DNA of 51,348 bases, from the NCBI GenBank assembly GCA_903882285.1, contig CAIRWM010000076.1, positions 1 to 51,348 of the forward strand. Direction: 5' to 3'. A program made the position numbers and the translations under genes. Below the pieces are notes generated by a model, which worked only from the letters and a program-made list of their open reading frames with translations, was not told the DNA's origin and searched no databases. Source of the stretch: an uncultured cyanobacterium (GTDB lineage: Bacteria; Cyanobacteriota; Cyanobacteriia; PCC-6307; Cyanobiaceae). Shown here one piece after another: positions 1 to 51,348 of the stretch (position 1 is the first letter of the stretch; every line of letters starts with the position of its first letter).

Positions 1-29
1 AAGGCGTCGTAGCCGGAGAGCACGAACAT
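1..29 (-). CDS. ndhC: NAD(P)H-quinone oxidoreductase subunit 3 (NdhC), N-terminal fragment
   Basis: Only the first nine codons and part of the tenth are inside the window. On the minus strand the ATG at 29-27 opens MFVLSGYDA, which matches the conserved start of cyanobacterial NdhC, a membrane subunit of the NDH-1 complex used in respiration and cyclic electron flow. It is divergent from the rubredoxin gene, an arrangement common in cyanobacteria. The call rests on a short but characteristic peptide plus context. Confidence 0.8.
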
Positions 30-119
30 CGGGCTGGTCCAACATGCGGCGTAGTCTGGCATCCGCGGCCCGATCCCGTCGGCTTGCCGCGACGCGCCCT
101 GACCGGAAGGCGGCCTCGA

Positions 120-125
120 TAGAGT
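120..125 (+). promoter_or_regulatory. Possible -10 element (TAGAGT) for the rubredoxin gene
   Basis: TAGAGT fits the TANNNT pattern and ends 25 bases before the rubredoxin ATG, in the divergent spacer shared with ndhC. I see no convincing -35 box. Weak evidence on its own. Confidence 0.3.
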
Positions 126-150
126 CCCGGCACCTCCGAACGGCCCTGGG

Positions 151-594
151 ATGAGCACGGAATCCCCGACCGACGCCCCCCAGCCGCCACTACCCGGGGA
201 GGTCGCTGAAACCCTGGAGGCCTCTGAGACGCCGGAGGCCTCCCAAACTCCTGCGGCCCCCAAGGCTCCCGAGACCGATCCGGACACCCACCGCTTCGAG
301 TGCCGCAGCTGCGGCTACGTCTACGACCCAAGCGAGGGCGTGCGCAAACTCGGCATCCCCCCCGAGACCCCCTTCAGCGCGCTCGATCCAGTCGGCTTCC
401 GCTGTCCCGTCTGCCGCAGCCGAGTGGGGGCCTTCAAGGACATCGGCCCCCGCAACAAGCCCAGCGGCTTCGAGGAGAACCTCGACTTCGGTCTCGGCGT
501 CAACCGCCTCACCCCCGGCCAAAAGAATGTGCTGATCTTCGGCGGTTTCGCCCTAGCGATCGCCTTCTTCCTCTCGCTCTACTCCCTGCGCTGA
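151..594 (+). CDS. rubA: Membrane-anchored rubredoxin (photosystem assembly rubredoxin, RubA/RBD1 type)
   Basis: A 147-residue protein. Residues 1-46 are a Pro/Glu/Ala-rich low-complexity leader. Residues about 48-95 are a rubredoxin fold with two iron-binding pairs, C51-x-x-C54 (ECRSCGY) and C85-x-x-C88 (RCPVC). After a linker, residues about 126-144 form one transmembrane helix near the C-terminus. This layout (long N-terminal part, rubredoxin, C-terminal anchor) is that of the thylakoid rubredoxin of oxygenic phototrophs, known to be needed for photosystem accumulation. It lies 4 bp upstream of ycf48 and in front of psbEFLJ, which fits an assembly role. The ATG at 151 is the natural start. 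Confidence 0.93.
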   Translation: MSTESPTDAPQPPLPGEVAETLEASETPEASQTPAAPKAPETDPDTHRFECRSCGYVYDPSEGVRKLGIPPETPFSALDPVGFRCPVCRSRVGAFKDIGPRNKPSGFEENLDFGLGVNRLTPGQKNVLIFGGFALAIAFFLSLYSLR

Positions 595-598
595 ACCC

Positions 599-1633
599 GT
601 GAACCGCCCGACCCCCACCCGTTCCTGGCCCGGAGCTCTCTCCTGGCTGCTCTCCCCGCTGCTCAGCCTCGTTCTGGTGATGGCCGTGGGGCTTGGCCTG
701 GGCGGCTGCGTGACCACCGGACTGCCGATGGCCGCCGCCAGCCCCTGGCAGGCCGTTCTCCTGGAGACCAAGTCCAATCCCCTGGATGTGGCCTTCACCG
801 ATGCCCGCCACGGCTTCCTGGTGGGCAGCAACCGGCTGATCATGGAGACCGACGACGGCGGTGCCCACTGGCAGCCCAGGGCGCTCGAGCTGCCCGAGGA
901 GGAAAACTTCCGCCTCATCAGCATCGACTTCCGCGGCGATGAGGGCTGGATCGTGGGCCAGCCCGGCCTGCTGCTGCATAGCACCGACGCTGGCAAGAGT
1001 TGGAACCGCCTGTTCCTCGACACCAAGCTGCCCGGCGAGCCCTATCTGGTCACGGCCCTGGGGCCGAAGAGCGCCGAACTGGCCACCAACGTGGGGGCCG
1101 TTTACCGCACCGGTGACGCCGGCTCCAGTTGGCAGGCCCTGGTGAGTGACGCCGCCGGCGCCGTGCGCGACCTGCGCCGGGCCGATGACGGCCGCTACGT
1201 GAGCGTCAGCGGCCTGGGCAACTTCTTCGCCACCTGGGATCCGGGCCAGGCCACCTGGCAGGTGCACCAGCGGGTCAGCAGCCAGCGGCTGCAGTCGATG
1301 GGCTTCCAGCCCGATGGCAATCTCTGGATGGTGGCCCGCGGCGCCCAGCTGCGCTTCAACCCCGATGCCGCCACCCCAGAAATCTGGGGCAAGGCGGTAA
1401 TCCCGATCACCAACGGCTTCGGCTACCTCGACCTGGCCTGGGATCCCAGCGGCACCCTCTGGACCGGCGGCGGCAGCGGCACGCTGCTGAGCAGTGCCGA
1501 CGGCGGCAAGACCTGGCAGAAGGATCCCGTGGGCTCTGCCCAGGCCACCAACTTCACCCGCATCGCCTTCGCCGCTCAGGGCAAGGGCTTCGTGCTGGGT
1601 GAGCGGGGCGTGCTGCTGCGCTGGCTGGGCTGA
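599..1633 (+). CDS. ycf48: Photosystem II assembly factor Ycf48/HCF136
   Basis: A 344-residue protein starting with GTG 4 bp after rubA. The N-terminus is a lipoprotein signal: a basic start, a hydrophobic stretch (about 14-34) and lipobox L-G-G-C with the lipidated Cys at residue 37. The rest is a BNR-like beta-propeller with repeated S/T-x-D-x-G-x-x-W motifs, such as DDGGAHW, TDAGKSW, GDAGSSW and ADGGKTW. Ycf48 binds precursor D1 in early PSII assembly intermediates on the lumenal side. Gene order rubA-ycf48-psbEFLJ is typical for cyanobacteria. Confidence 0.96.
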   Translation: MNRPTPTRSWPGALSWLLSPLLSLVLVMAVGLGLGGCVTTGLPMAAASPWQAVLLETKSNPLDVAFTDARHGFLVGSNRLIMETDDGGAHWQPRALELPEEENFRLISIDFRGDEGWIVGQPGLLLHSTDAGKSWNRLFLDTKLPGEPYLVTALGPKSAELATNVGAVYRTGDAGSSWQALVSDAAGAVRDLRRADDGRYVSVSGLGNFFATWDPGQATWQVHQRVSSQRLQSMGFQPDGNLWMVARGAQLRFNPDAATPEIWGKAVIPITNGFGYLDLAWDPSGTLWTGGGSGTLLSSADGGKTWQKDPVGSAQATNFTRIAFAAQGKGFVLGERGVLLRWLG

Positions 1634-1715
1634 GTTGGCCGCCCGCCCCGGCGGCCAACTGCGTCCCTCTGTAACCAAGCCAGCGCCGCACTCCCGGGAG
1701 CTGCGGACGGCCCCT

Positions 1716-1721
1716 TAGGAT
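1716..1721 (+). promoter_or_regulatory. Candidate -10 element (TAGGAT) of the psbEFLJ operon
   Basis: TAGGAT lies in the 111-bp spacer after ycf48 and ends 23 bases before the psbE ATG, leaving a short leader. The same TAGG(A/C)T hexamer recurs in front of icd, kdsB, pcrA and rnpB in this window. No clear -35 box is visible. Confidence 0.5.
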
Positions 1722-1744
1722 GGACATGCAGAGTGCTTGTCGCC

Positions 1745-1993
1745 ATGGCTGCCGGCTCCACAGGAGAACGTCCGTTCTTCGAAATCATCACGAGCATCCG
1801 CTATTGGGTGATCCATGCGGTCACCCTGCCCGCCATCTTTTTGGCCGGCTTCATGTTCGTTTCCACGGGCCTGGCCTACGACGCTTTCGGCACGCCCCGC
1901 CCCGACGCCTACTTCCAGGCCCAAGAGAGCAAGGCTCCGGTCGTGAGCCAGCGCTACGAAGGCAAGTCCCAACTTGATCAGCGCCTGCAATAA
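1745..1993 (+). CDS. psbE: Cytochrome b559 alpha subunit
   Basis: An 82-residue protein beginning [14 protein letters not shown]. The single transmembrane helix contains the heme-ligating His (residue 24, in RYWVIHAVT), followed by the conserved lumenal region [13 protein letters not shown] chose the ATG at 1745 rather than an in-frame GTG four codons upstream because the former gives the standard family N-terminus. With PsbF it binds heme b559 in the PSII core. First gene of the psbE-F-L-J operon, with psbF starting 3 bp after its stop. Confidence 0.98.
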
Positions 1994-1996
1994 ACC

Positions 1997-2134
1997 ATGA
2001 CCCAGTCGTCCTCCCCCACCACGCCTCGCAACTACCCGATCTTTACGGTGCGCTGGCTTTCCGTCCACGCCCTCGGCATCCCCACGGTGTTCTTCCTGGG
2101 CGCCCTGGCGGCCATGCAGTTTGTCCGCCGCTGA
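1997..2134 (+). CDS. psbF: Cytochrome b559 beta subunit
   Basis: A 45-residue protein. The conserved core is [15 protein letters not shown], with the heme-ligand His at residue 24 inside the single membrane helix, and the C-terminus is AMQFVRR. It pairs with PsbE to hold the heme of cytochrome b559. Second gene of the operon, 3 bp after psbE. Confidence 0.98.
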
Positions 2135-2153
2135 GTTCCGTCACCCTTCAATC

Positions 2154-2279
2154 ATGGGCCTGCAACGCAACGACAACCCCAACAACCTGCCGGTTGAACT
2201 GAACCGCACCAGCCTCTACCTGGGCCTGCTGTTCGTGTTCGTCACCGGCGTGCTTTTCTCCAGCTACTTCTTCAATTGA
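2154..2279 (+). CDS. psbL: Photosystem II reaction center protein L
   Basis: A 41-residue single-span protein, [15 protein letters not shown] followed by [14 protein letters not shown] and ending SSYFFN. This is the invariant PsbL sequence with two extra N-terminal residues compared with the usual 39. It sits at the PSII dimer interface near QA. The ATG lies 19 bp after psbF. Confidence 0.98.
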
Positions 2280-2294
2280 TCCGGAGGACTCCCG

Positions 2295-2495
2295 ATGAGC
2301 GGCAAGAAATCCAACCTTCCTGACGGCCGGATCCCTGATCGCCTTCCCGATGGCCGTCCGGCCGTGGCCTGGAAGAGCCGCTGGACCGAGGGCGTCCTGC
2401 CCCTGTGGCTCGTAGCCACCGCCGGTGGCATGGCCGTCCTGTTCGTGGTAGGCCTGTTTTTCTACGGCGCCTACGTGGGCGTGGGTTCCGCCTGA
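2295..2495 (+). CDS. psbJ: Photosystem II reaction center protein J
   Basis: A 66-residue protein preceded by a good ribosome-binding site (GGAGG about 9 bases before the ATG). Residues 1-25 are a hydrophilic extension rich in Asp and Arg ([14 protein letters not shown]). The conserved part RIPLWLV-like/[19 protein letters not shown] follows, here beginning [11 protein letters not shown]. PsbJ affects electron flow around QA/QB. Most PsbJ proteins are about 40 residues, so the extension is notable, though longer forms are usual in picocyanobacteria as far as I recall. Last gene of the operon. Confidence 0.95.
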
Positions 2496-2537
2496 TTCGC
2501 AGATCCTCGCCCCCCATCACCTCACACATTCCCTACC

Positions 2538-2564
2538 AGCGGGTCCCAACGGACCCGCTTTTTT
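2538..2564 (+). terminator. Rho-independent terminator after psbEFLJ
   Basis: A perfect 9-bp GC-rich stem (AGCGGGTCC pairing with GGACCCGCT), loop CAAC, then a T-run at 2559-2564. It lies 43 bp after the psbJ stop and ends the operon before convergent hisS. Confidence 0.9.
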
Positions 2565-2610
2565 GTGGGGCCCCGGTTTTTGTTGCCCCCGCCGGCCGGC
2601 GCCGGCTGGC

Positions 2611-3903
2611 TCAGGCCGAACCGGACTCCCGTAGCCAGGCCAGCAGCGCCTCGGCCGTCAGGCGCCGATCGGCCGTGGCCTTGGCCCGCAGGTCCTTAAG
2701 CACCACCACCCCCTCGGCGGCCTCGGCCTCGCCGATGACGGCGGCCCAGCGGGCGCCGCAGCGGTCGGCCCGCTTGAACTGCTTGCCGAAGGCGGCCCCG
2801 CTGAAATCGAGCTCCACCGCCAGACCGGCCCGGCGGCCGCGGCGCGCCAGGGGCAGCGCCAGGGCCTCGGCCGCCGCACCGCGACTGACCACGTAGAGAT
2901 CAGGGGCCGGCGCCGCCTGGGACGCAGGGCCGTCGGCCGCCTGGGCCAGCAGCACCAGCCGCTCCATGCCCAGGGCCCAGCCCACCGCCGGCGTGACCGG
3001 TCCACCCAGCTGCTGCACTAGGGTGTCATAACGCCCCCCCCCACACACCGTGGCCTGAGCGCCCAGCTGGCTGCTGGTGATCTCAAAGGCGGTGTGGCCG
3101 TAGTAGTCGAGACCACGCACCAAGCGGGGGTTGAGCACAAAGGGAATTTCCAGGCGGCTCAGGGCCTCCTGCACCCGCTCGAAACGCTCCCGGCTCTCGG
3201 GCGCCAGGGCCGCCGCCAGCGTGGGCGCCTCGGCCAGCAGGGCCTGGGTGGCGGGATTCTTGGAATCGAGAATGCGCAGCGGATTGCTCACCAGCCGCTG
3301 CTGCGAATCCGGGTCGAGCTGGTCGCGGCGCTCCTCCAGCCAGCCCACCAGCGCGGCACGGAAGCGCACCCGGTCGTCGTGGCTGCCGAGGGAGTTGAGT
3401 TCCAGGGTCAGCCCGGCCAGCCCCACCCCCGCCAGCAGGTCCCAGGCGATGGCGATCGCCTCGGCGTCACTGCGGGGATCGGCAAGGCCGAGAAACTCCA
3501 GGCCGATCTGATGAAACTGGCGCTGGCGACCCGCCTGGGGCCGCTCATAGCGGAACATCGGCCCGCCGTACCACAGCCGCTGGGCCCCCTGGCTGAGCAG
3601 GCCGTGCTGAATCGCCGCCCGCACCACCGAGGCCGTCCCCTCCGGCCGCAGCGTGCAGTGGCGCTCGCCGCGATCAAGGAAGCTGTACATCTCCTTGCCC
3701 ACCACGTCGGTGGCCACGCCGATGCCTCGGGCGAAGAGCTCGGTGACCTCCAGCAGCGGGGTGCGGATCTCGGCGATGCCGGCACGGCGGAAATGCTGCC
3801 GGGCCGTGGCTTCGATCCGCTGCCAGACGGGGGTCTGCTCCGGCAGCAGGTCGACCATGCCGCGCAGGCTCTGGAGCGGTTCCAAGGACGATCCATCTCG
3901 CAC
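2611..3903 (-). CDS. hisS: Histidine--tRNA ligase
   Basis: A 430-residue class II aminoacyl-tRNA synthetase. The class II core begins near residue 16 (GMVDLLPEQ). Motif 2 is visible as [17 protein letters not shown]. The HisRS-specific histidine A motif is present as [11 protein letters not shown], with a Gly-rich GGGRYD following, and a C-terminal anticodon-binding domain occupies about the last 90 residues. The start used is a GTG at 3903 ([15 protein letters not shown]). It is convergent with the psb operon terminator. Length is normal for bacterial HisRS. Confidence 0.97.
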
Positions 3904-3950
3904 TGGCGGCCAGTTTGCCGTGGGGCCCGGCCGCAGAGGCCTGGCGACGC

Positions 3951-4901
3951 TCAGCCCTCAGCCAGCCGATGGCGGAAGTAGGCGATCGTGGGCTCCAGAC
4001 CCTGCTCCAGCGGAATGGTGGGCTCCCAGCCCAGTTCCCGCCGTGCAAGGTCGATTACCGGCTGGCGCTGCAGCGGATCATCCTGCGGCAGCGGTTGCTC
4101 GAGGAATGGCAGCTCCGGATTGATCCGCTCCCGCACCAGCTCAGCCAGCTGTCGAATCGTGAACTCGCCGGGATTGCCGATGTTGATGGGCCCGACGTGA
4201 CCGCCGTTCATCAGCCGAATCATGCCCTCGATCAGATCGTCCACATAGCAGAAGCTGCGGGTCTGACTGCCGTCTCCGTAGAGGGTAAGCGGCTCGCTGC
4301 GCAGCGCCTGCACAATGAAGTTGCTCACCACCCGCCCGTCATCGGGCAACATGCGTGGCCCGTAGGTGTTGAAGATCCTCATGACTCGGATCTCGGTGCC
4401 GTGCATGCGCTGGTAATCGAAGCAGAGCGTCTCGGCGATGCGCTTGCCCTCGTCGTAGCAGGAACGCAGCCCGATCGTGTTGACGCAGCCCCGATAACTC
4501 TCGGGCTGGGGGTGCACCTCCGGGTCGCCGTAGACCTCACTGGTGGAGGCCAGCAGCAGCCGGGCACCGACGCGGCGGGCCAGCCCCAGCATGTTGTAAG
4601 TGCCGAGGAAGCTGGTCTTGGCGGTCTTGATCGGGTTGAACTGGTAGTGCACCGGCGAGGCTGGGCAGGCCAGGTGCCAGATCCGATCCACCTCCAGGCG
4701 GATCGGATCGGTAACGTCATGGCGGATCAGCTCGAAGCTCGGATGGCCGATCCAGTGGGCCACATTGACCTTGCGGCCCGTGAAGTAGTTGTCGAGGCAG
4801 ATCACCTCCTCGCCGGCGTTCATCAGCCGATCAATGAGGTGGGAGCCGAGGAAGCCGGCACCGCCGGTCACCAGGTTGCGATGCACGGAATGGGGCGCCA
4901 T
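3951..4901 (-). CDS. UDP-glucuronate decarboxylase (UDP-xylose synthase, UXS type)
   Basis: A 316-residue extended short-chain dehydrogenase. The NAD-binding motif is GGAGFLG near the N-terminus. The active-site set is Ser/Thr in [11 protein letters not shown] plus Y-x-x-x-K in CYDEGKR. UXS hallmarks follow: [18 protein letters not shown] and [13 protein letters not shown]. The reaction is UDP-GlcA to UDP-xylose plus CO2. It sits 3 bp downstream of the UDP-glucose dehydrogenase gene that makes its substrate, so the two form a two-step pathway unit. Sequence character is close to eukaryotic UXS, as is usual for this bacterial group. Confidence 0.93.
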
Positions 4902-4904
4902 CGC

Positions 4905-6332
4905 TCAGCCCTCCCCCACGCGCCAGACCGTGAGCCCGGCGGCGCGGGCAGCGGCAGCATCGGCGACGGCGCGGGCGTCAAACAGCCAGGCGGGGCGGCG
5001 CATCACCGCGGCGAGGGCGCTCCAGTCGAGGTGACGGTAGGCCTGCCACTCGGTGAGAATCAGCACCGCATCGGCGCCACGGGCCGCCTCGAGGGGGGAG
5101 GCAGCGGCTGCCCAGGTCCCCTCGCCGACACCGACCAGGCCCGTGGTGGAGCCCAGAGGGCCGGGAGCCTGGCCCAAGTCGGCGGCGATCTGGCCGGCGT
5201 CCACCTTGGGATCGACGATCGCCAGCTCGGCTCCCTCCTCGAGCAGGTCGCGGCAGATGCGGATCGCCGGTGATTCGCGCGTGTCGTTGGTGTCCGCCTT
5301 GAAGGCGAAGCCAAGCACCGCCAGCCGCTTGCCCGTCAAGGTGCCAAACAGGCTCAGTACCACCTTGCGGGCGATGCGCTGCTGCTGCCAGGTGTTGAGA
5401 TCGACTACCTGCTCCCAGTAGCGGGCCACCTCCTCGAGACCGTAGTGGCGGCATAGGTAGACGAGATTGAGGATGTCTTTCTGGAAGCAGCTACCGCCGA
5501 AACCGGGGCCGGCCTGCAGGAACTTCGGGCCGAGGCGAGAATCGCTGCCGATTGCCCGGGCCACCTCGCGCACGTCGGCGCCGGTGGCTTCACACAAGGC
5601 CGCAATGCTGTTGATCGAGGAGATGCGCTGGGCCAGAAAGGCATTGGCCGTGAGCTTGCTGAGCTCGCTGCTCCAGAGGTTGGTGCGCAGGATCCGCTCC
5701 CCCGACACCCAATGTCCATAGATGGCCGCCAGGGCCTCGATCGCCTGGTCGTCCTCGCCGCCGATCAACACGCGGTCGGGGGCCTCGAGATCGGCGATCG
5801 CCGTGCCCTCGGCCAGGAACTCAGGGTTGGAGAGCACCGAGAACGTCTTACTGCCGCCGGCATCGCCCTGGGCCGCCGCCAGGATCGCCTTGACTGCCTC
5901 GGCGGTACGCACCGGCAGGGTGCTCTTCTCCACCACAATCGTATGGCCGCTGGCCGCCGCCGCCACCTGGCGCGCCGAGGCCTCGATCCAGCGCAGGTCG
6001 CTGGCCTGGCCGGCGCCCACACCACGGCTCTTGGTGGGGGTATTCACCGACAGGAACACCATGTCGGCGGCGGCGATGGCGTCGTCGACTGCGGTGCTGA
6101 AGTGCAGATTGCGGCCCCGGGCCCGGCCCACCACCGCATCCAGTCCGGGCTCATACACCGGTAGCCGACCCAGATCGTCGTGGTTCCAGGCTGCAATGCG
6201 CTCGGCATTGAGATCTACCACCGTCACCTGAAGCTGGGGGCAGCGGTCGGCAATCACCGCCATCGTGGGCCCGCCCACATAGCCCGCGCCAATACAGCAA
6301 ATCGAGCGGATGTCCGCGACGGCGGGGGTCAT
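4905..6332 (-). CDS. ugd: UDP-glucose 6-dehydrogenase
   Basis: A 475-residue protein. The N-terminal Rossmann motif is GAGYVGG (residues about 16-22), and VVEKSTLPVRTAE lies in the NAD domain. The catalytic Cys is in GPGFGGSCFQKD, and a C-terminal UDP-binding domain contains LAVLGFAFKADTNDTRES. It oxidises UDP-glucose twice to UDP-glucuronate. The FGGSCFQKD form and the length resemble animal and plant UGDH more than the shorter E. coli Ugd. ATG at 6332. It is the first gene of a pair with the UXS-type decarboxylase. Confidence 0.96.
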   Translation of the reverse strand: MTPAVADIRSICCIGAGYVGGPTMAVIADRCPQLQVTVVDLNAERIAAWNHDDLGRLPVYEPGLDAVVGRARGRNLHFSTAVDDAIAAADMVFLSVNTPTKSRGVGAGQASDLRWIEASARQVAAAASGHTIVVEKSTLPVRTAEAVKAILAAAQGDAGGSKTFSVLSNPEFLAEGTAIADLEAPDRVLIGGEDDQAIEALAAIYGHWVSGERILRTNLWSSELSKLTANAFLAQRISSINSIAALCEATGADVREVARAIGSDSRLGPKFLQAGPGFGGSCFQKDILNLVYLCRHYGLEEVARYWEQVVDLNTWQQQRIARKVVLSLFGTLTGKRLAVLGFAFKADTNDTRESPAIRICRDLLEEGAELAIVDPKVDAGQIAADLGQAPGPLGSTTGLVGVGEGTWAAAASPLEAARGADAVLILTEWQAYRHLDWSALAAVMRRPAWLFDARAVADAAAARAAGLTVWRVGEG

Positions 6333-6381
6333 CCTTGGGGCGCGGGTAGGCCGAGACTATCGCGCATGGACCGGACACCGT

Positions 6382-8073
6382 TCACCAGGGTGGCGGAGAC
6401 GCAAGCGGAGGCCGTGGGGGTGGGAGGGGCTGGCGACGCCGGAAGACCTTCACCTCCCCAGTGCGCAGGTCCAGCTGGTCGCTGATCTCCTCCCAGCCAT
6501 CGACGTCGGCCGCCAGACAGGCCCGGAGGAAGGCCTCGGTGTTAGGCCCGTCCGGATCGGTGCGCAGCCAGACCAGATGCCGGGTGGGCCGGGCCGTGAG
6601 CTGGCGGCAGACCTGGTCGCGGCCGCTGGGCAGGCCGAGGCGGCGGGTCGCCCAGCTGGGGGCCAGCTGTTGCTGATCGAGACTCCAGCGCGGGCCCACG
6701 CCGACGGTGCCCGCCGGTTGATTGAGCTCGCGGTGCAGCCCTGTGTCCTGGGGAGCGGTGAAGGAGCGCTCCACCGCAGGCAGGGAGCGGACATAGCGGC
6801 GCACCGCCGCCCGGTCGCGCTCCAGAGCCAGCACGGACTCCCGCGGGCCACGCGGTGGGTGCAGCAGCGGCGAGACCAGCACGTTGTTGGCCAGGATCAG
6901 GGAAAGCAGCAGGACGGTGGCCAGGGCCAGCCCCCGCCGCCAGCGCCTGGGGCTGCTCTCAAGCGAGGCCAGGCCGGTGCAGATCAGCAGGACCAGGGGC
7001 ACCACCAGCAGCTGTTGGTCCTCCCGGCCGGAGAAGCCCCGCTGCAGGCAGAGCAGGCCGTCGAGCAGGAAGAGGAGGGCCGCCGCCGGCAGCAGCAACG
7101 GCCGCGGATCGGGGGCGACGCTTCCAGCCGCCCCGGCGCCGAGGCCCCGGGCAGCACGACGCAGCAGTTCCAAACCCGGCACCAGCAGGTACAGCGCCAC
7201 CGGCAGGCCGGCCACGTTGATGCGCAGCAGTCGCTCCAGCTGCTCAGCCAGCCCTCCCCCCTCGGGCTCCAGCTCCCGGATCCGCTCAAGGGGCAGCTGG
7301 ACGGCGCCGGTCCAGGCGTGGGCCAGCCCATCCGGCACCGCCAGGTAGGGCAGCAGGAGCAGCCCCTCGGCGATGAGCGCACCGGCCGAGAGGGGGACCA
7401 ACCAGGCCAGCGGCCGCCGCAACTGCCCCAGCGCCAGCAGCAAAACCCCTACCAGCAGCAGGGAGGAGAGCAGATCGGGCTGCGCGTGCACCAACAGCAA
7501 CAGGGCGGCCCCGGCCAGGGACAGCTCCAGACGCGATCGGCGCCCCAGGCCGGCTGGGCGGCCAACAGCCCGCAGCATCAGGGTCAGGGCCAGCAGCAGC
7601 AGGGCGTTGGCGAACCCACCCAGCAGACCGGAGAGGCCGGCCGGAAACAGCGCCACAAACAGCACATAGAGCAGGCCGCCGAACAGGGGCAGCAGAGAGC
7701 CGGGCCGCAGGGTCAGGCAGCCCAGCCGCGCAAGCTGACGCAGGCTGGCGGCCAGAAGCCCCCCGCCCAGCAGGCTGAGGGCGAGCATCAGCAGCCGATG
7801 GGGCCGCAGGCTGCCCACCTCGCTCACCAGCCAAGCCGAGGGGGCATAAAGGAGCTGGGCAACGGCCGGGGTGCCGTTAACGAAGTCATGATGGGTCAGG
7901 TCACCGGCCAGGCGGCGCTGACCGGCGTAGAGCAGATCGTCGAGGCCGGCGTCATAGCTGCCGTGCAGAGAGGCGGCGCCCCAGGCCCGCAACAGCAGCC
8001 CCACCAGCACCAACAGCCAGAGACCCAGGAACAGAGCCCGTGGCGGGGCCGGCAACCGCTGGACGGAAGGCAA
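6382..8073 (-). CDS. Polytopic membrane protein, possible GT-C-like glycosyltransferase
   Basis: A 563-residue protein with about ten or more predicted hydrophobic helices over residues 10-410, then a soluble tail of about 130 residues ending in a Pro-rich stretch. After helix 1 comes an external loop with GSYDAGLDDLLYAGQRRLAGD-like acidic residues (D40, D44, D45). This arrangement is seen in GT-C transferases using lipid-linked sugars. I do not recognise a specific family, so the role is inferred from topology and from the adjacent nucleotide-sugar genes. The only start without an upstream stop is TTG at 8073; an in-frame TAA lies seven codons upstream. Confidence 0.7.
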   Translation of the reverse strand: MPSVQRLPAPPRALFLGLWLLVLVGLLLRAWGAASLHGSYDAGLDDLLYAGQRRLAGDLTHHDFVNGTPAVAQLLYAPSAWLVSEVGSLRPHRLLMLALSLLGGGLLAASLRQLARLGCLTLRPGSLLPLFGGLLYVLFVALFPAGLSGLLGGFANALLLLALTLMLRAVGRPAGLGRRSRLELSLAGAALLLLVHAQPDLLSSLLLVGVLLLALGQLRRPLAWLVPLSAGALIAEGLLLLPYLAVPDGLAHAWTGAVQLPLERIRELEPEGGGLAEQLERLLRINVAGLPVALYLLVPGLELLRRAARGLGAGAAGSVAPDPRPLLLPAAALLFLLDGLLCLQRGFSGREDQQLLVVPLVLLICTGLASLESSPRRWRRGLALATVLLLSLILANNVLVSPLLHPPRGPRESVLALERDRAAVRRYVRSLPAVERSFTAPQDTGLHRELNQPAGTVGVGPRWSLDQQQLAPSWATRRLGLPSGRDQVCRQLTARPTRHLVWLRTDPDGPNTEAFLRACLAADVDGWEEISDQLDLRTGEVKVFRRRQPLPPPRPPLASPPPW

Positions 8074-8113
8074 AGGCGACCTGAAAAGCGGTTAACAGGC
8101 TATCGACGGCCGC

Positions 8114-8452
8114 TCAGGCGTCCGGCAGGACCGCCTGCAGCCGCTGGCGGAAATCGCCCTTGGGCATACCGCCCTTCACCTCGCCGTGAATCACAAACTC
8201 CTGGACGACCGCCGCCGCACCCTCCACCTCGACGTTGCTGACCACCAGATAGGTGGGCCAGCCCATGCCCTCCTTGTTGGGGTACTGGGCCAGCAGTACC
8301 CGGCGGTAGCGGCGGTAAGTGTCGGTGTCCTGCAGCATCACGCTCACGAAAGCCAGGCCAAGCTCCTCGGCCACCTTGGAGTCGTAGTTGCTCATGCGAT
8401 GGCAGGTGCCGCAGTCCTCCGAGCTGAACTTCAGAACGGTGAGGCTGGCCAT
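8114..8452 (-). CDS. Thioredoxin-like protein with CxxC
   Basis: A 112-residue protein, MASLTVLKFSSEDCGTCHRM and onward, with a redox pair C14-x-x-C17 at the end of the first strand as in thioredoxins, and the cis-Pro-like WPTYLV near residue 66. The spacing and the CGTC motif differ from classical WCGPC thioredoxin, so the partner is unknown. The ATG at 8452 was chosen because the sequence before it is not conserved-looking and the fold begins here. It lies downstream of cca on the same strand, about 75 bp away. Confidence 0.8.
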   Translation of the reverse strand: MASLTVLKFSSEDCGTCHRMSNYDSKVAEELGLAFVSVMLQDTDTYRRYRRVLLAQYPNKEGMGWPTYLVVSNVEVEGAAAVVQEFVIHGEVKGGMPKGDFRQRLQAVLPDA

Positions 8453-8526
8453 GGCATCGAAGGCGCGACTGCGGCCGGATCGTAGACAGGGCAGGATCAG
8501 AACAGGACAACGCCGCTGAGGGTGCC

Positions 8527-9798
8527 TCAACGGCGTTCGCGGTCGAGGCGCTCGGCCCGCAGCTGCCGGAGACGCTGGCCAAGGGCCGGGCCGGGCGCCA
8601 TCCCCGCCGCCATCAGCTCGGCGGCGCTGCAGCCGGCGCCGAGCTGGCGCCAGCGCAGCCACCAGCGCAGCAGGGGTCGCCGCGGCCCAAAGCCGGACGC
8701 CAAAGCCAGAGCCACCGCCTCGACGGAGAGGCCGGGCGCCTCCAGCAGGGCGGACCAGCGCGAGGGTGACCAACCGAGGTCGAAGCCGGGCTCGGCGGCG
8801 GCCGTCGCCAGGCGGCGCCGCAGCTCCAGGCCCTGGGCCAGCAAGCGGTGCTGGCGATGGGGCAGCTGCAGCCGCTCGGCCACCGCCAGGGGCTCCGCCG
8901 CCGCCATCAGCAGGGCCGGCAGCAGGGGCAGGCCGAGCCGCCCGGCCCAGCGCAGCCGCCGGCTCCAGCTGCGGTCGTGCTGCAGGGCCGCATCCAGCAG
9001 CGGCAAGGCACCCCAGCGCTGCAACGCCGTCAGCGCCAGGGGCCAGGCCTCGCGCTCCAGTAACAGCTCCAGTTCCATGCGCAGGCGCGTGCCAAGGGCG
9101 GAGGGGGCCCGCTGAGGCGGGTCCCCCGGACGCCAGGACCAGGGCCAGGCCGCCAGGGTGGCGCGCAGCTGCTCCTGGCTCTCCGCCGCCAGATCGAAGC
9201 CCAGCCGCGCGGCGTAGCGGGCTCCACGCACGATGCGGGTGGGGTCATCGCGCAGGCTGGCCGCGTGGAGCAGCCGCAGCTGACGCGTCTCCAGATCCGC
9301 CTGGCCGCCATGGGGGTCGAGCAGGCCGGGATCCGGCCCGCTGAGCAGCAGGGCCATGGCATTGATGCTGAAGTCGCGGCGGGCCAGATCGTCCTCCAGG
9401 CCGCCGAAACTCACCACGGGGTTCTCGCCGGCCTCGGGGTAGCGCTCGCGGCGGGCGCTGGCCACATCGAGCAGCAGCGGCCCCTGCTCAAGCACCAGCT
9501 CCAGTTCGACGGTGCCATAAGCCCCGTGCTCCTGATAAAAGCTGACGCCCCCGGCACCGAGTGCCTGCTGCAGCCGCCGCGCCAACCGGTGGGCAGGTGC
9601 CGAAGCGGGCTCCGCCAGCGGCCCCGGCCCCGGAGCCGCCGCCTCCACCACCAGGTCGAGGTCGGGCACGCCGCGCCAGGGGTCGTTGTGGACGCGATGC
9701 AGCAGCAGATCCCGCACCGCTCCTCCCACCAGAGCGAGCCGATCCCCTGTCGCGGCCTTGGCCAGCAGCGCCGGCAGGGTCGGCGGCAGTCCCGGCAT
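8527..9798 (-). CDS. cca: CCA tRNA nucleotidyltransferase / poly(A) polymerase family
   Basis: A 423-residue class II nucleotidyltransferase. The head domain has LVGGAVRDLLL and the DLDLVV metal-binding pair. It is followed by RRDFSINAMAL, LLDPHGGQADL and the nucleotide-selecting region DDPTRIVRGARYAARLGF. The rest is the helical neck and body. It adds or repairs the 3' CCA of tRNAs. I chose the ATG at 9798; an in-frame GTG at 9822 would add eight residues. The tRNA-Arg in this window has no encoded CCA, consistent with dependence on this enzyme. Divergent from kpsF. Confidence 0.93.
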   Translation of the reverse strand: MPGLPPTLPALLAKAATGDRLALVGGAVRDLLLHRVHNDPWRGVPDLDLVVEAAAPGPGPLAEPASAPAHRLARRLQQALGAGGVSFYQEHGAYGTVELELVLEQGPLLLDVASARRERYPEAGENPVVSFGGLEDDLARRDFSINAMALLLSGPDPGLLDPHGGQADLETRQLRLLHAASLRDDPTRIVRGARYAARLGFDLAAESQEQLRATLAAWPWSWRPGDPPQRAPSALGTRLRMELELLLEREAWPLALTALQRWGALPLLDAALQHDRSWSRRLRWAGRLGLPLLPALLMAAAEPLAVAERLQLPHRQHRLLAQGLELRRRLATAAAEPGFDLGWSPSRWSALLEAPGLSVEAVALALASGFGPRRPLLRWWLRWRQLGAGCSAAELMAAGMAPGPALGQRLRQLRAERLDRERR

Positions 9799-9840
9799 CG
9801 CAAGGGCGGACTGGGGGGACACGGACGCGGGGCGGTGAGA

Positions 9841-10860
9841 ATGGCCGCATCATCCCGGACTTGCTCCTTGTCTGCCCTCACCCGCTGCCTGATCGAGGAG
9901 GCGGCCGCGATCGCGGCCAGCGCCCAGCGACTGGACACGGCTCAGGTGGAAGGGGCCCTGGAGCTGCTGGAGACCTGCGCCGACCGGCGGGCCAAGCTGG
10001 TGATCACCGGCGTGGGCAAGAGCGGCATCGTCGCCCGCAAGATCGCCGCCACCTTCTCCTCGATTGGCCTGATGGCCATCTACCTCAATCCCCTCGACGC
10101 CCTGCACGGCGACCTGGGCGTGGTGGCCCCCGACGACGTCACCCTGCTGCTCTCCAACAGCGGCGAGACCCAGGAATTGCTGGAGATCCTGCCCCACCTG
10201 AAGCGCCGCGGCACGGCCCGCATCGCCCTGGTGGGCCGGGTGGAGTCGCGCCTGGCGCGCGGCTGCGACGTGGTGCTCGACGGCTCGGTGGACCGGGAGG
10301 TATGCCCGCTCAACCTCGCCCCCACCGCCAGCACCGCCGTAGCGATGGCGATCGGGGATGCCCTGGCGGCGGTCTGGATGGAGCGCCGCGGCATCTCCCC
10401 CCAGGACTTCGCCATCAACCATCCAGCCGGCGCCCTCGGCAAACAGCTGACCCTCACCGCTGCCGACCTGATGGTGCCCGTGGCCCGGCTGGCGCCGATC
10501 CACCCCAGCACCTCCCTGCCGGAGGTGATCGCCCACCTCACCGCCGACGGGGTGGGGGCCTGCTGGGTGGCCCATCAGGAGAGGCAGGAACGCATCTGGG
10601 GCCTGATCACCGACGGCGATCTGCGCCGCGCTCTGCAGCATCACGGGCCGGAGCAATGGAGCCGCCTGACCGCCGCCGATCTGATGACCGCCGACCCGAT
10701 CACCGTGGGCGGCGAGACCCTGGCGGTCAGCGCGATCGAACGGATGGAGCGAAACCGCCGCAAGGCGATCGGCGTGCTGCCGGTGATCGACGCGGCCGAG
10801 CGCATGCTGGGCCTGCTGCGCCTGCACGACCTGGTGCAGGCCGGCCTGACGAAGGGCTGA
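9841..10860 (+). CDS. kpsF: D-arabinose-5-phosphate isomerase (KpsF/KdsD)
   Basis: A 339-residue protein. The N-terminal SIS sugar-isomerase domain carries VGKSGIVARKIAATFSS and SNSGETQE. NHPAGALGKQL links to two C-terminal CBS domains (about 210-265 and 280-335). It converts ribulose-5-P to arabinose-5-P, the first step to Kdo. The ATG at 9841 is where family similarity starts, although the reading frame stays open far upstream through the opposite-strand cca gene. It is the only plus-strand Kdo gene here; kdsB lies 860 bp further on, convergent. Confidence 0.94.
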   Translation: MAASSRTCSLSALTRCLIEEAAAIAASAQRLDTAQVEGALELLETCADRRAKLVITGVGKSGIVARKIAATFSSIGLMAIYLNPLDALHGDLGVVAPDDVTLLLSNSGETQELLEILPHLKRRGTARIALVGRVESRLARGCDVVLDGSVDREVCPLNLAPTASTAVAMAIGDALAAVWMERRGISPQDFAINHPAGALGKQLTLTAADLMVPVARLAPIHPSTSLPEVIAHLTADGVGACWVAHQERQERIWGLITDGDLRRALQHHGPEQWSRLTAADLMTADPITVGGETLAVSAIERMERNRRKAIGVLPVIDAAERMLGLLRLHDLVQAGLTKG

Positions 10861-10863
10861 GGC

Positions 10864-11570
10864 TTAGCTCCACAGGCGCATCGCCGCCTCACGGGCGGCC
10901 AGCCATTCGGCCGCCAGCACGCCGCCGGCCAGGCGGGTCTCCTGAAACCAGGGGCCGCCGAGGGTCCAGTGCACCAGGGCCGGACCGCCCTGCGCGTCGG
11001 GCCCGCGGCCGGAGCCTGCACATCGATCAGATGGTTCCAGCGGTCCATCGGCAGGGCGCCGATCTCGTGGTCACCGGCGAGCCACTTGAAGCGGTGCAAC
11101 TGCAGGCCCGTGGCGCCGTTGACGAACTCCGGCGTGAGGGCCGTGCAGCGCTCGCACTGAAACAGTATCAGCGAGCTCCAGTTCTTTTTGGCGTAGCGGG
11201 TCTGCTCGGCCCCAAGAAATTTCACCGTCTCGCCGGGCAGGTGCTCGTGCTTCACGACCATCAGCGCGTGGCGCTCATCGCGCAGCTGCCAGAGCTCGGC
11301 GATATCGCCGCGAGCGAGCATGTCGCAGTCCATGAAGATCGCCCAGCCGCGGTGCTCCTGCAGGCAGGGCACCAGGAAGCGGGAGAAGGAGAACTCGGTG
11401 CTCTGACTGGGATGGCGCTCGCGGTCCAGGACACCCGGCAACTGAGCGGCCACAATCGGCGTGATCGCCAGGGGCCGGCTGCTGTGCTGCACCAGGCTGT
11501 CGGCGAGCACGTTCACGGCGGCGCGCTCGTGCGGGTCGCAGCCGATGTACCCCGGGATGGGAAGTGCCAT
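10864..11570 (-). pseudogene. Frameshifted GT8-like glycosyltransferase
   Basis: From the ATG at 11570 the protein reads MALPIPGYIGCDPHERA and onward. It closely follows the intact paralog at 18076-18789, including the DxD-like site FMDCDML and KWLAGDHEIGAL. After HLIDVQAPAAGP the frame changes. The paralog-like ending (GPALVHWTLGGPWF ... AAMRLWS, TAA at 10866-10864) continues only in a different frame, as if one base were missing near 11000-11010 in a G/C run. Read straight through, the unshifted frame runs antisense into kpsF. This is either a real pseudogene, a programmed shift or a sequencing error. Role: surface-glycan transferase. Confidence 0.75.
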
Positions 11571-11643
11571 GGCCAAAAGCGTGGGTCGACGGGCGGCCGA
11601 CCGCCAACGCGCACAGCCAAAATAAAGCTGATACTACGATATC

Positions 11644-11649
11644 ATTATA
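11644..11649 (-). promoter_or_regulatory. Consensus -10 element (TATAAT) upstream of the frameshifted GT8-like gene
   Basis: The minus strand reads TATAAT at 11649-11644 within an AT-rich island (about 11620-11690) unlike its surroundings. It lies about 74 bp before the ATG at 11570. The region 17 bases upstream has no good TTGACA match. The spacer 11571-11720 holds nothing else I can name. Confidence 0.5.
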
Positions 11650-11720
11650 GCTTGACCGATCCCCAATTTGGTGCGAAACCCCATTCCGAATCGGTCTCTG
11701 GCAGCTGCGACCGGGACGCC

Positions 11721-12506
11721 TCAGTCCCCGGTCGAGGCGGCGATCGCCCGGGCCTGCTCCAGCTGCTCGGCGGTGTCCACCGACAGGGACTCCCCCTCCA
11801 CCGCAAAGGTGCCGATGCCGATGCCCGCCTCCAGCAGCCGCAGCTGCTCCAGCTTCTCGATCCCCTCCAGGGGCGAAGCCGGCAGGCTGTTCCAGCGGGC
11901 CAGCACCTCGGCGCGGTAGCCATAGATGCCCACATGGCCCCAGAAGGGCACATGGGCGTGCCAGTCGGACGGATCGACGCCGCGCACATGGGGAATGGCG
12001 GAGCGGGAGAAGTAGAGCGCCCGACCGTCGGCGGAGACGAGCGTCTTGACGACGTTGGGGTTGTGCACCTTGTCGGCCCCCATGCGGTAAACCGGCGTCA
12101 GCACCTCGGCGGCGGGTCCGCGCCGCTCGAATTCGTCGGCCATCGCGTCAATCACACCGGCATCGATGAACGGCTGGTCGCCCTGCACGTTGAGGATCAC
12201 CGTGCGCTCGACCGGCACGCCGGCCAGGTCGACCATCTGCTCCACCACCGAAGCGATGCGCTCACTGCCGGAGCAGCAGGCGGGGCTGGTGGCGATCGCC
12301 GGAAAGCCCCAGGACTCAGCGGCGGCGATCAGCTCCTCGCTGTCGGTGCAGAGCACCACCGCCTGCGGGGCGCGGGCCTGGCCGCAGCGATCCAGCACCC
12401 GGCGCAGCATCGGCTTGCCGCCGATGTCAGCCATCACCTTGCCCGGCAGCCGCGACGACTCCAACCGGGCCGGCACCGCCACCACGTAGCGCATCCCGTC
12501 GCCCAT
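11721..12506 (-). CDS. kdsB: 3-deoxy-manno-octulosonate cytidylyltransferase (CMP-Kdo synthetase)
   Basis: A 261-residue protein. Its N-terminal nucleotide-binding signature is VAVPARLESSRLPGK, followed by NVQGDQPFID and the conserved late segment LEGIEKLEQLRLLEAG. It activates Kdo with CTP to CMP-Kdo, the donor for Kdo transfer. Length and motifs match E. coli KdsB. ATG at 12506; a TAGGCT hexamer 26 bases upstream overlaps the stop codon of the HIT gene and may be its -10 element. Confidence 0.95.
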   Translation of the reverse strand: MGDGMRYVVAVPARLESSRLPGKVMADIGGKPMLRRVLDRCGQARAPQAVVLCTDSEELIAAAESWGFPAIATSPACCSGSERIASVVEQMVDLAGVPVERTVILNVQGDQPFIDAGVIDAMADEFERRGPAAEVLTPVYRMGADKVHNPNVVKTLVSADGRALYFSRSAIPHVRGVDPSDWHAHVPFWGHVGIYGYRAEVLARWNSLPASPLEGIEKLEQLRLLEAGIGIGTFAVEGESLSVDTAEQLEQARAIAASTGD

Positions 12507-12532
12507 CGGCTCCTCCCCAGGGTCAGCGGTTA

Positions 12533-12538
12533 AGCCTA
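12533..12538 (-). promoter_or_regulatory. Candidate -10 element (TAGGCT) of kdsB
   Basis: On the minus strand TAGGCT ends 26 bases upstream of the kdsB ATG. Its first three bases are the stop codon of the upstream HIT gene. It is the same hexamer as in front of icd, pcrA and rnpB. Confidence 0.45.
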
Positions 12539-13030
12539 AAGCCGTCCCTCAGCCGCAAGCTGCCGGGCGTGGCCCACCAGCGCGGCCACGCGGGCCGGCT
12601 CGGCGGGCGGCCGGTCGCCGGCCACCATCGCCCGGTAAAGGTCAGCGACGCGCCAGCTCTCGCTGGCCGGATCGGCCCCATGGCGCGGGATCAGGTGCAG
12701 ATGGAAATGGCGGGCACCCTCGCCGAAGGTGATCGCATAGACGCGGTCGCAGCCGGTGAGCTCCCGCACCAGCTCCGACGTGCGACGCAGCAGGGGTCCG
12801 AGAGCGGCACACTCGCTGTCATTGAAATCGGCCGGACCACCCACGTGCCGGTCGGTGTCGAGCACCAGCCAGCCCGGTAGCGGCGCCGGCAGCGGATGGT
12901 GGCGCAACAGGAAGGGACCGAAGCGGCCGATCAGCAGCCCCGCGGGTCCGTCGGGAGAGCCCGGCTCCGCAGCCACGGCGGCGAGCTCGGCATGGAGTCG
13001 GCAGACGCCGCAGCTGGAGAGATCGGTCAT
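12536..13030 (-). CDS. HIT family nucleotide-binding protein
   Basis: A 164-residue protein. The histidine triad is visible as HFHLHLIPR (about 122-130). A CGVC pair near the N-terminus resembles the zinc-binding Cys of some HIT proteins, with the remainder (LVLDTDRHVGG) typical of the fold. HIT proteins hydrolyse or transfer nucleotides from AMP-type conjugates; the substrate here is unknown. I chose the ATG at 13030 (MTDLSSCGVC); an upstream in-frame start would add 22 unconserved residues and overlap the divergent glycosyltransferase gene. Confidence 0.85.
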   Translation of the reverse strand: MTDLSSCGVCRLHAELAAVAAEPGSPDGPAGLLIGRFGPFLLRHHPLPAPLPGWLVLDTDRHVGGPADFNDSECAALGPLLRRTSELVRELTGCDRVYAITFGEGARHFHLHLIPRHGADPASESWRVADLYRAMVAGDRPPAEPARVAALVGHARQLAAEGRL

Positions 13031-13033
13031 ACG

Positions 13034-14026
13034 TTGAACAAGCTGCGACACTCGGGCCAGAGCAACGCCGCACCCATCGCCACTCTCCCCCAGCACGGCA
13101 CCCAGGCGGCCCCCCAGCCCGGGCCGCTAGCCGCCAGCGAGCAGCTGGTCGTCGTGACGGTGTCTTACCACAGCGGGGCCGTGCTGGCGGCCCTGGCAGC
13201 TGATCTGTCGGCCCAGAGCGAGCCGGCCGAGGCCTGGCTGGTGGTGGACAACAGCCCCGTGTCAGCCCGGCTCGATCCGGTGCCGCTGGCGGCGGCCGCC
13301 AGCGGTGGGGCACCCCTACCCGTGCGCCGCCTCGAGGGCCGCGAGGGCGACGGCTTCGGGGCGGGCTGCAACCGGGCACTGGAGGCGCTGGAGCAGGAGA
13401 GCTGGCAGGGCTGGGTGTGGCTGCTCAACCCCGATGCGGCCCTGCCCCGCGGCGATGAGCTGGCCCAGCTGCGCCAGCGGCTGCGCCAGCTGCCCCAGCG
13501 GGCCCTGGTGGGCACCGCCGTGGCCGACGGCCGCGGCGACTACGAGGCCAGCGGCGGCTGGTTTGATCGCGGCTTCAACTTCCGTGGCCGCCGCCTCGAG
13601 CCGGCGAGCGCCATCGCGGCAGACCCGGAGCAGCCCGTGGCGGTCGACTGGCTGAGCGGCTGCAGCCTGGCGCTGCGCCCCGCCGCCCACCGGTCGGCGC
13701 CCCGCTTCGACGCGGGCTTCCCCCTCTACTACGAGGACATGGACCTCTGCCTGCGCCTGGGCCGCCAGGGGGCGCCGGTGCTGTGGCTGAGCGCACCGGC
13801 GATCGTGCACCGCAAGGGCACCGGCAGCGCCGCCCCCGGGCCGCGGCGGCTGCAGCTCTCGAGCCTCAGCTACCTGCGCTTCCTGCGGCGTCACTGCCCG
13901 GGCTGGGTGGTGGCGGTGCGGGTCCTGAGGCTGCTGCTGCTCACCCTGCTGCGGCTGCCGCTGCACCCCCAGCGCAGCCTGGCGGTGCTAGGGGCGATGC
14001 TGACGGTGCTGCGGGAACCCGCCTGA
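13034..14026 (+). CDS. Family 2 glycosyltransferase (rhamnosyltransferase-like)
   Basis: A GT-A fold enzyme of up to 330 residues. Strand 1 is VVVTVSYHSG, then WLVVDNSP, GFGAGCNRAL and WVWLLNPDAAL (the DxD-equivalent region), with YYEDMDLCLRLGRQG as the catalytic-base segment. Helices near the C-terminus (about 285-325) are hydrophobic. The start is uncertain. TTG at 13034 leaves 3 bp to the divergent HIT gene; GTG at 13154 would begin right at strand 1. It is followed after 4 bp by a GT4 enzyme, so the two are probably cotranscribed. Confidence 0.85.
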   Translation: MNKLRHSGQSNAAPIATLPQHGTQAAPQPGPLAASEQLVVVTVSYHSGAVLAALAADLSAQSEPAEAWLVVDNSPVSARLDPVPLAAAASGGAPLPVRRLEGREGDGFGAGCNRALEALEQESWQGWVWLLNPDAALPRGDELAQLRQRLRQLPQRALVGTAVADGRGDYEASGGWFDRGFNFRGRRLEPASAIAADPEQPVAVDWLSGCSLALRPAAHRSAPRFDAGFPLYYEDMDLCLRLGRQGAPVLWLSAPAIVHRKGTGSAAPGPRRLQLSSLSYLRFLRRHCPGWVVAVRVLRLLLLTLLRLPLHPQRSLAVLGAMLTVLREPA

Positions 14027-14030
14027 ACCG

Positions 14031-15110
14031 ATGTCCCACGCCCCGCTCGCCCTGTTCAACGGCAGCTACCTGAGCCGCCGGCCCACCGGCATCGGCGTGG
14101 TGGCCCGCGACCTGGTGGCCGCCCTCGATCCCGACCTGGTGCCCCTGCTGGATCCCCTGGGCGACGTCCGTCCCGGCAGCCGAGCGATTCCGGCCGGCCT
14201 GTCGCCGGAGCACGGTCGCCGCGGCCACCTCGCCCGGCTGCGCTGGACCCAGAACGAACTGCCGCGGCTGCTGCGGGCCAGCGGCGCCCCCCTGCTGCTC
14301 TCGCCCCTGCCAGAGGCACCGCTGCTGCGGGGGGTGCGCTCCGTGGTGCTCGCCCACGACCTGCTGCCCCTGCGCTATCCACAGCTCAGACCACTGCTGG
14401 CCTACCACCTGGCCTACGTGCCCCTGGTGCTGCACCGGGCGGTACGGGTGCTGTGCAACTCCGAGGCCACCGCCCGCGAGGTGCATGGCCGGCTTGGGGT
14501 GCCGGCGCGGCGCCTGGTACCGATCCGCCTGGGTTTCGACCCGGGGCGGCTGCGACCCCTGGGGCTGGAGCGGGAGCCGTTTGTCCTGGTGCTCGGCCGC
14601 CACGATCCCCACAAGAACCTGGCCCGGGTGCTGCGGGCCTTCGCCGCCGTACCGGATCCGGGCCGGGAGCTGCGGCTGAAGCTGGTCGGCCCCCACGACC
14701 ACCGCTACACCCCCGCCCTGCAGCGGTTGGCGGTGGAGCTGGGCATCGCCGCCCGCTGCGACTGGCTGCCCTGGGTGAGCGACCTGGAGCGGCTCGACCT
14801 GCTCAACCGCTGCCGGGCCCTGCTGCTGATCAGCCTCTGGGAGGGGTTCGGCCTGCCGGCGCTGGAGGCCATGGCCTGCGGCGCACCGGTGATCGCGGCC
14901 CGGGCCGGCGCCCTGCCCGAGGTGGTGGGGGACGCGGGCCTGCTGGTGGATCCCCGCGCGCCGCTGGAGATCGCCGATGCGATCAGCCAGCTCGGCCGCG
15001 ACCCCGGCCTGGCCCGCACCCTGGCCGCCGCGGGGCCGGCGAGAGCGGCCAGCTTCCGCTGGGACGCTACCGCCGCGCACGTCAGCGCGGTGCTGCGGGA
15101 GTTCGCCTGA
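14031..15110 (+). CDS. Family 4 glycosyltransferase
   Basis: A 359-residue GT-B enzyme. The N-terminal acceptor domain begins LALFNGSYLSRRPTGIGVVARDLV. The donor domain has VLVLGRHDPHKNL, LKLVGPHD and the E-x7-E signature WEGFGLPALEAMACGAPVIA, and ends at GDAGLLVDP. This is the profile of mannosyl- and related transferases using nucleotide sugars. ATG at 14031, 4 bp after the GT2 gene. Its stop lies 6 bp from the convergent end of the next gene. Confidence 0.93.
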   Translation: MSHAPLALFNGSYLSRRPTGIGVVARDLVAALDPDLVPLLDPLGDVRPGSRAIPAGLSPEHGRRGHLARLRWTQNELPRLLRASGAPLLLSPLPEAPLLRGVRSVVLAHDLLPLRYPQLRPLLAYHLAYVPLVLHRAVRVLCNSEATAREVHGRLGVPARRLVPIRLGFDPGRLRPLGLEREPFVLVLGRHDPHKNLARVLRAFAAVPDPGRELRLKLVGPHDHRYTPALQRLAVELGIAARCDWLPWVSDLERLDLLNRCRALLLISLWEGFGLPALEAMACGAPVIAARAGALPEVVGDAGLLVDPRAPLEIADAISQLGRDPGLARTLAAAGPARAASFRWDATAAHVSAVLREFA

Positions 15111-15116
15111 ACCACC

Positions 15117-16025
15117 TCAGATCAGCTGCACCGCCGGATCGAGGGCCGCCCGAGCCGCCACCAGGCGGCGCAGGTTGGCGTCGCTGTCGCGGGGAAGCAC
15201 CACCAGCAACGGCGAGCCCTGCGGCCGCAGGCGCAGGGCCGCCAGCAGGGTCATGCTCTCCCCCACCACCACCAGGGCAGTAAAGGTGGCGATCAGCGGT
15301 TCGGGCGGTCTCGCCAGCTCCCGGTCCCCAGGCCCTGGCGGCAGCGGCCAGCACCGCTTGGCCCGCACCGGATGGGGCACCAGCAGCCGCGGTCCTGGCG
15401 GCAGCAGGCCACAGCGCTCAGACCCCGCCTCCGCCAGGCGTTCCAAGCCGGGGGCATCAATGACCAGGGCGCTCCACGGGCCCTCGGCCGGCGGCGGCGG
15501 CAGCCCGGGGCCAGGGGCGAAGTCCTCCGGCGTGTAGAGCGGCCCCAGGTCGCCCAGGGAAAACCGGCGGCACCAGGCGGCGCGGCCATCGACGGCGTCG
15601 GAGAACAGCCAACAGGGGGTGCCGGCGGCAAAGGCCAGGGGCTCCACCGCCCGGGGCTGCGCACGGTACTGGTCGAGGCCGTCATCGATCAGACAGAGCC
15701 TCCGGGCCCGGCGGGCGAGCAGCCGCAGGGCCCGGCCCACCCGGCGCAGGTGGGGCAGCCGCAGCTCCTCCACCAGGCCCAGCAGTGCCAGGGGCAGCAG
15801 GGCGAGCATCACCGACCGCCGCACCGCCAGCCGCAGCGGCCAGAGCCGCCGGTCCTCAGAGCTGAGCTGCAGGCGCCGGGGCTCATGGATCAACAGGTCG
15901 CGCCAGGCCGCCCGCCGGGGAGCCTGCCGATGTTGGGCCGCGTCCGCCTCCCGCCGCCGCAGCCGCCGGGCCGCCTCCAGGTGGATGGCATTGGAGACGA
16001 TTGTGACGCGGAACACGGCAAGCAC
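15117..16025 (-). CDS. Unassigned glycan enzyme with sialyltransferase-like DDG and HP motifs
   Basis: A protein of about 302 residues, with GTG at 16025 or a second GTG three codons in. It begins with a Rossmann-like strand VTIVSNAIHLEAA. I see three motifs in the order known for bacterial sialyl- and polysialyltransferases: D-D-G at 114-116 (CLIDDGLDQYR), H-P at 218-219 (LLVPHPVRAKR) and a Ser/Thr site VVGESMT at 254-258. I do not recognise a close family. Last gene of a minus-strand run of transferases (18789 to 15117). Its donor could be CMP-Kdo made by neighbouring genes; that is inference. It is rich in Arg and Leu, like the rest of the region. Confidence 0.55.
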   Translation of the reverse strand: MLAVFRVTIVSNAIHLEAARRLRRREADAAQHRQAPRRAAWRDLLIHEPRRLQLSSEDRRLWPLRLAVRRSVMLALLPLALLGLVEELRLPHLRRVGRALRLLARRARRLCLIDDGLDQYRAQPRAVEPLAFAAGTPCWLFSDAVDGRAAWCRRFSLGDLGPLYTPEDFAPGPGLPPPPAEGPWSALVIDAPGLERLAEAGSERCGLLPPGPRLLVPHPVRAKRCWPLPPGPGDRELARPPEPLIATFTALVVVGESMTLLAALRLRPQGSPLLVVLPRDSDANLRRLVAARAALDPAVQLI

Positions 16026-16067
16026 CGGTGGGCGGATCAGGGCGGAGCGAGCCGGCGGCGGCCCGGC

Positions 16068-17048
16068 TCAGGAATCAGCGGGGCGCCGCAGGCCCTCAAG
16101 CCGGCCCCGCCCCAGCGACAGCAGCCAGACCGGCAGCTGCAGAACCCGCCGACCGCTGTGCCACCAGAGCCGGTGCCACCAGCGCACGTCCCAGCGGCCC
16201 TGACGGGAGTGGGGAACGAGCTTGATGGGCAGCTCCTCGAGGAACACCTCAGGGATCGCCAGAAAGCAGCTCCAGAAGGCCATACGACGGGCATGGTCGA
16301 TCTCGTCGGCGGTCTCGGCGGCGGGCCGGGGCAGGCTGCCGGGCTCGAGCCGCCAGCGATCGGGGGCCTCCTGCCGGTACCGGCTGACGGAGCTGAGCGC
16401 GCCCCAGGGGCAGTGGGCCGCCAGCAGACGGTTGCCCAGGCGGGAGGAGCGCATCGTCGCCAGGCCGAGGTTGCGGCGCAGGGCCTGCCCCGCCCCGGCC
16501 CGGACCTGGCCCATGCGCTCCTCGTCGGAGTGCTCGATCACGCCGATCGCCGCCGCTGGCAGCAGTCCCAGGGGCACCCCCGCCTGGATCTCCAGGCGAG
16601 CGCGCAGGTCCTTGTCCTCGAAGCCCCAGCCACGCATGACCTCGTTGAAGCCGCCGATGGCCGCGAAGCGCTCCCGGGCCATCAGGAACTGGCCGTAGCG
16701 CCCCTCACCGCCCGTACCCACCCAGACCGCTGCCCCCGCCAGCAGAGTCGGCGGATCGAAGGCGGCAGTGGGCCAGCAGTCGGCGTCCATGCGGATCAGC
16801 CAGTCGCCGGTCGCCTGGGCCAGGGCGAAGTTGTACGCCCGCGACGGGTTCCAGCGCCGCTCCCCCTCCACCCGCAGCAGCCGCAGGCGGGGATCGGCGG
16901 GCAGATCGTCGCGCCGCAGGGGTTCGGCACTGCTCCAGTCGACGACCAGGTGCTCGTCATGCCAGGGCCAGGCGGCCACCGCTGCGGCGGAAGGCAGCAG
17001 GTGCTCGCGGCGGTTCATGCAGACCGTGACCACACTCAGGCCCCTCAT
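16068..17048 (-). CDS. Family 2 glycosyltransferase with galactosyltransferase-type C-terminal segment (copy 2)
   Basis: A 326-residue protein. The GT-A start is LSVVTVCMNRREHLL. A metal-binding MDADCWPT site follows, then the acceptor/catalytic segment GGFNEVMRGWGFEDKDLRARL, typical of the Glyco_transf_7C/chondroitin-polymerase-like group. The C-terminus carries RWWHRLWWHSGRR. The ATG at 17048 overlaps the stop of the upstream paralog by 3 bases (ATGA), indicating translational coupling. It is a clear tandem paralog of 17045-18085. Confidence 0.9.
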   Translation of the reverse strand: MRGLSVVTVCMNRREHLLPSAAAVAAWPWHDEHLVVDWSSAEPLRRDDLPADPRLRLLRVEGERRWNPSRAYNFALAQATGDWLIRMDADCWPTAAFDPPTLLAGAAVWVGTGGEGRYGQFLMARERFAAIGGFNEVMRGWGFEDKDLRARLEIQAGVPLGLLPAAAIGVIEHSDEERMGQVRAGAGQALRRNLGLATMRSSRLGNRLLAAHCPWGALSSVSRYRQEAPDRWRLEPGSLPRPAAETADEIDHARRMAFWSCFLAIPEVFLEELPIKLVPHSRQGRWDVRWWHRLWWHSGRRVLQLPVWLLSLGRGRLEGLRRPADS

Positions 17049-18085
17049 CGACCGGTCTCCGACAGGGCCTCGCGGCCCGCCACCAGCAACCCCACCGGCA
17101 GGGCCAGCAGGCGCCGGCCGCTGTGCCACCAGAGCCGGTGCCACCAGCGCACCGGCCAGCGGCCCGCCCGGGCGGGGGGGAACAGGCTGAAGGGCAGCAC
17201 CTCCAGGAACACCTCGGGGATGGCCAGGAAAAAGCCCCAGAAGGTCATGCGGCGGGCGTGGGCCGCCTCCTCCGCTACCTCCCGGGGCGGCTGGGGCAGG
17301 GAAGCGGGCTCGAGCCGCCAGAGCGCCTCCCCCTCCTGCCGATAGCTGGAGCGGGGCGACGCCGGCCCCCAGGGGCAGTGGGCCGCCAGGAGGCGGTTGG
17401 CCAGCCGCGTCGCCCGCATCGCCGCCAGCCCCTGGCTGACCGCCAGGCCCCCGCGGCCCGCCCCGTGCTCGGCCCGCTCCTCATCAGAGTGGGGAATCAC
17501 GGCGATCCAGTCGGGCGGCCGCGCCGCCGCCCCATGGCCACAGCGCTGGCGCAGCCGGGCCAGCAGATCCTTGTCATCGAAGCCGTAGCCCACCAGCAGC
17601 TCGTTGAAGCCCCCCACGGCCTCAAACAGGGCGCGATCGATCAGGAACTGACCCTTGCGGCCGTCAGGTCCCGAACCGAAGGCGCACAGAGGGCCGACAG
17701 CCGGGGGCCCGGCGATGGCTCCGCCACCGGCCGCGCCACCGGGAAGCCGCAGCGCCGGATCCTCCGGGTCGAAGGCCGCGGTGGGCCAGGCGTCGGCATC
17801 CAGCTTGAGCAGGCGGGCGCCGCGGCTGCAGGCCACGGCGAAGTTGTAGGCGCGGCAGAGGTTCCAGCGCTCCTCCCCCTCCACCCGCAGCAGCCGCAGG
17901 CGGGGGTCGGCGGGCAGGTCCTCGCGGCGCAGCGGCACAGCACTGCTCCAGTCGAGCACCAAGTGCTCGTCATGCCAGGGCCCGGCGGCCACCGCCGCAG
18001 CCGAGCGCAGCAGGTGCTGGCGGCGGTTCATGCAGACGGTGACGACGCTGAGGCCAGCGCGGTCGGCAGCCCCGTTCAGTCCCAC
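17045..18085 (-). CDS. Family 2 glycosyltransferase with galactosyltransferase-type C-terminal segment (copy 1)
   Basis: A 346-residue protein sharing with the next gene LSVVTVCMNRR, HDEHLVLDWSSA, KLDADAWPTAAFDP, GGFNELLVGYGFDDKDL and WWHRLWWHSGRR. It has an insert of about 20 residues after the DxD region (GGAAGGGAIAGPPAVG). The GTG at 18085 is the best start; it overlaps the end of the GT8-like gene by 10 bp. Similarity between the copies is strongest at both ends. It presumably adds a hexose to a surface glycan. Confidence 0.9.
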   Translation of the reverse strand: MGLNGAADRAGLSVVTVCMNRRQHLLRSAAAVAAGPWHDEHLVLDWSSAVPLRREDLPADPRLRLLRVEGEERWNLCRAYNFAVACSRGARLLKLDADAWPTAAFDPEDPALRLPGGAAGGGAIAGPPAVGPLCAFGSGPDGRKGQFLIDRALFEAVGGFNELLVGYGFDDKDLLARLRQRCGHGAAARPPDWIAVIPHSDEERAEHGAGRGGLAVSQGLAAMRATRLANRLLAAHCPWGPASPRSSYRQEGEALWRLEPASLPQPPREVAEEAAHARRMTFWGFFLAIPEVFLEVLPFSLFPPARAGRWPVRWWHRLWWHSGRRLLALPVGLLVAGREALSETGR

Positions 18086-18789
18086 AGCCGCACGGCTTCG
18101 TCGCGGGCGCTGAACCACTCGGCCGCCAGCGGCCCACCCATCGTGCGCTGCTCGCGGAACCAGGGCCCCCCGAGGGTCCAGTGCAGCAGGCTCGGTCCGC
18201 CGTCCGCCGCCGCCGCGCCGGGCGCGCTCTGGACATCGACCAGATGGTTCCAGCGGTCGGCCAGGGCGCCGATCTCGTGGTCGCCGGCGAGCCAGTGGAA
18301 GCGATGCAGCTCCAGGCCGCTGGCGCTGTTCACGTAATCGGGCGTTAGCGCCGTGCAGCGGGCGCAGTTGAGCAACATCAACGAGCTCCAGTTCTTCTTC
18401 GGATAGGCGCTCTGCACCTCGCCGAGGAATTTCACCGTCTCGCCGGGCACATGCTCGTGCTGCACGCACATCACGGCAAAGTCGTCATGGCGCTGGTTCC
18501 AGAGCTCGGCGATGTCGCCGCGGCAGAGCATGTCGCAGTCCATGAAGATCGCCCAGCCCTCGTAGCCCATCAGCCAGGGCACCAGGAAGCGGGTGAAGGA
18601 GAAGGCGGTGCTCTGTTTCGGATCCCGCTCGCGCGAAAAGACCCCCGCCAGCTGCTCGGTAACGATCGGCGTGATGGCCAGGGGCTGGCTGGTGTGCTGA
18701 TAGAGGCTGTCGATCAGCACGTTGGTGGCCGCCCGTTCGCGCGGGTCGTAGCCGATGAAGATCGGGATCGGCCGGACGGGATTCGGCAT
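18076..18789 (-). CDS. GT8-like glycosyltransferase (intact paralog)
   Basis: A 237-residue protein. Motifs are IPIFIGYDPRERAATNVLI, FTRFLVPWL, the DxD site AIFMDCDMLCRGDI, KKNWSSLMLLNC and FHWLAGDHEIGAL. The end is GGPWFREQRTMGGPLAAEW. This matches small cyanobacterial family 8-like transferases with a Mn-binding D-C-D. First gene of an overlapping minus-strand run (18789 to 15117), divergent from pcrA with an 84-bp spacer. The frameshifted gene at 10864-11570 is its paralog and shows what the intact form looks like. Confidence 0.88.
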   Translation of the reverse strand: MPNPVRPIPIFIGYDPRERAATNVLIDSLYQHTSQPLAITPIVTEQLAGVFSRERDPKQSTAFSFTRFLVPWLMGYEGWAIFMDCDMLCRGDIAELWNQRHDDFAVMCVQHEHVPGETVKFLGEVQSAYPKKNWSSLMLLNCARCTALTPDYVNSASGLELHRFHWLAGDHEIGALADRWNHLVDVQSAPGAAAADGGPSLLHWTLGGPWFREQRTMGGPLAAEWFSARDEAVRLWD

Positions 18790-18861
18790 CGGCAGCTCTC
18801 AAGACCGAGGTCTGGACGGCAATCTAGGCCTGGCCCTCCAGGCCGTTTCGAAGGAGGTGCC

Positions 18862-18867
18862 TAGGCT
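18862..18867 (+). promoter_or_regulatory. TAGGCT hexamer just before the pcrA start
   Basis: TAGGCT ends 6 bases before the ATG at 18874. An AAGGAGGTG Shine-Dalgarno-like string lies at 18851-18859, further upstream. If TAGGCT were a -10 box the transcript would be leaderless and could not contain that site, so only one of the two is likely to be functional here. Confidence 0.3.
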
Positions 18868-18873
18868 CGGACG

Positions 18874-21336
18874 ATGGCTGCTGCCCCCTCCCCCGCGACC
18901 GGCCCCGGCGCGCCCAGCTCGGCGTTCCTGGCCGGCCTCAACGACGCCCAGCGCCGGGCGGTGGATCACCACACCGGACCGCTGCTGGTGGTGGCCGGGG
19001 CCGGCAGCGGCAAGACCCGGGCCCTGACGCACCGCATCGCCCACCTGATCGGCCACCACGGCGTCGATCCGGCCGATCTGCTGGCCGTCACCTTCACCAA
19101 CAAGGCGGCGCGGGAGATGAAGGAGCGGCTGGAGCTGCTGCTGGCCCAGAAGCTGGCCCAGAGCCAGTTCGGCCAGCCCTGGAGCACCCTGGCGCCGATC
19201 GAGCAGAAGCAGCTGCGCAGCCGCATCTACCGCGAGGTGATCAAGGAACTCTGGATCGGCACCTTCCACGCCCTGTTCGCGCGGCTGCTGCGCTTCGACA
19301 TCGACAAATTCAAGGACCCTGACGGGCTCAGCTGGACGCGCCAGTTCTCGATCTACGACGAGAACGACGCCCAGAGCCTGGTCAAGGAGATCGTCACCCA
19401 GGACCTGCAGCTCGACCCGAAGCGCTTCGAGCCCAAGAAGGTGCGCTGGGCGATCAGCAACGCCAAGAACCAGGGCTGGCTGCCCGAACAGATGGAGGCC
19501 AACGCCGAGGGGCTGCGGGACCGCAAGATGGCCGAGGCCTATCGCCTCTACCGCCGCGCCCTGGCGGCCAACAACGCCCTCGACTTCGACGATCTGCTGC
19601 TGTTGCCGGTGCAGCTGCTGCGCCAGAACGAGCAGGTGCGCGGCTACTGGCACCGCCGCTTCCGCCACGTGCTGGTGGATGAATATCAGGACACCAACCG
19701 CACCCAGTACGACCTGATCAAGCTGCTGGTCACCGATGGCCAGGATCCGGAGACGTTCGACGCCTGGGACGGGCGCTCGGTGTTTGTGGTGGGCGACGCC
19801 GACCAGAGCATCTACAGCTTCCGGGCGGCAGACTTCACGATCCTGATGGGCTTCCAGGACGACTTCGGCGACGGCGCCCCCGACCCGTCCACCCGCACGA
19901 TGGTGAAGCTGGAGGAGAACTACCGCTCCACCGCCACGATCCTGGAGGCGGCCAACGCCCTGATCGCCAACAACGCGGAACGGATCGACAAGGTGCTGCG
20001 TCCCACCCGGGGCGAGGGGGAACCAATCAGCCTCACCCGCTGCGACGACGAGATCGCCGAAGCCGAGGCGGTGGTGCACCGCATGCGCATGCTCGACGCC
20101 GCCCACCCGGAGCTGCGCTGGGGCGACATGGCGGTGCTATACCGCACCAACGCCCAGTCACGGGCGATGGAGGAGTCGCTGGTGCGCTGGGGCATCCCGT
20201 ACCTAGTGGTGGGCGGCCTGCGCTTCTACGACCGGCGCGAGATCAAGGACATGCTCGCCTACCTGAAGCTGCTGGTTAACCCGGCTGATACGGTCAGCCT
20301 GTTGCGGGTGCTGAACGTGCCGCGGCGCGGCATCGGCAAGACCACGATCGAGCGGCTCACCGACGCCGCCGCCCAACTGGGCATCCCCCTCTGGGATGTG
20401 GTCAGCGACGCCGAGGCGGTGCGCTCCCTGGGGGGCCGCTCGGCCCGGGGGCTGCTGCAGTTCTGCGAGCTCATCAACGACCTGCAGCGCCGTCTCCAGG
20501 ACGCGCCGCCTTCGGAGCTGGTGCAGCGGGTGATGGAGCAGAGCGGCTACGTGGCCGAACTGCTCGCCGACGGCACGGACGAGGCGGAGGACCGGCGCCG
20601 CAACCTCAACGAGCTGGTCAACGCGGCCCTGCAATACCAGGAGGAGAACGACGAGGGCAACCTGGAAGACTTCCTCGCTTCGGCGGCCCTGGCCAGCGAC
20701 GCCGACAGCAAGGACACCGACCAGGACCGGGTGACACTGATGACCCTGCACGCCAGCAAGGGGCTGGAGTTTCCGGTGGTGTTCCTGGTGGGACTGGAGC
20801 AGGGGCTGTTCCCCAGTTACCGCTCCCTCGACGATCCCGCCTCCCTCGAGGAGGAGCGCCGCCTCTGCTATGTGGGCCTGACGCGCGCCAAGGAGCGCCT
20901 GTTCCTCAGCCATGCCAGCGAGCGGCGCCTCTGGGGCGGCATGCGGGAGCCGGCCGTGCCCTCTGTGTTTCTCTCGGAGCTGCCCGCCGAACTACTGCAG
21001 GGGGACATCCCCCACAGCGGCGGCGCGGCGATCCGCCGCGAGCAGCGGCTCGAGCGCCTCACCCGCGTCGACCGCGAGGAGAGCCGGCGCGTGGCCGCCG
21101 GCGGCGAAGGGGGCCAGCCGGCCAATGCCGTGCGCCGCCGCCCGGGGGCGAGCGCCGGCCGCAGCTGGGCCGTGGGCGACCGCCTGCGCCATGCCGCCTT
21201 CGGCGAAGGCCACATCACCCACCTGTTCGGCAGCGGCGAAAAGGTCTCGATCGCCGTCAAGTTCGAGGGCATGGGGCCAAAGATCCTCGATCCGCGCCTG
21301 GCACCGATCGAACCGCTGGGCGCCGACACGCCGTGA
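18874..21336 (+). CDS. pcrA: UvrD/PcrA-type ATP-dependent DNA helicase
   Basis: An 820-residue superfamily 1A helicase. Motif Q/I region is LNDAQRRAVDHHTGP and VVAGAGSGKTRAL (Walker A). Then come LLAVTFTNKAAREM, VLVDEYQDTNRTQYDLI (motif II), VVGDADQSIYSFRAA (motif III), TLMTLHASKGLEF (motif V) and RRLCYVGLTRAKERL (motif VI). The C-terminal tail carries the small PcrA beta domain (WAVGDRLRHAAFGEGHI). It unwinds DNA in repair and replication restart. It is embedded in the glycan region and shares a GTGA overlap with the next gene. Confidence 0.96.
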   Translation: MAAAPSPATGPGAPSSAFLAGLNDAQRRAVDHHTGPLLVVAGAGSGKTRALTHRIAHLIGHHGVDPADLLAVTFTNKAAREMKERLELLLAQKLAQSQFGQPWSTLAPIEQKQLRSRIYREVIKELWIGTFHALFARLLRFDIDKFKDPDGLSWTRQFSIYDENDAQSLVKEIVTQDLQLDPKRFEPKKVRWAISNAKNQGWLPEQMEANAEGLRDRKMAEAYRLYRRALAANNALDFDDLLLLPVQLLRQNEQVRGYWHRRFRHVLVDEYQDTNRTQYDLIKLLVTDGQDPETFDAWDGRSVFVVGDADQSIYSFRAADFTILMGFQDDFGDGAPDPSTRTMVKLEENYRSTATILEAANALIANNAERIDKVLRPTRGEGEPISLTRCDDEIAEAEAVVHRMRMLDAAHPELRWGDMAVLYRTNAQSRAMEESLVRWGIPYLVVGGLRFYDRREIKDMLAYLKLLVNPADTVSLLRVLNVPRRGIGKTTIERLTDAAAQLGIPLWDVVSDAEAVRSLGGRSARGLLQFCELINDLQRRLQDAPPSELVQRVMEQSGYVAELLADGTDEAEDRRRNLNELVNAALQYQEENDEGNLEDFLASAALASDADSKDTDQDRVTLMTLHASKGLEFPVVFLVGLEQGLFPSYRSLDDPASLEEERRLCYVGLTRAKERLFLSHASERRLWGGMREPAVPSVFLSELPAELLQGDIPHSGGAAIRREQRLERLTRVDREESRRVAAGGEGGQPANAVRRRPGASAGRSWAVGDRLRHAAFGEGHITHLFGSGEKVSIAVKFEGMGPKILDPRLAPIEPLGADTP

Positions 21337-22427
21337 GCGCGGCAGCCACTGATTCTCGCCAGCTGGTACTGACCGGCGGCCTGATCCATCTGGTGCATCA
21401 GCTGGCGGTGCTCACCGACCTGCCCGAAAACAGCGAGCGCCGGGGTGCATCCCCCCGGATCGCCGTGCTGATCACCGGGGTGCTCACCCGGGATGCGGTG
21501 GCCCTGGGCGGCCTGCACCAGGCGATGGAGGCCTGGTTCGCCCTGCTGCGCCAGCGAGATCCCGGCCAGTTCGGGGGGCTCCAGCTGATCCGCCGCGAGG
21601 CCGACCTGCCAGCGGGCCCGTGGGACCTGGCCCTGCTCAACAACCAGTGGGTGAGCGGCCAGCGCTCGGTGGTGGAGCGGCTCGGCATCGGGGAGTTGGT
21701 GGTCTGCGGCGACGGCCTCGGCCTCTACTACCGCTGCGCCCGCGAACTGCGGGCCCTGCTGCCCAGCCTGTTGAACCGGCCGATCCCGGAGCCTGGGCGC
21801 CGCGTGCGCTATGTGCTCAGCGGCCGGCAGCCCGCCTGGCATCGCCCCCCTCAGGCCGCTGCCACGGCGCCCTCAGCGGAGCGGGCCCGCCTGTTCGCCC
21901 TGCTGGTGGAAAGTCAGCGCCCGCAGGCCGCCGCGGCGGTGGTCCTCGCCCTCGACGCCAGCGCCCCCGAGCGGCCGCTTTGGCTGTGCTCCGTGCCCAA
22001 CCTGGCCCATCAGTTCCCGGGGCGCCACATTCCCCAGGCGGTGCTGGAGGACTGGCGGCGGCGGCTGGAGCGTCGGCACGGCTTCGATCCAGGCCGTGAC
22101 CGTCTGCTGCTGATCGACCATCCCAAGGCCCCCCCGAACGGCAGCTTCGGGCCGCTGCAGCGCCCCTGGCTGGCCGGACCGCTGCGCTCGGCGGTGGCCC
22201 TGGAGGTGCTGGTGCAGCTGCTGCGGGAGCGCTGTGGCGAGCGGCGGATCGTGGTGGCCGGCCTCACCTCCGCCCTCTACGGGGTGCGGCAACTCACCGG
22301 CGCCGAGGTGGCCTGGTTGCACTTAGCACCGCTCTGGCACGGCAACCCCCTTTACCGGCGCCGCCCTCTGGAGTTCCTGCATCGCTGGCTACGGGTGGCG
22401 CGCATGGCCCGGCTCACCGGCCCCTAA
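21333..22427 (+). CDS. Unassigned glycan enzyme with sialyl/polysialyltransferase-like motifs
   Basis: A 364-residue protein beginning with GTG in a GTGA overlap with the pcrA stop. It opens with a strand-turn typical of GT-B enzymes (LVLTGGLIHLVHQLAVL). Three motifs stand out: G-D-G at 126-128 (VVCGDGLGLYYR), H-P at 263-264 (LLIDHPKAPPNG) and a Ser/Thr site at 310-315 (GLTSALYG). The order is that of bacterial sialyl- and polysialyltransferases, although the first acidic residue is replaced by Gly. No close family is recognised. The product may use a CMP-ulosonate such as CMP-Kdo; this is inferred. Confidence 0.55.
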   Translation: MSAAATDSRQLVLTGGLIHLVHQLAVLTDLPENSERRGASPRIAVLITGVLTRDAVALGGLHQAMEAWFALLRQRDPGQFGGLQLIRREADLPAGPWDLALLNNQWVSGQRSVVERLGIGELVVCGDGLGLYYRCARELRALLPSLLNRPIPEPGRRVRYVLSGRQPAWHRPPQAAATAPSAERARLFALLVESQRPQAAAAVVLALDASAPERPLWLCSVPNLAHQFPGRHIPQAVLEDWRRRLERRHGFDPGRDRLLLIDHPKAPPNGSFGPLQRPWLAGPLRSAVALEVLVQLLRERCGERRIVVAGLTSALYGVRQLTGAEVAWLHLAPLWHGNPLYRRRPLEFLHRWLRVARMARLTGP

Positions 22428-22448
22428 GAGCCAGGCTGGACCGCTACC

Positions 22449-23711
22449 TCAGTAGCGCACCTGCCAGGGCCAGCGATCCGGCAGGCAAAGGAAGTCGTCA
22501 TTGAGGCCGCAGCGCAGCTGGCCGGAAGAGAGCAGGCGCACCTCCAGCCAGTACTGCAGCGTGACGTAGAGCACCGGAAACAAGCACCAGTGGGCCCGGT
22601 AACGATCCAGCCAGGCCAGGTAGAGGATCAGCAGGAAGAAGGCGACACCATCGGCCAGGCGGCTGGTGATCTGGGGAAGCCAGAGATGGGCGATCGACTG
22701 CTGGATGCAGATGTAGAGCAGGCCGAACAGCAGCAGCAGCTGGGTGAGAGGGCAGCGCAACAGCAGGCGGGGATCGAGCCGCCGCTGCAGGCAAGCCAGC
22801 ACCAGACCGATGGCCAGGGCCCACTGCAGTCGGCCGACGCTGCGGCGCAGGGGGTAGCGGTTGAAGTAGTCGTCATGGGCGTAGTCCAGCAGGCGGCCCA
22901 GGGCGATCGGCGCCACCGTGAGGAAGAGCACGAGCACCACCGCCGCAGCCAGCAGCTGGGGCCAGTAGCGGCGCCCCACCTGCCGCCACTCCTGCCAGCG
23001 CCAGCCGGCCAGGCGCCGCGGCAGTCCGCGCCCCAGGCGGGAGAGCTGCCCGGGAAGCCGCAGCAGCCAGGGCGTGAGGCTGAGCGGCAGATTGAGCACA
23101 AAGGTGTTGTGGGCCAGCGCCGAGACCACCACGCCGGCCCCGAGCCAGCGCCGCTGGAGCCGCAGCAGCCGCGCCGCCTGCAGAAACAGCGGCAGCAGCA
23201 GCAGCACCGCCAGGGCCTGGCGGGAATGGGCGTTCTGCAGGAAGCCACGCAGCATCGGGCTGCAGGTGATCACCAGCGCCCACCAGCCACCCCAGGCCGG
23301 TGCCCCCCAGACCCGGGCAAGCAGGATCGGCGCGGCGGCGTACCCCGTCGCCACCAAGCCATGCAACGCCGCCATGCGATAAGGCAGCAGCAGGATCACG
23401 GGCCGCAGCAACCGCCAGAGAAGCTCGGGTGGCGCCCGATCCGGATCCCACTCCAGGTAATGGGAGAAGCGGGTCGTATCGCTGGTGCCCCAGCTGGCAA
23501 GGGTGAACACGACGAGCGTGCTCAGCAGCAGCGCCGTCACCGCCGGCCACCACAGGCGGCGCCGCTCCGTTCCCGGCGGCGCCAGCCCGGCCAGCTGAAT
23601 CAACAGGGCCAGCAGCACCTGCACCAGAAACACACTGGCCATCGCCAGCGGCGCCACCGTGAATTGATCGATCCGGTAGGGAGCGGTGAGCGGAAAGTCT
23701 GGGGTGATCAT
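22449..23711 (-). CDS. EpsG/Wzy-like polysaccharide polymerase candidate (copy 1)
   Basis: A 420-residue polytopic membrane protein with roughly ten to twelve hydrophobic helices. It has conserved-looking loops FTLASWGTSDTTRFSHYLEWD, ALAHNTFVLNLPLSL and QITSRLADGVAFFLLILYLAWLDRY in short separate places. The profile resembles EpsG/Wzy O-antigen polymerases. The C-terminus ends in CGLNDDFLCL plus PDRWPWQVRY, shared with the next gene. ATG at 23711, 11 bp after the stop of its paralog, so they are one transcription unit with 24922-26034. Confidence 0.75.
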   Translation of the reverse strand: MITPDFPLTAPYRIDQFTVAPLAMASVFLVQVLLALLIQLAGLAPPGTERRRLWWPAVTALLLSTLVVFTLASWGTSDTTRFSHYLEWDPDRAPPELLWRLLRPVILLLPYRMAALHGLVATGYAAAPILLARVWGAPAWGGWWALVITCSPMLRGFLQNAHSRQALAVLLLLPLFLQAARLLRLQRRWLGAGVVVSALAHNTFVLNLPLSLTPWLLRLPGQLSRLGRGLPRRLAGWRWQEWRQVGRRYWPQLLAAAVVLVLFLTVAPIALGRLLDYAHDDYFNRYPLRRSVGRLQWALAIGLVLACLQRRLDPRLLLRCPLTQLLLLFGLLYICIQQSIAHLWLPQITSRLADGVAFFLLILYLAWLDRYRAHWCLFPVLYVTLQYWLEVRLLSSGQLRCGLNDDFLCLPDRWPWQVRY

Positions 23712-23722
23712 CCTGGGGTCAA

Positions 23723-24922
23723 TCAGTACCTCACCTGCCAGGGCCAGCGGTCGGGGATGCAGAGGAAATCATCGTTGAGCCCGCAGGCCAGGGTGAGCGA
23801 GCTCAGCAGACGACCCTGCAGCCAGTAGTCGAGGGTGATCGCCAGGGCGGGCAGTGCCGCCCAATAGCAGCGGTAGCGGTCGAGCCAGGCCAGCCAGAGG
23901 ATCAGCAGGTAGAAGCCCAGCACATCGGCCAGCCGGCTGGTGATCGGCCCCATCCAGCCCGTGGCGAGCAAACTCTGCAGCACCCAGAACAGCAGTGCGA
24001 ACAGAGCCAGCTGGCGACTGCGGTCACAGGCCAGCAGCAGCCGCCAGCCCAGGCGGCGGCGCCAGCAGCCCAGCAGCCCCCCCAGGCCCAGGCTCAGCTG
24101 CAGCCGCGCCACATCCAGGCCAAGGGCATAGCCGTTGAAGTAGCTCTCCCGCTCGCTGTAGACGCGCAACTTCTCGAGAGCGTTCGGGGCCACCAGGGCC
24201 AGCAGTAGCAGCCCAGCCAGCAGCGGCAACACCAGCCGCCAGCGGAACAGGGAGCGGAGCCGCCCGAACGAGCCCCCGGCGGCCAGCCTGGGCAGCAGGG
24301 CGAGCAGCAGGGTGAGCGGGAAACTGGTGTGGACCGTCGCCGCGCCGATGGTGGAGGCCACCAGGGGCCACCGGGCCAGCCGTACCAGGCGACCGGCCCA
24401 GAGCAGCAGGGGCAGCAGCAGCAGCGTCAGCAGGGCCTGGCGGCTGACGCCGTTCTGCAGGAAGTTACGCAGCAGCGGGCTGCAGACCACCAGGAGGCTC
24501 CACCAGCCGGCCCAGGCCCGCACTCCCCAGGCCCGAGCCAGCAGCAGCGGTGCGGCGGCGTAACCCGCCGCCACCAGGCCGTGCACCAGGGCCATCCGAT
24601 AGGGCAGACGCACCACCACGGGGGCCAGCAGCGCCCAGAAGGGCTCCCACCGCACCCGGGCCAGGTCCAGGGCCAGAAAGTGACTGAGCTTGGTGGTGTC
24701 GCTGTTGCCCCAGCTGGCCAGGGTGAAGAACAGGGCCACGAGCAGCAACAGCGCCGCTGCAGCGGCGCGCCACAGCCCTAGCCGGCCCCGCGGCGCCGCC
24801 CAGCTCATCAGCCCCGCCAAGGCCAGCTGGGCCAGGGCTAGCAGCGCCATCCCCAGCGGCGCCGCCATGACCTGATCGATCCGGAAGGGGGCGACGCTGG
24901 GGAAGGGCGGCAACGGGGTCAT
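23723..24922 (-). CDS. EpsG/Wzy-like polysaccharide polymerase candidate (copy 2)
   Basis: A 399-residue multi-spanning protein with the same plan as copy 1. It shares PFRIDQ near the N-terminus, FTLASWGNSDTTKLSHFL, LPYRMALVHGLVAAGYAAAP, ITSRLADVLGFYLLILWLAWLDRY and the same C-terminal peptide. The ATG at 24922 overlaps by one base the TGA of the upstream gene (TGATG), a coupling arrangement. Two diverged copies may polymerise different repeat units or work as a pair. Confidence 0.75.
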   Translation of the reverse strand: MTPLPPFPSVAPFRIDQVMAAPLGMALLALAQLALAGLMSWAAPRGRLGLWRAAAAALLLLVALFFTLASWGNSDTTKLSHFLALDLARVRWEPFWALLAPVVVRLPYRMALVHGLVAAGYAAAPLLLARAWGVRAWAGWWSLLVVCSPLLRNFLQNGVSRQALLTLLLLPLLLWAGRLVRLARWPLVASTIGAATVHTSFPLTLLLALLPRLAAGGSFGRLRSLFRWRLVLPLLAGLLLLALVAPNALEKLRVYSERESYFNGYALGLDVARLQLSLGLGGLLGCWRRRLGWRLLLACDRSRQLALFALLFWVLQSLLATGWMGPITSRLADVLGFYLLILWLAWLDRYRCYWAALPALAITLDYWLQGRLLSSLTLACGLNDDFLCIPDRWPWQVRY

Positions 24923-26034
24923 CAAGGGCGCACCAGCAGCAGGCGCCTAAGCTCGGCTTCTGAGCGGACGGAGTCGAAGCCCCAGTAGGGCGTGAGCAGG
25001 TCGCGCACGGCGGCGGTGACCGCCGCCGGATCCGGCAGAGCCAGCCGAGCCGTCAGTTCGGCGCTGAGTCGCTCGCGCTCGGCCCACTCGGTCGCCTCCT
25101 CCTCCAGCTTGGCGCCGCTGAGGTGGGAGAGATCCTGCTCCGCCTGCACCGGCAGCCAGTGCAGGCGCTTCTCCAGGGCCACGCCATAGCCCAGATGAGT
25201 GCCGAAGGCGTTGCTCACTAGGCCGTCGCTGAGCTCCAGCAAGGTGCGCAGAGCGTCCAGAAACCATGGATTGGAACGGTGGCCGTTACAGGCCACGATC
25301 CACGACGGCGGTAGGCCGTCGAGCTGCGGATCCTTCCAGTGCCGCAGCCAGATCACCGAGCGGTAGCCGCCGACCTCCGCCTGGCGCGCCACGGCGTCGA
25401 TGCAGGCGCCGCGATCCATTCGGCGCTCCACCCGGTCCCAACTGTGGGCCAGCACCACCAGCAAGGTGGGACCGAGCTGCTGCCGCAGCTCGCGGATCGC
25501 CGCCGCCTCCAGCAGGGGGCGAGCGTAGGCGATCCAGGGGCCGATCGCCTCGGCGGGCGCCCCGAAGCGCTCCCGCAACCAGCTGGCCCGCCGCGGGCCC
25601 ATGCAGAGGTAGCCGCGACTCCAGCCGCGGGGGCTCTCGAAGCTGGCGGTGCGACTCACCTTGAGGCCGTGCTCCAGAAGCCAGGGCAGCGGCACGCCGA
25701 TCAGCGGCAGGCCGGCATAGCGCTTGATCTGAATGTCATGGCCATAGTGATGGGAAGAGTCCTCCAGCTCCCGCCGGGCCGGACTGAAGAACGGCCGGCA
25801 GCCCGTGGACGGGTGGAAGGCGCCCTCGTCCCAGAGGGCGGCGCTCACGCGCGGCGCCAGGGGCCGGAGATCGAAGGCCTGATGCACCAGGCCGCGATAG
25901 GCGGCCAACGCCATCCACTGATCTCGGTCAAGGGCCCGCAGCCGGGAGAAGGGCAGCATCCGCTGGCCGCGGCGCAGTCCCACGAGAACCGTCAGGCGCA
26001 GCCTGGCTTTGAGGCCGATGCGTCGGTTCATCAT
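24922..26034 (-). CDS. Uncharacterised surface-glycan family protein (GT-B-like)
   Basis: A 370-residue protein. Recognisable stretches are GPWIAYARPLL, LLVVLAHSWDRV, VIWLRHWKDPQ, ACNGHRSNPWFLDALRTLLELSDG and VSNAFGTHLGYGVALEK. From memory, this set (GP-I-YA, HS, GH...FL.RL, SN..GTHLGY) recurs in uncharacterised proteins of bacterial capsule and O-antigen loci and looks like a GT-B donor domain. The exact reaction is unknown to me. It lies upstream of, and is coupled to, the two Wzy-like genes. Its start is 19 bp from the kdsC stop. Confidence 0.6.
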   Translation of the reverse strand: MMNRRIGLKARLRLTVLVGLRRGQRMLPFSRLRALDRDQWMALAAYRGLVHQAFDLRPLAPRVSAALWDEGAFHPSTGCRPFFSPARRELEDSSHHYGHDIQIKRYAGLPLIGVPLPWLLEHGLKVSRTASFESPRGWSRGYLCMGPRRASWLRERFGAPAEAIGPWIAYARPLLEAAAIRELRQQLGPTLLVVLAHSWDRVERRMDRGACIDAVARQAEVGGYRSVIWLRHWKDPQLDGLPPSWIVACNGHRSNPWFLDALRTLLELSDGLVSNAFGTHLGYGVALEKRLHWLPVQAEQDLSHLSGAKLEEEATEWAERERLSAELTARLALPDPAAVTAAVRDLLTPYWGFDSVRSEAELRRLLLVRP

Positions 26035-26052
26035 GACGATTCGTCCTGGCAG

Positions 26053-26631
26053 TCAGTCATTGCGGTCGCGCCATCCCTCGCCGGCCAGCCGCCGCCATTC
26101 TCCCCGGGCGCGCAGGATCTCCTCCGCCAGGCGCCGCACGGCGCCATCGCCGCCCTTGCGGTCGAGCACCCAGTCGGCCCGCCGCCGCAGCGGCTGCACC
26201 GCATCGGCGGTGGCGATCAGCAGACCCACGGCAGGGCGCACGGCCAGGTCATTGAGATCGTCACCGACGAAGGCGCACTGGGCGGCGCTCACCCCCAGGG
26301 ACTGCTGCAGCGCCGCCAGGGCCGCCGGCTTGTCCTTCACGGCGGTGAGCACGTGAGTGATGCCCAGGTAGCGGGCCCGCTGCTCGGTGGCGCCGCTCTT
26401 GCCACCACTCAACCAGGCCACCTCCAGACCGGCCTGTTGCAGCAGTCGAATCCCCAGACCGTCGCGCACATCGAAGCGCTTGATCACCTCGCCGCTCTCG
26501 CTGGTCCAGAGACCGCCGTCGGTGAGCACACCATCGACATCGAGCACCAGCAGCCGCAGCGCTCGTAGCTGAGGCCGCACGCGCCGCAGGCCGCTGGCGT
26601 GGCACCAGAAGCGGTGGAGCTGCTGGATCAC
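26053..26631 (-). CDS. kdsC: 3-deoxy-D-manno-octulosonate 8-phosphate phosphatase (KdsC type)
   Basis: A 192-residue HAD hydrolase without a cap domain. The nucleophile motif is VLDVDGVLTDGGLW, then FDVRDGLGI, LSGGKSGATEQRA and the metal motif FVGDDLNDLA, all matching KdsC. It removes the 8-phosphate from Kdo8P. It follows kdsA on the same strand with a 41-bp gap, so kdsA and kdsC act in sequence. It could in principle be a relative acting on another ulosonic acid phosphate, but the kdsA neighbour argues for Kdo. Confidence 0.92.
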   Translation of the reverse strand: MIQQLHRFWCHASGLRRVRPQLRALRLLVLDVDGVLTDGGLWTSESGEVIKRFDVRDGLGIRLLQQAGLEVAWLSGGKSGATEQRARYLGITHVLTAVKDKPAALAALQQSLGVSAAQCAFVGDDLNDLAVRPAVGLLIATADAVQPLRRRADWVLDRKGGDGAVRRLAEEILRARGEWRRLAGEGWRDRND

Positions 26632-26672
26632 GGAGGGGGACGCCAGGAGGGGGAAACCGGGGGGCGGGGGGG

Positions 26673-27482
26673 TCAGAGGCTGCTGACGGCCAGCCCCTGC
26701 TGCAGGGGTTCCCGGATCGCCAGCAGCTGCTCCAGCAGCGGCTCCAGACGATGCAGCGGCACCATGTTGGGCCCATCGCTGAGGGCGCGATCGGGATCGG
26801 GGTGAACCTCCATGAACAGGCCGTCCACACCCACCGCCACGGCGGCGCGGGCCAGGGGAGCCACGAACTCGCGCTGACCGCCCGTGGCGGTGCCCAGGCC
26901 GCCGGGCTGCTGCACCGAATGAGTGGCATCAAAGATCACCGGACAGCCGAGGTCGCGAAGTTGCGGCAGGCTGCGGTAATCGACGATGAGGGTGTTGTAG
27001 CCGAAGCTGTTGCCCCGCTCGGTGAGCCAGATGGTCTCAGCACCGGCATCGCGCAGCTTCTTCACCACCTGGGCCATGTCCCAGGGGGCCAGAAACTGAC
27101 CTTTCTTGACGTTGATCACCTTGTCCGTGCCGGCCGCAGCGGCGGCGGCGGCCAGCAGCAGATCGCTCTGGCGGCAGAGGAAAGCAGGGATCTGCAGCAC
27201 GTCCACCACCTCGGCCACCGGGGCCGCCTGCTGGCTCTCGTGGATGTCGGTGAGCACCCGCAGGCCTGTGCGGCGCTTGACTTCGGCCAGCACCTCCAGT
27301 CCCTCGCTGACACCGGGGCCGCGGAACGAACCACCGGAACTGCGATTCGCCTTGTCGAAGCTGGCCTTGAAGATGTAGTCGATGCCGAGCCGGTCAGTGA
27401 TCTGCTTGACCCTTTCGGCGATCTCGAAGACCAGATCCGCGCTCTCGATCACGCAGGGGCCGGCCAGCAGGATCAAGGACAT
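26673..27482 (-). CDS. kdsA: 3-deoxy-8-phosphooctulonate synthase (Kdo8P synthase)
   Basis: A 269-residue protein. Motifs are [54 protein letters not shown] and [16 protein letters not shown]. It condenses PEP with arabinose-5-P to Kdo8P. Cys10 in GPCVIES occupies the place that is Asn in E. coli KdsA, the mark of metal-dependent (class II) enzymes. The ATG at 27482 was chosen; a GTG six codons upstream is possible. Confidence 0.96.
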
Positions 27483-27529
27483 GATTGCCGGGAACGCCAC
27501 AACATCAAAACCAGCATAGGAGAGCGGCT

Positions 27530-29362
27530 TCAGCTCACCAGGCGACGCTCTAGGGAGGCGAGATCGCGGAAACTATCAGAGCGCTGCTGCAATTCCTCGA
27601 ATGTGCCGAAAGCCTTGATGCGACCCCGCTCAAATTCATAAATGCGATCGCAGCGCATCACCGTGGACAGGCGATGGGCGATCACCACGGTGGTGCAGCG
27701 GCGGCCGATCACCTCCAGGGCCTGAATAATTTCATTTTCCGTGCGATTGTCGAGGGCACTGGTGGCTTCATCCAGCAACAGGAACTGGGCGCGGCGATAG
27801 AACGATCGGGCCAGGGCCAGCCGCTGCCGCTGACCGCCTGAGAGTTGCAGGCCGTTCTCCCCGATCGGGGTGTGCAGGCCATAGGGCAGTTCGCTGACGA
27901 ATTCATCGAGCTGGGCCGCCTCCAAGGCCCCCCAGACCTCGTCCTGATCGACCTCCTCCTCGTTGCGGCCGAAGGCCACGTTCTCCACAACACTGGCATC
28001 CAGCAAATTGATGAATTGGGGCACCTGGGAGCAGCAGGCCTGCCACGCCGGAACGTCCTGAGGGGAGACGGGAATGCCATCAAGGGTGAGCGCACCACGA
28101 CCAGAATCGAGCAGGGAGAGCAGGATCTGGGCCGTGGTGGTCTTACCGCTGCCGGTGGAGCCCACGAAGGCGACGCGCGACCCCACCGGAATCGAGAGGT
28201 CGATCCCGCGCAACACCCAGTCCTTGGAACCCGGATAGGCATACCAGACATCCTGCAGGCCGATCGTGCGGTTGGGAAAGACGCCCTGGGGGCTGGACAC
28301 GCCTGGATCCCCCAACACGGGCTTACCCGTGGGAAGCCGTAGGTACTCCAGGGTGCTGTCGATCACGGGCAGGCCGCCGCGCAGCTGGTTCATCGAGGCG
28401 AAGAAATCCTGCAGGGGTGGCGTCAGGCGCAGGGCGGCCACCGCCAGCGAAGCAAGGAAGGGCAGGATGGAACGGATGTCGGAGCGATCGCCGCTGAGCA
28501 GGGGCGGCACAGCTCCCACAGCGAAAATCAGAGTGATGCCCAGGGGTTCGATCAGGGCCCGGGGAATCGTGGGCAGGAGTTCAGTGGTCCAGGCATAACT
28601 CTTGGCTTTCTCGCCGGTGCGCACGAAGGCCTGACGGAAGTGATTTTCCGAGGCGGTGAGCTTGATGTCGCGGATCGAGCCAAGGGATTCCAGTAGGATG
28701 TGGGCCGTGCGCGACTCCAGCCGAAGCTTTTGATTGGTGGCGTGGCGCAGATAAGGGGTGATCAGCTGGGAAATGACGAGGTACGCTCCGACCAGGCAGC
28801 TGATCAGCACTACCGCCGACCAGCGTCCGATCACAAGAATGCCGAACGAGAGCAGCAGGATCGAGAAGATGCTGCCGACCATCTTCAAGAGTGGATTCAC
28901 CACTGCGTTTGATGTCTTTTTGATGTGGCTCAGCACCATGGTCGAGAGCTTGGCCGTGCTCTTCGACAGGTGGTATTCATACCCCTGCGCCAACACATTG
29001 GCGTGGATCTGATTGGAGAGATCGATCCACACCCGCGCCGTGAGGCGCTGCTGTAAGTACTGCAACCCGAACTTGCCGAAGGAGGCGATCCAGGAAAGCA
29101 ACGCGAACAGGGCGATCAGCCAGAGGCTCTGATCGATGGAATCTCCGCCGAACACCTTCACGCCCGGCAGTCGGTCTTCCATGTCACTCCCCACCAGGGC
29201 GCCCATCAGGCGGGCGATCACCGCCACCGAGGCCAGATCCACGAAGCCCGGGATCACCGAAAAAGCCACCACCCGTCTGAGCTGGCGCAGGCGCTCCGGC
29301 GGCAGGTAGGCCATCAGGGCCCGCAGCTGCCGGTAAGTTCGGCTCCGGGAGAGCAGATTCAA
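27530..29362 (-). CDS. ABC transporter, fused permease and ATPase (PglK/MsbA-like exporter)
   Basis: About 610 residues. The N-terminal half has around six membrane helices. The ATPase has Walker [12 protein letters not shown], signature [14 protein letters not shown], Walker [13 protein letters not shown] and the H-loop VIAHRLST. The fold is that of lipid-linked oligosaccharide or lipid exporters. Adjacent kdsA and glycosyltransferases suggest a flippase for a glycolipid or polysaccharide precursor. The start is uncertain: TTG at 29362 or ATG at 29314. An AGGAGG site lies upstream near 29450, at the end of the preceding gene, but too far for either start. Confidence 0.88.
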
Positions 29363-29450
29363 GCGCTGAGCGAGCTGTTCACATCGGGCTAACGCTATGG
29401 GGGCAGTCCCCGGAATCCGCCCCTGGCGGGCCAGCGCCGCAGCCGACCTC

Positions 29451-30494
29451 CTAGAAACGCCGCCAGTGTGATGCCAGGCGGGAGCGCAGCTGCCGGGCCC
29501 GCAGACGCCAGGGCGGCGCGCTCTGCAAGGGCTGACACCCGGCCCGCAGGAGTCGATCCCAGTGGTGATCAATCATCTCCAGGCCCCGATGCCAGCGGGC
29601 CTGCAGCGCTGACTCCGAACAGCTTTCCAGCAGGGCCACCAGCCTCGAGGGATCCGGCCGCCAGGCCCGCGGATCAGACGCGGCGGCGGCGATCCGCTCC
29701 AGATCGGCCTCAAGGGTGCCGCAGCCGATCTGATGGCCGAGCAGGCCGGGATCGAGGGCGTCGGCCAGGGCGTGATTGAGGCTGCTGAACACGACGCAGC
29801 CGCAGGCCATGGCCTCGATCGGCGGCAGGCCGAAACCCTCACTGACGCCCCGCCCCCGCCAGTAGTCGGCCGAGTCGTAGAGGTAGACGGAGGCGCTGTT
29901 GAACAGAGCAACCAGGTCGTCGACCCAGCCACTCTGCACCTCCACCGTCAGCCCCCGCTGGCGCAGGGCCGGCACCAGCTGCTCCAGCACATAGCGGCTG
30001 CTCTTGCGCTCCTGCACCAGCACGTCGATCGGCCGCCTGTGCCCCTGCGCCCCCTGCGGCTGGCAGTCGCCGCGCGCCAGCCACATCGGCTCGAGGGCGT
30101 TGGGAACAAGCAAGAGGGGATGGCGCGGCGCCCGGTCGCCCCAGTAGCCGAGGGTGTTGCGGCTGACCGCCAGCACCGGCACCCCGGCAGGCAGGGAGAA
30201 GCCATAGCCACTGCTGTGGGCGTGATATGCCACCGGACGCCCCTGCAGGCGCCGCAGCAGCCGGGGCACATCAAAGCCCCAGCTGACGATCCAGAGGGCC
30301 GGCCCCGGGGCCGGCTCGGCGGCGAGCAGGTCGTCGAGGAAGGCGTGGCCCTCCTCCCGCTGCCGGTAGGTGACCACCTCCACCGGGCGGTCAGAGGCAG
30401 CGGCAAGCAGACGCGCGGTCTGGAGCTCCACCAGGAGGCCGCCACAGCGGAATCGCCCCGTGGTGCCGGGGAGCAGGAAGCGAAGGGGGCGCAA
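29451..30494 (-). CDS. Glycosyltransferase, family 1/4 type (GT-B)
   Basis: A 347-residue protein with N-terminal LPGTTGRFRCGGLLVELQTA and the donor-domain motif VSEGFGLPPIEAMACGCVVFSS (E-x7-E), as in group 1 transferases. The middle has HAHSSGYGFSLPAGVPVLAVS. The apparent start is TTG at 30494, next to a GCGATCGC sequence; no ATG is near. It lies upstream of the ABC exporter gene on the same strand, which fits a shared glycan pathway. Confidence 0.85.
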   Translation of the reverse strand: MRPLRFLLPGTTGRFRCGGLLVELQTARLLAAASDRPVEVVTYRQREEGHAFLDDLLAAEPAPGPALWIVSWGFDVPRLLRRLQGRPVAYHAHSSGYGFSLPAGVPVLAVSRNTLGYWGDRAPRHPLLLVPNALEPMWLARGDCQPQGAQGHRRPIDVLVQERKSSRYVLEQLVPALRQRGLTVEVQSGWVDDLVALFNSASVYLYDSADYWRGRGVSEGFGLPPIEAMACGCVVFSSLNHALADALDPGLLGHQIGCGTLEADLERIAAAASDPRAWRPDPSRLVALLESCSESALQARWHRGLEMIDHHWDRLLRAGCQPLQSAPPWRLRARQLRSRLASHWRRF

Positions 30495-30541
30495 GCGAAG
30501 ACGGCGATCGCCCGGAGAGTCTGAGTCAGCCAGCGACGGCT

Positions 30542-31255
30542 TCAGGCCGCAACCGCTTCGGTACTGCCGGAACGCTGCCGGCGGGTCAGAAAGCCGAACA
30601 ACACCTTGCCGATGGCGGCCACCAGATTGCCCTCCAACTCCTGGAACATCTTCATGTTGCAGTGGAAGGCGTGGTTGGCCTCCTCGACGATGCGATCGGC
30701 CGTGGCCTGATCAATTGGCAGGCTGTCGAGGGTGGCGCGGTACTGGGTCTTGAAGGCCTTCTCATCAGGGATGGCGTCGAATTCGTAGAAGCGCAGGCCG
30801 TCGTGTTCGCCCAGGCTCATCGCTTTCTGGGCGATGTTCTTGAGGATCTGGCCACCGGAGAGGTCGCCGATGTAGCGGGTGTAGTGATGGCCCACCAGCA
30901 GTTCGGGCGACTCCTGGGCCACCTGGTGCAGCCGGGCCACGTACTCCTGGGCGCCGGGGGTGGCACTGATCTGCTGGCGCCAGTCGGCCCCGAAGTAGAA
31001 GGCGAGGTCCTGCTCGATGGACTCGCGGCGATTGAGCTCGCGGTACACGATCGGACCGACCACGGGATGGTCGCGCAGGCGGCCCATCTCCTCTTCCATG
31101 GCGCTGTACACGAACCAGAGATCGGCCACCAAGGTGCGATAGCTGGCCTTGTCGACGACGCCCTTGAGGAAACAGCTCACGAAGCCGGTGTTCTCGGCCA
31201 TTGTGTGAGCTTTTTTCGTTCCCTCTCGCAGCTGGGAAGCAAGGGCGACGGGCAT
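30542..31255 (-). CDS. ho1: Heme oxygenase (biliverdin-producing)
   Basis: A 237-residue all-helical protein. The proximal heme ligand is His in REGTKKAHTMAEN, and the distal-helix glycines are in YIGDLSGGQILKNIAQKA. It opens heme to biliverdin for phycobilin synthesis and heme turnover, with ferredoxin as electron donor. The ATG at 31255 (MPVALASQLREG) gives the family N-terminus; the longer frame upstream is unlikely. It flanks the glycan region but belongs functionally to the photosynthesis set. Confidence 0.96.
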   Translation of the reverse strand: MPVALASQLREGTKKAHTMAENTGFVSCFLKGVVDKASYRTLVADLWFVYSAMEEEMGRLRDHPVVGPIVYRELNRRESIEQDLAFYFGADWRQQISATPGAQEYVARLHQVAQESPELLVGHHYTRYIGDLSGGQILKNIAQKAMSLGEHDGLRFYEFDAIPDEKAFKTQYRATLDSLPIDQATADRIVEEANHAFHCNMKMFQELEGNLVAAIGKVLFGFLTRRQRSGSTEAVAA

Positions 31256-31284
31256 CGGTTCAGATGGGTCTCGGGCAGCGTTCC

Positions 31285-31290
31285 ACCGTA
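31285..31290 (-). promoter_or_regulatory. Possible -10 element (TACGGT) for heme oxygenase
   Basis: TACGGT on the minus strand ends 29 bases before the ho1 ATG and fits TANNNT. No -35 box is clear. The same TACGGT precedes glgP at a similar distance. Confidence 0.3.
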
Positions 31291-31334
31291 GGGGGGGTCT
31301 ACGCCGCGCTGGCGACAAGGTTGCAAAGGATTAC

Positions 31335-31805
31335 TCAGGCCGCCCGCTCCTCGCCCCCCACCGCCGGCTCCGGGGTGCCGAACAGCAGGAACAGCTCCCG
31401 GCAGATCTCGCGCAGACGCTCACTCACCTCGGGCTGGGGCAGATAGGAGCCGGAGGGCCGCCAGTCCCCCAGGGTCGCCAGGCGCCAGCGCTCGGCGTCG
31501 TAGGTGAGACCGCGGATCAGCACGCCCAGCAGCCGAGGCGGCGGCGCCCCAGGATTAGCTGCCCGCTCGAGCCGCAACTGCACCAGCAGCGAGCGGCACT
31601 GCAGCCGCGGGCTCCAGCCGGGGAAATGGAAGGAGAGGTCGAGGGTCTCCTGCTCCCGATAGGCCCGGGTCAGGGGGTCGTCGCGCCAAGGGTTGAGGTT
31701 GGCGCGGGCATCGGGGAAGCGCTCGCGAAACAGGGCGGCCGCCGAGGCGATGGCCTGGGCCAGTTCCAGGGATCGGGCCTGCTCGGCAGCATTCATGCAC
31801 CCCAT
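31335..31805 (-). CDS. Conserved-looking hypothetical protein
   Basis: A protein of about 156 residues; the start is ATG at 31805 or a second ATG three codons later at 31796. The sequence is soluble and mixed (LDLSFHFPGWSPRLQCRSLLVQLRLE, GLTYDAERWRLATLGDW, LREICRELFLLFG in separate parts). I recognise no domain. It reads as a real gene: balanced hydrophobicity, an antiparallel-sheet-like centre and a helical C-terminus. It is between heme oxygenase and divergent icd, and could be a picocyanobacterial core protein. Confidence 0.7.
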   Translation of the reverse strand: MGCMNAAEQARSLELAQAIASAAALFRERFPDARANLNPWRDDPLTRAYREQETLDLSFHFPGWSPRLQCRSLLVQLRLERAANPGAPPPRLLGVLIRGLTYDAERWRLATLGDWRPSGSYLPQPEVSERLREICRELFLLFGTPEPAVGGEERAA

Positions 31806-31941
31806 CCTGAAGCCAGCACTACGGCGCCGTCGCGCCGATTGGCAGTTCCAGACAGGGGCGGGGCGCCCCCCGCGGCGCTCCCAGCACAGGGGGCCGCCGT
31901 GGCGCCGATCACCACCAACCTTTCAGCACCCACTCCAGGCA

Positions 31942-31947
31942 TAGGCT
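31942..31947 (+). promoter_or_regulatory. Candidate -10 element (TAGGCT) of icd
   Basis: TAGGCT ends 22 bases before the icd ATG in the 164-bp divergent spacer. It matches the hexamer found before rnpB, kdsB and (as TAGGAT) psbE. Confidence 0.45.
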
Positions 31948-31969
31948 CGCAGCCAGCGACCACGCCCCG

Positions 31970-33400
31970 ATGGCCAGTTACGAGAAGCTCACACCGCCGA
32001 CCCGCGGCACGGCGATCCGCTTCGAGGACGGTCAGCCGATCGTCCCGCACGATCCGATCATCCCCTTCATCCGCGGCGACGGGACCGGGGTCGACATCTG
32101 GCCTGCCACCCAGCGCGTGCTGGATGCCGCTGTAACCAAAGCTTATGGCGGCGAGCGCCGCATCGAGTGGTTCAAGGTGTTCGCCGGCGACGAAGCCTGC
32201 GAGCTCTACGGCACCTACCAGTACCTGCCGGAAGACACCCTCGAAGCCATCCGCACCTACGGCGTGGCGATCAAGGGACCCCTCACCACCCCGGTGGGCG
32301 GTGGCATCCGCTCGCTGAACGTGGCGCTGCGCCAGATCTTCGACCTCTACTGCTGCGTGCGGCCCTGCCGTTACTACGAGGGCACCCCCAGCCCCCACAA
32401 GCGGCCCCAAGACCTCGACGTGATCGTCTACCGGGAAAACACCGAAGACATCTATATGGGGATCGAGTGGGAGGCCAGCGATCCGGTCTGCCTCAAGCTG
32501 ATCCAGCATCTCAATGAGGTGGTGATCCCGGCCAACGGCAAGCTCGGCCAGCGCCGCATCCCCGAGGGGTCCGGCATCGGCATCAAACCCGTGAGCAAGC
32601 ACGGCAGCCAGCGCCACATCCGCAAGGCGATCCAGCACGCCCTGCGCCTCGAGGGCGCCAAGCGCCACGTGACGCTGGTGCACAAGGGCAACATCATGAA
32701 GTTCACCGAGGGCGCGTTCCGCGACTGGGGCTACGAGCTGGCCACCAGCGAATTCCGCGACGTCTGCGTCACCGAGCGCGAGAGCTGGATCCTCGACAAC
32801 CTCGATCGCGATCCGGCGCTGAGCATCGAGGCCAACGCCCGCATGATCGACCCCGGCTACGACGCCCTCACCCCGGAGAAGCAGGCGGCGGTCTGCAACG
32901 AGGTAAAGGACGTGCTCGACAGCATCGGCATCAGCCACGGCGGCGGCCTCTGGAAGGCGATGGTGATGGTCGACGACCGCATCGCCGACAGCATCTTCCA
33001 GCAGATCCAGACCCGGCCGGCCGACTATTCGATCCTGGCCACCCTCAACCTCAACGGCGACTACATCTCCGATGCCGCCGCCGCCGTGGTGGGCGGGCTG
33101 GGCATGGCCCCCGGTGCCAACATCGGCGATACGGCCGCCATCTTTGAGGCCACCCACGGCACCGCGCCGAAACACGCCGGCCTCGACCGCATCAACCCCG
33201 GCTCGGTGATCCTCAGCGGCGTGATGATGCTCGAGTTCATGGGCTGGCAGGAGGCCGCCGACCTGATCACCGTCGGCATCAGCTCCGCCATCGCCGCCCA
33301 GGAGGTCACCTACGACCTGGCCCGCCTGATGGAGCCGCCCGTGGAGCCGGTGAGCTGCAGCGGCTTCGCAGAGGCGGTGGTGGCCCACTTCGGCGGCTGA
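31970..33400 (+). CDS. icd: NADP-dependent isocitrate dehydrogenase
   Basis: A 476-residue protein. [14 protein letters not shown] forms the N-terminal nucleotide site. The substrate-binding region is [18 protein letters not shown] followed by [13 protein letters not shown], and the cofactor region is [21 protein letters not shown]. It makes 2-oxoglutarate, the main nitrogen-status signal and ammonium acceptor in cyanobacteria. It is about 50-60 residues longer than E. coli Icd, as in other cyanobacteria, because of an insert around residues 195-215. Confidence 0.97.
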
Positions 33401-33461
33401 AGGGTCCGGGCGGCCGCCGCTGGGCGCCGGTTGGGTGAGCGATCCGGGCAGACTGCCTGCC

Positions 33462-34814
33462 ATGAGCCTCCCCGCTACCGATCCCTGCGTGCACTGCGGC
33501 TTTTGCCTGCCCACCTGCGCCAGCTATCGCGTGCTGGCCACGGAGATGGATTCTCCGCGGGGCCGCATCCACACCCTGAAGGCAATCGCCGCCGGTGAGC
33601 TCGAACTCGACGCCACGGTGGCCAGCCATTTCGACAGCTGCCTGGGCTGTTTCGCCTGTGTCAGCGCCTGCCCCTCCGGCGTGCGCTACGACGAACTGAT
33701 TGAGGCCACCCGGCCGAAGCTCAACGCGCCGGAGCTGCGCACTCCCGCCCAGCGGGCCTTCCGGCGGCTGCTCTTCTCCCTGCTGCCCTACCCGCAACGG
33801 CTGCGCGCCCTGCTGACACCGCTGCGGGCCTACGCCGGCACACCGCTGCAGGCCCTGGCCCGCCGCATCGGCCTCACCCGCCTGTTCGGGCCGGGCGTGG
33901 AGGCGATGGAGCGGCTGCTGCCGCCCCTGGAACCGGAGGCCTTCCGCGACGATGCGCCCGTGCTGGTGCCGGCCGAGGGAACGCGCCGCTACCGGGTGGG
34001 GCTGGTGCTCGGATGCGTGCAGCGCCTGTTCGATCCGGCAGTCAACAGCGCCGCCCTGCAGGTGCTGAGCGCCAACGGCATCGAGGTGGTGATTCCTCCG
34101 GCCCAGGGCTGCTGCGGGGCCGTCACCCACCACCAGGGCGAACTCGAGCAGACCCGAGAACTGGCCAGCGATCTGCTGCAGTGCTTCGACGCCGTGATCG
34201 GCCCGGGCCAGCCGGCCGGGCCCGAACCGCTCGATGCGGTGCTGGTGGCCGCCTCCGGCTGCGGCCACACCCTCAAGGCCTACAGCTCCCTGCTGGCCAG
34301 CGCCGGCAGCGAAGAGGCTGCCGCCAGCCCGGAAGCCGCCCTCGCCTTCGCCGGCCGCGTCGCCGACATCCAGGAGTTCCTCGAACGGGTGGGGCTGGCC
34401 GAGGCCTTCGCCGCGGCGCTGCAGCCGCTGCGGCACGGCGACGGCACCCCGGCCACGGCGGAGAGACCGCTCCAGGTGGCCTACCACGACGCCTGCCACA
34501 TGCTCCACGGCCAGGGCCTGCGCAACGAACCGCGCCAACTGCTGCGCCGCATTCCCCACCTGCGCATCATCGAAGCCACGGAGGCGGGCGTCTGCTGCGG
34601 CAGCGCCGGCATCTACAACCTGGTACAGCCCGAGGAGGCGGCCGAACTGGGGCGCATCAAGGCCGCCGATCTCAGCGGCAGCGGCGCCGACCTGGCTGCC
34701 AGCGCGAACATCGGCTGCAGCTTGCAGATCCGCCGTCATATGGAGGAGGCGCCCCGGCCGATCCCAGTGCTGCACCCGATCCAACTGCTGGCCCGCAGCC
34801 ACGCGGGCGGCTAG
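33462..34814 (+). CDS. glcF: Glycolate dehydrogenase iron-sulfur subunit (GlcF)
   Basis: About 450 residues. Two ferredoxin-type clusters lie in the N-terminal part, CVHCGFCLPTC and CLGCFACVSACP. Two CCG domains follow, GCCGAVTHH in the middle and VCCGSAGIYN near the end, as in GlcF and related heterodisulfide-reductase-like subunits. It passes electrons from glycolate oxidation (photorespiration). The ATG at 33462 was chosen; a GTG nine codons upstream is possible. Its stop overlaps the stop of the convergent kinase gene. glcE is 1.4 kb downstream and glcD is not in the window. Confidence 0.95.
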   Translation: MSLPATDPCVHCGFCLPTCASYRVLATEMDSPRGRIHTLKAIAAGELELDATVASHFDSCLGCFACVSACPSGVRYDELIEATRPKLNAPELRTPAQRAFRRLLFSLLPYPQRLRALLTPLRAYAGTPLQALARRIGLTRLFGPGVEAMERLLPPLEPEAFRDDAPVLVPAEGTRRYRVGLVLGCVQRLFDPAVNSAALQVLSANGIEVVIPPAQGCCGAVTHHQGELEQTRELASDLLQCFDAVIGPGQPAGPEPLDAVLVAASGCGHTLKAYSSLLASAGSEEAAASPEAALAFAGRVADIQEFLERVGLAEAFAAALQPLRHGDGTPATAERPLQVAYHDACHMLHGQGLRNEPRQLLRRIPHLRIIEATEAGVCCGSAGIYNLVQPEEAAELGRIKAADLSGSGADLAASANIGCSLQIRRHMEEAPRPIPVLHPIQLLARSHAGG

Positions 34815-36217
34815 ACAGCGGGACCCGGACCCTCCATACGGCGCCAGGCCTCAGCCAGGGTGTCGGCCTCGCCGAGGTTGCCGGGAAAGGTGAGCACGGG
34901 CAGCGCCGGCGGGGCACCACCCGCCAGCACGAGGGACAGGCCGGGCAGCAGCTGGCCCTGCAGGCGCACCACCGAACAACCCAGGCCGTCGGCCAGCAAC
35001 GTGTGGGTGGTAATGCCCCCCTTGCAGACCAGGTAGCCCAGCCGGGGGGCCAGGGCCGCGGCCAGCCGCGCCATGGTGGTGGCCAGCACCAGGCCCAGGG
35101 TGCGGCGTTCCGCCGCATGGCGACAGCGCAGCTCGCCCCGGCTGGTGAACAGCACCGGCGTGCGACCGCGCTGCAGGGCCTGATGCAACCGCTCCAGCCA
35201 CTCCGTCTCGAGCGAAGCCAGCAGCCGATCCGGCAGGGGACCCTCCAGCACCCGATGCAGGCGAGCCACCTGGAGTTCCACACCCTCACAGCCCGGCTCG
35301 GCCAGCAGCCACTCCAGCTGCCGGTCCGCCAGCGGCACGTGCGAGCCCACCAGCACCAGCCCCGGCCATGGCCCCTCGGCACCACCGCGGCGCAGCCCGG
35401 CCAGCCCTAAGGCATCCAGCGGCTGGGGCGGCAGAGCGGCGAGGGCGCCCAGCAGGCTGGCGGCGCTCTGGATCAGAAGGCGCCGCGGCCGCAGACCCGC
35501 CTCCAGGCCCCCCTCCAGCTGCGCCGGCGCCTGCAGGCGTCGCACCGCCGCCGCCAGGGCCCGCAGATGGCGGGGTTCGCTGGCATCCACCGCCACAATC
35601 CCGTTGCCTTCCAGGGCCGCGAGGCGCCGACACAGGGCCGGCAGCGGCTCCTCCAGCTCCGCCAAGGACAGGCGCTGCACCGCCGTCGCCGCTACACGGC
35701 CGCCGCTCTTCTCCTCCACCCAGTCGGGCAGATGGCTGCTGGAGTAGCCGAACAGGCCGTCGCGGGCGAAAGCGGTCTCATGCACCGGCTGGCCGTACAG
35801 GCGGTGAATCCCGGCCACGGTGGTGCGCCCCCCCTCCAGGAAGGCCGGCACCAACAGGGTGGCGTCGAAGGGGCCTAGCTCGGCGCTGATCGTCTCCACC
35901 TCAAGCGGGAAATGACCGCGCAGGGTGGAATCGCCGCGGCTCACCAGCAGCCAGCGGTCGAGCACCCCCTCGGCGCGCGCCGCCGCCAGAGCGGGCCGCA
36001 GGGCCCGGCAGATCCGCCGCAGCCGCTGCGCCGCAGCCTCCGGGTCGAGGGCACGCACATTGGCGAGCACGAACAGCAGCGGCGAGGGATCCCGCAGGCC
36101 CGCCGCCAGGGTCGCCGCATCCCAGCGCAACAGCAGCGGTGCGCCATGCACGGTCTGGGAACCGGTGGGGTCGTCATCGATCACGACGACCTTCAAGCCC
36201 TGAGGCACCTGCTGCAT
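34811..36217 (-). CDS. Four-carbon acid sugar kinase family protein (DUF1537/OtnK-like)
   Basis: A 468-residue protein. The N-terminal signature is VVVIDDDPTGSQTVHG, then LVSRGDSTLRGHFPLE in the first domain. The C-terminal nucleotide-binding domain has SRGELRCRHAAERR and the glycine-rich KGGITTHT. Known members phosphorylate D-threonate, D-erythronate or 3-oxo-tetronates at O4. None of the usual partner genes (PdxA2, OtnC, OtnI) is nearby. Instead it sits on the opposite strand between glcF and glcE, overlapping glcF by a shared CTAG and leaving 17 bp to glcE. The substrate here is unknown. Confidence 0.85.
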   Translation of the reverse strand: MQQVPQGLKVVVIDDDPTGSQTVHGAPLLLRWDAATLAAGLRDPSPLLFVLANVRALDPEAAAQRLRRICRALRPALAAARAEGVLDRWLLVSRGDSTLRGHFPLEVETISAELGPFDATLLVPAFLEGGRTTVAGIHRLYGQPVHETAFARDGLFGYSSSHLPDWVEEKSGGRVAATAVQRLSLAELEEPLPALCRRLAALEGNGIVAVDASEPRHLRALAAAVRRLQAPAQLEGGLEAGLRPRRLLIQSAASLLGALAALPPQPLDALGLAGLRRGGAEGPWPGLVLVGSHVPLADRQLEWLLAEPGCEGVELQVARLHRVLEGPLPDRLLASLETEWLERLHQALQRGRTPVLFTSRGELRCRHAAERRTLGLVLATTMARLAAALAPRLGYLVCKGGITTHTLLADGLGCSVVRLQGQLLPGLSLVLAGGAPPALPVLTFPGNLGEADTLAEAWRRMEGPGPAV

Positions 36218-36234
36218 GGCACCATCGTGCCGTG

Positions 36235-37455
36235 ATGCGCCCCGAGTCCAACGAGCTGGATGCGCTGGTGCGCGAGCTGCACCGGCAGGGCACGGCGTGG
36301 CTGCCCAGCGGGCTCGGCAGCCGCCTCGACTGGGGGGCACCGCTGCGTCAACGCTGCGAGCCCCTGAGCTGCGCTGAGCTGCGCGGCATCGTCGAACACA
36401 ACCCGGGCGACTTCACCATCAGCGTCCGCGCCGGCACACCACTGGTGGAGGTCCAGGAGGCCCTGGCCCACCACCGGCAGTGGCTGGCCCTCGATCTGCC
36501 CTGGGGCAGTGCCACGACCGCAACCAGCACCGGCAGCATCGGCGGCCTGGTGGCCCGGGGGCTCTCCGGCGGCTACCGCCAGCGCCATCTGGGGGTGCGC
36601 GACCAGCTGATCGGGCTGCAGCTGCTGCGCGCCGATGGCGTCCGGGCCCGCGCCGGCGGCCGGGTGGTGAAGAACGTGGCCGGCTACGACCTGATGCGGT
36701 TGTTCTGCGGCAGCTGGGGGTCCCTCGGGCTGATCACGGAGGTCACCCTGCGCACCCAGCCCCTGCCCCCCGTCCGCCGCGGCCTGCTGTTGCAGGGGTC
36801 GCTGGCGGAGCTGGCCGCCCTGAGCCGCTGGCTGCTGCACTCCTGCCTCACCCCCGAACGGATCGATCTCTGGAGCGCAGCGCTGGCGGCTGCCGCCGGC
36901 CTGGAGGCCCAGGCCCTGCTGCTGATCGGCCTGGCCAGCGTGGAGGCCGGCAGCCTGGCCGACCAGATCGCCACCATCCGCCAGCGCTGGCCGGGAGCCA
37001 GCCAGGAGCTAGAGGCCGAGGCGATGGCGCCGCTGCTGGCCAGGTCCCGGGGCGAAGGCGGCAGCGCGGAGAGCACGGACTGGCTGCTGCGGCTGGGTGT
37101 GCCGGCCGACCGGGCCTGGGACCTGCTGGCCGGCCGCGACCTCGAGGGGCTGGCACTCGACCTGTCGGCAGGCAGCGGCATCGGCCTGGCCTGGCCCCTG
37201 CCCGCCGGGCCGGTAGCCAGCGCCTGCCTGGACGCCGGGCGCATCGCGGCCCTGCGGGAGCACTGCCGCCAGCTGGGCGGCTGGCTCACCCTGCTGCGCC
37301 AACCCGCCGGCAGCAACCTGCCCGCCTGGCAGGACGTCCCCTCAAGGCCGCTGATCGAGGCCGTAAAGCGACAGTTCGACCCGAAGCTGCAGCTGGCGCC
37401 AGGGCGCCTGCCCGGCGTAGCCGCCGGGCTTCAGGCCAACGGCTCGACGCGGTAG
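36235..37455 (+). CDS. glcE: Glycolate dehydrogenase FAD-binding subunit (GlcE)
   Basis: About 406 residues. The PCMH-type FAD domain shows ISVRAGTPLVEVQEAL, GSIGGLVARGLSGGYRQR and VVKNVAGYDLMRLFCGSWGSLGLI. The C-terminus is FDPKLQLAPGRLPG. GlcE works with GlcD and GlcF in membrane-associated glycolate oxidation. Start ATG at 36235 (a GTG lies directly before it). The gene is divergent from the kinase with 17 bp between their starts. Confidence 0.95.
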   Translation: MRPESNELDALVRELHRQGTAWLPSGLGSRLDWGAPLRQRCEPLSCAELRGIVEHNPGDFTISVRAGTPLVEVQEALAHHRQWLALDLPWGSATTATSTGSIGGLVARGLSGGYRQRHLGVRDQLIGLQLLRADGVRARAGGRVVKNVAGYDLMRLFCGSWGSLGLITEVTLRTQPLPPVRRGLLLQGSLAELAALSRWLLHSCLTPERIDLWSAALAAAAGLEAQALLLIGLASVEAGSLADQIATIRQRWPGASQELEAEAMAPLLARSRGEGGSAESTDWLLRLGVPADRAWDLLAGRDLEGLALDLSAGSGIGLAWPLPAGPVASACLDAGRIAALREHCRQLGGWLTLLRQPAGSNLPAWQDVPSRPLIEAVKRQFDPKLQLAPGRLPGVAAGLQANGSTR

Positions 37456-37479
37456 CGGCGGCACCAAAGGGGCCAGGGC

Positions 37480-38424
37480 TCAGGGACGCGCCGTCGCCGG
37501 CAGGGTGGCCAGCCACTCGAGCAGGGCCGCGTTCACCGGCGCGGGCACCTCGTCATGAGGACAGTGGCCCGCCTCCAGCACCAGCTCGCGGGTGGCGGCC
37601 GGGGCATGGCGCTGGAACTGAGCCCGCCGACCGGCCGCGTTGATCCAGGGGTCGCGGATGCCCCAGAGCAGCAGCAGCGGCGCCGTCAGCCCGGCGAAGA
37701 GCTCATCAAGCGGCTGGCCGCTGGGAATGTCGAAAACGGTGCGGAACACCCCGAATGCACCTGGATCCAGGGAAGGACGCCGGATCGACTCCACCAGGGC
37801 GTCATCAACATTGGTGCGATCGATGTACACCTGGTTGAGGGTGCGCCGGATCGTGGCCGGACGGCGCAGATTCTCGAACAGCAGCCGCTGCAGCACCGGA
37901 CTCTTGAGCAGCGCCGCCCCGATCGTGCGGCGGCTGATCGCCCCCCAGCCCTGCGGCGTCGCCTGCTCCTCGCGGAATGGCCCCGCCGCGTTCACCAGCA
38001 CCACCCCGGCCGCCCGCTCCCCCAGCGCGGCGCCGGCCGCCAGAGCCGCATAACCGCCGAGGGAGTTGCCCACGAGCACCGTGGGGCGGCCGATGCGCTC
38101 CTCGACGTAGGCCATCAGCTGGTCGCGCCAGAGGGCGCCGCCGTAGGCAAGACCCTGGGGCTTGGCACTGCGGCCGAAGCCGAGCAGGTCGAGGGCATGC
38201 ACCTCGTGACTGCGGCTGAGCTCCGGGATGTTGTGGCGCCAGTGGTCGGTGGAGGCGCCGAAGCCGTGCACCAGCAGGATCGCCGGGCCTTCGGGCCGCT
38301 CCGGCGCCTGGCGCAGGCTGTGCACCGGGTGACCCGAGAACGTCCAGCCGGACCCTGGGGCTTCAGGTGCCGGCGGGTTGGGGGCCGGCGCTGATCCTGC
38401 CTGCGGGGACGAAGCGGGGGGCAT
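37480..38424 (-). CDS. Alpha/beta hydrolase
   Basis: A 314-residue protein. Residues 1-25 are Pro/Ala-rich. The oxyanion strand is LLVHGFGASTDHWRHN. The nucleophile elbow is GNSLGGYAAL, the acid is in LLLLWGIRDPW and the catalytic His in EAGHCPHDE, forming a full triad. The substrate is unknown; similar proteins in cyanobacteria are annotated as generic hydrolases. ATG at 38424 (MPPASSPQAG). Confidence 0.9.
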   Translation of the reverse strand: MPPASSPQAGSAPAPNPPAPEAPGSGWTFSGHPVHSLRQAPERPEGPAILLVHGFGASTDHWRHNIPELSRSHEVHALDLLGFGRSAKPQGLAYGGALWRDQLMAYVEERIGRPTVLVGNSLGGYAALAAGAALGERAAGVVLVNAAGPFREEQATPQGWGAISRRTIGAALLKSPVLQRLLFENLRRPATIRRTLNQVYIDRTNVDDALVESIRRPSLDPGAFGVFRTVFDIPSGQPLDELFAGLTAPLLLLWGIRDPWINAAGRRAQFQRHAPAATRELVLEAGHCPHDEVPAPVNAALLEWLATLPATARP

Positions 38425-38478
38425 CGGGTCGCGGCGGCGGGGGCGGTGGCCGATGCTAGGGAGCCCAGCCTTGTGGCG

Positions 38479-38796
38479 ATGCCGCCGGATCTGACCTTCG
38501 CCGACTGGAGTCCGCTGCTGCCGGGTATCGCCCTCTGGGCACTGGCGCTCTACCTGCCGCTGAGCCTGCCGATCGGCCGCTTCGAGGAAACCCTCGCCGC
38601 CGGGCCGCTCGACACCGGCACCCAACAGCTGCTGCTGGTGCTCAGCAGCCTGGCCCTGGCCCTAGGGGTGGGGGTGGTGACCGAGCTGCTGCTCTGCTGG
38701 ACCCTGGGGCCAGGCTGGGCCTCCAGCCTGGGTCTGATGGCGGTGCTCTCGGGGCTGTTCTGGGCCGTCGCCAGCCGCCGCGATAGCGGAGGCTGA
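38479..38796 (+). CDS. Small membrane protein of unknown function
   Basis: About 105 residues, with two or three membrane helices. LLPGIALWALALYLPLSLP comes first, a loop with GRFEETLAAGPLD follows, then LLLVLSSLALALGVGVVTELLL and a last helix ending FWAVASRRDSGG. The start is uncertain: ATG at 38479, or GTG at 38473 which has GGGA at better spacing. I recognise no family; the pattern (short, well-formed helices) looks like a real cyanobacterial gene. Confidence 0.6.
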   Translation: MPPDLTFADWSPLLPGIALWALALYLPLSLPIGRFEETLAAGPLDTGTQQLLLVLSSLALALGVGVVTELLLCWTLGPGWASSLGLMAVLSGLFWAVASRRDSGG

Positions 38797-38809
38797 AACT
38801 CCCAACGCC

Positions 38810-39364
38810 TCAGCGCCAGTCGAGGCCGGGCAGCCAGGGCACGATCGCCGGCGTGACGGCCCGGTAGGCGGGATAGTCGGGATGGGAGCGGCAGAGGGCC
38901 CGCTCCTCGCGGCGGGCCTTACCGGCGAGCACGGCCGCCAGGGCCAGCAGCAGCAGGTGCAGCGGGCTGCCGAGGCGCAGCGCCTGACCCAGGGCCGCCA
39001 GCAGCAGAGCCTGGTAGAGCGGGTGGCGGCAGCGGCCATAGACCCCCTGCGTCACCAGGGCCGCACCGGGCATCGGCTCCGGCAGGGGGCTGAGGCTCGG
39101 GCCAAGGCGCCAGAAGGCCTGGGCCGCCAGCACCAGTCCCGCGAGCAGCAGCAGCCAGCCCAGCGCCACGAGCCAGGCCGGCCAGGCCAGGCCGAGGGCA
39201 ACCGGTGCGGGCCAGGCGGGCAGCAGCAGATCGGCGGCGATCAGCGCCAGTTGCGCCATCAGCCACCACTCGCCGTGGCGGTTGTCGCGCCAGCCGGCCC
39301 AGGTGAAGCCCCAGCGGCCCAGCAGGCCGAAGGAGCGCTCAACGTCAGAGAGGTTGTTCGACAA
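38810..39364 (-). CDS. Isoprenylcysteine/PEMT-type methyltransferase family membrane protein
   Basis: A 184-residue membrane protein with four or so helices. The family motif is GVYGRCRHPLYQ plus EERALCRSHPDYPAYRA, the S-adenosylmethionine-binding portion of ICMT/phospholipid methyltransferase-like proteins. The substrate is unknown in cyanobacteria. The start appears to be TTG at 39364, which overlaps the stop of the upstream antiporter by 20 bp, so the two are likely coupled. Confidence 0.85.
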   Translation of the reverse strand: MSNNLSDVERSFGLLGRWGFTWAGWRDNRHGEWWLMAQLALIAADLLLPAWPAPVALGLAWPAWLVALGWLLLLAGLVLAAQAFWRLGPSLSPLPEPMPGAALVTQGVYGRCRHPLYQALLLAALGQALRLGSPLHLLLLALAAVLAGKARREERALCRSHPDYPAYRAVTPAIVPWLPGLDWR

Positions 39365-40682
39365 CGGTCGCGGGAGCCGAGAGCACCACTCTGAGCAGGA
39401 TCGGCGCCAGGAAGGTGGTGCCGATCACCATCAGCAGGATGGCGGCCTCCAGGGCGGGAGTGAGCAGCCTCGCCTGAGTTCCGAGCCCCAAGAAGATCAG
39501 GCCCACCTCGCCGCGCGGCAACATGCCCAGTCCCACCACCAGCCGCCGGGTGGGCTCCTTGCTCCAGTAGCTCCAGCCCGTGGCCAGCTTGCCGACGATG
39601 GCAACCGCCAGAAGGAACAGCGCCACGACCAGGCCCTCCCGGTTGGCCGGATCGAAGGGGTTGAGCACCGAGAGATCCATGCCGGTGCCGATCAGCACGA
39701 AGAAGACGGTGGCGAACAGCGCCACCAGAGGCTTGACCGTCTCCTGAATCGCCTCAGTGTGCTTCGAACGGCTGAGGATCAGCCCGCCGGCAAAGGCCCC
39801 GAGGGCCGCCTCCAGGCCGATGGCCTGGGCGGCGAAGCAGCAGAGGCTCAGCACCACGAAACCGGCCACCACCACCTCGCCGGGGGCCTTGAGGCGATCG
39901 AGCAGCCAGTCGAAGGCCGGGGCAGCCGTGCGGCTGAGGTAGAGGGCCGCCGCCACGAACACCGCCGCCGCCACCACCAGCTTGATGATCGGGCCGGCGG
40001 AGAGGCCATCGCCGCCGGCGAGAGCCACCACCACCGCCAGGATCACGATGCCGAGGATGTCATCGAGCACGGCGGCACCGATCACGATCTGCCCCTCCCG
40101 GCTGCGCAGAAAGCCCAGTTCGCCGAAGACGCTGGCCGTGATGCCGATGCTGGTGGCCGTCATCGCGGCGCCGGCGAAGATCGACAGGATCAGCGAGACA
40201 TGGAACAGGTAGTACAGGCCGGCGGTGCCGAGCACAAAGGGCAGAACCACCCCGGTCACGGCCACCGTGGTGGCCTGCAGCCCCACCGCCATCAGTTCAT
40301 CGAGCTCACTTTCGAGGCCGGTGAGGAACAGCAGGGCGTAGAGGCCGAGCACCGACACCTGCTGCAGGCCGGGGAAGCTCTCGACGTAGAGCTGCTGCAC
40401 CATGTCGGGGGTGACGCCGGAGAGGGAGGCCACCAGATCGAGCAGCCACTGGTTGATCGCCACGCCCGTCTCGGGGGGCAGCAGTAGATGGGCTCCGGAG
40501 ACTCCGATTAGCACCCCGGCGACCAGCTCGCCGAGGATCGTCGGCAGCGACAGCCGCACCATCAGCTCCGCCATGGCGCGGGCGGCGATGAAAATCACCA
40601 GGAAGCGCCCCACCTGGATGAGGGTTTCGGCCACTTCCACCTGATGGTTGCCGAGCTCCAGGAACAGGGTGGGCAGGATCAT
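39345..40682 (-). CDS. Cation:proton antiporter, CPA2 family (NapA/KefB type)
   Basis: A 445-residue transporter with about twelve helices. The ion-binding acid pair is in AAVLDDILGIVILAVV, and an early helix has LPTILGELVAGVLIGVSGAH. There is no KTN/TrkA domain, so it is a NapA-like antiporter and not a full Kef channel. It would exchange Na+ or K+ for H+ at the plasma or thylakoid membrane. ATG at 40682. Confidence 0.92.
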   Translation of the reverse strand: MILPTLFLELGNHQVEVAETLIQVGRFLVIFIAARAMAELMVRLSLPTILGELVAGVLIGVSGAHLLLPPETGVAINQWLLDLVASLSGVTPDMVQQLYVESFPGLQQVSVLGLYALLFLTGLESELDELMAVGLQATTVAVTGVVLPFVLGTAGLYYLFHVSLILSIFAGAAMTATSIGITASVFGELGFLRSREGQIVIGAAVLDDILGIVILAVVVALAGGDGLSAGPIIKLVVAAAVFVAAALYLSRTAAPAFDWLLDRLKAPGEVVVAGFVVLSLCCFAAQAIGLEAALGAFAGGLILSRSKHTEAIQETVKPLVALFATVFFVLIGTGMDLSVLNPFDPANREGLVVALFLLAVAIVGKLATGWSYWSKEPTRRLVVGLGMLPRGEVGLIFLGLGTQARLLTPALEAAILLMVIGTTFLAPILLRVVLSAPATVVEQPL

Positions 40683-40794
40683 GCGGGCACAGGCCGACGG
40701 GGCCGAGCGTCTGGCGCGACCCTAAGCCGTGACGGCGGGGTGTTCGGTTGCTGATCTCACCGTCACGGGCGGGGGTGAAAACAGCAACCACCGC

Positions 40795-40800
40795 TACGGT
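40795..40800 (+). promoter_or_regulatory. Possible -10 element (TACGGT) of glgP
   Basis: TACGGT ends 35 bases before the glgP ATG. Between them lies AGGGAGG, a good Shine-Dalgarno. The spacer 40683-40835 holds no other feature I can see. Confidence 0.3.
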
Positions 40801-40835
40801 CGGGTGGAGAGATCTGTGGCAGGGAGGCACATCTC

Positions 40836-43355
<2,520 letters not shown>

Positions 43356-43363
43356 CCACACGC

Positions 43364-43400
43364 GGCGCATGGAGCTTCACGGTGGAAGGAGCTCCGCGCC
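43364..43400 (+). terminator. Possible terminator hairpin after glgP
   Basis: GGCGC-AT-GGAGCT pairs with AGCTCCGCGCC across a short loop, giving an 11-bp stem with a 2-base bulge. There is no T-run, so it is a weak candidate. It lies between the ends of convergent glgP and the next gene. Confidence 0.3.
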
Positions 43401-43409
43401 GATTGGGCC

Positions 43410-43916
43410 TCAGCGGCGGTCGGGCAAGTCCGGTGTCTGGTGCAGAAGGCGGTTGAGCCGCAGCCGGTCGGCGTTGAGCGGATCGGGTGCCAGTTCGCCG
43501 GAAACCTCGCGGAACTTCTTCTCCACCTCGTCCGGCACACGCACATCAAAGATTCGTTCCATCAAAGCTTCGATCGAGAACAGGTGGGCGTTGATGTTCT
43601 CCAGATCGGCCATCGCCTGCTGGAGGCCATCGCTATCGCCGTCGGCCTCATCTGCGCTAGCCGCCTCGGGGGTGGCGCTGACAGGGGCGGGGGTGGCCGG
43701 CTGGACCGGCTCGGCATCGCCGTGCTGCTTCTGAAGCTCTTCCAGCACCCGACCAGCCAGGGTGCGGAACGACTGCAGGGCAGCCCAGTTTAGCTCCTGC
43801 TGCTGACGCAGGCTGGGATTTTCACGGATCAACCGGTCGTGTTCCCGATAGAACCGCTGGCAATCAGGGCATTGGCAGGGCTCTTCCGGCACCGTATCCC
43901 TTGTACTCATTGACAT
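43410..43916 (-). CDS. Hypothetical protein with N-terminal Cys pair
   Basis: A 168-residue soluble, mostly helical protein. CQCPDCQRFYREHDRL near residue 14 may bind metal. Residues about 70-96 are a Pro/Ala/Glu/Asp-rich linker. A helical region follows, LQQAMADLENINAHLFSIEALMERIFDVRVPDEVEKKF in separate segments, with likely coiled-coil character. I know no function. It is convergent with glgP and looks real from its composition and the small spacer. Confidence 0.65.
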   Translation of the reverse strand: MSMSTRDTVPEEPCQCPDCQRFYREHDRLIRENPSLRQQQELNWAALQSFRTLAGRVLEELQKQHGDAEPVQPATPAPVSATPEAASADEADGDSDGLQQAMADLENINAHLFSIEALMERIFDVRVPDEVEKKFREVSGELAPDPLNADRLRLNRLLHQTPDLPDRR

Positions 43917-43941
43917 CCATCATGCCACCGACCGCGCCCGC

Positions 43942-44277
43942 TCACGCGGCCAGAGGGCCCCGACTGGAATCGTCCGCGCCGCTGCCGCGCTCGGGCGGCT
44001 CCAGGCAGGCCGAGAGGGGAATCTCGATCGAGCTGACCACGTTGATCACGTCCCGCAGCCGCATCGAATCGGCGAACCAGCCCATCGCCTGCTCCACATC
44101 GCCGCGACGCTCCGCGTCGCTGGCCTGATCCTCGTGGGCCTCGGCCAGCAGGGCCAGCCAGCAAAGACAGCGGGCCTGCACCACCGAGAGGTCGAGGTCG
44201 TCGGGCTGACTGGCGGCGATGCGCTCGCTCTCCTGTTGCACCAGGAGCCTCAGACGCAGGTCGTGAAGTTGGGTCAT
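43942..44277 (-). CDS. Hypothetical small helical protein
   Basis: A 111-residue protein from the ATG at 44277 (MTQLHDLRLRLLVQQESERI). It is helical, with VVQARCLCWLALLAEAHEDQA and MGWFADSMRLRDVINVVSSIEIPLS, and a flexible acidic end. No family is recognised. The frame extends further upstream without conserved features, and I took the ATG. It ends 26 bp before the gene at 43410-43916 begins, so the two may be cotranscribed. The 174 bp to the divergent GNAT gene show nothing else. Confidence 0.65.
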   Translation of the reverse strand: MTQLHDLRLRLLVQQESERIAASQPDDLDLSVVQARCLCWLALLAEAHEDQASDAERRGDVEQAMGWFADSMRLRDVINVVSSIEIPLSACLEPPERGSGADDSSRGPLAA

Positions 44278-44451
44278 CCGTGCTCGGGCGACTGGCGCCA
44301 CGCTAGCTGCGGTGGCCGGAATGGGAAGGGCGCCATCGGTAGCGCCTGCGACCGCCGCCCCAGCGGCTGCCGATCGCCGGGCGGCAGGCCGGGTCCAACA
44401 GCCGCAGATTGGAGTCAGCGGGCCTGAGTGCCCACCCTCTGAGCCGTAGCG

Positions 44452-45366
44452 ATGGACTCCCCCCTGACGATCCGCCTGTTCCGTCAGGAGGACATCCCCG
44501 TGATCACGAGCTGGGCTCGGGACGAGGGCTTTGCGCCCGGCGTGGGGGATGTGGCGATCTATCACCACTCCGACCGGCAGGGGCTGTGGGTGGGCTGGCT
44601 GGGGACGACGCCAGTGGGCTGCATCGCCGGGGTTCGCTACAACGACGCCTACGGCTTCATCGGCCTGTTTCTGGTGGCCCCGGACCAGCGCGGCAAAGGC
44701 TATGGCGTGCAGCTCTGGCAGCGGGCGCTGCAGCACCTAGCCAATCTGCCCTGCATCGGCCTGGAGGCCGCACCCGATCGCATCCACGACTACGCCGGCT
44801 GGGGCTTCCAGCCGGCCTCCACCACCACCCGCTGGCGGCGGATCGGCGACAGCGCCGCGCGCGCTGGCAGCAGCGGCAGCGACAGGTCTGGACCCGTGAG
44901 CATTGCGACGGAAGGGCAGCGACTGCTGTTGCTTCAGGGCGCGGACATTCCCCAAACAGCGGTCCAGATCTTTGACGCCAGCCGGGAAGCCTCGCCGCGC
45001 CCCCACTTCCTCTCCCAGTGGCTGGGCCACCCGAGCGGCACAGTGGTGGCCCTGGTGGATCCGGCCGGCACCTGCCACGGCTTCGGGCGCATCCGGCCCT
45101 GCCTGCTGAAGAACGGTGAGGGCTGGCGCATCGGTCCACTGCTGGCCGACCGACCGGAACTGGCGCAGCGGCTGCTGGAGGCCCTGATCGATCGCCATCC
45201 CGGCGTGGTGCTGATCGATGCCCCTGGGGCGAACCCCAACGCCGCCCTGCTGCTGGAGCGGCTGGGCTTTCAGTCCAGCTCCCAGACCCTGCGGATGTAC
45301 CGCGGCACCCCCCCCTCGGTTGGCCTGCACGACGTCTACGGCCTCGCCTGCCTGGAACTGGGATGA
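44452..45366 (+). CDS. Tandem GNAT acetyltransferase-like protein
   Basis: A 304-residue protein with two GNAT-like halves. Residues 1-140 hold the acetyl-CoA motif DQRGKGYGVQLW and strand LFLVAP. After a Ser/Gly-rich linker (about 140-152), residues 153-304 hold a second domain of the YitH/HolE type, VALVDPAGTCHGFGRIRPC and AALLLERLGFQSSSQTLRMYRG. The second domain lacks the R/Q-x-x-G-x-G/A loop. The substrate is unknown; such doubles can be amine or amino-acid acetyltransferases. Confidence 0.85.
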   Translation: MDSPLTIRLFRQEDIPVITSWARDEGFAPGVGDVAIYHHSDRQGLWVGWLGTTPVGCIAGVRYNDAYGFIGLFLVAPDQRGKGYGVQLWQRALQHLANLPCIGLEAAPDRIHDYAGWGFQPASTTTRWRRIGDSAARAGSSGSDRSGPVSIATEGQRLLLLQGADIPQTAVQIFDASREASPRPHFLSQWLGHPSGTVVALVDPAGTCHGFGRIRPCLLKNGEGWRIGPLLADRPELAQRLLEALIDRHPGVVLIDAPGANPNAALLLERLGFQSSSQTLRMYRGTPPSVGLHDVYGLACLELG

Positions 45367-45390
45367 GCGGAGCAGCCGTCCTCCACATCA

Positions 45391-45464
<74 letters not shown>

Positions 45465-45555
45465 AAGGCCACGCCCGCAGGACGCGATCCGAGTGAACCT
45501 TAGGCCGCAGGTTGGGCTGCCGCCACGCTGGCCGGTGCCGCTCCAACTGGCCGTT

Positions 45556-45561
45556 TAGGCT
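45556..45561 (+). promoter_or_regulatory. -10 element (TAGGCT) of rnpB
   Basis: TAGGCT ends six bases before the start of the RNase P RNA P1 helix, at the right distance for a transcription start. This supports TAGGCT as a working -10 box in this genome. Confidence 0.6.
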
Positions 45562-45566
45562 CAGAG

Positions 45567-46013
45567 CGAAAGCAGGCGAGGTGATCGCAATCGAGGTGGG
45601 GTCTGGCCTTTGGCCCGATCTTGGGCTCGGTTGAGGAAAGTCCGGGCTCCCCAATGGCCAGGCTTGCTGGGTAACGCCCAGTGCGGGTGACCGTGAGGAG
45701 AGTGCCACAGAAACACACCGCCGATGGCCGGCCCGGAGCGATCCGGTCCGTGCACAGGCAAGGGTGCAAAGGTGCGGTAAGAGCGCACCAGCAGCATTGA
45801 GAGATGCTGGCTCGGTAAACCCCGGCTGGGAGCAAGGCCCAGGGACAACGGTTGGCCAACTTCCCCGTCCCGTTTCAAGTGTGCCGCTCGAGGCCGCCGG
45901 CAACGGCGGTCCCAGACAGATGATCGCCCCCGCTTCCCCCGGCACCACGGCTGCCCCGGCAGTCCAGGTGACGAGCGCGGCGGGAACAGAACCCGGCTTA
46001 CGTCCTGCTTTCA
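45567..46013 (+). ncRNA. rnpB: RNase P RNA (type A)
   Basis: The catalytic RNA of RNase P. The ends pair perfectly (GAAAGCAGG at 45568-45576 with CCTGCTTTC at 46004-46012, helix P1). Universal elements are seen: GAGGAAAGTCCGGGCTCC near the 5' end, the CACAGAAACA segment, GGTGCAAAGGTGCGGTAAGAGCGCACC, GGTAAACCCC, AGACAGATGATCGCC and ACAGAACCCGGCTTAC near the 3' end. Exact ends may differ by a few bases. RNase III follows 37 bp downstream on the same strand. Confidence 0.97.
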
Positions 46014-46050
46014 CCCCCCTTCGATCCTCCTCTTCCATCACCCCGGCCCG

Positions 46051-46785
46051 ATGACCCCGGCCCGTCGCCAGCAGCTGCTCGCCTTCCTGCGCCAGCTCGG
46101 CCTTGATCCCCGGCCTCTGGACAGCGGTGAACCCGCTGCCCTGGGCCCGATCGAGGAGGCCCTCAGCCACAGCTCCGCCGGCCTGGGGCGCAACCACGAG
46201 CGGCTGGAATTCCTCGGCGACGCCGTGCTGCGGCTGGCGGCGGCAGAATTCCTCCAACGCCAGGCACCGGCGCTGAGTGTGGGCCAGTGCTCGGCCCTGC
46301 GGGCCCAGCTGGTCAGCGACCGCTGGCTGGCGGAGCTCGGCGACCGCATCAACCTGGCAGCGGTGCTGCACCTCGGATCGATGGCCGCCAGCGACCGGGC
46401 CGGCCGGGCCACCGTGCTTGCCGAGACCTGCGAGGCCCTGGTGGGCGGTTTGTATGAGGCCTGGGGCGGCGATCGGGGCGGCCTTGCCCCCGTGCACACC
46501 TGGCTCGACCCCTACTGGCAGCAGGCCACGGCCGAACTGCTCGCCGATCCGCACCGCCACAACTGGAAGTCGGCGCTGCAGGAATGGAGCCAGGGCGCTG
46601 GGCGCGGTCTGCCCCTGTACCGGTGTGAGGAGCGCAGCCGCAGCCACGGCGATCCCCGCCGCTTTCACTGCCGCGTCAGCCTGGGCGCCCACGATCTGGG
46701 CGAGGGCTGGGGGGGATCGCGCCGCGAGGCCGAACAGGAAGCTGCCCGCCAGGCCCTGGCGACACTGCCCAAGCAGACGCCCTAG
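46051..46785 (+). CDS. rnc: Ribonuclease III
   Basis: A 244-residue protein. The nuclease domain has SHSS, HERLEFLGDAVLRL and LAETCEALVGGLYEA. The C-terminal double-stranded RNA-binding domain starts NWKSALQEWSQG and ends with the helix RREAEQEAARQALATL. It processes rRNA precursors and double-stranded RNA. In the second metal-binding motif the usual Asp (ADT-x-EAL in E. coli) is Glu here (AET-C-EAL). ATG at 46051. Confidence 0.95.
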   Translation: MTPARRQQLLAFLRQLGLDPRPLDSGEPAALGPIEEALSHSSAGLGRNHERLEFLGDAVLRLAAAEFLQRQAPALSVGQCSALRAQLVSDRWLAELGDRINLAAVLHLGSMAASDRAGRATVLAETCEALVGGLYEAWGGDRGGLAPVHTWLDPYWQQATAELLADPHRHNWKSALQEWSQGAGRGLPLYRCEERSRSHGDPRRFHCRVSLGAHDLGEGWGGSRREAEQEAARQALATLPKQTP

Positions 46786-46802
46786 CCCAGAGCAGGTCCG
46801 GC

Positions 46803-46982
46803 TCAGACGGACTCGAGGGTGGTGAGGGGCAGGGTGACGAGCTTGTCCCAGTTTCCGCCCTCAAACAGCACCGCCGCCATGCGGCCGCTGATGCGCTGCA
46901 CGAAGCCCTTGTAACCGTTGTAGATGGAGCGCTCATCACGCACCACCACGGTGGCGCCGGGCAGGATCGGCAGAGTGACCAT
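46803..46982 (-). CDS. ndhS: NAD(P)H-quinone oxidoreductase subunit S (NdhS)
   Basis: A 59-residue protein read on the minus strand: [19 protein letters not shown], then [20 protein letters not shown] and [19 protein letters not shown]. It matches the small SH3-like NdhS of cyanobacteria ([24 protein letters not shown]), which binds ferredoxin at the NDH-1 complex. Its small size makes it easy to miss. It is convergent with rnc and divergent from rimM. GATAAT at about 47016-47021 on the minus strand could be its -10. Confidence 0.9.
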
Positions 46983-47059
46983 CGGGATGGGCCGCGAAGG
47001 AAGAAGCTGGGGGCATTATCGGAGACAGAACCCCCACCCGACGGCCCCGCGTTGCACCC

Positions 47060-47653
47060 ATGAGCCAGGCACCACCGCTGGAGGAACTGATGGAGGAACT
47101 GATGCCCGTGGGCCGGCTGGTGGCCGCCCAGGGTCTGCGCGGCGAGCTGCGCCTGCTGCCGCTGAGCGACTTCCCGGAGCGCTTCACGCGGCCGGGGCCC
47201 CGCTGGCTGGAAGGCCGCCGGGCGGAGCCGCCCCAGCAGGTGGAGCTGCTCAGCGGCCGCCAGCTGCCCGGCAAGGAGCTGTTCGTGGTGCGGCTGGGCG
47301 GCATCGACGACCGGGACGGCGCCGAGGCCTTGGTGGGCCGCCATCTGCTCGTCCCCGCGGGCGACCGGCCGGCCCTACAGCCGGGCGAATTCCACCTGCT
47401 CGATCTGATGGGGCTGGAGGTGCGCCTGCTGCCGCAGGGCCAGCGCCTCGGCCACGTCACCGACCTCATCCATGCCGGCAATGACCTGCTGGAGATCGAG
47501 CTCGACGGCGACTGGGACGGCGGGGGCAACGGGGATGGGGATGGCCCAGCCCGTCGCCTGCTGATCCCCTTCGTGGAACCGATCGTGCCGGAGGTGCACA
47601 TCGCGGCGGGCTGGGTGGGGCTCACGCCACCGCCCGGGCTGCTGGACCTCTGA
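47060..47653 (+). CDS. rimM: 16S rRNA processing / ribosome maturation factor RimM
   Basis: A 197-residue protein. The N-terminal RimM barrel is [26 protein letters not shown]. The C-terminal PRC-like barrel has [13 protein letters not shown] and ends with [15 protein letters not shown]. It assists 30S head maturation, binding S19. A Gly/Asp-rich insert ([13 protein letters not shown], about 156-168) enlarges the second domain. ATG at 47060. Confidence 0.96.
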
Positions 47654-47725
47654 ACCTCGCGGCACGGCGGGGTTCCGGTTGAATGTCCCCATTCCAAGGC
47701 TCTTAGCCCGACGGCGTCAGCGGCG

Positions 47726-49207
47726 ATGACACAGCACACCTCGGCCCCCCCCAAGCTCGTTCCGGTGATTCTCTGCGGCGGCACCGGCACCCGCCTCTGG
47801 CCCCTGTCGCGGGCCAGCTATCCCAAACAGTATTGGGCCCTGGCCGGCAAGGGCGACGAAACCCTGCTGCAGCAGACCCAGCAGCGGCTCGTGGGCCTGG
47901 CCGGCCTGGCGCCGCCGCTGCTGATCTGCAACGAGGAGCACCGCTTCATCGTCGCCGAACAGATGCGCCAGATCGGCGTCGATCCGGCGGCGATTCTGCT
48001 GGAGCCCATGGGCCGCAACACGGCCCCGGCCGTCGCCGTCGCCGCCCTGCAGGCAAGTGCCCGCGGTGAGGATCCTCTTCTGCTCATCCTGGCGGCCGAT
48101 CACGTCATCCGCGATGCCGCCCGCTTCCGCACCACGGTGGAGGCCGGCATGGACGCCGCCCGCGAGGGGCAGCTGGTGACCTTCGGTATCGTGCCCACCG
48201 CCGCGGAGACGGGCTATGGCTACATCGAGGCGGCCGAACCCCTGGCAGGGGTGCCGGTGCCCATCGCCCGCTTCGTCGAGAAGCCCGATCGCGCCACCGC
48301 CGAGGCCTTCCTGGCCACCGGTCGCTTCACCTGGAACAGCGGCATGTTCCTGTTCCGTGCCAGCGCCATCCTGGCGGAGCTGAAACGTCTGGCGCCCGAG
48401 CTGCTGGCGGCCTGCCGCAGCGCCCTGGAACACGACAGCGCCGACCTCGACTTCCTGCGGCTGGAGCGGGAGGCCTTCGCCAACTGCCCGAATGTGGCCA
48501 TTGACGTGGCGGTGATGGAGCGGACCGACCGCGGCACCGTGCTGCCCCTGGAAGCCGGTTGGAGCGACGTGGGCAGCTGGAGTGCCCTGTGGGAAACCAC
48601 CGACCACGACGCCCAGGGCAACGTGCTGCGCGGCAGGGTGATCAGCGAGGACGTGCGCAACTGCTACCTGCGCAGCGAGCACCGCCTGGTGGTTGGACTG
48701 GGCGTAGAGGATCTGGTGGTCGTCGAAACCGACGATGTGGTGCTCGTCGCTCACCGCGACCGCGCCCAGGACGTCAAGACGGTGGTGGGGCTGCTGGAGA
48801 GTGCCGGGGCCTCCGAGAGCAAGGCGCACCGCCGCATCTACCGGCCCTGGGGCTCCTACGACGGCATCACCGAGGGCGATCGCTGGCAGGTAAAGAAGAT
48901 CGTGGTCAACCCCGGGGCCTGCCTGTCGCTGCAGAAGCACCACCACCGCGCTGAACACTGGATCGTGGTGAAGGGCACCGCCGTTGTTGAGAAGGACGGC
49001 GTCGAGGAGCTGGTTGGGGAGAACCAGAGCACCTACATCCCCCTGGGCGCGCGGCACCGCCTCAGCAACCCCGGCAAGATCCCTGTGGAGATGATCGAGG
49101 TGCAGAGCGGCCCCTACCTCGGAGAAGACGACATCGTCCGCTACGACGACCTCTACGGCCGCAGCGACCAGCCCCGCAGCGACCAGCCACTGGGAGTCCA
49201 GGTCTGA
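47726..49207 (+). CDS. manC: Mannose-1-phosphate guanylyltransferase / mannose-6-phosphate isomerase (type II)
   Basis: A 493-residue bifunctional enzyme. The N-terminal pyrophosphorylase motif is GGTGTRLWPLSRASYPKQY, with FVEKPDRATAEAFL and the strand VAVMERT. The C-terminal cupin domain (about 370-470) carries VVNPGACLSLQKHHHRAEHW and GTAVVEKDG. It makes GDP-mannose from mannose-6-P and also has the isomerase domain. It supplies GDP-mannose for the surface glycans in the 10-30 kb region. ATG at 47726. Confidence 0.95.
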   Translation: MTQHTSAPPKLVPVILCGGTGTRLWPLSRASYPKQYWALAGKGDETLLQQTQQRLVGLAGLAPPLLICNEEHRFIVAEQMRQIGVDPAAILLEPMGRNTAPAVAVAALQASARGEDPLLLILAADHVIRDAARFRTTVEAGMDAAREGQLVTFGIVPTAAETGYGYIEAAEPLAGVPVPIARFVEKPDRATAEAFLATGRFTWNSGMFLFRASAILAELKRLAPELLAACRSALEHDSADLDFLRLEREAFANCPNVAIDVAVMERTDRGTVLPLEAGWSDVGSWSALWETTDHDAQGNVLRGRVISEDVRNCYLRSEHRLVVGLGVEDLVVVETDDVVLVAHRDRAQDVKTVVGLLESAGASESKAHRRIYRPWGSYDGITEGDRWQVKKIVVNPGACLSLQKHHHRAEHWIVVKGTAVVEKDGVEELVGENQSTYIPLGARHRLSNPGKIPVEMIEVQSGPYLGEDDIVRYDDLYGRSDQPRSDQPLGVQV

Positions 49208-49210
49208 GCC

Positions 49211-51148
49211 CTACTCGACCGTGACGCTTTTGGCGAGATTGCGGGGCTGATCGACGTCGAGGCCGCGGTGCGCGGCGATGTGGTAGCTGAGCAGCTGCAT
49301 CGGAATCACTGTCAGCAGCGGGCTTAGCAGCTCGTCCACCTCCGGCAGCGGCAGCAGCAGATCGAAGAGCTGCTCGGTGTCGGGGCAGGCGGGTGCCACG
49401 CCGATCAACTGGGCATCGCGGGCCTTGGCCTCCTGGGCGTTGGAGAGCACCTTCTCGAAGACCGTGCCCGGCACCGCGATCGACACCACCGGCACCCGGG
49501 CATCAAGCAGGGCGATAGGCCCGTGCTTCATCTCCCCAGCGGGATAGCCCTCGGCATGGATGTAGCTGATCTCCTTGAGCTTCAGCGCCCCCTCCATGGC
49601 GATCGGGTAGTTGATACCCCGGCCCAGGAAGATCACGTCCTGGGTCTCGGCGAACAGGTGGGCTAGGTCGGCGCAGCGCTGATCGTGGCTCTCAACCAGC
49701 TGCTGCAGCAGGGCGGGCAGGCCGCGCAGCTCCGCCACCAGGGCCCGGAGCCGCTGCGGATCCGGGCCGCCGCTGCCGTGGCCGCGGCGCTCGGCGAAGG
49801 CCACCGCCAGGCCGTAGAAGGCCAGAAGCTGGCCCAGGAAGGTCTTGGTGGCCGCCACGCCCACCTCGATGCCGGCACCGATGTCGAGGAGGTGAGGCAC
49901 TAGGCGGCCTAGGGAACTCTCAGGGCGGTTGGTGATACCGAGCAGCTTCGGCGCGAAGGCGGGGTCAGCCATCAGCTGGCGCCTCTCCTGCTCCATCGCG
50001 AGGGCCGCCAGCGTGTCGGCCGTCTCGCCCGACTGGGTGACCCCGATCGTGAGCATGTGGGGCACCAACGGCGGCGGCGAGTAGCGGAATTCACTCGCGT
50101 AGTAGACCGACGTGGGGATGCCCGCCAGCTGCTCCAGCAGATGGGCCCCCACCTGGGCGGCATGGCGGCTGGTGCCACAGGCCAAGATCTGGATCCGCTC
50201 CACGTTCTCGTAGACCTCCTCGTCCAGCGGCAGCGCCACCAAAGACAGGCCTTCGGGCGAGGGCAGGGGGCCATCCTCGGGCAGATGACGCGCCACCCAC
50301 AGCGCCGCAGTCTCGGGCTGCTCATGGATCTCCTTGAGCATGAAGTGGCGGAAGCTGCGCTTATCCGCCACGTGCTCAGTGCCGCTGAGTAGACTAGGGG
50401 AGCGCTGGACCCGCGCCCCTTGCGCGTCGTAGAGCTCGATGCCCAGCGGCGTGAGCAGGGCCACCTCGCCGTCCTCCATGGGCAGGATCGTGCGGGTGAA
50501 GCCGGCCAGGGCAGGCGTGTCACTGGCGCAGAGGAATTCCCCCTCCCCCAGACCGATCAGCAGCGGCGCCTGCTTGCGCGCCACCACCAGGCCGCTGGGC
50601 ACCTCGGCCCAGACCACCGCCAGGGCATAGGCCCCCTGCAGCAGGGGCAGCACGTCCTGCACCGCCCGCAGCAGCAGGGCGGCATCGGTGGCCTGATCCG
50701 CCGCCTGCAGCAGGCCGAGCCGCCGGGCGATCAGGTGCGGGATCACCTCCGTATCGGTATCGGAGAGGAAGGTCACCCCCTCGGCCTGCAGCTCCTCGCG
50801 CAGGCTGCGGTGATTCTCAATGATGCCGTTCTGCACCACCGCCAGCCTGCCACTGCCGTCGAGGTGGGGGTGGGCGTTGCGCTCCTCGGGCTTGCCGTGG
50901 GTGGCCCAGCGGGTATGGCCGATGCCGCACTGGCCTGGGGCTCCGAGTGCCTCATAGCGGGCCGTGAGATTGATCAGCTTACCCTCGGCCTTGAGGCAAT
51001 GCAGCTGGCCGCCCCCCGTGGCGCCGGCGGCAAGGGCCACGGTGGCGATGCCGGCGGAGTCGTAGCCGCGATATTCCAGATGGCGCAGCCCTTCGAGAAG
51101 CTGGGGTGCCGCTTCACGTGAACCGATCAGGGCAACGATGCCGCACAT
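49211..51148 (-). CDS. glmS: Glutamine--fructose-6-phosphate aminotransferase (isomerizing)
   Basis: A 645-residue protein. The N-terminal Ntn-type glutaminase opens MCGIVALIGSR with nucleophile Cys2 and has HTRWATHG. Two SIS domains follow (VTQSGETADT; GVAATKTFLGQ) and the end is NLAKSVTVE. It makes glucosamine-6-P for peptidoglycan and lipid A. The ATG at 51148 follows from the requirement that Cys2 be next to the start. It is downstream of psaC on the same strand, separated by a terminator. Confidence 0.97.
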   Translation of the reverse strand: MCGIVALIGSREAAPQLLEGLRHLEYRGYDSAGIATVALAAGATGGGQLHCLKAEGKLINLTARYEALGAPGQCGIGHTRWATHGKPEERNAHPHLDGSGRLAVVQNGIIENHRSLREELQAEGVTFLSDTDTEVIPHLIARRLGLLQAADQATDAALLLRAVQDVLPLLQGAYALAVVWAEVPSGLVVARKQAPLLIGLGEGEFLCASDTPALAGFTRTILPMEDGEVALLTPLGIELYDAQGARVQRSPSLLSGTEHVADKRSFRHFMLKEIHEQPETAALWVARHLPEDGPLPSPEGLSLVALPLDEEVYENVERIQILACGTSRHAAQVGAHLLEQLAGIPTSVYYASEFRYSPPPLVPHMLTIGVTQSGETADTLAALAMEQERRQLMADPAFAPKLLGITNRPESSLGRLVPHLLDIGAGIEVGVAATKTFLGQLLAFYGLAVAFAERRGHGSGGPDPQRLRALVAELRGLPALLQQLVESHDQRCADLAHLFAETQDVIFLGRGINYPIAMEGALKLKEISYIHAEGYPAGEMKHGPIALLDARVPVVSIAVPGTVFEKVLSNAQEAKARDAQLIGVAPACPDTEQLFDLLLPLPEVDELLSPLLTVIPMQLLSYHIAAHRGLDVDQPRNLAKSVTVE

Positions 51149-51176
51149 AGAAGAAGTGTCGCGGGAGGGAAGCCAC

Positions 51177-51201
51177 AAAAAAGCCCGGCGTAGGGCCGGG
51201 C
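51177..51201 (-). terminator. Rho-independent terminator after psaC
   Basis: On the minus strand GCCCGGC pairs with GCCGGGC across a 5-base loop and is followed by six T residues. It lies 45 bases after the psaC stop and before glmS. Confidence 0.9.
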
Positions 51202-51245
51202 CTGAGCTTATGGGCAACGGGCCCACGGGCAAGCGTGGCCGGTCT

Positions 51246-51348
<103 letters not shown>

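Follow-up and report, generated by a model that had tools for sequence, protein, structure and literature searches.

The window, meaning the whole stretch of 51,348 nucleotides that was analysed, comes from a freshwater picocyanobacterium and contains a glycan cluster with kdsA, kdsB, kdsC and kdsD, each scoring above its curated NCBIfam cutoff. They encode a KdsD-type arabinose-5-phosphate isomerase of the KpsF/GutQ family with SIS and CBS domains (9886..10860, plus strand, start inexact; TIGR00393, 248.7 bits against a cutoff of 203.7), the CMP-Kdo synthetase KdsB (11721..12506, minus strand; TIGR00466, 189.6 bits, cutoff 155.2), a KdsC-type Kdo-8-phosphate phosphatase of the YrbI family (26053..26631, minus strand; TIGR01670, 149.2 bits, cutoff 106.95) and the Kdo-8-phosphate synthase KdsA (26673..27500, minus strand; TIGR01362, 400.3 bits, cutoff 314). 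Since all four exceed these cutoffs, the cluster should make CMP-Kdo. An earlier note on this DNA had placed Kdo genes and CMP-Kdo production near the protein studied here, and the complete set agrees with that.

The gene of interest occupies 15117..16025 on the minus strand and is an open reading frame of 302 codons with a GTG start and one stop. The earlier note had its span exactly, without the strand. It is convergent with a gene for a GT4-type glycosyltransferase (14031..15110, plus strand; Glycos_transf_1, E 1.9e-29). Just upstream of it lies a GT2/GT7-type glycosyltransferase gene (16068..17144, minus strand), followed by its GT7-type paralogue (17045..18079, minus strand, start inexact). 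A small HIT-like protein (12536..13096, minus strand), named from its HLHLIP motif and matched by no family model, adjoins kdsB, and its homologue stands beside kdsB in most loci whether the 302-aa protein is present or absent. A GT8-like protein of the GT-A type (18076..18789, minus strand) is encoded in nearly all kds loci examined, again with or without the 302-aa protein. Of about 20 KdsB-positive genomes examined, nearly all have its gene beside kds genes, among them the AT-rich genome G690 described below and most of those that lack the 302-aa protein. The protein carries FMDCDM, a DxD-type motif; motifs of this type are typical of UDP-sugar GT-A enzymes.

The remainder of the cluster begins with a pcrA/uvrD helicase gene (18874-21336, plus strand), which in nearly all of these genomes lies within the glycan cluster. 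Its end overlaps the start of a gene for a second polysialyltransferase-like protein of predicted GT-B fold (21333..22427, plus strand; 364 aa; GDG at 126-128, HPK at 263-265, TS at 312-313). Two paralogous membrane proteins (22449-23711 and 23723-24925, minus strand) had no Pfam or NCBIfam match and are possibly glycan polymerases, perhaps of a new kind. The next protein, P3 (24922..26034, minus strand; 370 aa, SSHHYGHDIQIKRYAG..LLEHGLKVS), is conserved in the cluster, being kept in most clusters with the 302-aa protein and in several kds loci without it. It gave no Pfam, NCBIfam or polysialyltransferase signal, and both P3 and the GT8 family were rejected as polysialyltransferase relatives for want of any such signal. 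An MsbA/PglK-like ABC exporter (27530..29572, minus strand) scored below equivalog cutoffs.

Motifs and predicted fold of the 302-aa protein

The motifs that had drawn attention to this protein lie where the earlier note put them: DDG at residues 114-116 in LCLIDDGLDQYRAQ, HP at 218-219 in LLVPHPVRAKRCW and ESMT at 256-259 in VVVGESMTLL. A profile search of 400 genomes of the taxonomic family found 30 homologues, one of them only 20% identical and in another genus, so the gene is real. In the alignment of 30 sequences, where identity falls to 20%, only 23 columns are invariant, and these include D115, G116, H218, P219, G255 and E256. N12, the stretch D115-G-L-D-x-Y-R and K223 are also the same in 30/30 homologues, and residue 242 is E or D in 29/30. 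DDG and HP are thus conserved among the homologues, with E replacing D114 in one of them. The ESMT motif was conserved in part: E256 is invariant and residue 257 is S or T in all 30, while T259 varies and residue 258 may be M, L, F or H.

The order of the motifs was less informative. The loose pattern [DE][DE]G...HP...S/T fitted 15 of 335 gene-like reading frames of 250-450 aa in the compared loci, and six of the 15 lay outside the family. Since six of about 320 unrelated reading frames fit, the motif order by itself is slight evidence; conservation is strong evidence.

Known families were not recovered from sequence. Single-sequence searches of Pfam, NCBIfam and the PDB gave no match, nor did profile searches of the PDB with alignments of 12 and 30 rows. 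In the Pfam-A and NCBIfam profile libraries, none of the sialyltransferase models matched the protein, and neither did PF05159 (Capsule_synth, KpsC/KpsS type) or PF04413 (WaaA). The plasmids and viral contigs searched held no relatives, and a structure search of BFVD returned only weak generic glycosyltransferase matches. One weak extra match from a phylum-wide profile search (in genome G326, E 6.9e-4) was rejected because the sequence is a YjeF-type carbohydrate kinase.

An AlphaFold2 model built from the 12-row alignment (pLDDT 89.1, pTM 0.84) has two Rossmann-like halves. Foldseek matched it to GT-B enzymes, with the Mannheimia haemolytica polysialyltransferase (MhPST/SiaD, 5wcn) in third place. 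When 999 chains were ranked with VIA-align, the top matches were the GT38 polysialyltransferase structures 5wcn and 5wc6 (Z 12.2), with 262-265 of 302 residues aligned, an rmsd of 5.1-5.3 and a structural identity of 11-13%. Plant UDP-glycosyltransferases came next (11.2 and below) and UDP-GlcNAc 2-epimerases reached about 11, so that UDP-sugar GT-B enzymes and epimerases trail 5wcn by no more than about 1 Z unit. The GT80 sialyltransferases 2c84 and 2zwi reached Z 10.4 with almost the full model aligned. Structures of WbbB, KpsC, KrkA and WaaA were absent among the 50 VIA-align matches listed, which by itself excludes none of them. The model and the Foldseek and VIA-align matches make a GT-B fold well supported, in line with the earlier note, and the top-ranked match is a bacterial polysialyltransferase; the preference for that structure is real but narrow.

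Comparison with known transferases

E153, part of an E-E-G motif, serves as the base in MhPST, where H291 of HP and S339/T340 handle the phosphate and E323 is the ribose-binding residue (PMC5517516). The 302-aa model has a comparable layout, with DDG at the end of N-domain strand 109-113, HP after C-domain strand 213-216 and GES (255-257) after strand 251-254. A maximum-accuracy profile alignment against 20 PF07388 proteins, made without motif hints, placed DDG on EDG and HP on HP; it also placed E242 on the equivalent of E323 and S257 next to that of S339, although the alignment is of low probability. The D/E-D/E-G motif with its second acid is kept in the 302-aa family and aligns to the EDG of PF07388. 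The acidic residue precedes the phosphate-binding serine by 16 positions in MhPST and the putative one by 15 in the 302-aa protein. The three C-half motif matches occurred together in 1/300 block shuffles of the C-terminal half. The real score was reached in 0/300 alignments with fully shuffled columns. Since the C-half adds little to the real score, which 17/300 block shuffles also attained, the argument lies in the co-alignment of three motifs and not in the score.

The comparison of structures and profiles proposed by the earlier note gave a divided result for GT38: Foldseek found 5wcn at 3.9e-4, but hhalign against GT38/PF07388 was not significant, with a best E of 0.005-0.04 and 0.018 for the best unrelated family. 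Because the profile score falls within the range of unrelated families, homology to GT38 at the sequence level is only suggested. Twelve members of the family had no match to PF07388 at E up to 10. Compared with MhPST, it is also shorter (302 against 382 residues), has no Pfam match and lacks equivalents of K289, K293 and T340. The basic residue of the (K/R)xHP motif is missing, position 216 (two before the histidine) always being V, I, L, M, A or C in the 30 sequences; KrkA of GT140 likewise lacks it (PMC12887879). Its donor, unlike that of GT38, is probably not sialic acid, since NeuB is absent from most genomes that carry the gene; its absence from the window genome speaks against a CMP-Neu5Ac donor and a polysialic acid product.

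Other families share parts of this picture. The GT80 enzymes (PmST1 and Photobacterium sialyltransferases; 2c84, 2zwi) are GT-B proteins with CMP-bound structures, but they show no sequence match to the 302-aa protein and have lower Z values than 5wcn, tied with UDP-sugar enzymes. GT30 (WaaA/KdtA) has the GT-B class and the proposed inverting Kdo transfer in common with it, but PF04413 does not match, and the context here is a variable surface-glycan locus rather than the lipid A core. The retaining families GT99 (WbbB), GT107 (KpsC) and GT140 (KrkA) resemble it in the GT-B fold, in the HP motif (30/30) and in the presumed CMP-Kdo donor. They differ in having QxxxD with its nucleophilic Asp, and their product is beta, whereas an alpha product is expected here; PF05159 does not match the 302-aa protein. 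All three retaining Kdo families that have been characterised keep QxxxD (PMC12887879). In the 302-aa family, the only conserved Q is Q119, with no D/E at +4 in most rows, and QxxxD occurs between residues 165 and 219 in only 2/30 rows, within a variable loop. D190 (28 D, 2 E) and E195 (27 E, 3 D) belong to a conserved [ILV]D[AS]PG[LV][ED] that follows the first strand of the C-terminal domain.

The 21333-22427 protein and its 10 homologues resemble the 302-aa protein in their GT-B fold, in 5wcn as top match, in D-G and HP motifs and in their presence in the same cluster. For its model (83.1/0.87), 5wcn reached Z 14.6, followed by GT80 sialyltransferases at 13.4 and below. It has no Pfam match. 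Its profile aligned to PF07388 proteins with E 3.2e-5 over 266 columns (best unrelated family, 0.019), and its GDG, HPK and TS aligned with the PF07388 motifs. By sequence, it is the better-supported polysialyltransferase relative of the two. Direct homology between the two proteins was rejected, as they have no detectable sequence similarity.

Relatives and the likely donor

In a sequence search of 201 family genomes, the 302-aa protein was present in 11, and homologues of the 21333-22427 protein were found in exactly the same 11. True KdsB (E <= 1e-70) was found in about 82 of the 201 (about 40%), so Kdo use must be independent of the gene studied here. The 10 other genomes found at first carry the gene as part of a syntenic block that also contains kdsD, kdsB, the HIT-like gene, GT2, GT4, GT7-type and GT8-like genes, uvrD/pcrA, a 21333-22427 homologue, membrane proteins, kdsC, kdsA and the ABC exporter. 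Counting the window, kds genes were near 23/24 mapped homologue loci, the exception being an 8.1-kb contig.

The homologue of 20% identity comes from another genus, whose genome G690 is AT-rich and 1.6 Mb in size. This homologue carries the motifs LEDGLDSYR, PHPGKAK and VGETM and adjoins kdsA-kdsC-kdsD-kdsB and a GT8-like gene. The 40 kb of this locus contain no 21333-22427 gene, GT7-type genes or membrane proteins like those of the window. Because the arrangement is different, the link to kds genes does not come from one inherited block only. This link is broader for the 302-aa protein than for the 21333-22427 protein, which is missing from the G690 locus.

Loci without the 302-aa protein keep the kds genes, the GT8-like gene and usually the HIT-like gene. 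In ten of them, no substitute DDG..HP protein was found by a strict pattern, and a loose pattern gave unrelated-looking fits only. Since kds genes persist in such genomes, the protein is one way among several of using Kdo, tied to a glycan type. No WaaA, KpsC/KpsS, PF07388 protein or similar kds-locus gene was found in a number of KdsB-positive genomes that lack it (G062, G150, G165, G108, G115 and others). Most Kdo-making relatives have neither the 302-aa protein nor the 21333-22427 protein, which points to further Kdo transferases.

NeuB was not found in the window genome, which is 90% complete, and KdsB was the only CTP_transf_3 protein detected there. NeuB and a second CTP_transf_3 protein were also absent from six further genomes with the gene (G035, G124, G142, G170, G182 and G194), and NeuB was present elsewhere in the genome in 3 of the 11 (G163, G051 and G084). 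Among 28 genomes searched, none had WaaA or PF07388, the window's included. KpsC/KpsS were found in only 2/28, one with the 302-aa protein (G051) and one without (G077), and in the window genome not at all. These Capsule_synth proteins lie at G051:C15 and G077:C23 (L057-L066), on contigs other than that of the kds cluster. The transferase check covered 24 KdsB-positive genomes, with no WaaA and with KpsC/KpsS in two only. Given the completeness of the window genome, these absences are strong but not absolute. As KdsB is the sole CTP_transf_3 protein and NeuB is absent, CMP-Kdo is the most likely donor if the protein uses a CMP-ulosonate. The link to Kdo, which the earlier note had offered as an inference, is therefore better grounded, by the kdsABCD set, the 23/24 loci and the lack in the window genome of another CMP-ulosonate pathway and of WaaA or KpsC/KpsS.

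Proposed role and alternatives

We propose, with a probability of roughly 0.55, that the 302-aa protein is the founding member of a new inverting, sialyltransferase-like family of Kdo transferases. The predicted GT-B fold, the conserved motifs and the linkage to kds genes support the earlier note's view of it as a candidate for a new class of Kdo transferase. The protein would be a cytoplasmic enzyme that moves Kdo from CMP-Kdo, supplied by KdsD-KdsA-KdsC-KdsB of the same cluster, to a growing surface glycan. Among the HP-motif ulosonate transferases, a structural group that comprises GT38, GT52, GT80 and relatives, its family would stand alone. The residue roles, donor, stereochemistry and acceptor are those that we infer. 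If MhPST (PMC5517516) is taken as the model, CMP may bind to the C-terminal Rossmann domain. H218 of HP and S257 of GES would hold or neutralise the leaving phosphate, and E242 would hold the ribose. D115 of DDG, in the N-terminal domain, could act as the general base, taking the proton from the acceptor hydroxyl so that the latter attacks directly in an SN2-like manner. The expected outcome is inversion, giving an alpha-Kdo linkage from CMP-beta-Kdo.

The 21333-22427 protein is a candidate for a second Kdo transferase and is likely to attach a further residue of this kind in the majority of loci with the 302-aa protein, though not in every one. The pair could be explained by two Kdo residues or by Kdo on two acceptors. 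A fuller version of the proposal, in which a new inverting alpha-Kdo family, derived from polysialyltransferases or convergent with them, acts with this second new polysialyltransferase-like transferase on a picocyanobacterial surface glycan, is tentative and falls a little short of even odds.

Another explanation is that the 302-aa protein is a GT-B enzyme whose donor is an ordinary nucleotide sugar (UDP-, GDP- or dTDP-sugar) and whose task is to build the acceptor or repeat, with Kdo being added by another protein of the cluster, for example the 21333-22427 protein or the GT8-like protein. UDP-sugar GT-B enzymes do follow closely behind 5wcn in VIA-align, the GT8-like gene occurs in nearly every kds locus, and the 21333-22427 protein is closer both to PF07388 and to 5wcn. 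On the other hand, HP and a DDG base characterise CMP-ulosonate enzymes and do not vary within the family, the G690 homologue accompanies kds genes where the 21333-22427 gene was not found in 40 kb, and FMDCDM of the GT8-like protein is DxD-type. We consider this explanation unlikely. It is also doubtful, and more so, that the protein is a retaining Kdo transferase that makes beta-Kdo like GT99, GT107 and GT140, with D190 or E195 as covalent nucleophile. These residues lie near the QxxxD site of the retaining enzymes, and a GT140 enzyme is likewise close to 5wcn in DALI (PMC12887879). Such a mechanism sits poorly with the lack of a conserved Q in a family-wide QxxxD, which all three characterised retaining families keep, with the failure of PF05159 to match, and with the invariant N-terminal D/E-D/E-G base of inverting sialyltransferases.

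There is little room for a protein that is no longer a transferase, whether a GT-B pseudoenzyme, an epimerase-like protein or a subunit that partners another transferase, even though UDP-GlcNAc 2-epimerases share the fold and two phosphate/cytosine-binding positions of GT38 are lost. In all 30 sequences, the most distant of which is only 20% identical, the presumed base, HP and the residues presumed to bind phosphate are conserved, which favours catalysis. Use of a different CMP-ulosonic acid, such as sialic, legionaminic or pseudaminic acid, is the least probable of the alternatives. It would fit the polysialyltransferase as closest solved structure and the NeuB genes elsewhere in three genomes, but not the seven genomes, the window's included, without NeuB or a second CTP_transf_3 protein, nor the kds genes that adjoin the homologue loci.

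To our knowledge, cyanobacteria are usually said to be without Kdo. The lipopolysaccharide of marine Synechococcus was reported to lack it (PMC4515613), and cyanobacteria were described as possessing, of the Kdo2-lipid A enzymes, only the first four, LpxA, LpxC, LpxD and LpxB (PMC3087551). In contrast to this picture, KdsB is present in about 40% of the sampled family genomes, and of the 24 KdsB-positive genomes checked for known Kdo transferases, none had WaaA and only two had KpsC/KpsS. By 2022, the recognised Kdo transferases comprised one inverting family (GT30) and two retaining families (PMC9587256); the third retaining family, GT140, followed in 2026 (PMC12887879). For several capsules, the alpha-Kdo transferase had no assigned protein (PMC7387560). 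For the missing Kdo-transfer step, the 302-aa protein offers a specific candidate of small size. If the proposal is true, it would place a new inverting alpha-Kdo family in picocyanobacteria, a group whose lipopolysaccharide was described as Kdo-free.

Elsewhere in the same taxonomic family, a PF07388 protein (L088, G034:C1:199161-199415) lies about 3 kb from a weak cytidylyltransferase-like match at G034:C1:202377, which suggests another CMP-ulosonate glycan locus.
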